From an uncultured Alistipes sp. (GTDB lineage: Bacteria; Bacteroidota; Bacteroidia; Bacteroidales; Rikenellaceae), in contig CALUNG010000020.1 in assembly GCA_944321955.1 (NCBI GenBank), positions 1 through 35,765 of the forward strand: a stretch of DNA of 35,765 nucleotides, given 5' to 3'. Below are positions 1 through 35,765 of the stretch, one piece after another. The translations under genes and the position numbers were made by a program. Each line of letters begins with the position of its first letter. Positions within the stretch are counted from its first letter, which is position 1. Below the pieces are notes generated by a model. The model made no database searches. It was not told the DNA's origin and saw nothing but the letters and a program-made list of their open reading frames with translations.

Positions 1-552
1 ACGGTAGTACTGCAGTTCGTTGTTGCCGCCGCCGTCGCCGTTGACCTCGATGTTCCAGCTGTCCATGTCGAGCGACTGCCCGTTGAATTCATCGGACCAT
101 ACGAGCGTATATCCCTCCGGAGCATCGTCGGGATCGGTGTCGGGGTCTGGTTCGGGTTCCGGGTCGGTGCCTGTCGAAGGCAGGGTCTTGACGGTTGCCG
201 AACTCCATGACGAGGCTCTGTAGTCGTCTGCCGACAGCGAGCAGGCACGCACTTCAGCCTTGTATGAGGTGCCTCCCTTAAGATTGGTGAACGTATATGC
301 GAGCTCTTCGGTCGTGGCTGTCGTTCCGCCGTCGATGCGGCATTCGTAGTAGTCGGCATTCTCGATGGCCGCCCACGTAATCGTAAAGCCGTTCTCGGCG
401 ACCGATGATGCAACGATGTCGAGACTGGGCGCGTCGAGTGCGGGAATGATGCGTTCGTCGTCGGTCGTCTGCTCATCGCATGACGAGAGAAAAACAGTGA
501 AAGACAACAGCAGCATGCAGGCTGTCGTGAAAAGCGTTTTCAAGTTGTTCAT
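1..552 (-). CDS. GH16 family endo-beta-glucanase lipoprotein, 3' part outside window
   Basis: This is the first 184 codons of a gene that runs off the left edge; the ATG is at 552. A lipoprotein signal ends in the lipobox LSSC (Cys25), so the protein is probably displayed on the outer membrane. Residues about 42-118 form an FN3-like domain with the core NGFTITWAAIENA. A Pro/Asp linker (PDPDTDPDD) follows. The last visible residues, starting LVWSDEFNG and reaching NNELQYY, match the opening strands of GH16 laminarinases and beta-glucanases. GH16 enzymes cleave internal beta-1,3 or mixed beta-1,3/1,4-glucan bonds with retention. The catalytic ExDxxE motif lies beyond the edge and cannot be checked. 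It is the last visible gene of the SusC-SusD-SGBP operon, 78 nt after the upstream gene, so its role is to cut the polysaccharide at the cell surface. Confidence 0.85.
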   Translation of the reverse strand, partial: MNNLKTLFTTACMLLLSFTVFLSSCDEQTTDDERIIPALDAPSLDIVASSVAENGFTITWAAIENADYYECRIDGGTTATTEELAYTFTNLKGGTSYKAEVRACSLSADDYRASSWSSATVKTLPSTGTDPEPEPDPDTDPDDAPEGYTLVWSDEFNGQSLDMDSWNIEVNGDGGGNNELQYYR

Positions 553-578
553 TTTGTACGGTTGTAATTTTATTTAGT

Positions 579-608
579 GGCATGGCGGGCGATCAAACCC
601 GCCATGCC
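579..608 (-). promoter_or_regulatory. Perfect 11-bp stem-loop between SGBP and GH16 genes
   Basis: GGCATGGCGGG at 579-589 pairs perfectly with 598-608 across an 8-nt loop. It lies in the 78-nt gap between the stop of the binding-protein gene and the GH16 start. Downstream on the minus strand there is no T-run, so it does not look like a full terminator. A role in mRNA stability or partial attenuation, giving unequal expression of the two genes, is inference. Confidence 0.5.
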
Positions 609-630
609 TGTATGACAGGCTTTATTTTAA

Positions 631-1620
631 TTAGTTAGCCTTTTTGTAGAAGAAGCATGCATCGATGTTCAGCGTACCGTAAGTACCGTTCGATACGGCA
701 AGTACGTTCTGACCTGCGGTCTGATCCCGGGTAATAGCCCAGCCCTTGTTCGAGAAGTGCGTCATCGGGATCTCTATCTCGTGCCATTCGCCATCACGCG
801 GATAACTGAAGTCACATCCGTCCGGATTGGCTGCATCGCCAATTGTTGCTGTCGGTTCAGCTCCACCGTCGTAGGAATACATCGTAACTGTGAGTACGGA
901 GGTGTCCTGGCTCTTCAAACCAATGTGCAGAGTATAATCCTCGGGAGCGTTGGAGATGTTGCGGAGCTTGTTTACATCCTCTACGATTGTCGAGAAGAAA
1001 CCTGCTCCCGACCATGTTGAGTTGGCTACTACCGACATGCATACATAGCCGTCAAGGTTGCCAAAGAAGTTGGGACCCGTTGCGGTACCGCCAACGTAGG
1101 TGTTTTCCCATACATAGAGGAACTTCGTGGTATCATCGGTACGATAGTCGGCCACGATACGGCCGCTGAGTTTCGTTGCGGTAGTTTCATCCATTACTAC
1201 CAGGTAGTAGTCGCTGCCCTCGAGGCAGGCGGTGAAGTCGGTACCGGTACCGCCACCCTGTCCGCCGATGGTCTGGCTGATGGTTGCCCATGCAGACTCC
1301 TTGTAGGTCTGCGTGTCGCTCGGTACGGCCTTGACCTTTACGGTGTGCGAGCCGCTCGAAAGACCGGTGATGACGGCACGTGTGTTGGCCGTGCTCTCTT
1401 CGCTGCCGTTGTCGACTACATAGGTATAAGAACCTGCATTCTCGATTGCCTCCCAAGTTACGGTGAAGCCCGTGTCGCTTACCGAAGCCTCGTCGATGCT
1501 CAGAACCGGCGTAGCAAGAGCCGTTGCGTTCTGATTCGCGGGAGTGTCATCTTTTTTGTCGCTGCAAGCGGTTATCGCCAATGCTGCAAAGGCGAATAAC
1601 AACATACTTAATTTTTTCAT
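631..1620 (-). CDS. Surface glycan-binding lipoprotein (SusE/SGBP-position) with FN3-like domain
   Basis: 329 residues. The signal peptide ends in lipobox AITAC (Cys19). Residues about 38-116 are an FN3-like domain with the core DTGFTVTWEAIENAGSY, clearly related to the FN3 domain of the neighbouring GH16 protein. The C-terminal ~200 residues are rich in aromatic and beta-strand patterns (for example GEWHEIEIPMTHF) and resemble a jelly-roll carbohydrate-binding module, though I cannot name the family. The position directly after susC and susD, 41 nt from the susD stop, is where PULs usually encode the accessory surface glycan-binding protein. It is expected to hold the polysaccharide on the cell surface for the GH16 enzyme and the SusCD importer. 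The ligand is inferred from the neighbours to be a beta-glucan. Confidence is high for lipoprotein and PUL membership and moderate for the binding role. Confidence 0.75.
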   Translation of the reverse strand: MKKLSMLLFAFAALAITACSDKKDDTPANQNATALATPVLSIDEASVSDTGFTVTWEAIENAGSYTYVVDNGSEESTANTRAVITGLSSGSHTVKVKAVPSDTQTYKESAWATISQTIGGQGGGTGTDFTACLEGSDYYLVVMDETTATKLSGRIVADYRTDDTTKFLYVWENTYVGGTATGPNFFGNLDGYVCMSVVANSTWSGAGFFSTIVEDVNKLRNISNAPEDYTLHIGLKSQDTSVLTVTMYSYDGGAEPTATIGDAANPDGCDFSYPRDGEWHEIEIPMTHFSNKGWAITRDQTAGQNVLAVSNGTYGTLNIDACFFYKKAN

Positions 1621-1661
1621 AAGTGTTTTTTGTTAGATTGGTGATGTTTTATTGTGTGTTA

Positions 1662-3263
1662 TCAATATCCGGGATTCTGTTCCAGACCGCCGAGGCTGAT
1701 CTCCTCCCAAGGTATCGGGAAGAGCTCGTGCTTGCCGTCGACGAAGCTCTCCATGTCGTTCCCTTCGATGGTCTTGGTTACATTGCCAGAGTCGTCGTAT
1801 TCCAATTCGCCGCTGTATGCGGTCTTGAATGCGCGCATGGTGTCTCCGACTATGCCCCAACGGCAGAGATCGAACCAGCGGTGTCCCTCCATGCCAAGCT
1901 CCACGCGGCGCTCGTGACGGAGATTCTCTCTGGTGGCTTCAACCTCGCCCAGACCTACACGTGCACGTACGCGGTTTATTGCCTCCTTGGCACGGCCGAG
2001 GTCGGTGTTGCTCTCGATGCAGGCCTCGGCATACATCAACAGTACGTCGGCATAGCGGATCTCCTTGCGGTTGAGCGGGCAGCGCATCGAGTTGTCGATG
2101 GTCTCGAACCCTCCGTTCTTGGATTCGCATAGGTATTTGCGGCTGATGAAACGGTTGCCGTAGTGAATCTCCTGCTCGGGGGTATCGATCTGCTCGTCGG
2201 TAGGGGTGATGATGGTGTATTCACGACGCGGGTCTCCTGTCTCGAACTCGTCGTAAAGGTCGAGCGACGGCTTGTTGAAACCGTATCCGGTATTTCCGGT
2301 TCCGCAGATGTGTGCTGAACGCGGACGAGTCATTATCGGTGTGAATGTTCCGCGCGTTGCTCCATGACCTCCGTTCGGAAGGTCGCCGCCCCAGTCGGAC
2401 GTACCCTCGGCGTAGTACTGTATTTCGAATACGGACTCCACGCCGTTATCGCCCTCGACATAGAAGTTGTCCATGTAGTCGGGGCAAAGGTCGTAGTAGC
2501 CTCCTTCGTTGTTGTAGATGAGCTTCTCGCCCCACTGACGGGCCGTGTCGTACTGTTTGAGGTAGAGGTTTACCTTCATGAGCATTGCCATAGCGGCACC
2601 TTTGGTCGCACGACCGAGATCGTCGGTGTCGTAATCCTCCTTGATCCACAGGTCGGCTTCGGCATCTGCCAGATCCGAGAGTATCAGTTCGTAGATGCTT
2701 TCGGCCGTGGCGCGGGGCTGGTGCCATTCGCTCGACGAGTACATTGGCTTCTCGACGCGCGGTACGCCGCCGAATATGCGGACCAGACGGAAATAGTAGT
2801 ATGCACGCAGGAACTTGGCTTCGCCGATCAGTCGAGCCTTCATCGATTCGGTGAAGTTTTCGTCTATGCCGACTTCCATCGCACTGATCTGCTCTATCGC
2901 CAGATTGGCGCGCTGTATGCCCTGCCATTGCGAACGGTAGAAATCCAGCAGCGACTGGTTGTTCGACGTGGTCTTGAAGTTGCACATGTCGTAAAGCGTG
3001 GACTGGTCGGTGAGGTTCTCGCCTCCCTTTATGGCGTCATCGGAGCAGACGTCGCCGACGAACCATTCGGGGCAGAACGTATTGCTGTACTCCCACTGCA
3101 GAGGGACGTATGCGGCATTTACGGTCTGTACTGCAGCCTCCGTTCCGGTGAAGAAGTCCTTGATGTCGGTCTTTGCCGGAGCCTGCTCGGTGAGCCAGTC
3201 GTTGCACGAAACAAGACCCATCGTGGCCGCAAGCAATATTGCTGTATATATTGTCTTTTTCAT
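1662..3263 (-). CDS. susD: SusD/RagB family starch-binding-like outer-membrane lipoprotein
   Basis: 533 residues, the usual length for SusD. The signal peptide ends in lipobox GLVSC (Cys20). The N-terminal part NDWLTEQAPAKTDIKDFF followed by AAVQTVNAAYVPL is the typical SusD opening. A helical TPR-like region includes AKFLRAYYYFRLVRIFGGVP, and the C-terminus has the family block RRVELGMEGHRWFDLCRWG and ends EQNPGY. SusD proteins sit as lids on SusC transporters and bind glycan at the cell surface before import. The gene starts 21 nt after susC, the standard arrangement, and is followed by the SGBP gene. Substrate specificity cannot be read from this sequence alone; GH16 and GH3 nearby point to a beta-glucan. 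Confidence 0.95.
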   Translation of the reverse strand: MKKTIYTAILLAATMGLVSCNDWLTEQAPAKTDIKDFFTGTEAAVQTVNAAYVPLQWEYSNTFCPEWFVGDVCSDDAIKGGENLTDQSTLYDMCNFKTTSNNQSLLDFYRSQWQGIQRANLAIEQISAMEVGIDENFTESMKARLIGEAKFLRAYYYFRLVRIFGGVPRVEKPMYSSSEWHQPRATAESIYELILSDLADAEADLWIKEDYDTDDLGRATKGAAMAMLMKVNLYLKQYDTARQWGEKLIYNNEGGYYDLCPDYMDNFYVEGDNGVESVFEIQYYAEGTSDWGGDLPNGGHGATRGTFTPIMTRPRSAHICGTGNTGYGFNKPSLDLYDEFETGDPRREYTIITPTDEQIDTPEQEIHYGNRFISRKYLCESKNGGFETIDNSMRCPLNRKEIRYADVLLMYAEACIESNTDLGRAKEAINRVRARVGLGEVEATRENLRHERRVELGMEGHRWFDLCRWGIVGDTMRAFKTAYSGELEYDDSGNVTKTIEGNDMESFVDGKHELFPIPWEEISLGGLEQNPGY

Positions 3264-3284
3264 CTTCGTAATCGGTCGTTAGAA

Positions 3285-6200
3285 TTAGAAGTTGATGTTG
3301 GTTCCGAAAAGTATGGTGCGGGCCTGCGGGTAGTTACCCCAGTCGACGCCGGTTCCCACCTCGGGGTCGTAACCGGTATAGCCGGTGATGGTGAAGAGGT
3401 TGCTTGCCGAAACGTAGAAGCGTACGCGGCTCATGTGGGCCTTCTCCGTAATATGTTTGGGCAGCGTGTATCCGAACTGGATGTTCTTCATGCGGAAGTA
3501 TGCTCCGTCCTCGACCAGACGGCTCGAGAAGTTCTTGTTGCGTGTCGAGCCCGACGATGTCGACGGATTTGGTATCGATCCGTCCGGATTGTTCTGCGTC
3601 CAAACGTCGCGCATGGTAGTCGAGAGGGTAGCGGTTGTTCCGTCGCCTTCGGTTACGTTGCGCAGTGCGTTGTAGATCTTGTTGCCGTATACTCCCTGGA
3701 AGAACATCGACAGGTCGAAGCCCTTGTAGTTGAACGAGAGGTTGAGTCCGTATGTCAACCACGGGAAGGGATTGCCCAGATCGGTCTTGTCGTTGTCGTC
3801 GATGATTCCGTCGCCGTTGAGGTCGGCATAGCGGGCGTCGCCGGCATGCTCTGTCAGAGCTCCTCCGTTTTCGATGACACCCCACTGGTGAGCCTCTACC
3901 TCTTCGTCGCTGCGGTAGATGCCTTCGTACTTGTAGCCCCAGAACGAGAAGAGTGCATAGCCCTCGTCGTAGATCTGGTTGGTGTACGTGTCGAGGAAGC
4001 GCGATCCTCCGTTCAGATGGGTAAGGCGGTTCTTGACGAACGAAACGTTACCGCTGATGTCGTACGAGAAGTCGCCTATGTTGTTGGCGTGTCCCAGCAT
4101 CAGCTCGATACCCTGGTTGCGGACGGTTCCCACATTGGCCTTGGGGTAGTAGCGGTTGCCGACATGAGCCGGAGTGGTGACCGTAAGCAGCATGTCCTTG
4201 GTATCGCGGATGTAGGCATCGACCGTACCGTAGAGTTTGTTGCCCCACAGACCGAAATCGACACCGAGGTTCCACTGTTCGGTGAATTCCCATTTACCGC
4301 CGTTGTTTACGTATGTCAGGATAGTGGCTCCGATCGCGGGCGTTTCGTTGGGGCCGAACACGTAACCGAGGTTGTAGGGATTGTCCGTGGCCATTACCTG
4401 CGAGAAGCTGCTCTCGTCGATCTTGTCGTTACCGATCTGTCCCCAGCCAAGACGGAGCTTGAGGTTGTCCAGTATGGCGTTGTCGCGAAGGAAGCTCTCT
4501 TCGGAAATACGCCATGCCAGTGCGGCCGAGGGGAAGTAACCCCATGTGTTCTCGGGGAACTTCGACGAACCGTCGGCACGGAAGTTTACCGTAAGCAGGT
4601 AGCGGTCGTCGTAGCTGTAGAATATACGTCCGAGAAACGAGAGCCGTCGCGTACGGCCTACGCCGTCGCTTGCATAGTTCTTATCGGTTGTTGTCTGCGA
4701 CAGATACCAGTTGTTCTTGGTGGGGTTGATGATCGACGAACCCGAACCGCCGAGCGTATAGTAATCATACTCTTCAGTGGTCTGACCTACCATCACCGAG
4801 AAGTTGTGCTTGCCGAGACGGCGCGCGTATGTGAGCGTATTCTCGTAGAAGACGTCGTTGTAACGTCCCATGTCGCTCGAAAGGAAGTTCTTGTCGCGCT
4901 TGTCGTAGTCGGAGATGTAGTACGCATCGCTGAAGTTGCGGTTCGTCGTGGTGAGCAGGTTGGCGCTGACCTGCGAACGGAATGTCAGTCCCTCGATGGG
5001 CTCGATCTCGAGATAGATGTTGCCGATCCAGCGGTTCTCGCGGTTGCGCGGATGCGAATAGATGGCCATGCCTATCGGGTTGTAGAGGTTGCGGTAATTC
5101 GACGATGCCGCGGGACGGCCGCTGAGGTCTTCGCCCGCACTGTTTACCGAACCTTCGGGATAGTATACCGGATCCCACGGAGCCATACGTATCGCCGATG
5201 ACAGCACGCCCGAATACTCGGAGTTGTTGGTCGTACCGCGCTGTTTCGATGCGATGTAGTTGATGTTTGTGCCGATCTTCAGCCATTTGGTGATCTGGTA
5301 CGAACCTACGGCACGCAGCGTTACCCGGTTGTAGAACGATGCCATGATCGTACCCTCCTGTCCGAAGTAGCCGGCGCTTACCGAATACTGGGCCTTCTCG
5401 GTGCCGCCGTCGACCGAGACATGGTAGTTCTGAATGACGGCGTTCTTGACGAACACTTCATTCTGCCAGTCGGTATTGATCGTCGAGTAGTCGAGGTTGC
5501 TGGGGTAGAATGCCGCACCTCCGAGTTTGTAGGTCCGAAGCCATGTATTGAAGCCCTGCTGCTCGAGGGTATTCATCTCAGAGCGGACATTACCTATCAT
5601 TACCTCCGTGCGCGCGAGCTCCTCGGGACCCATCAGATCGAGTGTACGCCAGCGGTTCTGGATGCCGACATAGGCATCGAACGATACGTTGACCTTCTCT
5701 TTGCCGCCGCTCTTGGTGGTGATGATGATAACGCCGTTGGCTCCTCGCGAACCGTATATCGCCGTCGAGGATGCATCCTTGAGGACCTCCATGCTTTCGA
5801 TATCGTTGGCATTGACGAACGAGATGTTGTCGGTGATGACACCGTCGACGACATAGATAGGCGAGCTGTCGCCGATGGTGCCGATACCGCGTATGCGGAC
5901 TTCGGCAGCCTGTCCGGGCTGTCCCGAGTTGGAGTTGATGGTAACGCCGGCTACACGGCCCTGCATTGCCTGGTCGATCGAGGCTACAGGGGCTTTCTGC
6001 AGCATCTCCGAACTTACGGACGATACGGCGCCCGTCACGTCGCTGCGTCTCATGGTACCGTAACCGACGGCTACCACTGCGTCGAGCATCTGTGCGTCTT
6101 CGGCCAACTGTACGTCTATGCGGCTTGCCGATGGCGTTACCTTGACCTCCTTTGAAACATATCCTACAAAAGAGAATACAAGTGTTGAATTGACCGGTAC

Positions 6201-6392
6201 GGTGATTGAGTAGTTGCCTTCGCCGTCCGAGATGACACCGTTGGTGTCATTTTCCTTTTCCGATACGGTTACGTATGGCAGCGGTTCCTTGGTGCCTGCT
6301 ACGGTAACCGTTCCTTCGATTACGACGTCCTGAGCCGATGCCGCAAGGCTGAATCCCAGCACTCCGCAAATCAATAGCAGAAGTTTTTTCAT
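3285..6392 (-). CDS. susC: SusC/RagA family TonB-linked outer-membrane transporter
   Basis: 1035 residues, typical for SusC. A signal peptide (to about residue 20, ending AASAQ) is followed by a carboxypeptidase-regulatory-like beta-sandwich (about 25-105, with LVFSFVGYVSKEVKV). The TonB-box/plug region contains AVVAVGYGTMRRSDVTGAV, and the plug motifs QGRVAGV, IRGIGTIGD, PIYVVDG and ASSTAIYGSRGANGVIIITT follow. The remaining ~800 residues form a beta-barrel ending in an aromatic C-terminus (ILFGTNINF). It imports oligosaccharides through the outer membrane using TonB energy, with the SusD lid encoded downstream. It is the first gene of the operon, with a long AT-rich region upstream. No truncation is seen. 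The start ATG at 6392 gives a good signal peptide. Confidence 0.96.
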   Translation of the reverse strand: MKKLLLLICGVLGFSLAASAQDVVIEGTVTVAGTKEPLPYVTVSEKENDTNGVISDGEGNYSITVPVNSTLVFSFVGYVSKEVKVTPSASRIDVQLAEDAQMLDAVVAVGYGTMRRSDVTGAVSSVSSEMLQKAPVASIDQAMQGRVAGVTINSNSGQPGQAAEVRIRGIGTIGDSSPIYVVDGVITDNISFVNANDIESMEVLKDASSTAIYGSRGANGVIIITTKSGGKEKVNVSFDAYVGIQNRWRTLDLMGPEELARTEVMIGNVRSEMNTLEQQGFNTWLRTYKLGGAAFYPSNLDYSTINTDWQNEVFVKNAVIQNYHVSVDGGTEKAQYSVSAGYFGQEGTIMASFYNRVTLRAVGSYQITKWLKIGTNINYIASKQRGTTNNSEYSGVLSSAIRMAPWDPVYYPEGSVNSAGEDLSGRPAASSNYRNLYNPIGMAIYSHPRNRENRWIGNIYLEIEPIEGLTFRSQVSANLLTTTNRNFSDAYYISDYDKRDKNFLSSDMGRYNDVFYENTLTYARRLGKHNFSVMVGQTTEEYDYYTLGGSGSSIINPTKNNWYLSQTTTDKNYASDGVGRTRRLSFLGRIFYSYDDRYLLTVNFRADGSSKFPENTWGYFPSAALAWRISEESFLRDNAILDNLKLRLGWGQIGNDKIDESSFSQVMATDNPYNLGYVFGPNETPAIGATILTYVNNGGKWEFTEQWNLGVDFGLWGNKLYGTVDAYIRDTKDMLLTVTTPAHVGNRYYPKANVGTVRNQGIELMLGHANNIGDFSYDISGNVSFVKNRLTHLNGGSRFLDTYTNQIYDEGYALFSFWGYKYEGIYRSDEEVEAHQWGVIENGGALTEHAGDARYADLNGDGIIDDNDKTDLGNPFPWLTYGLNLSFNYKGFDLSMFFQGVYGNKIYNALRNVTEGDGTTATLSTTMRDVWTQNNPDGSIPNPSTSSGSTRNKNFSSRLVEDGAYFRMKNIQFGYTLPKHITEKAHMSRVRFYVSASNLFTITGYTGYDPEVGTGVDWGNYPQARTILFGTNINF

Positions 6393-6942
6393 AAAAGGTT
6401 TTTATGTTAGAGTTTACGTTAAAATTCCGTTACGATTCGGTTTCATCATGCGATGGAAGGCCGTCTCGTTTTGCTTTGGCAAAATTTGTAAAATAGGTGC
6501 GAGATATCAACATCGGCAATTTACAATGTGGAACACTATGCTGTTTATGTAATTTTTAATATGCTGATTTGCAGGAGAAGACGCGAACCTTGTAATTTGT
6601 CAGAAAGTGGAACACGATGAAAGACTTTTTTGATAATATATGTGTTTATTATAAAAAATATTTAAAAAAAGTGAATTTGTAGTGTCCACTTTTTGGTTGT
6701 GTGTATCTGGTATTAATACGCTGTATATCAAGTGATACAATACTGAAAAACCTTTTATATGTCCACTTTGTTCTCTTTTCGGGTTCTTCATTTATGGCTA
6801 AACTCGTAATTTTATATGCGATTGATGGCAAAATTTGCGGTGAAAAGCCTATGTTGTTGTAAGGCTGATACTAAAACCCCTATGCCGTCTGGCAGGCCGC
6901 ATCGGTCATACGAAACGAATTTGACCTAAAAATCCAAATAAA
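6393..6942. other. 550-bp AT-rich divergent intergenic region, PUL versus peptide-lipoprotein operon
   Basis: No convincing gene is seen here; short open frames at 6600-6831 are AT-rich and have no protein-like character. The region must contain the leftward promoter of susC and the rightward promoter of the cassette operon. No perfect TAnnTTTG -7 box was found for either. The nearest plus-strand match is AAAATTTG at 6830-6837, which would leave a ~100-nt leader with a small hairpin (AGCCT near 6847 pairing with AGGCT near 6862). A four-copy motif fills the middle and is listed separately. Confidence 0.6.
6528..6770. repeat. Four copies of an AAGTGGA(A)CA motif spaced about 77 bp
   Basis: GTGGAACAC occurs at 6528-6536 and, as AAAGTGGAACAC, at 6604-6615 on the plus strand. 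The related AAAAAGTGGACAC lies on the minus strand at 6694-6682, and AAAGTGGACA on the minus strand at 6769-6760. Motif centres are about 79, 76 and 77 bp apart, with two copies in each orientation facing each other. Three or four of them are followed about 10-15 nt later by a short T-run. They could be binding sites of a regulator of the divergent operons or remnants of a small repetitive element. The motif and spacing are seen directly; function is unknown. Confidence 0.5.
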
Positions 6943-7101
6943 ATGAACAGAAGATTACATTACGAAAATCCCGAACTGAGGATTGAATCCGTATTTACGG
7001 AACTCGGGTTTGCTCTCTCTTCCCCCGATCAATGGAATGATGGCGGTAACGGCAGCGGCGATTTCAACGTCGACTCCGATTATGACAATGAATTCGAATA
7101 A
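6943..7101 (+). CDS. Small acidic peptide, GFAxS-WND type (cassette 1)
   Basis: 52 residues, starting MNRRLHYENPELRIESVF. The core GFALSSPDQWND-GGNG is followed by a strongly acidic tail (DSDYDNEFE). There is no signal peptide or membrane segment. It lies 19 nt upstream of the lipoprotein start at 7121 in the same operon. The gene at 9178-9327 encodes a clearly similar peptide in the same position before the second lipoprotein. Both share Tyr-x(n)-Pro/Glu near the N-terminus, GFA[L/I]S, WND, NG-x2-D and a Phe near the end. From memory, short peptides of this general type (basic start, Y-x2-P-E, acidic tail) are frequent beside fimbrillin-like lipoprotein genes in Bacteroidales; I know of no assigned function. 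The conserved pairing and pattern argue that it is a real gene. Confidence 0.7.
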   Translation: MNRRLHYENPELRIESVFTELGFALSSPDQWNDGGNGSGDFNVDSDYDNEFE

Positions 7102-7120
7102 CCCTAAAAAGAGAAGCCCT

Positions 7121-9088
7121 ATGAATACTATAAATAAAGTATCGGCATTGGCAACGGTTGCCATGCTTGCAGTCGCATGTTCACAGCCCGAAGTCGGCGA
7201 ATCCGTATCGACAGGCGACATGCGTAATATTACTTTGTCGTCGTACAACACTCCTGATGAAAGCAGAGCTTCGTGGGTGGACGGCGAAGGCATTTCGTGG
7301 GAGCAGGAGGACGCCACACAGCTTGGATTCGTATCGAGCATAGGCGACGTTTATCACTCTACGGCCCTTGCAATAGACGAAAACGACGGTACGGCCGAAT
7401 TCGGCATAGCCGTGGGAGCTTCGGCTGACAAGGTATTTGCATACTATCCCTATCGAGACGGGGCGCTGGCCTATCAGCCCGACCAGGGTACTTTCTCCAT
7501 ATCGTACGATATCGAGGCCGCTCAGTTGCAGGCTGCAGCCGGTGAGTTCTCGATGAATGATGTGCCGATGGCCTCGGCCGACATCGTTGCCGTTCCCGAA
7601 GGGTATTCCGACGTAAACAATCCGATGGTACTCGTCGGTTCGCTCGTACGTTTCCTTATCTATTCCGATGTTGAGGAGTACCGAGCCGAGGCTGTCAAGT
7701 CCGTCGAACTGCAGCTGCCGGAGGGCAAGATGCTCAACGGTACATGCGTGCTGACGGGCGGTTGGGAGACACCTGTATCGGTCGCTGCTCCGACCAATGG
7801 AGGCAACGTCTCGAGAGTCACTCTTCAGAACGACTACGTGCTGACCGACATTGCCGACAACAGCGCTGCAAAGGGAGTTTATCTTAGCATAGCCCCGGTC
7901 GAGACCGAATCCTGCACCTATGTTGTCGTTACGGACAAGGCCACCTATACTTTCGTATCGGCCAATCCCAAAACATTTGCCGACAATACCATCCACAACG
8001 TAGCCCTCAACCTTTCGAAGGCCACCGAACGCACCGAGAACAGCGGCGAAATCGAACATACGCTCGAGTGGAACCACAACCAGTCGATAAATGTCGGCGC
8101 CGCCAAGGGATATGGCTATTACGGTCCTACAACAGTAAGTTATGACGGTGTCGTCGTATCCGACATGGAGAACGTATCGTTCGTCGCAGTCGATCTTGAA
8201 GGCAATCCCGTTACGTGGCTTACCGGCGTATGGGAGAATACCAACAACTACAACCTGCAGATCAACTACGACCGCAACGCCGTAACCGAAGGTCGCAGCG
8301 GCTGCCTTTATGTCGAGTACATGGGCGTACGTTCGGCTACGTGCATGCAGATCAATCAGGATCCGGGCAACGGTGTTCCCTTCATCGTGCCGACCGTAAC
8401 GAAGCTGTACGAAACCGAGATTTCGGCAGCGGGCGAGACCGTTGAGCAGGCCGCAACGATTTCGCTTACCGTTAACGGCGAGCCCGTCGACGACATCGCA
8501 CCTTACGTGCAGTATGTGACGCTTTCGTGCGGAGCGGCCGAAGCTGCCTTTGACGGATCGAATATTAGGATCGTATTCCCCGAGAACACCATGGCCGTCG
8601 AGAGAACATACACGCTGAAGGCTTCGACCGACGATGCCGAGTCGAGCGTTCAGTTCACGCAGGCCGCCGGCGAGGGTACGGGTGAGACTTCATTGTTCTC
8701 GTACAGTATCGAAAAAATAACTCCTGCATACGGTACCGAAGAGTGGTTCGGAATGCCGACAGGCGGTGACAGACCCCGTTGGTTCCGTCTCTACAATATC
8801 AAGGACGCCGCAGGTGAGGCTTTGACGATACCTCTCGACGATGCAACGCTCGAGATGCTATTCGCTCAGGTATTCACCTTCGGTGAGGTCGAGGCCGACG
8901 ACATGAAGCCCGGAGCCGGTCAGACGGACGACCATTCGTTCGTAAGCTTCTCGGCGTTCCAGCATGGAGACAGCGTTTATGTAGACGTGGTATTTGCCCC
9001 GCGCGAAGGAGGCGAACTGCGGTATGTCAAGATAATCACCAACGACAGTGACGGTAATCCGCTCTATACGTGGGTGATCTGGCAGTAA
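7121..9088 (+). CDS. Fimbrillin-like N-terminal lipoprotein with BACON-like domains (cassette 1)
   Basis: 655 residues from the ATG at 7121, chosen because it gives a signal peptide with lipobox LAVAC (Cys20); a longer in-frame start at 6983 would overlap the peptide gene and spoil the signal. Residues about 25-310 resemble the Mfa-like/fimbrillin family: KVFAYYPYRDGA, SLVRFLIYSD, a KSVELQLPEG strand, and the closing NTIHNVALNLSKAT. Two Ig-like BACON-type domains follow (about 325-435, ending ATCMQINQDPG, and about 440-555, ending SSVQFTQAAG). A ~100-residue beta-rich C-terminal domain (LFSYSIEKITPAYG to YTWVIWQ) completes it. The product is probably surface-anchored; adhesion, glycan or mucin contact, or a pilus-like structure are all possible. 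A terminator-like hairpin directly after the gene separates it from cassette 2. Confidence 0.75.
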   Translation: MNTINKVSALATVAMLAVACSQPEVGESVSTGDMRNITLSSYNTPDESRASWVDGEGISWEQEDATQLGFVSSIGDVYHSTALAIDENDGTAEFGIAVGASADKVFAYYPYRDGALAYQPDQGTFSISYDIEAAQLQAAAGEFSMNDVPMASADIVAVPEGYSDVNNPMVLVGSLVRFLIYSDVEEYRAEAVKSVELQLPEGKMLNGTCVLTGGWETPVSVAAPTNGGNVSRVTLQNDYVLTDIADNSAAKGVYLSIAPVETESCTYVVVTDKATYTFVSANPKTFADNTIHNVALNLSKATERTENSGEIEHTLEWNHNQSINVGAAKGYGYYGPTTVSYDGVVVSDMENVSFVAVDLEGNPVTWLTGVWENTNNYNLQINYDRNAVTEGRSGCLYVEYMGVRSATCMQINQDPGNGVPFIVPTVTKLYETEISAAGETVEQAATISLTVNGEPVDDIAPYVQYVTLSCGAAEAAFDGSNIRIVFPENTMAVERTYTLKASTDDAESSVQFTQAAGEGTGETSLFSYSIEKITPAYGTEEWFGMPTGGDRPRWFRLYNIKDAAGEALTIPLDDATLEMLFAQVFTFGEVEADDMKPGAGQTDDHSFVSFSAFQHGDSVYVDVVFAPREGGELRYVKIITNDSDGNPLYTWVIWQ

Positions 9089-9098
9089 CAAGTTCTGG

Positions 9099-9143
9099 CG
9101 GTTGTCGCAGTGTCTGTTTCGACGGACACTGCGATGCCGTTTT
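9099..9143 (+). terminator. Intercistronic terminator between the two cassettes
   Basis: A 12-bp stem (9105-9116 with 9123-9134, loop TTTCGA, one G-T pair) is extended by CGG near 9099 pairing with CCG near 9138 and is followed by TTTTG. It sits 10 nt after the lipoprotein stop. It could stop or weaken transcription into the second peptide-lipoprotein pair. No clear promoter was found in the short remaining gap, so partial readthrough is plausible. Confidence 0.6.
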
Positions 9144-9177
9144 GTTGGAAACAGGTAATGTTTATAAAAATACGATT

Positions 9178-9327
9178 ATGAAGAAACAGTATTACTCTCC
9201 GCATGCGGAGATTTTGCGTTTTGTACCCGAACGCGGCTTTGCCATATCGGGCGAATGGAACGACATCGAAAACGGCACCCCCGACATTACGATCGAGACG
9301 GGTGAGGACGACACCACTTTTGCTTAA
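9178..9327 (+). CDS. Small acidic peptide, GFAxS-WND type (cassette 2)
   Basis: 49 residues, starting MKKQYYSPHAEILRFVPE. The core GFAISGEWNDIENGTPD is followed by an acidic tail (ETGEDDTTFA). There is no signal peptide, membrane span or cysteine. It ends 20 nt before the start of the second lipoprotein, matching the spacing of the first cassette (19 nt). It is related to the peptide at 6943-7101 in pattern rather than by high identity, so the pair is an old duplication under constraint or two independent members of one family. Function is unknown. A cytoplasmic partner, a secreted factor, or a precursor trimmed after the GFAxS segment are speculations. Confidence 0.7.
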   Translation: MKKQYYSPHAEILRFVPERGFAISGEWNDIENGTPDITIETGEDDTTFA

Positions 9328-9347
9328 CCCCTTAAAGAATCACAACC

Positions 9348-11765
9348 ATGAAAAAGAGCATTTTATTATATGGTGTTGCGTGCTGTTTCGGTTTGATGGC
9401 CGTTACGGCTTGTTCCAAGGATGATGCCGAGTCGACTGCCGTAACCGACGGCGCAACCGTTACTCTCAATATCGAGGCCTCGTACACCGAAAGTACCGAT
9501 GCCGACGAGTCGCGTGTCGAATATGTTGACAAGCAGGGTATGTTCTGGCAGATGGCCGACGGCGAGGAGCTGACGGTACTGCCCGCCGAAGGCGGTATTT
9601 TCCGCTCGACGGCTGCAACGATCGACGAGCAAACCGGTGCGGCCACGTTCACGGCGACCGTACCTGCAAACACGAGTGCCGTACATTTCTGCTATCCCTA
9701 TGCCGACGGCATGCCTCTTACGGATCGTGACTTCACCTTCCCGGGCGAGATCACGCAGGCTGCGGCAGGTCGTGCCGACGGAATATTCCATCTGGTTTCG
9801 ACCGCGCCCGTTTCGTTCGGCGAGAGCGACATCGTAGACGGAAGCGCAACGGTCAATCCTACTTTCGAGGTTGTCGGTTCGATCGTTCGTCTGCTGGTAT
9901 ACGCTTCGGACGAGTCCATGCAGAGCGAACAGATCAAATCGGTATCTCTCGAGACCTCGACCGACATCACGGGCAGCTACCGTCACAACTTCGTAACGGG
10001 CGAGCGTACGGTATTTGCCGCTGCCGAGAATTCGCGCCGCGTCGAACTTACTTTGACCGAGCCCTATGCTCTCAACGGGGTTTCGACCGTGGATAATGCA
10101 CAGGGCCTCTACCTCTACATCATCCCGACCACGACCGAGGGATATGCCTACAGTGTTACGACCGACAAGCATGTCTATACGTTCCAGACCACGAACGGCT
10201 TTACATTCGAGCGCAACAAGGTTCACAACGTACTGCTCGACCTTTCGAAGGCTACGTCGGTCATCGATCTCGACAAGGGTATCGTGACTTATGACCTGAC
10301 AAACCTGCCCGACTCGAAGGAGGTTACCAGCGACGGTTGCGTGGAGTCGCAGATAGGTTACTATCTTGCCAGCCTCAACGGCGAGGAGAGCCTCGACTAT
10401 ACGGCCGAGTTCTACACCAACATCACCATAACTGCCCGTGACGAGAACGGTGAACCCGCCGACTGGCTTACAGGCGGCCATACTGCCGCCAACTGGCTCT
10501 ATGTAACCTGCGAGGAGAATACATCAGAGCAGGAGCGTGTCGCTTATCTCGACCTGACCTATACTCCCGAAGAGTATCAGATTGCCAAAAATCCTTTTGC
10601 AACGGTCAAGATTACGCAGGCCGGAGCTTCGGACACCTATGCCCTGAGATTTGCATGGAACGGTGCGACAGAGTTTACTCTCGACGGTGACGGCGACGAG
10701 GTCGATCTGGGATATTACCTTGCATATCTCGATGACGCCACCTATTTCGTTCCGGATTCTACCGAGGAGATATATTCGGTAATCGAATATGAGGTGATCA
10801 GCACCGAAGAGTGGCTTACGGTCAAGACTACCGGACGCAATCACCCTACGGCCGTATGTTTCGCCAATCCGTCAACTACCGAGCAGCGTACCGCTACGGT
10901 CAATGCCTACTTCCGCGGCGACACGTCGAAGTACCTGCTGGCCGATCCCGATGCTCCCGTATTTACCTTTAGCATGGTTCAAAACCCCGGTTCAGGCGCC
11001 CTTGAAGTAAAGACCGTATATTACGACCTTTCGCCTATAGGCGGCAATCTGACCAAGGTGTGGAGCGAGTTCGGCGTCGAGTCGACCGACATGGGCTGGT
11101 TCTTCGCATATGAGGTCAGTGAAAAAGAGGGAGAAGCCGACGTCCGTTACGAGAACGGCAAGTATTTCAACCTGCTTGAGATAACCTCCGATCAGGATTG
11201 GGCTTCCGTTACCGTAAGCGGCAATCACCTCTATCTCACGTGCGACAGGAATACAGGCGACGTGCGTACCGCTACCATTACGGCCACGTATCCGACCAAT
11301 GACCCGAGTGTAGTCCTGCGCGACGGCGGTGCCGACAACGTGGCATTCACCTTTACCGTAACACAGGCTTCGGGTCTTCCCAAGACCGTAAGTTACAGCT
11401 TTGCCGACGGCTTCCTCTACGAACTCGAGCACGATGCTTCGGCCGAGACGGGATGGGGTCTGCGTTTCGGTACACTTAACGCGTACGTTGACGGAGTGCA
11501 GAATACCGATACCAATTCGGTATATTTCCAGAATATCGTATTCGACTGCGGTGAGGATGCCGACTGGCTCGAGGGCCTTATGTATTGGGGCTCGCAGCTC
11601 TATGCGCACTGCACCGAGAATACTACGGGACAGACACGTGTCGGAACCATTACGATGCGTTTCACCGAAACCGAAGGTGTCAACGTCGAAGGAGGCAATG
11701 TCATAGCGCAGCTCAAGGTTACGCAGACAGCCGATGGCGTCGTAACGTCGAGCCTCGTTCGATAA
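9348..11765 (+). CDS. Fimbrillin-like N-terminal lipoprotein with four BACON-like repeats (cassette 2)
   Basis: 805 residues. The signal peptide ends in lipobox AVTAC (Cys22). Residues about 30-310 parallel the N-terminal domain of the cassette 1 lipoprotein: VHFCYPYADG, SIVRLLVYASDE, IKSVSLETS, then NKVHNVLLDLSKATS. Four Ig-like repeats of about 110-130 residues follow, each closing with a BACON-like VTQ block: FATVKITQAG, FTFSMVQNPG, FTFTVTQASG and AQLKVTQTAD. Each also has a DWL or DWA tryptophan motif and a short xLYVTC/LYAHC strand. The family background is that BACON domains occur on Bacteroidetes surface proteins and are suggested to bind carbohydrate or mucin or act as spacers. The gene is the end of the rightward operon and is closed by a strong terminator. 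Confidence 0.75.
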   Translation: MKKSILLYGVACCFGLMAVTACSKDDAESTAVTDGATVTLNIEASYTESTDADESRVEYVDKQGMFWQMADGEELTVLPAEGGIFRSTAATIDEQTGAATFTATVPANTSAVHFCYPYADGMPLTDRDFTFPGEITQAAAGRADGIFHLVSTAPVSFGESDIVDGSATVNPTFEVVGSIVRLLVYASDESMQSEQIKSVSLETSTDITGSYRHNFVTGERTVFAAAENSRRVELTLTEPYALNGVSTVDNAQGLYLYIIPTTTEGYAYSVTTDKHVYTFQTTNGFTFERNKVHNVLLDLSKATSVIDLDKGIVTYDLTNLPDSKEVTSDGCVESQIGYYLASLNGEESLDYTAEFYTNITITARDENGEPADWLTGGHTAANWLYVTCEENTSEQERVAYLDLTYTPEEYQIAKNPFATVKITQAGASDTYALRFAWNGATEFTLDGDGDEVDLGYYLAYLDDATYFVPDSTEEIYSVIEYEVISTEEWLTVKTTGRNHPTAVCFANPSTTEQRTATVNAYFRGDTSKYLLADPDAPVFTFSMVQNPGSGALEVKTVYYDLSPIGGNLTKVWSEFGVESTDMGWFFAYEVSEKEGEADVRYENGKYFNLLEITSDQDWASVTVSGNHLYLTCDRNTGDVRTATITATYPTNDPSVVLRDGGADNVAFTFTVTQASGLPKTVSYSFADGFLYELEHDASAETGWGLRFGTLNAYVDGVQNTDTNSVYFQNIVFDCGEDADWLEGLMYWGSQLYAHCTENTTGQTRVGTITMRFTETEGVNVEGGNVIAQLKVTQTADGVVTSSLVR

Positions 11766-11785
11766 ACGAGACCAATGAAAAAAAA

Positions 11786-11819
11786 GGAGGCGGGAACAGA
11801 TTCCGCCTCCGTTTTTTTT
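11786..11819 (+). terminator. Rho-independent terminator of the peptide-lipoprotein operon
   Basis: GGAGGCGG (11786-11793) pairs with CCGCCTCC (11803-11810) and can extend by two weaker pairs. It is followed by eight T after a single G and preceded by A-rich sequence. It lies 20 nt after the stop of the second lipoprotein gene. Confidence 0.9.
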
Positions 11820-11902
11820 GAACGACTGCGAGCAACGATAAAAATGTAACATCGGAATATCGATTGTATCGGGTTTTTTTCGTGAGTTTTAGAAAAAATA
11901 TT

Positions 11903-11910
11903 TATCTTTA
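11903..11910 (+). promoter_or_regulatory. Probable -7 box of a small RNA gene
   Basis: TATCTTTA matches the Bacteroidetes -7 consensus TAnnTTTG at seven of eight positions (last base A instead of G). Only a weak -33 candidate (TTTC near 11878) is present at suitable spacing. Transcription would start near 11917. Confidence 0.45.
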
Positions 11911-11916
11911 CACTCG

Positions 11917-12087
11917 AGAGTTGACTGCTTCAGTCTGTACCCCCTCTTCTCCGGGCATACCGTCGGGTTCGCCCGGTTCAGTATCAAGAATAGCTCAGTC
12001 GGAGGCGTAGCGACCGACTGCTGTCTATGGATAGGTTGTTTATTTATTGGCGGCGGTTCCCGTGCAAACGGGAGCCGTCCTTTTTTT
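11917..12087 (+). ncRNA. Putative ~170-nt structured small RNA of unknown family
   Basis: No open frame explains this segment, yet it has promoter-like sequence, several stable hairpins and a textbook terminator. Hairpin A at 11964-11975 is CGGG-TTCG-CCCG (UUCG tetraloop), nested inside ATAC (11957-11960) pairing with GTAT (11981-11984). Hairpin B pairs CAGTCGG (11996-12002) with CCGACTG (12014-12020). The 3' end is a 12-bp terminator stem with a GCAA tetraloop. The length is near that of 6S RNA, but I could not find the long closing stem expected of 6S, nor SRP, tmRNA or RNase P landmarks. Rightward transcription is supported by the T-run on that side only. The 5' end is approximate. Confidence 0.55.
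12052..12087 (+). terminator. Terminator with GCAA tetraloop at the end of the small RNA
   Basis: GGCGGTTCCCGT (12052-12063) pairs with 12068-12079/80 through a GCAA loop, with two G-T pairs, and is followed by seven T (12081-12087). It is 230 nt beyond the previous terminator, so it must serve a separate transcript. Confidence 0.85.
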
Positions 12088-12106
12088 GACGGTGGACACG
12101 ATTGGG

Positions 12107-12135
12107 GCAATCACGATGATCCGGGTCGTGATTGC
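12107..12135. other. Perfect 10-bp stem-loop of unknown role
   Basis: GCAATCACGA (12107-12116) pairs perfectly with TCGTGATTGC (12126-12135) across a 9-nt loop. Neither side has a T-run, so it is not an ordinary terminator. It lies in the gap between the small RNA and the convergent GH3 gene and could be a protein-binding palindrome or an mRNA 3' structure. Confidence 0.4.
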
Positions 12136-12196
12136 GAATCTTTGAGACCGGTTATAGTCAGACATGAATAGGAGCGTGCCGAACGATGAGTGCATG

Positions 12197-12242
12197 AAAA
12201 GATCGGGGCGCCATTCAAATCATGGCGCCCCGATCTTTTTTT
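12197..12242. terminator. Bidirectional terminator after the GH3 gene
   Basis: GATCGGGGCGCCAT (12201-12214) pairs perfectly with 12222-12235. AAAA precedes it and TTTTTTT follows. It lies just beyond the GH3 stop (12259) on the minus strand and also faces rightward transcription, where the T-run is longer. Confidence 0.88.
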
Positions 12243-12258
12243 GTAGGGTATGTACTGG

Positions 12259-14481
12259 TCAGATAACCTTGAAATCTACGGCTTCGCCCGATACGCTGTC
12301 GCCGCATACCCACAACTTGAAATCCCCCGGCTCGACCTTGACCCTCTTGTCGAGACCCATGAATGCCAGTTCCGATACGGGAAGCTCGAACGTGCAAGTG
12401 CGGCTTTCGCCGGCCTTGAGCGCTATGCGTTCGAAACGTTTGAGCTCGCGTATGGGGCGTGCTATCGATCCTGCCACGTCGCGTATGTAGAGTTGCGCCA
12501 CCTCGACGGCGTCGTATTTGCCGGTATTCGAGAGCGTGAACGTTACCTTGATCGTCTGGTCTGGTGTGTACTCATTGCTGTCAAGCTTGACGTCGCCGTA
12601 TTCGAATGTCGTGTACGACAGACCGTATCCGAACGGGAACAACGGGCCGAAACCGGTGTCGAGGTAATACGACGAGCATCCGAGCGACGTCTGTCCCGCA
12701 CGGAGCGGGATCTGGTCGATAAGCATCTCGTTGCCCGAAGCGGGACGTCCCGTATTGTTGCGGTTGTAGTAGTATGGTGCCTGTCCGACCTCCTTGAGGA
12801 ATGTTACGGGGCATTTGCCGCTCGGTACGGCATCGCCGAAGAGCAGTTCGGCAAGAGCTTCGCCTCCCATTGTTCCCGGGTGGAACGAGTAGAGCATGGC
12901 GTTGCAGGCGTCGAGGTCGCCTCCTATGGTAAGCGGACGACCGGCCATTATGACGGCAACTACAGGCTTGCCTGCGGCTTTGGCGGCACGCAGCAGTTCG
13001 CTCTGCGCTCCCTGCAGGTCGAGATTCGACAGCGAATGCGCCTCGCCCGACAGTATGGCCTCCTCGCCGGCGAACACCACGACGGCATCCGCCGTGCGGG
13101 CCAGTGCCGTTACGCGTCCCAGTTTCGAACGGTCGTTGTCGCGGCTGTAGCCCAGACCGGGTTCATATATGATGCGCACCTTGTCGCCGTAGAGTTTGCG
13201 CAGTGCCGCCAGCGGTGTTACCGTATGTTCGGGTTCACCGTCGAAGCACCATGTGCCCAGCTGGTCATGCTGCGCATCGGCCATGGGTCCGGTCACGAGT
13301 ATGGTACGGACGCCTTTGAGAGGCAGCGTTCCGTCGTTCTTGAGCAGGATGGCCGACTCCTCGGCTGCCCGCTTGGCTGCAGCAAGATGTTCGGGAGCAT
13401 ACTGTATCTCGGCCGCATAGGTTTCGTCTACATATGGATTTTCGAAGAGACCGAGTCTGAACTTGAGTCGCAGAATGTTGCGGACGGCATTGTCGACGGT
13501 CTCCATGTCGACCTTGCCTTCGTCGATCAGCTCTTCCAGCTGGCTTATGAAGGCGTGCGACATCATGTCCATGTCCACACCGGCATTTACGGCCTGGGCT
13601 GCCGCCTCCTTGAGGTCGGCGGCGAATCCGTGGGCGATCATCTCGCCGGTCGAGTTCCAGTCCGATACGACCATGCCGTCGAAGCCCCACTGCTGACGCA
13701 GAATGTCGCGCAGCAGATGGCGGTTGCCTGTCGAGGGTACGCCGTCGTTTTCGTTGAACGAAGTCATGATCGTGAGGGCACCGGCATCGACGCACGCCTT
13801 GAACGGCGGCATGTAGACATTGTGCATGAGGCGTTCGGTGATTGTGGTGCCGTTATAGTCGCGTCCGCCTTCGGCCGCCCCGTATCCGATAAAGTGCTTG
13901 GCGCAGGCTGCCATGGTCGACGGATCGGACGTGTCATCACCCTGATATCCCTCGACCATCGCCACGCCCAGTTGCGAGGTAAGATAGGGATCCTCACCGA
14001 AACTTTCGGCTATTCGTCCCCATCTCGGATCGCGCGATATGTCGAGCATCGGCGAGAAGGTCCATCGTATGCCGCAGGCCGATGCCTCGATTGCGGCTAC
14101 GCGCGCTCCCTGCTCGACGATAGCGGGGTCGAACGAGGCGGCCTGTCCCAGCGGTATCGGGAATATCGTGTGGAAACCGTGTATCACGTCCCGCGAGACG
14201 ATCAGAGGAATGCCCAGACGCGACTCTTCGACTGCAACCTTCTGGAGACGGTTGACGGTTGCGGCATCCGGTATGTTGAGGATGCTTCCGGATACGCCGT
14301 TGCGGATCTGTTCGGCAAGCCACTCTTCGTCTCCGTATGTCAGTTGGTTCATTTGCCCGATCTTTTCGGCCAGTGTCATTTGTGATATCAGGCGGTCGAT
14401 CCGGCGTTCGGTGTCATCGGTCTGCGAGCATGCCGTGAGGGCCATGATCGCAACCGGCAGCAGATACTTTTTCAGATTCAT
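12259..14481 (-). CDS. bglX: GH3 family beta-glucosidase, BglX-like, lipoprotein
   Basis: 740 residues. The signal peptide ends in lipobox LTAC (Cys18), so it is a membrane-anchored exo-glucosidase, probably in the periplasm. The N-terminal (beta/alpha)8 domain shows the GH3 landmarks SRDVIHG (96-102), GED (162-164), KHFIGYGAAEGGRDYN (195-210) and the nucleophile in VVSDW (Asp274). The second alpha/beta domain contains AVVVFAGEEAILSGEAHSLS, which should carry the acid/base glutamate. A C-terminal FN3-like domain ends the protein, as in BglX. GH3 enzymes remove terminal beta-glucose from oligosaccharides. In the context of SusCD and GH16 across 6-12 kb, it is likely to finish degradation of the imported beta-glucan. 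The gene lies downstream of the regulator gene, separated by a terminator-like hairpin, so it probably has its own promoter between 14482 and 14541. Confidence 0.94.
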   Translation of the reverse strand: MNLKKYLLPVAIMALTACSQTDDTERRIDRLISQMTLAEKIGQMNQLTYGDEEWLAEQIRNGVSGSILNIPDAATVNRLQKVAVEESRLGIPLIVSRDVIHGFHTIFPIPLGQAASFDPAIVEQGARVAAIEASACGIRWTFSPMLDISRDPRWGRIAESFGEDPYLTSQLGVAMVEGYQGDDTSDPSTMAACAKHFIGYGAAEGGRDYNGTTITERLMHNVYMPPFKACVDAGALTIMTSFNENDGVPSTGNRHLLRDILRQQWGFDGMVVSDWNSTGEMIAHGFAADLKEAAAQAVNAGVDMDMMSHAFISQLEELIDEGKVDMETVDNAVRNILRLKFRLGLFENPYVDETYAAEIQYAPEHLAAAKRAAEESAILLKNDGTLPLKGVRTILVTGPMADAQHDQLGTWCFDGEPEHTVTPLAALRKLYGDKVRIIYEPGLGYSRDNDRSKLGRVTALARTADAVVVFAGEEAILSGEAHSLSNLDLQGAQSELLRAAKAAGKPVVAVIMAGRPLTIGGDLDACNAMLYSFHPGTMGGEALAELLFGDAVPSGKCPVTFLKEVGQAPYYYNRNNTGRPASGNEMLIDQIPLRAGQTSLGCSSYYLDTGFGPLFPFGYGLSYTTFEYGDVKLDSNEYTPDQTIKVTFTLSNTGKYDAVEVAQLYIRDVAGSIARPIRELKRFERIALKAGESRTCTFELPVSELAFMGLDKRVKVEPGDFKLWVCGDSVSGEAVDFKVI

Positions 14482-14541
14482 AAAAATTGTAATATTAGAT
14501 TTTGTCGTTAGCTGTCCGATTCAATATCTTCATAAAAGTAC

Positions 14542-14575
14542 GAATAATAAAAGGTACCAGGTTGTACTGGTACCT
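14542..14575 (-). terminator. Terminator-like hairpin between regulator and GH3 genes
   Basis: AGGTACCAG (14552-14560) pairs perfectly with 14567-14575 around GTTGTA. On the minus strand it is followed by TTTTATTATT. It lies about 115 nt after the regulator stop and about 60 nt before the GH3 start, so it probably ends regulator transcription and separates the two genes. Confidence 0.65.
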
Positions 14576-14688
14576 CGATTGTGGATGTCTGAGACGGTAT
14601 TGTACGGCAAAGCCGTGTATGCCAACGGACTATGTCGACTGCTCACGGCAAAAAAAGTGGACGTGTTACAGCAGCGACGACGCTGCGG

Positions 14689-16389
14689 TCATGCTATTTT
14701 GAACGAACTGATGTGCTTTACGCGCTCCTCGAAATCGTCACGACGGTACTTCGACTTGTTCTTGACCTTGGCTCTGTAGTTGTATATGGTGTTGACCGAA
14801 TAGCGCAGCAGTGATGCTATCTTCGAAGAGTCGGTTATGCCAAGACGTATCAGTGCGAAGATGCGCAATTCGGTATTGAGCAGTTCTCCCTTGTGCAGGA
14901 CTATGTGCTCGGAATCCTCGAGCAGCGAGTTGAAATCCTCGACGAATGTCGGGTAGAGCTGCAGGAACGCGGTGTCGAACATGTCGTAGAACTTTTTGGT
15001 CTCCTCCTCGACAAGGGTTGACGACGAAACCTCCTTCTGCAGTTCGGCGACCTTGCCTGTCGTGAGTTTCCGTCTGACATTCCGTTGATAGTCTATCAGC
15101 CGGTCGATGTAACTGGAGCAGATCGACAGGAAGAGTCCGATATACTCCTCCTTGACGTGGTTAGATTCGCTGATGGCCTTGTTCATTTCGGAGAGTTTGT
15201 GGTTGTACGCATCGACCTGACGGTGACGTTCGCGCAGTTTCTCCTGGTTTTCGCGTGTCTGTTGGTAAAGCCTCCACAGATATACGCAAGCAATGAAGAG
15301 GCAGATGACCAGTATCGATATGATGATGGTGAACGTGCGCAGTTGCCGTGCCTGTTGCACCTCCATCTCCTGGGCGGCGGATTCGATGTACGGCATCGAG
15401 GCTGCCACCTGCCACGGACGCAGCTTGGCGTTGTAGAATATGGCGTCGTCCATCGAGCAGCGTATGTATCTGAAGGCGCGCATTATGTCGTTGCGGCCGA
15501 AGAGCTGGTTGGCCAGCGAACACAGCGAAGCGTTGTCCTTGGTGGCCGAGTGTATGTCGGCAATGGCTGAACGGGCGTACCAGCAGACCATCTCGTCTGG
15601 ACGTTTCGTCTGGTCGCATATCTCGCCAAGTCTGTATGTCACTATGGCATAGTCATGGGTTTGAGGTTCGGTCTGCTCGAGCAGATGCTTGTAGAGCTGT
15701 TCGGCCTGATCGAACTTGCCCTGGCTCATGAGATAGACGCCATGGCTGCATTCTGCATCGAACGACTGGTTGTCGATACCCGAAATCCCCCCCCCGAACA
15801 GGAGTTCCGAATAATGCCTGTATTGACGCCATGCGTCCTCGATGATCTGCTCCTGCTTGGAGTAGTGGGCCAGTTCGTGGTAGAGGTTCTGTTTTGCCAG
15901 ATAGTATTTCGTCAGCAGCGACGGCGAAAGGCTCTCCAGATCGACCGACTTGTCGAATATCTCGCCTGCTTCGAAGTACATTCCAGCCATCGTGTAGAGC
16001 CATGCCAGCATGATGTTGGTTTCGTCCAGCTTGTCGTGCGAACCGAGCCGCTGTGCAATCTCGATATTGTTCTGAAGGCATGCCAGCGATTCGTCGAAAC
16101 GGAACGACGAGTACTCGCCGTACAGCGACAGATTTATCTGATATCGTTGTTCGTCGGACATAGAATTGTCCGATAGCATCTCTTCGAGCAGGGCGATGCG
16201 CGATTTGCGGGCCTCGACGAACAGTGACGCATTGTCGAGTGTGGCATCCAGTTCCTTGAGCAGCCGGTTTATTTCACGCTCGGGAACCTCGGAAGAGGCA
16301 TGTGTAGTGTAAATCCCGGCAATACAGAAGGCGGACAGTAACAATATTCTTATGTTGCAGGTGAATGTGGAGCACATTTGACGTTTCAT
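14689..16389 (-). CDS. TPR / transmembrane / HTH regulator (DUF6377 type, SusR-like)
   Basis: 566 residues. A signal peptide or first membrane segment (12-30) is followed by an all-helical, TPR-like region (about 35-345), one transmembrane helix (352-374), a coiled coil (375-410) and a C-terminal domain. In it, TELRIFALIRLGITDSSKIASLLRYSVNTIYNYRAKVKNKS (506-546) is a LuxR-like helix-turn-helix. The conserved VKEEYIGLFLSICSSYIDRL block places it in the DUF6377 group. Family knowledge: such inner-membrane proteins act as periplasmic sensors that directly control PULs, as SusR does. It most likely senses an oligosaccharide and activates the nearby GH3 and SusCD genes. Gly199-201 are encoded by a run of nine G, so slippage would break the frame before the membrane and DNA-binding parts. 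Confidence 0.85.
   Translation of the reverse strand: MKRQMCSTFTCNIRILLLSAFCIAGIYTTHASSEVPEREINRLLKELDATLDNASLFVEARKSRIALLEEMLSDNSMSDEQRYQINLSLYGEYSSFRFDESLACLQNNIEIAQRLGSHDKLDETNIMLAWLYTMAGMYFEAGEIFDKSVDLESLSPSLLTKYYLAKQNLYHELAHYSKQEQIIEDAWRQYRHYSELLFGGGISGIDNQSFDAECSHGVYLMSQGKFDQAEQLYKHLLEQTEPQTHDYAIVTYRLGEICDQTKRPDEMVCWYARSAIADIHSATKDNASLCSLANQLFGRNDIMRAFRYIRCSMDDAIFYNAKLRPWQVAASMPYIESAAQEMEVQQARQLRTFTIIISILVICLFIACVYLWRLYQQTRENQEKLRERHRQVDAYNHKLSEMNKAISESNHVKEEYIGLFLSICSSYIDRLIDYQRNVRRKLTTGKVAELQKEVSSSTLVEEETKKFYDMFDTAFLQLYPTFVEDFNSLLEDSEHIVLHKGELLNTELRIFALIRLGITDSSKIASLLRYSVNTIYNYRAKVKNKSKYRRDDFEERVKHISSFKIA
15787..15795 (-). repeat. G9 homopolymer inside the regulator coding region
   Basis: Nine consecutive C on the plus strand read as GGG GGG GGG on the coding strand (Gly199-201). 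Gain of one base would lead to a stop near 15653, and loss of one base to a TGA about 20 codons after the tract; both would remove the transmembrane helix and the HTH. This is the form of a slipped-strand contingency locus. Phase variation itself is inference. Confidence 0.85.
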
Positions 16390-16431
16390 GGTCTCGGGTT
16401 TATGGTGTTCGGTTCGAGTAAAAATAGCAAA

Positions 16432-16466
16432 AAAAATCGAGATAGCGAATTCCGCCCTCGATTTTT
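16432..16466 (-). promoter_or_regulatory. Terminator-like inverted repeat upstream of the regulator
   Basis: AAAAATCGAG (16432-16441) pairs with CTCGATTTTT (16457-16466) across 15 nt. On the minus strand the right arm runs into T8. It is 43 nt upstream of the regulator start and about 60 nt beyond the rplS terminator. It could be a back-up terminator or an attenuator or operator of the regulator gene. The T-run TTTTTTTTG also weakly resembles a -7 box. Confidence 0.45.
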
Positions 16467-16525
16467 AGCCCTTAATGACCCGTATGGAACATAATGCGTG
16501 TAGTGCCGAAGGATACGGGTGAAAG

Positions 16526-16554
16526 AAAAGGCCGTGTTCGAAACACGGCCTTTT
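16526..16554 (-). terminator. Terminator of rplS
   Basis: AAAAGGCCGTGT (16526-16537) pairs perfectly with 16543-16554 around a 5-nt loop. On the minus strand it ends in TTTTCTTT. It begins 5 nt after the rplS stop. Confidence 0.9.
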
Positions 16555-16559
16555 ACTTT

Positions 16560-16940
16560 TTACTGCTCCTTGCTGGAGGTCATTCTCTTCTCCTTGATGC
16601 GGGCCTTCTTACCCGTCAGGTCACGCAGATAGTAGATGCGTGCGCGGCGAACGACACCGACCTTGTTTACCTCGATCTTGTCGATGTGGGGCGAATAGAG
16701 CGGGAATATGCGCTCTACGCCTACGCCGTTGGAGATTTTGCGGATCGTGAACATCTTGGTCTTGCCCGAGCCCTTGATCTGGATAACCACACCACGGAAG
16801 CTCTGCAGACGCTCCTTGTTACCCTCGACGATACGGTAGGTTACGGTGATCGTGTCACCTGCCTTGAATGAAGGAACGTCGGCGTCGGTCTTGGGCCAGA
16901 GCTGATCGTTCACCATCTTGATGATTGAATCCTTGTTCAT
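16560..16940 (-). CDS. rplS: 50S ribosomal protein L19 (bL19)
   Basis: 126 residues, close to the usual length. The sequence contains the bL19 signatures [57 protein letters not shown] and [21 protein letters not shown]. bL19 lies at the interface of the large and small ribosomal subunits. It is transcribed alone: a strong promoter lies 160 nt upstream and a terminator directly follows. The usual proteobacterial partners (rpsP, rimM, trmD) are absent here. As a housekeeping gene it separates the PUL regulator from the envelope glycosylation operon. Confidence 0.98.
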
Positions 16941-17103
16941 TGTGTTGCAACAATTTTTACGTTAACCGTTCAACATTATCGCTGCGTCGCTGCTACCATA
17001 CCGGCCCATTGCCCGGTAATCCCGACGGCCATGCCGCTGCAAATCATGCGGTTATGTCCGCCATCCGCCGCTTCGCCCTATATAAGAGGTTGATACGGGA
17101 GTG

Positions 17104-17133
17104 CAAATATACTAAAAAAACTCCGCACGCAAA
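17104..17133 (-). promoter_or_regulatory. Promoter of rplS with a ~155-nt leader
   Basis: On the minus strand, TTTG (17133-17130), an 18-nt spacer and TATATTTG (17111-17104) match the Bacteroidetes -33/-7 consensus; the spacer is one base shorter than usual. Transcription would start near 17097, leaving a ~155-nt leader. That leader can form at least two hairpins: TACCGG near 16998 with CCGGTA near 17012, and CCGC near 17033 with GCGG near 17048. An autoregulatory leader binding L19 is possible but not shown. Confidence 0.75.
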
Positions 17134-17172
17134 ATTTTCGTCATCTTTTTGTCTGTCGGATGCCCCTTTGCG

Positions 17173-18741
17173 TCAGGGTTCTATAACCTTGAAGCGGCCT
17201 ACCGTATGAGTCGGCTTGCCGGCCGTGTAGTCCGACAGTGCCACGTCGCCCTCAAGTTTCGATGCGGGCAGAATCAGCACGCCGTCGGCGCAGCGACCTG
17301 CAAGAACGTCGTCGGTGGTCACCTCAACCACATCTTCGTGCAGATAGACATCCATGTTCTCGGGGCGGTGTACTCTCCATACATAGTAGTTGGGTCTGCC
17401 TTCGGCTGCCGATACCTCGGCTGCCTTGCGGCACAAATCGCCGTATCCGATTTCGCAGTTTATGGCCGGCAGGGCGAAGCCTCCCACGAATACCGCTGCG
17501 AAAAGTCCTGCGGCCAGCGTCTCGATTGCGGGGTTGAGCGTATCACGGCGCCGTATGAGCAATACGGCGGCCGCAATACCCGCGATGCAGAGAATTGCGC
17601 CTGCGGCCACGCACCAGCCGTTGAGCAGATATCCCGTTTCGGGTGCCGTCTTCGCCGCGATGAAGAGTCCGGGCAGTACGATGATCCATATGGCCGTTGG
17701 CAGAGCCACCGTAAGCGTAAGCCACCAGCGGCGTCCGATCTTCAGGTACATCAGCATGCCGAGATATATGAGGAACGGGAATGTCGGAGCAAGATATACG
17801 GCTATCTTCGAGCTGAAAGCCGACAGCATCACGAAGGTGGTGACGATGACGGTCAGGAAGAAGCGCTCGAGATCGGTATTGAGCTTGCGGACCACGCAGC
17901 CGCCGACTATGGCGGCAATGACCGTCAGCGACCACGGTGCGATGGAGTACCATACCGATATGAGGTAGTAGTAGAACGGCTCCTTGTGGTGGAAGGCGTC
18001 GACGGCGCGGTCGATGGTCTGGTGGAAGAGCAGGTTGTCGAGATATTCGCGTCCGCCCTCGATGTAGACGCCGCCGAACCATATCACGCATCCGGCGAGG
18101 AGGATGCCCCACGTAAGCCAGCCCCAGTATTGGCCGATGCTCCTGGTCTGCCGTTTGACGGCCAGAAAGACTATCGTGGCTACAAGCGGCACGAGTATGC
18201 CGACAGGACCTTTCGAGAAGAGGGCCAGAAAGACATAGAGGGGGAAGAGTATGCGGTTGCGGCGCGTGTCGCCGCTGCCGTCGTATATGCGGTAGAAGGT
18301 GTAGAGCGCCAGCGTGATGAACATGTTCATGAGCATGTCCATGCGCAGCACTACGGCCAGTCCCAGAAACAGCCCGCTGCTCATGAGCATGAGCGAAGCG
18401 GTGCGGCGTTCGCCCTCGCTGGTTACGGAACGCACCCAGCGGTTCATGGTCCACACTATGACGAGTGCCGGTATTAGCGAGAACAACCCCAGAAACCACA
18501 TCGTGTGCTCGCCGAATATCAGGCGTCCGAGCATGACGATCCAGATGTAGAGAGGCGGTTTGTCGGCATATGGCACACCCTGATTTGTGAAGGTAAAGAC
18601 ATCGCCGTTGGCGATGGCCTCATCGGCGATGCTCAGATATCGCAGTTCGTTCGACGGGGTGAAGTCGCGCAGTATCAGTACGGGCAGCAGGGCCACGACG
18701 AGTGCCGCCGAGAAGAGCACTCCCTTGTTTATCTTATTCAT
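17173..18741 (-). CDS. ArnT-like GT83 membrane glycosyltransferase
   Basis: 522 residues with a dozen or so hydrophobic segments. The first luminal loop has the motif PSNELRYLSIADEAI (about 29-43) and DKPPLYIW (about 60-67), the hallmark of the ArnT/PMT (GT83) fold, where acidic residues in this loop are catalytic. A soluble C-terminal part contains the segment YYVWRVHRPENMDVY. GT83 enzymes move a sugar from a polyprenyl-phosphate carrier to lipid A or another periplasmic acceptor. It is the last gene of a four-gene operon: its ATG overlaps the LAB_N stop by 8 nt. With the epimerase and polyprenyl-phosphate glycosyltransferase upstream, it is likely the final transferase that decorates lipid A. 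The sugar, possibly galacturonic acid, is inferred from the epimerase. Confidence 0.85.
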   Translation of the reverse strand: MNKINKGVLFSAALVVALLPVLILRDFTPSNELRYLSIADEAIANGDVFTFTNQGVPYADKPPLYIWIVMLGRLIFGEHTMWFLGLFSLIPALVIVWTMNRWVRSVTSEGERRTASLMLMSSGLFLGLAVVLRMDMLMNMFITLALYTFYRIYDGSGDTRRNRILFPLYVFLALFSKGPVGILVPLVATIVFLAVKRQTRSIGQYWGWLTWGILLAGCVIWFGGVYIEGGREYLDNLLFHQTIDRAVDAFHHKEPFYYYLISVWYSIAPWSLTVIAAIVGGCVVRKLNTDLERFFLTVIVTTFVMLSAFSSKIAVYLAPTFPFLIYLGMLMYLKIGRRWWLTLTVALPTAIWIIVLPGLFIAAKTAPETGYLLNGWCVAAGAILCIAGIAAAVLLIRRRDTLNPAIETLAAGLFAAVFVGGFALPAINCEIGYGDLCRKAAEVSAAEGRPNYYVWRVHRPENMDVYLHEDVVEVTTDDVLAGRCADGVLILPASKLEGDVALSDYTAGKPTHTVGRFKVIEP

Positions 18742-19375
18742 TCGCGGTGTTGTTTTTCGATTTGCGGCCTATAAGCAGGTTGCGTGCATAGGCTATGAAT
18801 CCGACCGACTGTCCGAGTATCAGAACGGGGTCGAGGCGTATGATGCCGTACGTGACGATCATTGCCGAGCCTGTCAGGCTGAGCAGCCAGAATCCGGCCG
18901 GCAGCGTCGATTCGTGACGGCGTACGGAGTAGATCCACTGGTAGACGAACCTCAACGTGAAGACGATCTGCCCGGCCGAGCCGAAGACGAGAAGCCACAA
19001 CGGCACGTCGTCGTTGCGCAGGAACGTCTCGAAGAAGTGGGCGGCGTTGTGCCAGATGCCTATGAGAGCGGCCACGGGCGTCAGTATCAGTATTATGCGG
19101 AATATCCGCGGCACGCTGCGCCACAATCCCTTGCTGTCGAGGTTCCACAAGTATATGTAGTACGATATGAACTGCCCGAGGATTATCGAGAAGTCGTCGC
19201 GCAGCCACCCGTATATGAACAACAGGTACGAACCCACGATGCTGCATATCCAGTATGCGGCGGGCGATACGACCTTTTTCGCTCTTTCGGAGAGGATCCA
19301 CTGTATGAGGATGCGCGCCGAGAAGAAGGCCTGTGCCAGAAAGCCTATGGCATATATCCACGTATTGCCGGTCAT
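18734..19375 (-). CDS. Membrane protein with two LAB_N domains
   Basis: 213 residues from the ATG at 19375, which overlaps the stop of the preceding gene as ATGA; a longer frame exists upstream but lies inside that gene. Two repeats are visible, each with about three membrane helices and the LAB_N signature. Repeat 1 runs from WIYAIGFLAQAFFSARILIQW to GQFISYYIYLWNL. Repeat 2 runs from GSAGQIVFTLRFVYQWIYS to GQSVGFIAYARNL. This domain is named after the N-terminus of some LpxB proteins, but no LpxB catalytic part is present. Family knowledge places stand-alone LAB_N proteins beside DPM-type transferases and ArnT-like enzymes. A role as carrier-lipid flippase or partner subunit is inference. 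Overlapping genes on both sides indicate translational coupling. Confidence 0.85.
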   Translation of the reverse strand: MTGNTWIYAIGFLAQAFFSARILIQWILSERAKKVVSPAAYWICSIVGSYLLFIYGWLRDDFSIILGQFISYYIYLWNLDSKGLWRSVPRIFRIILILTPVAALIGIWHNAAHFFETFLRNDDVPLWLLVFGSAGQIVFTLRFVYQWIYSVRRHESTLPAGFWLLSLTGSAMIVTYGIIRLDPVLILGQSVGFIAYARNLLIGRKSKNNTANE

Positions 19376-20103
19376 AGATTGCTGTGGGCTACCTTGTAGT
19401 TGATGTAACGTTTCTTCATCCAGCGGTATGCGAAACAGTCCATGAACGGCGAAACCAGACGGTTCCACAAGTGGAACTTCGATTTACCGGCCATGCGCGG
19501 GAAGTGTCGTACTGGCGTTTCGTAATATCTGGCGCCATCCTGCAGCAGTATGAGGGCCGGCAGGAAACGGTGCATGCCCTTGAAGAAGGGGCTGCGTTTT
19601 GCGGCGTTGGTATGCAGCACCCTGAGCGGGCAGCCGGTGTCGGTGAAACCGGCGCCGGTCATCATGCGGCGGAATCCGTTGGCGATCTTCGACTGCACGA
19701 GCTTGAATATCGAGTCGCGGCGGGCGGCGCGTATGCCGGTGCAGAGCGCATATTCGTCCGTGTGCGGCAGCAGCAGCTCGAAATCTTCGGGTGTGGTCTG
19801 CAGGTCTGCGTCTATGTAGCCCACGAGCGGCGATTCGGTGTAGTCGATACCGGCCTTTATGGCGGCGCTGAGACCTGCGTTGCGGGCGAAGCTGATGTAG
19901 TAGAAGTCGTTGTTGCGGCGGCAGCACTCCTCGATGCGCTCGCCGCTGGAGTCGTTCGATCCATCGTTTACGAAGAGCACGCACGTGCGTTTCGACGCAT
20001 GCGGCAGATAGGCATTGAAGGCCCTTTCCAGTTCGGAGATGTTATCCTCTTCGTTGTAGACCGGAACTATGATCGTAAATTCGTATTCGGCAGTCTTGTT
20101 CAT
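19372..20103 (-). CDS. GT2 family polyprenyl-phosphate glycosyltransferase (DPM1-like)
   Basis: 243 residues. The GT-A fold motifs are clear: FTIIVPVYNEEDNI (about 9-22), FVNDGSNDSS (about 44-53), ARNAGLSAAIKAGIDY (about 73-88) and the metal-binding YIDADLQTTP (about 95-104). It ends without extra membrane helices, as in short dolichol-phosphate-mannose-synthase-like enzymes. It should load a sugar from a nucleotide donor onto undecaprenyl phosphate on the cytoplasmic side. It lies 12 nt after the epimerase gene and overlaps the LAB_N gene by 4 nt. In this context it likely uses the epimerase product as donor and supplies the lipid-linked sugar to the GT83 enzyme. Confidence 0.9.
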   Translation of the reverse strand: MNKTAEYEFTIIVPVYNEEDNISELERAFNAYLPHASKRTCVLFVNDGSNDSSGERIEECCRRNNDFYYISFARNAGLSAAIKAGIDYTESPLVGYIDADLQTTPEDFELLLPHTDEYALCTGIRAARRDSIFKLVQSKIANGFRRMMTGAGFTDTGCPLRVLHTNAAKRSPFFKGMHRFLPALILLQDGARYYETPVRHFPRMAGKSKFHLWNRLVSPFMDCFAYRWMKKRYINYKVAHSNL

Positions 20104-20115
20104 TTCCTATATGTT

Positions 20116-21141
20116 TTACGCTCTCTTCCTGAGCGGATTGAGATCCGAAAGATACCACTCGACGAAACGCCCGATGCCTTCGCGCAGCGGGGTTGAGGCC
20201 GTGTAGCCTGTCTTGGCGCGGAGTTTCGACGTGTCGGCGTAGGTACGCGGCACGTCGCCCGCCTGCATCGGCAGCTTCTCGAATACGGCCTTGCGGCCGA
20301 GCGCCTCTTCGAGCGTCGAGATGAAGTCCATGAGGTGTACGGGGTCGCCGTGGCCTATGTTGAATATGTCGGTCGGTATGGCTCCCTGCGGCGCCTTGTC
20401 CAGCAGGCGTACCACACCCTCGACTATGTCGTCGATGTAGGTGAAGTCGCGCAGCATGTCGCCGTTGTTGAAGAGCTTTATGGGACGGCCAGCCGTGATG
20501 GCGTCAGAGAAGAGCATGGGCGACATGTCGGGGCGTCCCCACGGGCCGTATACCGTGAAGAAACGCAGCCCGGTCGATGCCACGCCGAACAATCGTGCAT
20601 AAACTTCGGCCATCAGCTCGTCGCTGCGTTTGGTGGCGGCATAGAGCGATACGGGTTGTTCCACGGCGTCGTCCTCCGAGAACGGAACCTTGGCGTTGTC
20701 GCCGTAGACCGAACTCGACGATGCGTATATGAGGTGCTTTACGGGGTAGTGGCGGCAGCACTCGAGCAGGTTGACGAAGCCGACGACATTGCTGTCGACA
20801 TATGCGAACGGATTCTCGAGCGAATAACGCACGCCGGCCTGCGCCGCAAGATTTATCGCTGCGTCGAAGCGATGCGAAGCGAAGAGCGCAGGCAGCATCT
20901 CGCGCGACTCGAGGTGCATCCTGACGAAATGCAACGACGGGTATTTGGAGCTGACATGCTCCTCGCCTTCGGCGTAATCGCGGCCGTCGAAACCCAGATC
21001 AGCCAGACGTCCGTATTTCAGTGCGACATCGTAGTAGTCGTTCAGGGAGTCTATGCCCGTTACTTCGTGTCCGTCGCGCACGAGGTGCGCCGCAAGATTG
21101 TGGCCGATGAAGCCGGCCATGCCCGTTACCAGAATCTTCAT
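20116..21141 (-). CDS. NAD-dependent epimerase, UDP-glucuronate 4-epimerase-like
   Basis: 341 residues from the ATG at 21141; an upstream in-frame TTG adds only two residues. The Rossmann nucleotide site is VTGMAGFIGHNLA (about 5-17). The substrate region DSLNDYYDVALKYGRL (about 31-46) and LAAQAGVRYSLENPFAY (about 98-114) are typical of UDP-glucuronate 4-epimerases (CapI/GAE type). Catalytic residues are in ASSSSVYG and the YxxxK motif YAATK, with GLRFFTVYGPWGRPDM downstream. The reaction would convert UDP-glucuronate to UDP-galacturonate in the cytoplasm. It is the first gene of the operon, with a perfect TATCTTTG -7 box about 85 nt upstream. Exact sugar specificity among the extended SDR epimerases cannot be settled from sequence alone. 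Confidence 0.88.
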   Translation of the reverse strand: MKILVTGMAGFIGHNLAAHLVRDGHEVTGIDSLNDYYDVALKYGRLADLGFDGRDYAEGEEHVSSKYPSLHFVRMHLESREMLPALFASHRFDAAINLAAQAGVRYSLENPFAYVDSNVVGFVNLLECCRHYPVKHLIYASSSSVYGDNAKVPFSEDDAVEQPVSLYAATKRSDELMAEVYARLFGVASTGLRFFTVYGPWGRPDMSPMLFSDAITAGRPIKLFNNGDMLRDFTYIDDIVEGVVRLLDKAPQGAIPTDIFNIGHGDPVHLMDFISTLEEALGRKAVFEKLPMQAGDVPRTYADTSKLRAKTGYTASTPLREGIGRFVEWYLSDLNPLRKRA

Positions 21142-21225
21142 AAACAAAAAAACATCGAAAGGCGTTGCCGTCTGTCCGTTGTCCGGAAATGATCGGCAGC
21201 GCCACGCTGCGTCAATTCAGTGTGG

Positions 21226-21233
21226 CAAAGATA
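21226..21233 (-). promoter_or_regulatory. -7 box of the lipid A/envelope glycosylation operon
   Basis: TATCTTTG on the minus strand is a perfect TAnnTTTG match, placing the start near 21219 with a leader of about 78 nt before the epimerase ATG. No TTTG -33 box was found at the right distance. Confidence 0.6.
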
Positions 21234-21390
21234 ATGATTTTAACCGTAACGGAATAGCGCTTTTGCCGATATGCATGATATATTTGTCGTGTTTGGTGTC
21301 CTGTCGGGTGCAGGTAGTGTGAATACCGTCATTGTCCCTGCCATGTCCGGCATCTTCAGGGCCGACTTCGTACTGAGACGTGCATGCATT

Positions 21391-21425
21391 AAAAAAGTAA
21401 CCGTCACACGATTTATGACGGTTAC
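21391..21425 (-). terminator. Terminator of the NapHG-like/aldo-keto reductase operon
   Basis: GTAACCGTCA (21397-21406) pairs perfectly with TGACGGTTAC (21416-21425). On the minus strand the stem is followed by six T. It starts 28 nt after the stop of the last gene of the operon. The remaining stretch 21234-21390 towards the epimerase promoter shows nothing recognisable. Confidence 0.9.
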
Positions 21426-21452
21426 CTGAATTTGCGTTTGGCATTCGTAGGC

Positions 21453-22577
21453 CTATTGTTGTACCTCGAGCGTTGCGGCGACCTTCTTCATCAGGTCGCT
21501 GATGGGCAGGTGTTGTGGGCATATCCTTTCGCACTTGCGGCATGTAATGCACTCCGAGGCCTTGCCGTGACCCTCGCTGTATGTCTCGTAGTAGCTTTGC
21601 TGTATCGAGAAGAGATGGTTCACGGACTGCTTGTCGGCATTGTATAGCGCGAAGTAATCGGGTATGGGTATGTGCTTGGGACAACCCGCAACGCAGTAGC
21701 GGCAGGCCGTACACGGTATGGCTATCGACGAGTTGATGATCTCGACGGCACGTGCTATGGCGCGGCGTTCGTCGTCGTCGAGCGGCTTGAAGTCACGCAT
21801 GAACGATGTATTGTCGTCCAGTTGTTCGAGCGTCGACATGCCGCTGAGCACCATCATCACCCCGTCGAGGCTGGCGGCATAGCGTATGGCCCACGACGCC
21901 GGTGACATGTCGGGATGCAGGTCTCGAAAGATACGCTCGGCCTCTTCGGGTATGCGTGCCAGCGATCCTCCCTTGACCGGTTCCATGACGACAACAGGCT
22001 TGCCGTGGCGTCGTGCCACGTCGTAGCAGAGGTGCGACTGTATGCTTTCGTTGTCCCAGTCGAGATAGTTTATCTGCAGCTGTACGAACTCCGTTTCGGG
22101 ATGCTCGGTCAGTATTCGGTCAAGCAGCTCGGCCGTGTCGTGGAACGAGAATCCGATGTGGCGGATACGTCCCTCGGCCTTCATGCGCGAGACGAAACCG
22201 AAACTGTCGAGGCGCTCGACCGTACGGTAGTTTGCCGCGTTGAGGCTGTGGAGCAGATAGTAGTCGAAACAGTCGACGCCGCACTTCTGCATTTGTTCTT
22301 CGAAGATGCGTTCCTGATCTCCGACCTTCTTCAGCATCATCGTCGGCAGTTTCGATGCCAGCGTGAACGATTGGCGGTCGTGGCGCTCGACGAGAGCCTT
22401 GCGCACGAACCGCTCGCTCATGAAGTCGTGGTACATGTATGCGGTGTCGAAATAGGTGAAACCGCGTTCGAGGAACATGTCCACCATGCGTTCGAATGTC
22501 TGCACGTCGACCTTCGAGAAGTCGCCCTCGACGGCCAGCGGCAGTCGCATGCAGCCGAATCCGAGTTTCAGTGCCAT
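21453..22577 (-). CDS. Aldo/keto reductase with C-terminal [4Fe-4S] domain (cytoplasmic)
   Basis: 374 residues with no signal peptide. The (beta/alpha)8 domain keeps the full catalytic tetrad: Asp44 and Tyr49 in FDTAYMY, Lys76 in ASKL and His110 in YLLHSL. A ferredoxin-like C-terminal tail holds two cysteine motifs, CTACRYCVAGCP (from about 287) and CITCRKCERICP (from about 345), each suited to one [4Fe-4S] cluster. These enzymes reduce or oxidise carbonyl or related substrates and can probably exchange electrons with ferredoxin-type partners; the actual substrate is unknown. It is the last gene of a six-gene operon, one nucleotide after the ECF-type gene, and is the cytoplasmic counterpart of the Tat-exported homologue at 25520-26929. 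Confidence 0.9.
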   Translation of the reverse strand: MALKLGFGCMRLPLAVEGDFSKVDVQTFERMVDMFLERGFTYFDTAYMYHDFMSERFVRKALVERHDRQSFTLASKLPTMMLKKVGDQERIFEEQMQKCGVDCFDYYLLHSLNAANYRTVERLDSFGFVSRMKAEGRIRHIGFSFHDTAELLDRILTEHPETEFVQLQINYLDWDNESIQSHLCYDVARRHGKPVVVMEPVKGGSLARIPEEAERIFRDLHPDMSPASWAIRYAASLDGVMMVLSGMSTLEQLDDNTSFMRDFKPLDDDERRAIARAVEIINSSIAIPCTACRYCVAGCPKHIPIPDYFALYNADKQSVNHLFSIQQSYYETYSEGHGKASECITCRKCERICPQHLPISDLMKKVAATLEVQQ

Positions 22578-22578
22578 A

Positions 22579-23091
22579 TTATTTGCGTATGATGAAGCGT
22601 ATTACGGCCCAGCCGCCGAAAATTTGCAGGAGCATGCCCGGCAGGCCGATGCGGAAGTCCTGCAATGCTGAGTGCAGATTGCCGACGATTGCCCACTCGC
22701 CGAGCGTGCCGACGATCTGGTATGCGGCTACGACTGCTGCCAGCAGCAGAATCGATACGCGCTTGAAGTGTGCGGCCGTGAAGCCTGCGGCCAGGGCAAG
22801 CAGCGTCGACTTGAGCATGATGGCGGGCAGTGCTGCGGCTGCGGGCATGCCGAAGATCAGCGAGTTGATCAGCGGCGAGGCGATGGCCGTGAGCAGACCG
22901 ACACGCCAGCCGTACTTGTATGCGCCGACAAGCGTGAAGAAGTAGATCGGCAACCACATGACGCCTCCCTGCGGTACGAGGTGGAAGAGTTGCGGCAATG
23001 CGATGTTGCCCAGAACGAAGAGAGCGGCCGTGCCGTAAGTCTTTGCCTGTCCGTACTCGAACGAATAGAGTTTTACAGTCGTTGTTTCCAT
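22579..23091 (-). CDS. ECF-type transporter S component-like membrane protein
   Basis: 170 residues, nearly all hydrophobic, with about five or six membrane helices separated by short loops. The segments GGVMWLPIYFFTLVGAYKYGWRVG and ASPLINSLIFGMPA, together with the size, match the substrate-binding S components of energy-coupling-factor transporters. S components bind vitamins or similar small molecules and need a shared ECF module (EcfA/A'/T) encoded elsewhere. No ATPase or T component is in this window. It follows the TonB receptor gene by 22 nt and precedes the reductase by 1 nt, which suggests that receptor and S component take up the same compound across the two membranes. The ligand is unknown. 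Confidence 0.7.
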   Translation of the reverse strand: METTTVKLYSFEYGQAKTYGTAALFVLGNIALPQLFHLVPQGGVMWLPIYFFTLVGAYKYGWRVGLLTAIASPLINSLIFGMPAAAALPAIMLKSTLLALAAGFTAAHFKRVSILLLAAVVAAYQIVGTLGEWAIVGNLHSALQDFRIGLPGMLLQIFGGWAVIRFIIRK

Positions 23092-23113
23092 AACGTTTTG
23101 TTTTTGTTTATGG

Positions 23114-25057
23114 TCAAATGTTTATGTTTACGCCGGCCATGACGGTGGCTTTAGGCATCGGGAAGCCGGCATTGATTTCATATTTCTGGGCGAGCAGGTT
23201 TTCGCCGCGCACCCATACTCCGAGCCATTTGGTGGCGCGGAACGAGCATTGCGCATTCCACAGCACGAAACTCTCCTTGCGGTATTCGCCCGTGCCGGCC
23301 ACGACGACCGAGGTGTAGAGCCCGGCGACATACTGTATGCCGGTCGAGACGTTCCAACGGCCTTTGGCGAACGAGCCTCCGGCGTAGAGCTTGTGTTCGG
23401 GCGAGGCAAGTACGGGCTGTTCCATGTGCAGGAAACTGTAGTTGGCGTCGACGCGCCACATGTCGTTTATCGTGTATCCGGCCTGCACCTCGACACCGGC
23501 ATTCTCGATGCGGCCGGTGTTCATGTTCTTCTGTCGGCCGTCGACCGGTATGCGCATTATCAGGTTGTCGCCATTGATGTAGAAGACGTTTACTCCGTAC
23601 GACAGCCGGTTGTCGAGCAACCGCTGGGTGAACGATATCTCGTAACTCCACAGCCGTTCGGGCTTCAGATCGGGATTCTGCGGCGGGAACATGTACATCT
23701 CGCGGATGGTGGGGTAGCGGAATCCCTTGCTTGCCATGAGCTTTATATGGGAGTTGGCCGGCAGGTGGAACGATATGCCTGCCTGCGGTACCCATTCGGT
23801 GCCGATATCCCAGTGATGGTCGGCGCGTATGCCTGCATCGATGGTCATCCAGCCGCCTATCTCCTGTCGGAAGTCGACATAGCCTGCCAGTTCATCCTGC
23901 GACTTGTCGGCTATGTCGCTGCGCTCTCCCTGCCGTTCCCCATTGACATAGAGGTTCCACGCCTCGCCGCCGAAGTGGTAGTAGTCCATGCCGGCAGTCA
24001 GACGGTTACCTTTCCACAACTGCACGCTCTGGTAAAGCGATACGCCCGTCATCACGTCGCGGGAGTTGAAGCGGTAGTCGAGCGGCTGCTCGCCGGCGGA
24101 ATATCCGTCGTTGATGCGGTGACGTCCCCAGTTGTAGAAGAAACTCAGGGCTCCCGATGTCTTGCCGTAGTCGTTGTGCAGCGCTACGGAGGTCATGCCG
24201 CGCGTAATGCGCTGGTCGTTGTCCGTAATGGGATCGTCGACCGCGCCCGGATTCGAAGCGTTGAAGTGCGTCACGTTCACGTCGGCCATGATGTTCCACT
24301 GCTGCGAAAATTCGTATCCGAGTTTGGCATATCCGCCGTATTGTTCGAATGCCGAGTTGACCCGGTGCCCGTCGGTGCGGTTGTACGATCCGCTCACCAC
24401 GCTCGTGAAGCCCTTTTTGCGGATGCGGTTCGTGATCTCGCTCTGCAGCGAGTTGTATGAGCCGTATCCGACGTTGGCATTGGTACTGATGCCGTCCTGT
24501 TTCATCCTGCGTGTGACGATGTTGATCACGCCGCCCATGGCGTTCGATCCGTAGAGCACCGACGCCGGACCGCGTACTACCTCGACGCGCTCGGCGAGGA
24601 ACGACTGGTATGCGTCGGCTATCGGATGACCCATCAGACCCATGTATTGCGGATGGCCGTCTATTAGCACCAGCATGCCCGTTGTCGGTACGCCGGCCTG
24701 CGCCGGACCACCGACACCGCGCAGCGACATCTGTCCCGCGGCTCCGTCCGATACGCCGTATCCCATTATGCCGCGTCCCGTGGTGAAGAGGCCCGGTACC
24801 TGTTCGGTGATGACCGACAGCAGCGATGGCGAATTGTGCTGCTCGATCTGTGTACGGTCCACGACCGAGATACTCATCGGCAGGTGGCGTATGTCCGTCT
24901 CGTTGCGGGTGCCGGTTACCACGACCTCGTTTATGTCGATGGTTACCGGTTCGGTTTCATTCTCCTTGTGCGGTTGTCCGTTATCAGTAGAGGCCTGTCC
25001 CAATGCCGTAACGAACGATAGCACCGTGACGGCCGTCAGTAAGATTCTCTTGTCCAT
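23114..25057 (-). CDS. TonB-dependent outer-membrane receptor (BtuB/siderophore size class)
   Basis: 647 residues from the ATG at 25057, which overlaps the previous stop as TAATG. This start gives the signal peptide MDKRILLTAVTVLSFVTALG; a longer open frame upstream lies inside another gene. The TonB box EVVVTGTR (about 47-54) is followed by the plug with LPMSISVVDRTQIEQ, VLIDGHPQYMG, ERVEVVRGPASVLYGSNAMGGVINIVT, then a beta-barrel ending VMAGVNINI. It lacks the N-terminal extension and ~1000-residue size of SusC, so it is more likely to carry a vitamin, metal complex or other small molecule. Its place in the operon with an ECF S component and redox enzymes suggests that it imports the substrate or a cofactor of this system. 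Confidence 0.9.
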   Translation of the reverse strand: MDKRILLTAVTVLSFVTALGQASTDNGQPHKENETEPVTIDINEVVVTGTRNETDIRHLPMSISVVDRTQIEQHNSPSLLSVITEQVPGLFTTGRGIMGYGVSDGAAGQMSLRGVGGPAQAGVPTTGMLVLIDGHPQYMGLMGHPIADAYQSFLAERVEVVRGPASVLYGSNAMGGVINIVTRRMKQDGISTNANVGYGSYNSLQSEITNRIRKKGFTSVVSGSYNRTDGHRVNSAFEQYGGYAKLGYEFSQQWNIMADVNVTHFNASNPGAVDDPITDNDQRITRGMTSVALHNDYGKTSGALSFFYNWGRHRINDGYSAGEQPLDYRFNSRDVMTGVSLYQSVQLWKGNRLTAGMDYYHFGGEAWNLYVNGERQGERSDIADKSQDELAGYVDFRQEIGGWMTIDAGIRADHHWDIGTEWVPQAGISFHLPANSHIKLMASKGFRYPTIREMYMFPPQNPDLKPERLWSYEISFTQRLLDNRLSYGVNVFYINGDNLIMRIPVDGRQKNMNTGRIENAGVEVQAGYTINDMWRVDANYSFLHMEQPVLASPEHKLYAGGSFAKGRWNVSTGIQYVAGLYTSVVVAGTGEYRKESFVLWNAQCSFRATKWLGVWVRGENLLAQKYEINAGFPMPKATVMAGVNINI

Positions 25058-25506
25058 TATTGGGGCAACTTCTCTATGAATCCGCGTATCAACGGCAGGC
25101 ACTCCTCGGCCGTGGTGCACTCCCTGCACAACTTCTCGATGGGACACCAGTCGGTCTTGGTGCGGTTTATGATGTGCGGTACCGCAAGCGTGTAGTCCAC
25201 CTTGACACCGTTGCTCTCGAGCAGCTTCAGCGCCGACTGGCTGATGACGTCGGCAAAGAGCTCGCTGACACCGCCCAGTACCATCAGTGCGGCCGCCCCC
25301 TTGCCCACGACCTTGTCGGCAACGAAGGCCCCGTCGAGAAAACTGCGGTCGTTCCCGAGCAGGCGATACAGATCCATTACGCCCCGGTCGCGGAATATGC
25401 CTATGCGGTCGCCGTTGCGGATTATGCACGAACACTTTTCGGTAAACAGCATCTCGATGAGCAGCCGCCGCGACTCTCCGTTCATGAATTTAGCTCCGTG
25501 TGTCAT
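25057..25506 (-). CDS. DUF1893 family protein
   Basis: 149 residues. Visible features are KCSCIIRNGDRIGIFRDRGVMDLYRLL (about 24-50), GAFVADKVVGKGAAALMVLGGV (about 59-80) and a cysteine-rich tail with CPIEKLCRECTTAEEC (about 121-136). This matches my recollection of the DUF1893 family, said to share the cytidine-deaminase-like fold. The usual zinc-binding deaminase motif is not evident, so I do not call it a deaminase. The start at 25506 is supported by an unusually good AAAGGAG Shine-Dalgarno sequence (plus-strand complement near 25514-25520). It lies between the exported reductase and the TonB receptor in the operon. Its function is unknown; the C-terminal cysteines could bind metal. Confidence 0.75.
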   Translation of the reverse strand: MTHGAKFMNGESRRLLIEMLFTEKCSCIIRNGDRIGIFRDRGVMDLYRLLGNDRSFLDGAFVADKVVGKGAAALMVLGGVSELFADVISQSALKLLESNGVKVDYTLAVPHIINRTKTDWCPIEKLCRECTTAEECLPLIRGFIEKLPQ

Positions 25507-25519
25507 AATCAGTCTCCTT

Positions 25520-26929
25520 TCAGAACTCCTTTCCCTGTTTCAGCACCTCGACGAACGAGTCTATGCTCCTCATGCGTCCCGGAATGTCGATACCCTGCGG
25601 GCAGTGCGGTACGCACTGCTTGCAGCCGATGCAGTGGCTGGCCTGTCGCAGCCGCGGAACCGAACGGTCGTATCCCACGAGAAACGCCCGACGTGCCTTG
25701 CGGTAGTTCTCGTCCTGCGACGACGACGGGATGTTGCCCTCGTTGACGCAACGGTTGTAGTGTGCGAATATCGACGGGATGTCGAGTCCGTAGGGACACG
25801 GCATGCAGTACTGGCAGCTGGTGCACGGTATCGTCGGATACTGCAGCATCTTCTGCGCCGTATCCTCGAGCAGCGCAAGCTCCTCGTCGGTGCATGGATC
25901 GAGCGGCGAATATGTCCGCAGATTGTCCTGCAGGTGCTCCATGTATGTCATGCCGCTCAGTACCGTCAGCACGTCGGGGAACGATCCCGCATAGCGGAAT
26001 GCCCACGATGCGATGCTCTCCTCGGGCCGGCGTTGTTTGAGACGTTCCGCCAGATAGTTGTTGAGGCTTGCGAGACGACCGCCCAGCAGCGGCTCCATGA
26101 TTACGGCCGGAATGTTGCGTTTCACAAGCTCTCCGTAGAGATACTCGGCATTGGTATTGCGGGTATTTATCTCCTTGGCATGTTTCCAGTCGACGTAGTT
26201 GAGCTGTATCTGCACGAAGTCCCATTTGATCTCGTTGTGGCGCGAAAGCAGATAGTCGAAAACCTCGATGTCGCCGTGATACGAAAAGCCGAGGTTGCGT
26301 ATGCGTCCGGCTTCGCGTTCGGCCACCAGGAAGTCGAGCATGCCGTTGTCGAGATAGCGGGCGTGAAGTGCCTCCATGCCGCCCATGCCGATGCCGTGAA
26401 GCAGCATGTAGTCGATGTAGTCGGTCTGAAGTTCACTGAACGAGTTGTGATACATGCGCATCGAGGCTTCGCGGCTCCAGGTCTCGGGCGAGAAGTTCGA
26501 CAGTTTGGTGGCTATGTAGTAGCTGTCGCGCGGGTGGCGCTTGAGCGCAATGCCGGTTGCCCGTTCGGATTGTCCCTTGCAGTAGGCCGGCGACGTATCG
26601 AAATAGTTTATGCCGTGGGCCAGTGCATAGTCGACCAGTGCATTGATCGTCTCCTGGTCGAGGTCGTCGCTGCGGTCGCCGCCGGCCTTGCCGAGCGTTG
26701 GCCAGCGCATGCATCCGTATCCCAGCAGCGAAACCTTGTCGCCGCTCTTCGGATTGGTGCGGTATGTCATCCTGTCGGTTGGAATGTCGGCCGAAGCATT
26801 GCGGTCTCCGGTTACGGGATTGTTGCGGTTGCCGCATCCGGTCGCCAGGGCTACGGTCGATGCCGCGGCTCCGAGGCCCAGACGTTTCAGAAACTCCCGA
26901 CGGCTTATATCGTTGTTCTTCTTCTCCAT
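25520..26929 (-). CDS. Tat-exported lipoprotein aldo/keto reductase with [4Fe-4S] motifs
   Basis: 469 residues. The N-terminus carries a twin-arginine signal, SRREFLKRLG (9-18), followed by a hydrophobic stretch and a lipobox ending at Cys32 (ALATGC). The enzyme should therefore be exported folded, with its cofactors, and anchored as a lipoprotein. The catalytic tetrad of aldo/keto reductases is intact: Asp111 and Tyr116 in FDTSPAY, Lys142 in ATKL and His178 in LLHG. The C-terminal part has CTSCQYCMPCP (from about 352) and CIGCKQCVPHCP (from about 436), each able to hold a [4Fe-4S] cluster. NAD(P)H is not available outside the cytoplasm, so electrons most likely come through the Fe-S clusters from the upstream polyferredoxin, 13 nt away. 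The substrate is unknown. Confidence 0.88.
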   Translation of the reverse strand: MEKKNNDISRREFLKRLGLGAAASTVALATGCGNRNNPVTGDRNASADIPTDRMTYRTNPKSGDKVSLLGYGCMRWPTLGKAGGDRSDDLDQETINALVDYALAHGINYFDTSPAYCKGQSERATGIALKRHPRDSYYIATKLSNFSPETWSREASMRMYHNSFSELQTDYIDYMLLHGIGMGGMEALHARYLDNGMLDFLVAEREAGRIRNLGFSYHGDIEVFDYLLSRHNEIKWDFVQIQLNYVDWKHAKEINTRNTNAEYLYGELVKRNIPAVIMEPLLGGRLASLNNYLAERLKQRRPEESIASWAFRYAGSFPDVLTVLSGMTYMEHLQDNLRTYSPLDPCTDEELALLEDTAQKMLQYPTIPCTSCQYCMPCPYGLDIPSIFAHYNRCVNEGNIPSSSQDENYRKARRAFLVGYDRSVPRLRQASHCIGCKQCVPHCPQGIDIPGRMRSIDSFVEVLKQGKEF

Positions 26930-26942
26930 GACATTTGCTTTT

Positions 26943-28478
26943 TCAGACGGTTCTGTGGTTTTCGTGTCCTTCTACGTATATCGCGCTGAACGGGCGGGCC
27001 GGACAGAGGTTCTCGCAGGCTCCGCAACCGATGCACCTCTCGGTGTCGATGGCCGGTATCCTGGGCGACGATTCGTCGTCGGGGTTCGATGCGATCATTT
27101 GTATGGCTCCAGTCGGGCAGTGGCGCGAGCAGTTGCCGCACTCGACTCCGTCGGTCAGCGGTACGCAGTTCTCCCTGATCCATACGGCATGTCCGATCTG
27201 TATCGACGACTTTTCGGCTGCCGTTACCGGCAGTATGGCTCCGGCCGGGCAGACCTCCGAACATTTGGTGCATTCGGGACGGCAGTAGCCGCGTTCATAC
27301 GACATCTCGGGCTGCATGAGTCTCATCAGTTTACCCGATGGACGCAGTACGCCGTTGGGACATACCGATACGCAGAGCTGGCAGCCGGTGCAGTGCGTCG
27401 TCAGATTGCGCAGGCTGAGGGCTCCGGCCGGAACTATCGGAGTGGCACGTTCGGGGATCTTCTTGTCGACGATTACGGCCAGACCGCCGTCTACCTTCTT
27501 CTCCTGAGCCCGCAGGGCCGTGGTCGTGGCGAGCATGGCCGTGAGCGACAGGAGTTTGCGGCGCGATATGTTCGCTCCGCCTTCAGGTGCGCCGTCGGCC
27601 GGTGTCTGGCTGTTGTTGTTCTTCGTTGCGGTAGCCGGTGCGGCGTGTCGGCGTCGCCATGTGTACGATATGGCCGACGTGTGGCACTTCTCGAGGCAAT
27701 CCATGCAGGCGACGCAACGGCTGTAGTCGATGGCGTGGTTTTTGGAGTCTATGCACGAAGCCTTGCAGTTGCGGGCGCAGAGGTTGCAGTTCACGCACTT
27801 AGAGGTGTCGATGACGGGACGGAAGAGCGAGAAACGCGAGAAAAATCCCAGCACCGTCCCGACCGGACATACGGTATTGCACCATGTACGTCCGTTGCGC
27901 CATGCGAGCACGCCCACGACTACAAGCGTTACGACCGCTACGGCAAATGTGGCGGCGCTCCGGATCCATACGTCGGTGGTGTAGAATGCATAGCTGTCGA
28001 GCCGTTCGGCAATATAGGCCAGAGCGTTGTTGCCGAGAGCATATACCGGAGCCAGCAGGTTGGATGCAATACGTCCGAAAGCGCTGTACGGGGCAATGAG
28101 CGTGGCGATGCGGGCTACGATTGTTCCCGATCCGAGAGCCAGAGCAGCAATAAACAGCACCAGCATCGTGTATCGCAGCCACGAGAGGGCCGGCGAATAT
28201 CTGAAACGGTTCTTGCGGTGCTTGCCTCCTGCCCACGAGAAGATGTCCTGCATCACTCCCAACGGGCATATTACCGAGCAGTAGACGCGGCCGAAGAGCA
28301 GTGTCAGTACAATTAGTCCCGCCACTACACCGATGTTCAATGCCAGCAATGCCGGCAGTAGCTGTATTTTGGCCAGCCATCCGAACCATGCGTGCAGCGT
28401 TCCCGTAAAGTCGAGAAACAGGAGCATGACGAGCACGAAGCAGATGGTGGCGAGGGTGATTCTCAGTTTCCTTAGCAT
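26943..28478 (-). CDS. Membrane polyferredoxin, NapH-NapG-like fusion
   Basis: 511 residues from the ATG at 28478; the frame extends upstream but the extension is not protein-like. The NapH-like half has about four or five membrane helices, two cytoplasmic C-x3-CP motifs (Cys67-71, Cys200-204) and two [4Fe-4S] motifs (Cys228/231/234/238 and Cys255/258/261/265). A linker leads to a twin-arginine-like motif ISRRKLLSL (304-312) and a hydrophobic stretch ending ALRAQ. The C-terminal half has four more cysteine clusters (363-373, 399-410, 438-454, 482-492), as in NapG. In nitrate reduction, NapH and NapG carry quinol electrons to the periplasm. No nitrate reductase is here, so the likely acceptor is the exported aldo/keto reductase encoded next. 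First gene of the operon. Confidence 0.85.
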   Translation of the reverse strand: MLRKLRITLATICFVLVMLLFLDFTGTLHAWFGWLAKIQLLPALLALNIGVVAGLIVLTLLFGRVYCSVICPLGVMQDIFSWAGGKHRKNRFRYSPALSWLRYTMLVLFIAALALGSGTIVARIATLIAPYSAFGRIASNLLAPVYALGNNALAYIAERLDSYAFYTTDVWIRSAATFAVAVVTLVVVGVLAWRNGRTWCNTVCPVGTVLGFFSRFSLFRPVIDTSKCVNCNLCARNCKASCIDSKNHAIDYSRCVACMDCLEKCHTSAISYTWRRRHAAPATATKNNNSQTPADGAPEGGANISRRKLLSLTAMLATTTALRAQEKKVDGGLAVIVDKKIPERATPIVPAGALSLRNLTTHCTGCQLCVSVCPNGVLRPSGKLMRLMQPEMSYERGYCRPECTKCSEVCPAGAILPVTAAEKSSIQIGHAVWIRENCVPLTDGVECGNCSRHCPTGAIQMIASNPDDESSPRIPAIDTERCIGCGACENLCPARPFSAIYVEGHENHRTV

Positions 28479-28507
28479 GATATTCCGTATTGCAAAATTC
28501 GACAACG

Positions 28508-28515
28508 CAAATATA
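28508..28515 (-). promoter_or_regulatory. -7 box of the six-gene redox operon
   Basis: TATATTTG on the minus strand is a perfect match to TAnnTTTG, with start expected near 28501 and a ~23-nt leader. No TTTG -33 box is present at 19-21 nt, which fits a promoter that needs an activator such as the divergent AraC protein. Confidence 0.65.
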
Positions 28516-28520
28516 ACGAG

Positions 28521-28555
28521 TTTTCCGGGTTTTCCATTATCCGGACTTTCCGGGT
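28521..28555. promoter_or_regulatory. Direct repeats, candidate AraC operator
   Basis: TTTCCGGGT occurs at 28522-28530 and again at 28547-28555, 25 bp apart, with a partial TTTTCC copy at 28530-28535 and ATCCGGA between. The repeats lie just upstream of the minus-strand -7 box, where an AraC-type activator normally binds. Direct repeats are the usual form of AraC family sites. Confidence 0.5.
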
Positions 28556-28674
28556 AGCATGTACCGTTCTGTTTCCGATGCAAAATTACCAACTCGCTGC
28601 ATGCGTGTCTTTATACGTATGACGGTTTCTCTTACCATAATTACAGATGGTCGTGCCGGCTTGCAAAAAATGGC

Positions 28675-28682
28675 TAAATTTG
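28675..28682 (+). promoter_or_regulatory. -7 box of the AraC regulator gene
   Basis: TAAATTTG is a perfect match to TAnnTTTG, 26 nt before the ATG at 28709, giving a ~20-nt leader. No clear -33 box is visible. Confidence 0.6.
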
Positions 28683-28708
28683 TGGTGGAATCAATAAAAC
28701 GCATAACT

Positions 28709-29605
28709 ATGGATGAGATTTTGAACCTCGATACCGTAAGCAAGTACAACGATCTGTTCGGAGTCGAGACCCTGCACCCGCTTGTCAGTGTCATCGACTT
28801 TTCGAAGTGCGAGGCCGTAGACCCGCGACGCATGCGCGTTGGCTTCTATACCGTTTTCCTCAAGGAGGTGAAGTGCGGTGAGATGCTCTACGGACGCGGC
28901 ACGTACGACTATCAGGATGGTACCATGGTATTTCTCGCTCCGGGGCAATGCTACGGCATAAACGCCACGGGCAAGGTCAAAGGCAAGGGTTGGGCTCTGG
29001 TGTTCCATCCCGATCTGTTGCGCGGTACGCAACTCGGACGCAATATACGTCAATATACATTCTTCTCGTACGAGGTCAACGAGGCGCTGCATCTGTCGGA
29101 GCAGGAGCGCCGGACGATACTCGATTGCATGCACAACATAGACCACGAGCTGCATCACGCCATCGACAAGCACAGCCGTACGCTTATCGTTAACAATATA
29201 GAGATGTTACTGAACTATTGCGTGCGTTTCTACGATCGTCAGTTCATCACCCGCAGCGAGGTTGTCAACCGGGACATACTCTCACGGTTCGAGCGTCTGC
29301 TCGACGACTATATGGATTCGGACAAGCCGCAGACCATCGGCCTGCCCACGGTGCAGTACTGCGCCGGCGAACTGCACCTTTCGCCCAACTATTTCGGAGA
29401 CCTCATAAAGCGCGAGACGGGCCGCACGGCACAGGAACAGATACGCCTGCGGCTGATCGATGCCGCCAAGGAGCGGGTGCTCGACCGCAGCCGCTCGATA
29501 AGCGAGATAGCCTACGATCTGGGATTCAAGTATCCGGCGCACTTTACGCGCCTGTTCAAGAATACGGTGGGGTGTACTCCTGTCGAGTACCGTAATGTCA
29601 ACTGA
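28709..29605 (+). CDS. AraC family transcriptional regulator
   Basis: 298 residues from the ATG at 28709, chosen because a perfect -7 box lies just upstream; a longer in-frame start at 28559 would place that promoter inside the gene. The N-terminal ~160 residues are a cupin-like sensing domain (GTYDYQDGTMVFLAPGQCYGI). The C-terminal domain has two helix-turn-helix motifs: GLPTVQYCAGELHLSPNYFGDLIKRETG (about 212-239) and SISEIAYDLGFKYPAHFTRLFKNTVGCTPVEYR, the standard AraC signature. It is transcribed away from the redox operon across a 230-bp gap that carries repeats suited to AraC binding. It is the probable activator of that operon, responding to an unknown small molecule. Confidence 0.93.
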   Translation: MDEILNLDTVSKYNDLFGVETLHPLVSVIDFSKCEAVDPRRMRVGFYTVFLKEVKCGEMLYGRGTYDYQDGTMVFLAPGQCYGINATGKVKGKGWALVFHPDLLRGTQLGRNIRQYTFFSYEVNEALHLSEQERRTILDCMHNIDHELHHAIDKHSRTLIVNNIEMLLNYCVRFYDRQFITRSEVVNRDILSRFERLLDDYMDSDKPQTIGLPTVQYCAGELHLSPNYFGDLIKRETGRTAQEQIRLRLIDAAKERVLDRSRSISEIAYDLGFKYPAHFTRLFKNTVGCTPVEYRNVN

Positions 29606-29632
29606 CATCTGCAGTGGCGGCCGGCAAATACA

Positions 29633-29669
29633 ATCGGGGAGGGGCGGATCTGTTCCGCCCCTCCCCGAT
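29633..29669. terminator. Bidirectional terminator-like inverted repeat
   Basis: A perfect 16-bp inverted repeat, ATCGGGGAGGGGCGGA at 29633-29648 with its complement at 29654-29669, has a 5-nt loop. It lies between the convergent AraC gene and the LRR gene. There is no long T-run on either side, but the stem is very GC-rich and the position suits termination of both transcripts. Confidence 0.75.
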
Positions 29670-29695
29670 CGTACATGGTGATTCTGTATGTTTTC

Positions 29696-32488
29696 TTAGA
29701 AATCGTATCCTGCGATCTTGGAGGCATAGTCACTCCACCCGCTTGCCGCCTTATAGGCATCTACAGATGCTTGCGGGACATAGATGGCTGCAACTGGAGA
29801 ATTTGAAAACACACTCGCACCAAATGTCGGAGGAGTTGTCGGTTTGCTGTATACATTTGTTAGGTTGCGGCAACTCCAGAATGCTCTCTCTCCAATCGTT
29901 GTAACCCCGTCAGGAATAGTAATACTTGTCAGGCTGCTGCAACGATAGAATGCGTAACTTCCAATCGTTGTAACACTTTCGGGAATTGTAATGTTTGTCA
30001 GGCTGCTGCAATCAGAGAATACGGAATTTCCAATTGTTGTAACCCCGTCAGGGATTGTAATGCTGGTCAGGCTGCTGCAAGAAGAGAATGCTCTCTCTCC
30101 AATCGTTGTAACCCCGTCAGGGATTGTAATGCTGGTCAGCCTCTCGCAATCAGAGAATGCTCCATATCCAATTGTTGTAACTCCGTCAGGAATGGTATAT
30201 TCCGTCAAGCCATATACCTCATACGGCGCGAAAGCTATCAACTTACCATTCATAATCAGACATTTATGATCTGCAGAGGCATATTTACCCGAAAAAGTTC
30301 CAAGCCAGCCACAATCAGAAAATGCACCATCCTCTATCGTTGTAACATTTTCAGGAATCGTAATACTTTTCAGGCCGCAAGCGGAAAAAGCCCCTCTCTT
30401 TATCGTAGTAAGGCTTTCTGGAAATGTTATGTTGGTTAGAACCGCGCAATTATAAAATGCACTACTACCTATTGTTCTAAGGCTATTGGGAAGCGTGATA
30501 GTGTTTAACTCCCAACACATCCAAAATGCACTACTTCCAATATCTGTAACGCCATCTAGTAGCGTAACGTTCACCAGTTTATAGCAAGAAGAGAATGCGT
30601 TATCTCCAATAGCTGTAACACTTCCGGGAATAGTGATACTGGACAGACTGCTGCAACTACTGAAGGTCCACTTGGGAATATTTGTAATACCATCAGGCAA
30701 AGAAATACTTATCAAGTTCGCACAAGACCTGAAAGCCTCCTCTCCAATAGTTGTAACCCCATCAGGAATAATAATACTTTCCAGATTCTCTTTATGTTCA
30801 AATACCCCTGACGGGATCTTTGTTATGGCTCCACTAAATGTAATCTTACCTTGCCCACCTGCATAAATATTTGACACGAAATCAGCACCGAAACTTGGCA
30901 GGTCTTTTGACAGACTGACAACTTCCCCATCCGATGTAGTGTAGTATATGACATTGACCGGATTATCGTTGTTCAGCAGCATTGGGATATACTCCGACGT
31001 CACGTTATTGTTACCGTCCGAAATGAAAAGAGCTGCGCTGGCCGACTGGGTCTCCACGAAGAACTCCTCGCCGAGATTCTCGCCGCTGGCCTTCACCGTG
31101 ATGACGCCATTGGCCGCATCGGCCGTAAAACCGAGTACGGGCATCTCGATGAATTCGACGGAACTGCGCGTCAGCGTATGTACGGCCTTCACGCTTACGG
31201 CCTCCTCCCAGACCTTCTCCAGGTCCGCAACAACATCCTTCGGTGAGATCAGGAAGTCCATCTCGGCAATGCCGTTGTCTTGCCCCTCTATGCGTCGCAC
31301 CTCGATCTTGCCGTCATCGTACTGCGGTACGTACGATACGGACTGTATGCGTTTGAGCAGTGCTGTGATCTCTTCGGCCATGCCGTCGACCTTCTCCTCC
31401 AACTCCGAGAGACGCTCTTCAATCGCGTCGATACGAGCGGTCAGTGTCTGCACCTCGGAGTCGATACGGTTGTTTACGCTCTGGATCTGCTGGGCAATCT
31501 TGGTGTCGATAACACCGTTGTTTGTCTCGATAGCCGATGCAATGGCCTGCTGATATGCTTCTGTGAGCTCGCTTTTGGCCGAAGCGACAGATTCGTTTAC
31601 GGCTGCAATCTCGCTCGTCAGTTTCTCGTCCGCGGCGGCATCACCCGCAGCGATCGCCTCCTGCAACTGTTTCACTTTTGCATTCACGGAGGCAATGTCG
31701 TAGTAATTGGCCAGCTCCTCGTGCACCCAGCTCTTCATCGAGGTTACACAATCTTCGATAGCCGAAGATATGGCCGAAGTATAGGCCGCGGTAATCTCCT
31801 CACGTGCCGTGCCGATCGCTGCCGTATAGGCATCCGTTATCTCCGTTACCTTCGCCTGGATGTCGCTCTCCAGTCCTGCTACGGCGGCTGCGATGTCGGT
31901 TTTGATCTTCTCGTTCAGGCGCGTCTCCATATCGGCGAGGTCCTGATTGATCGTCTCGATTGAGGTGCGGATTGCAGCGATGTCGTCAACCAGGCCGTTG
32001 TACTGCTCCAACGTGGTGAAGGTGGTTGTCACCCAGTCCCGCTGTGCATCGAGATCACCATCCAACGAAGCGATCTTCTGCTCCAGCGACTTGTCGGCAT
32101 CCTGCAGCGACACGATAAGCCCGTTTATGGAGTCGATCTCTCCCTGCACCTCCTGCTTGTAGCTGTTCAGTTGTGCCAGAACATCCGAAATATCCGATTG
32201 AACATCCTGCTCCAAGGCATCGATCTTGTTGTCCAAATCGGCAACGGTTTGCTCGAGGGTACTTACCTTGTCTTGCAGGGTTGAGATATAGTCCTTGATC
32301 TCCGAATCGGTCTGTTGAAGCTGTGGCAACGTATTTTGAATCGACTTGATCTGTTGGTCGACGGTCGGAAGCACCGTATTCTCCAACTTATCGACCCGGT
32401 CGGTCAGTTTGTCGATCCGGTCGTTAATCTTGCTGCACCCCAGGAGCAACAAGCCACAAAGCAACAGGGATGATAGTTTCCGTATCAT
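29696..32488 (-). CDS. Coiled-coil (DUF4988-type) lipoprotein with BspA-type leucine-rich repeats, copy 1
   Basis: 930 residues. The signal peptide ends in lipobox LLGC (Cys18). Residues about 20-400 are long heptad-rich coiled coil, opening SKINDRIDKLTDRVDKLEN as in DUF4988-type proteins. An Ig-like segment follows (about 400-500, SVSYVPQYDDGKIEVRRIEG to TSEYIPM). From about 530 there are roughly a dozen BspA-type LRRs of 23 residues with the pattern LTSITIPDGVTTIGERAF. One non-LRR insert (YASADHKCLIMNGKL) and a C-terminal cap ending YASKIAGYDF complete it. BspA-like proteins are surface adhesins, so a stalked surface-binding role is likely. The gene starts 34 nt after its near-twin and is probably cotranscribed. 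The LRR half is richer in A and T than the stalk. Confidence 0.88.
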   Translation of the reverse strand: MIRKLSSLLLCGLLLLGCSKINDRIDKLTDRVDKLENTVLPTVDQQIKSIQNTLPQLQQTDSEIKDYISTLQDKVSTLEQTVADLDNKIDALEQDVQSDISDVLAQLNSYKQEVQGEIDSINGLIVSLQDADKSLEQKIASLDGDLDAQRDWVTTTFTTLEQYNGLVDDIAAIRTSIETINQDLADMETRLNEKIKTDIAAAVAGLESDIQAKVTEITDAYTAAIGTAREEITAAYTSAISSAIEDCVTSMKSWVHEELANYYDIASVNAKVKQLQEAIAAGDAAADEKLTSEIAAVNESVASAKSELTEAYQQAIASAIETNNGVIDTKIAQQIQSVNNRIDSEVQTLTARIDAIEERLSELEEKVDGMAEEITALLKRIQSVSYVPQYDDGKIEVRRIEGQDNGIAEMDFLISPKDVVADLEKVWEEAVSVKAVHTLTRSSVEFIEMPVLGFTADAANGVITVKASGENLGEEFFVETQSASAALFISDGNNNVTSEYIPMLLNNDNPVNVIYYTTSDGEVVSLSKDLPSFGADFVSNIYAGGQGKITFSGAITKIPSGVFEHKENLESIIIPDGVTTIGEEAFRSCANLISISLPDGITNIPKWTFSSCSSLSSITIPGSVTAIGDNAFSSCYKLVNVTLLDGVTDIGSSAFWMCWELNTITLPNSLRTIGSSAFYNCAVLTNITFPESLTTIKRGAFSACGLKSITIPENVTTIEDGAFSDCGWLGTFSGKYASADHKCLIMNGKLIAFAPYEVYGLTEYTIPDGVTTIGYGAFSDCERLTSITIPDGVTTIGERAFSSCSSLTSITIPDGVTTIGNSVFSDCSSLTNITIPESVTTIGSYAFYRCSSLTSITIPDGVTTIGERAFWSCRNLTNVYSKPTTPPTFGASVFSNSPVAAIYVPQASVDAYKAASGWSDYASKIAGYDF

Positions 32489-35381
32489 GTTTTTCTAAAA
32501 ATTCAGATATGTTCTTTATAACTTAAAAATCATAGCCGACGATCTTTTCAGCATAGCCGCTCCAACCATCAGCCGACTGATAAGCCTTAACCGAAGCCTG
32601 CGGAACATAAATGGATGTAATGGAAGTATAGGAAAGTACAACCCAATCCAAGGTCGGCGGCGTTGTGGCCTTACAATATATAGTGGTCAAACTGCTGCAC
32701 TCCTGGAATGTGTCATTCCCTATTGCCGTTACGCCTGCTGGTATGGTAATAGTGGTCAGGCTGCCGCAACTCCTGAATGCTCCGTCTTCGATCGTTGTAA
32801 CACCATCAGAGAGAGTGAGACTGGTCAGGTTGCCACATGAAGAAAATGCATTTTTTGATATCGTCGTAACGCCGTCAGGGGTGGTGTATGCTGTTAATCC
32901 GGCCGGAGCGAATGCGGATAATTTGCCATCCATAACGAGGCATCGTTGATCTGATGATGCAAATTTTCCGGAGAAAGACGTCAGATTCTCGCATGAAGCG
33001 AATGCCCGATCGCCTATCATTGTAACACCGTCGGGAATGGTAATGCTTGTCAAGCCTTTGCATCCGGAGAATGCACTCTCTCCAATAGTTGTGACACTTT
33101 CGGGGATAGTAATCTCGGTTAGACCACTGCACTCGTAGAATGCTTGAAATTCTATAGAATAGACACCATCTGGAATAACAATACTCGTCAGATTACGACA
33201 TTGGAAGAAAGTATTGTCACCTATGGTCGTAACTCCATCCGGAATGGCATACTCCGTTAAACCGACCGGAGCAAAAGCGGCTAATCTTCCATCGGCAATC
33301 AGACATCTATGATCCGGTGTGGCATATTTCCCAGAGAAAGACATCAAGTTATAACAACCTGCAAATAAACCTGTTCCTATATTGGCAATACTTTCGGGAA
33401 GAGTAACTTCTGTTAGTTCTAAACAGAGGCCGAATGCATAGTTTCCTATTCTTGTAACTCCATCCGGGATAGTAATGTGAGTTAAACGCTGACAATTATA
33501 AAATGTACTTTCTTCTATAGCAACAAGTCCATCTGGGAGAGAGATATCGACCAAAGAAAAACAATGAAAAAACGTCTCTTTTCCTATGGCCGTAACACTA
33601 TTAGGAATAATAATGCTAGATAGGCTGCCACAGCAGTAAAATGCTTGTACCCCTATCGTCGTAATCCCATCCGGAAGCACAATGCTGGCCAAGGTTCCAC
33701 AATGAGCAAACGCTTTTTCGGGGATTTCCGTAATGGGAGCGTTGAATACAATCATGCCCTGTCCGTTCTCATATGTATGCTCGACCACATTGCCTCTATC
33801 GAGAATCGGAGCATCGACGAGTTGTCCGTCCGTCGTGGTGTAGTATATAGTCTTAAGAGGGTCATATGTTTTTGCAAGTAATGGAATATACTCCGACGTC
33901 ACGTTGTTGTTGCCGTCCGAGATAAAGAGCGCAGCGCTGGCCGACTGGGTTCCGGCAAAGAACTCCTCGCCCAGATTCTCTCCGCTCGCCTTCACCGTAA
34001 TGACACCATTGGTCGCATCGGCCGTAAAACCGAGTACGGGCATCTCGATAAACTCTACGGCTCGTGTCTGTGTATGTACTGCCTTCACGCTTACGGCCTC
34101 TTCCCAGACCTTCTCCAGGTCCGTAACAACGTCCTTCGGTGAGATCAGGAATTCCATCTCGGCAATGCCGTTGTCTTGCCCCTCTATGCGTCGCACCTCG
34201 ATCTTGCCGTCGTCGTATCGCGGTATGTACGAAACGGACTGTATGCGCTTGAGCAGTGCTGCGATCTCTTCGGCCATGCCGTCGACCTTCTCCTCAAGCT
34301 CCGATAGGCGCTCTTCAATAGCGTCGATACGAGCGGTCAGTGTCTGCACCTCGGAGTCGATACGGTTGTTTACGCTCTGGATCTGCTGGGCAATCTTGGT
34401 GTCGATAACACCGTTGTTTGTCTCGATAGCCGATGCAATGGCCTGCTGATAGGCCTCGGTGAGCTCGCTTTTGGCCGTAGCGATAGATTCGTTTACGGTT
34501 GCAATCTCGCTCGTCAGTTTCTCGTCTGCGGCGGCATCTCCCGCAGCTATCGCCTCCTGCAACAGCTTTATTTTGGCGTCGATTGTCGCTATGTCATAAT
34601 AATTGGCCAACTCTTCGTGTACCCAGCTCTTCATCGAGCTTACGCAATCTTCGATAGCCGAAGATATGGCCGAAGTATAGGCCGCAGTGATTTCCTCACG
34701 TGCCGAGCCGATCGCTGCCGTATAGGCGTCCGTTATCTCCGTTACCTTTGCCTGGATATCGCTTTCCAGTCCGGCTACGGCGGCTGCGATGTCGGTCTTG
34801 ATCTTCTCGTTCAGGCGCGTCTCCATATCGGCGAGGTCCTGATTGATTGTCTCGATTGAGGTGCGGATTGCAGCGATGTCGTCAACCAGGCCGTTGTACT
34901 GCTCCAACGTTGTGAATGTGGTTGTCACCCAGTCCCGCTGTGCATCGAGATCACCATCCAACGAAGCGATCTTCTGCTCCAGCGACTTGTCGGCAGCCTG
35001 CAGCGACACGATCAGTCCGTTTATGGAGTCGATCTCTCCCTGCACCTCCTGCTTGTAGCTGTTCAGTTGCGTCAGGACATCCTCAATATCCGATTGGACC
35101 GTCTGCTCCAATGCATCGATTTTGTCGTCCAGATCGGAAACGGACTGTTCAAGGGTAGTTACTTTGTCCTGCAGGGTGATGATGTAGTCTTTAATCTCCG
35201 AATCAGCCTGCTGGAGTTGCGGCAGGGTCTTTTGTATCGACTCTATCTGCTCCTCAATAGTCGGCAGCGTCGTATTCTCGAGATTGTCGACCCGTCCGGA
35301 GAGTTCGTCGATCCGGTCGTTGATTTTGCTGCAGCCAAGCAGCATGAAGCCACACAATAATAGGAATAGCGGTTTCTTCAT
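30985..35381 (-). repeat. Long direct repeat: stalk halves of the two LRR genes
   Basis: About 1.5 kb at 30985-32488 is closely similar in DNA to 33884-35381, at an offset of about 2.9 kb. The stretch 31913-32165 differs from 34809-35061 at only a handful of scattered bases. The LRR parts downstream do not share this identity. Recent duplication or ongoing gene conversion explains it; recombination between the copies would delete or fuse genes. Confidence 0.85.
32523..35381 (-). CDS. Coiled-coil (DUF4988-type) lipoprotein with BspA-type leucine-rich repeats, copy 2
   Basis: 952 residues from the ATG at 35381, which gives a proper signal peptide with lipobox LLGC (Cys17); eight extra upstream residues in frame would spoil it. 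The coiled-coil stalk and Ig-like segment (to about residue 500) are almost identical to copy 1, while the LRR part has clearly different repeats. It also has two inserts of the YATPDHRCLIADGRL kind rather than one. The C-terminal cap ends YAEKIVGYDF. The first gene of the pair, it has a perfect TATATTTG box at 35542-35535 and a ~147-nt leader. The pattern of constant stalk and variable ligand-binding end suggests duplication followed by diversification of the binding surface. A probable tyrosine recombinase starts divergently next to it. Confidence 0.88.
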   Translation of the reverse strand: MKKPLFLLLCGFMLLGCSKINDRIDELSGRVDNLENTTLPTIEEQIESIQKTLPQLQQADSEIKDYIITLQDKVTTLEQSVSDLDDKIDALEQTVQSDIEDVLTQLNSYKQEVQGEIDSINGLIVSLQAADKSLEQKIASLDGDLDAQRDWVTTTFTTLEQYNGLVDDIAAIRTSIETINQDLADMETRLNEKIKTDIAAAVAGLESDIQAKVTEITDAYTAAIGSAREEITAAYTSAISSAIEDCVSSMKSWVHEELANYYDIATIDAKIKLLQEAIAAGDAAADEKLTSEIATVNESIATAKSELTEAYQQAIASAIETNNGVIDTKIAQQIQSVNNRIDSEVQTLTARIDAIEERLSELEEKVDGMAEEIAALLKRIQSVSYIPRYDDGKIEVRRIEGQDNGIAEMEFLISPKDVVTDLEKVWEEAVSVKAVHTQTRAVEFIEMPVLGFTADATNGVITVKASGENLGEEFFAGTQSASAALFISDGNNNVTSEYIPLLAKTYDPLKTIYYTTTDGQLVDAPILDRGNVVEHTYENGQGMIVFNAPITEIPEKAFAHCGTLASIVLPDGITTIGVQAFYCCGSLSSIIIPNSVTAIGKETFFHCFSLVDISLPDGLVAIEESTFYNCQRLTHITIPDGVTRIGNYAFGLCLELTEVTLPESIANIGTGLFAGCYNLMSFSGKYATPDHRCLIADGRLAAFAPVGLTEYAIPDGVTTIGDNTFFQCRNLTSIVIPDGVYSIEFQAFYECSGLTEITIPESVTTIGESAFSGCKGLTSITIPDGVTMIGDRAFASCENLTSFSGKFASSDQRCLVMDGKLSAFAPAGLTAYTTPDGVTTISKNAFSSCGNLTSLTLSDGVTTIEDGAFRSCGSLTTITIPAGVTAIGNDTFQECSSLTTIYCKATTPPTLDWVVLSYTSITSIYVPQASVKAYQSADGWSGYAEKIVGYDF

Positions 35382-35689
35382 AATACGATTATTTAAGTAA
35401 AACAATTGGCGTACGTTTTACCGTATCAACTCCTGCTGCGGCGGGTTATGTGCAAAAAGAAAGTGTGGAACTGCAATATCTGATATTCGAGAAGTCGAAT
35501 AAAGACGAAAATGAAAAAAAGAGCTAAACAAGTGCAAATATAACCTCTAATATTCAATACTTTATGTGGTATCAGATTCGGGAATGACTTTTTAATTTGT
35601 CTTAATCCGTTGCAAGTTTCTTCGGGATATACGGGAACATTTACGGGAATTTGTTATACCTTTGCCGCATAACAGAAAAAGCAACGCCG
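35382..35689. promoter_or_regulatory. Divergent promoter region between LRR operon and recombinase gene
   Basis: On the minus strand TATATTTG (35542-35535) is a perfect -7 box for the LRR operon. On the plus strand TACCTTTG (35657-35664) is a perfect -7 box for the gene at 35690, with a ~20-nt leader. Neither has a good -33 box. I saw no inverted repeats flanking either promoter, so there is no direct sign of an invertible promoter in this stretch. Confidence 0.6.
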
Positions 35690-35765
35690 ATGAAAGTTTC
35701 CGTCTATCTGAAGAAATGCTCCCCAGAGACCTCGAACATCTGTTTCCGGGTCAGGGAGAAGAGTG
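35690..35765 (+). CDS. N-terminus of a probable tyrosine recombinase, 3' part outside window
   Basis: Only 25 codons are inside the window. The translation begins MKVSVYLKKCSPETSNICFR. The opening strand pattern (K-V-S-V-Y-L-K, then IxFRVREK) resembles the arm-type DNA-binding domain at the start of Bacteroidetes site-specific integrases and invertases. A perfect -7 box lies 26 nt upstream. No tRNA or attachment site is seen nearby. If correct, it could mark the edge of a mobile element or act on the adjacent surface-protein genes. The assignment rests on a short match. Confidence 0.5.
   Translation, partial: MKVSVYLKKCSPETSNICFRVREKS

Follow-up and report, generated by a model that had tools for sequence, protein, structure and literature searches.

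A fused NapH-NapG-like polyferredoxin paired with a putative Tat-exported aldo/keto reductase in gut Bacteroidales

Among the closest described counterparts of the membrane protein considered here is NapGH, known, according to passages of PMC5449189, as a quinol dehydrogenase in nitrate respiration. The same passages relate that Tat dependence of a NapH-NapG polyferredoxin was shown by means of reporter fusions, and describe the PFD of the delta proteobacterium MLMS-1 as a NapH-NapG fusion assembled by both Sec and Tat, with three cytoplasmic clusters and five transmembrane segments predicted; they name no partner enzyme for it. A further point of reference is the LarA (DUF2088) superfamily (PMC11770544), a clan mate of DUF362. 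In the portions of open-access PMC literature retrieved for the locus or its parts (DUF1893, TM1506, DUF362 and combinations of these), no published description of the present operon was found, nor is it described in passages of PMC10434189, PMC11770544, PMC5449189 or PMC13404670.

The window analysed, meaning the whole stretch of 35,765 nucleotides from an uncultured Alistipes sp., contains what an earlier note had singled out as six tightly spaced genes with a divergent AraC-type regulator gene (Table 1). All of these reading frames are open at the positions given, and the gaps from NapHG to AKR2 measure, in order, 13, 13, -1, 22 and 1 nt, the overlap of DUF1893 and receptor genes taking the form TAATG. 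Of 78 loci that could be scored, 48 have the pattern TAnnTTTG, which we take to be the Bacteroidetes -7 box, within 160 nt 5' of NapHG, where mononucleotide shuffles would give 6.7.

Table 1. Features of the locus, with positions in the window
Feature	Position	Strand	Basis
Terminator-like hairpin, 14 pairs, 3' of AKR2	21427-21395	-	
AKR2, Fe-S aldo/keto reductase, no signal peptide (by eye)	21453-22577	-	Pfam Aldo_ket_red + Fer4
ECF S-component-like protein (ECF-S)	22579-23091	-	predicted fold + family profile
TonB-dependent receptor, weakly CirA/BtuB-like	23114-25057	-	Pfam TonB receptor
DUF1893 (TM1506) protein	25057-25506	-	Pfam, 168 bits
TatAKR, putative Tat-exported lipoprotein aldo/keto reductase with 2x[4Fe-4S] tail	25520-26929	-	Pfam Aldo_ket_red + Fer4
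TatAKR dicluster 4Fe-4S tail	25601-25825	-	C369-C378 + C433-C443 motifs, invariant
TatAKR Tat signal + lipobox	26834-26905	-	R10, R11, F13, C32 invariant
NapHG, NapH-like membrane part fused to NapG-like part	26943-28478	-	domain profiles + cysteine positions
NapHG internal twin-arginine signal (SRRK + weakly hydrophobic stretch), between NapH and NapG halves	27501-27566	-	
NapHG-upstream element TATATTTG, fits TAnnTTTG	28508-28515	-	motif scan
AraC-family regulator, divergent	about 28709-29605	+	Pfam AraC HTH

What is conserved is the pair of NapHG and TatAKR. The full set of six found no support as a unit, its exact composition occurring at none of the best 80 of 575 confirmed relatives (named loci, retrieved with a TatAKR profile), nor in further loci read. 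Conservation across Bacteroidales was borne out for the pair: NapHG lies within 7 kb of TatAKR at 78 of these best 80 of 575, the other two having no recognised NapHG nearby, and TatAKR stands directly 3' of 45 of 50 near-full-length NapHG homologues (at least 52% identity, from 295 Bacteroidales genomes, omitting two partial pieces from genome G327), the pair being swapped, apart or on different contigs in the remaining five. The 80-locus tallies measure the neighbours of TatAKR and not its frequency; they were made, except where stated, on the same strand and with HMMs built partly from members of the counted loci. Some loci outside this named set repeat members of it (for example L040 = L092, L044 = L101, L056 = L128 and L035 = L065). 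Contigs often stop near the pair, so that counts of neighbouring genes are lower bounds. DUF1893, ECF-S, the TonB receptor and, at other loci, an exported DUF362 protein are optional parts. Within the best 80 of 575, ECF-S accompanies at least 20 loci and a TonB receptor at least 7, both on the same strand, and an AraC gene is near 5 by an either-strand tally. DUF1893 was found in 30 of 295 Bacteroidales genomes, 27 of these 30 being among the 49 genomes with TatAKR (Fisher p 1e-21, uncorrected for kinship), and is fused with TatAKR in one frame at 3 of the best 80 of 575 loci and also at L170 (by Pfam).

NapHG shares NapH and NapG domains with NapGH of periplasmic nitrate reductase systems, from which it differs in its fusion in H-G order and in having an aldo/keto reductase as neighbour instead of NapA; it also scores far under the cut-offs of both profiles. 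Pfam revealed no molybdoenzyme such as NapA among the operon genes, and nitrate use was set aside as a reading of the operon on that ground. The likeness to the MLMS-1 PFD, as described in the passages cited above, extends to a NapH-like membrane part, a twin-arginine motif preceding the last hydrophobic segment (weakly so in NapHG), and four subsequent 4Fe-4S sites, here placed after the Tat segment by cysteine positions. In contrast to the clusters and segments predicted for PFD, the NapH-like part of NapHG carries, ahead of the Tat motif, two full CxxCxxCxxxC motifs and two CxxxCP, and a hydropathy scan fixes no number of transmembrane segments; its regular neighbour, moreover, is a putatively Tat-exported aldo/keto reductase or DUF362 protein. 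An RRx-phi-phi motif occupies the internal site in 92 of 97 copies (some from duplicated loci); the five exceptions comprise one truncated copy and four in which a single Arg has moved or become Lys. Given this internal Tat-like signal, the C-terminal half is predicted to be periplasmic. The earlier reading of NapHG as a quinol-dehydrogenase-like NapH-NapG fusion is supported, as is its place as the constant partner of TatAKR.

Predicted Tat export of TatAKR, proposed in the earlier note, is well supported by its invariant Tat motif and lipobox Cys, by adjoining tatC genes and by the internal Tat signal of NapHG. In an alignment of the window protein with 34 of the best 80 of 575 relatives, the Tat motif, the lipobox Cys and the catalytic tetrad (D111, Y116, K142 and H178) are invariant in 35 of 35 rows. 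A tatC gene lies on the same strand beside operon genes at 16 of the best 80 of 575 loci, with a TatA-like ORF ahead of it in 14 of those 16 (both by eye, with Pfam on samples). In fold, TatAKR comes nearest to L-galactose dehydrogenases and AKR14A1, with which it shares the barrel, the tetrad and a conserved Gly and Asn that we take to be cofactor-site residues; it departs from them in its low identity (20-24%), its Tat lipoprotein signal, its 2x[4Fe-4S] tail and a Glu in the cofactor loop.

The partners of NapHG broaden farther from the core. Among 14 more distant NapHG loci, 12 pair it with a Tat-exported DUF362 protein and two with a Tat aldo/keto reductase; the 12 were hand-picked from lower-identity NapHG matches, and the two (L156 and L157) were chosen for their TatAKR match. 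Among the 12, Pfam confirmed DUF362 in two, a scripted motif search in 11, and inspection by eye in L160. In NapHG trees the rows linked to aldo/keto reductase and to DUF362 separate with one change, at 99/96 for a tree with 28 randomly drawn core rows, from which a length filter excluded the window row, and at 99/94 for one with the window row and 20 of 68 named rows; long branches leave some placements unsure in both. This split of partners, and a tree that follows it, suggest that NapHG is an all-purpose feeder of enzymes exported by Tat. DUF362 falls in the same Pfam clan as LarA (CL0471), a likeness of clan membership alone, with no sign here of the nickel-pincer cofactor.

Judged from sequence, the pair, present in many gut Bacteroidales, seems designed for carrying respiratory electrons through the inner membrane to TatAKR. 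The parts that can be read off directly comprise the constant pairing, the Tat-type signals predicted on both proteins, the cluster motifs and the intact tetrad. On our proposal, the NapH side of NapHG would oxidise menaquinol, the presumed donor, and electrons would cross its Fe-S clusters to the periplasmic NapG half, which would hand them to the 2x[4Fe-4S] tail of membrane-anchored, exported TatAKR. From there they may reach the barrel, which would work in the reductive direction, on a small carbonyl or similar periplasmic compound. DUF1893, fused to the enzyme in some relatives, would work directly with it; the TonB receptor, ECF-S and, at other loci, exported DUF362 would form an optional module for capture or salvage; and NapHG, as a general feeder, would serve the adjoining DUF362 protein in the other part of its tree. 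We hold this scheme as a whole to be evenly balanced between right and wrong. A stricter version, in which TatAKR is a nicotinamide-independent terminal reductase outside the cytoplasm, fed by menaquinol through a 4Fe-4S chain and forming one branch (aldo/keto reductase or DUF362) of a wider NapHG scheme, is tentative and somewhat doubtful. If the proposal is right, a quinol-linked periplasmic reductase would have gone unrecorded in common gut Bacteroidales, and might offer a new means of electron disposal or of transforming dietary or host carbonyls outside the cytoplasm; the aldo/keto reductases, regarded as a superfamily of NAD(P)H enzymes, would be extended to respiratory electrons; and DUF1893, DUF362 and orphan ECF-S would gain partners and a possible role.

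The alternative that survives best, which we nonetheless consider unlikely, makes micronutrient salvage the central function, the TonB receptor and ECF-S importing a vitamin-like heterocycle that TatAKR, DUF1893 and, at other loci, DUF362 would first reduce or trim in the periplasm. It draws on the clustering of uptake genes with the pair, on ECF-S with an adjoining phosphoribosyltransferase at 3 of the 12 loci that pair NapHG with DUF362, and on the resemblance of the ECF-S fold to RibU, FolT and presumably HmpT. The AlphaFold model (pLDDT 88) has an S-component fold, like TmRibU, ThiT and FolT; its first 13 Foldseek matches are solved S components, with weak E-values (best 0.009) and TM up to 0.72. 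The window protein has no Pfam match at E<=1e-3, its score being 17.3 bits where the cut-off is 30.7. All 20 of the 20 aligned copies reach PF12822 when E<=1 is allowed (best 9e-8), and a profile search found no solved S component by sequence. However, most core pairs have no uptake genes nearby (as lower-bound counts), no Rfam match reached the gathering threshold in six sources (the window and five other loci), and, as distinct from ECF transporters, this genome (assembly 92% complete) has no match to CbiQ (EcfT), which occurs in 4 of 49 TatAKR genomes, so that ECF-S would for the most part have to work by itself. Three candidate clues to a substrate were dropped: ECF-S, whose likeness to solved S components is in fold only; the receptor, whose nearest solved counterparts are a mixture of receptors for colicin I, B12, heme and enterobactin; and a riboswitch, for want of an Rfam match in those six sources.

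Glucose-fructose oxidoreductase sets a precedent for export with NAD(P)(H) already tightly bound. TatAKR might likewise leave the cytoplasm preloaded and perform hydride chemistry on the bound nucleotide, with NapHG and the Fe-S tail recharging it or acting otherwise. Its invariant tetrad, together with nearest folds of which several were solved with NAD(P), leaves such a nucleotide possible after export, and published abstracts describe Tat as a transporter of folded, cofactor-loaded proteins. Pfam found no flavin domain, of the kind that turns single electrons into hydride, in TatAKR or NapHG, which with the kept tetrad and Gly/Asn fits ordinary hydride chemistry and speaks against the proposed menaquinol route. 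Against a bound nucleotide, an invariant Glu279 replaces a cofactor-loop Ser of L-galactose dehydrogenase that presumably touches the pyrophosphate, a change that should disfavour the nucleotide, and a constant flavin partner is lacking: flavodoxin was ruled out in that role, a flavodoxin-like gene being near only 5 (same strand) or 7 (either strand) of the best 80 of 575 loci. We think this account rather unlikely.

Less probable again is a reverse route, in which oxidation of a periplasmic alcohol or sugar by TatAKR would feed electrons through the Fe-S tail and NapHG to menaquinone. The best solved relatives are, after all, L-galactose dehydrogenases, and the sequence itself is compatible with either direction; the role of NapGH in nitrate respiration, as given in passages of PMC5449189, runs the other way, and electron disposal would presumably be the commoner need in an anaerobe. 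That TatAKR is simply an NAD(P)H reductase of the cytoplasm, whose N-terminus resembles a Tat signal by chance and whose neighbours are unrelated, is extremely improbable, for although aldo/keto reductases are normally cytoplasmic and AKR2 lacks a signal, the RR and lipobox are invariant, tatA-tatC adjoins the pair at some loci and the pairing is conserved.

AKR2 is itself a rare addition to the locus: at E<=1e-75 it has relatives in just 4 of 232 genomes, one of them the source of the window. Because this signal-less protein carries the same Fe-S tail as TatAKR, the tail is a family trait rather than an adaptation to export. A third Fe-S aldo/keto reductase, AKR3, was seen in a few loci.

The conserved unit in this region is the pair formed by the fused NapH-NapG membrane polyferredoxin (NapHG) and the Tat-exported lipoprotein Fe-S aldo/keto reductase (TatAKR). 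This is a real, conserved pairing in which a polyferredoxin of a known, quinol-dehydrogenase-like type stands beside an exported reductase, and no description of it was found in the portions of open-access literature searched. All six genes on the minus strand, and the AraC gene diverging from them, lie where the earlier note had placed them, and the tight spacing it claimed (-1 to 22 nt) agrees with measured gaps of 13, 13, -1, 22 and 1 nt. Pfam assigns Aldo_ket_red with a Fer4 tail to both TatAKR and the second reductase (AKR2), several Fer4 domains, Fer4_5 among them, to the membrane protein NapHG, and DUF1893, TonB receptor and AraC HTH domains to their respective proteins; a 14-pair hairpin lies 3' of AKR2. 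Past this terminator-like hairpin lies a cluster of genes likely to modify lipid A or glycans, and the window also holds a tandem pair of closely related proteins with BspA-type leucine-rich repeats, both with lipoprotein-like starts and coiled-coil N-terminal halves.

Operon genes and flanking features, with strand relative to the window
Feature	Position	Strand	Basis
Likely lipid A or glycan modification cluster	17173-21147	-	
NAD-dependent epimerase, LAB_N protein, PMT_2-type transferase	within 17173-21147	-	Pfam
Glycosyltransferase-like ORF (same cluster)	19372-20103	-	by eye
AKR2	21453-22577	-	Pfam
ECF S-component-like protein (ECF-S)	22579-23091	-	
TonB receptor	23114-25057	-	Pfam
DUF1893 protein	25057-25506	-	Pfam
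TatAKR	25520-26929	-	Pfam
NapHG	26943-28478	-	Pfam
AraC gene	about 28709-29605	+	Pfam
BspA-type repeat protein	29696-32488	-	
BspA-type repeat protein	32523-35405	-	

A TatAKR profile yielded 575 relatives in named genomes, and neighbours on the same strand within 7 kb were tallied at the best 80, as lower bounds, many contigs ending nearby. Among these best 80 of 575, NapHG neighbours TatAKR at 78 loci, DUF1893 at at least 29, ECF-S at at least 20, TatC at at least 16, a TonB receptor at at least 7, a flavodoxin-like protein at at least 5 and an exported DUF362 protein at at least 4; with either strand counted, AraC is near TatAKR at 5 and flavodoxin at 7. Five-gene order (NapHG-TatAKR-DUF1893-TonB-ECFS) occurs at three loci (L062, L081, L089), and at a fourth (L092) with DUF362 inserted. 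Of 295 evenly sampled Bacteroidales genomes, 49 carry TatAKR at E<=1e-80, and it lies directly downstream of 45 of 50 near-full-length NapHG homologues (identity >=52%; two partial pieces in genome G327 excluded); at the remaining five, TatAKR is apart, the order is swapped or the genes are on separate contigs. The gene-order conservation that the earlier note named as a check holds for the pair, but its view of six genes as one conserved set was wrong, the exact set being found at 0 of the 80 loci and at none of the others inspected. In a class sample TatAKR was present in 6/8 genomes of Bacteroidales and 0/239 outside the order; named hosts among the best 80 of 575 include Bacteroides xylanisolvens, B. 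faecis, B. finegoldii, Parabacteroides massiliensis, Odoribacter, Phocaeicola and Tannerella forsythia. Four loci (L076, L113, L135, L136) come from records whose titles name Paenibacillus, Kapaibacterium, Myxococcales and Opitutales. In the NapHG tree L076 groups with Bacteroidales, so the contigs may be mislabelled or misbinned.

On export and on its electron theme, the earlier note was right. In an alignment of the window copy with those from 34 of the 80 loci, TatAKR R10, R11, F13 and the lipobox C32 are invariant (35/35). At 16 of the 80 loci (best 80 of 575) tatC shares a strand with the operon genes, preceded in 14 by a TatA-like ORF (by eye); Pfam samples confirmed TatC in three cases (two outside the 80-locus set) and TatA in one, and the window genome has TatC elsewhere than the operon. 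In 92 of 97 NapHG copies an internal twin-arginine motif lies between the two halves; among the five exceptions is one truncated copy. PMC5449189 describes the MLMS-1 NapH-NapG fusion, shown with reporter fusions to depend on Tat, in which the motif precedes the final hydrophobic segment and four clusters lie outside. Because it shares this internal arrangement, NapHG is best classed with MLMS-1-type fusions, its TM number being a hydropathy estimate.

DUF1893 mostly occurs with TatAKR: among the 295 genomes, TatAKR is found in 27 of the 30 that carry DUF1893 (Fisher p 1e-21, a value that treats related genomes as independent), and 18 of 31 DUF1893 places follow it within 400 nt. At L095, L121, L136 and (Pfam) L170, DUF1893 is joined in a single reading frame to the C-terminus of exported TatAKR, and so can act in the periplasm. 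The DUF1893 protein of L150 has a lipoprotein-like start, and solved relatives are TM1506 and another named merely DUF1893 domain-containing. DUF1893 and the TonB receptor also share one open frame, with no intervening stop, at L128, which duplicates L056, and at L149 (8556-10844).

For NAD(P)H use by TatAKR, there is balanced evidence for and against. D111, Y116, K142 and H178, the AKR tetrad, are invariant in the 35-row alignment, and the model barrel (mean pLDDT 79) has as closest folds L-galactose dehydrogenases and AKR14A1, several of these structures having been solved with NAD(P). Profile alignment with L-galactose dehydrogenase shows a kept glycine and asparagine near the barrel end, on the adenosine side; against this, invariant E279 replaces the serine of the SPL cofactor loop, a residue that touches the pyrophosphate. 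TatAKR may carry bound nucleotide after Tat export, and the NAD(P)H independence and respiration put forward in the earlier note run ahead of the evidence.

AKR2, with the same M-E-P motif as TatAKR (by eye), has relatives at E<=1e-75 in 4/232 genomes, the window's own included: one adjoins DUF1893 and ECF-S (G532, L148), one has its own Tat motif (G329) and one is a Tat AKR adjoining NapHG (G503, L156).

The window ECF-S scores 17.3 bits against a Pfam cut-off of 30.7, with no Pfam match at E<=1e-3; PF12822 is matched at E<=1 by all 20 aligned copies, the lowest E being 9e-8, and the first 13 matches of its AlphaFold model are solved ECF S components (best E 0.009, TM up to 0.72). No CbiQ/EcfT match was found in the window genome (92% complete); CbiQ/EcfT exceeds the family cut-off in 24/295 Bacteroidales (28/295 at E<=1e-3), and these include 4 of the 49 TatAKR genomes, so ECF-S would mostly act without a standard ECF module, unless its role is a different one. 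TonB receptor similarity gave no substrate clue, and Rfam searches of six sources gave no match. The receptor and ECF-S fit best as an optional module for capture or salvage.

NapHG has other partners. Fourteen further loci with homologues of 36-45% identity were inspected; at 12, hand-picked among lower-identity matches, NapHG adjoins a DUF362 protein that begins with a twin-arginine motif (identified by Pfam at two, by a scripted motif search at 11 and by eye at L160), and two (L156, L157), chosen for a TatAKR match, carry Tat AKR. ECF-S accompanies three of the 12 (L165, L167, L168), adjoined by a phosphoribosyltransferase-like gene (Pfam in L165 and L168), and L168 also has a TonB receptor relative. 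In the NapHG tree a single change separates the AKR-linked from the DUF362-linked group (99/96, or 99/94 when the window row is included); the tree's long branches are flagged and its root is arbitrary, and therefore it gives no order of partner age. We read this as one electron feeder that would have adapted to two exported enzymes, AKR and DUF362. PMC11770544 places DUF362 and lactate racemase LarA in a common Pfam clan, CL0471. Loci L158-L169 combine NapHG homologues with Tat-exported DUF362, some also with phosphoribosyltransferase, ECF-S and TonB receptor, and elsewhere in the window's own genome (C4) is a distantly related DUF362 protein that starts like a lipoprotein (L172 1078-2424).
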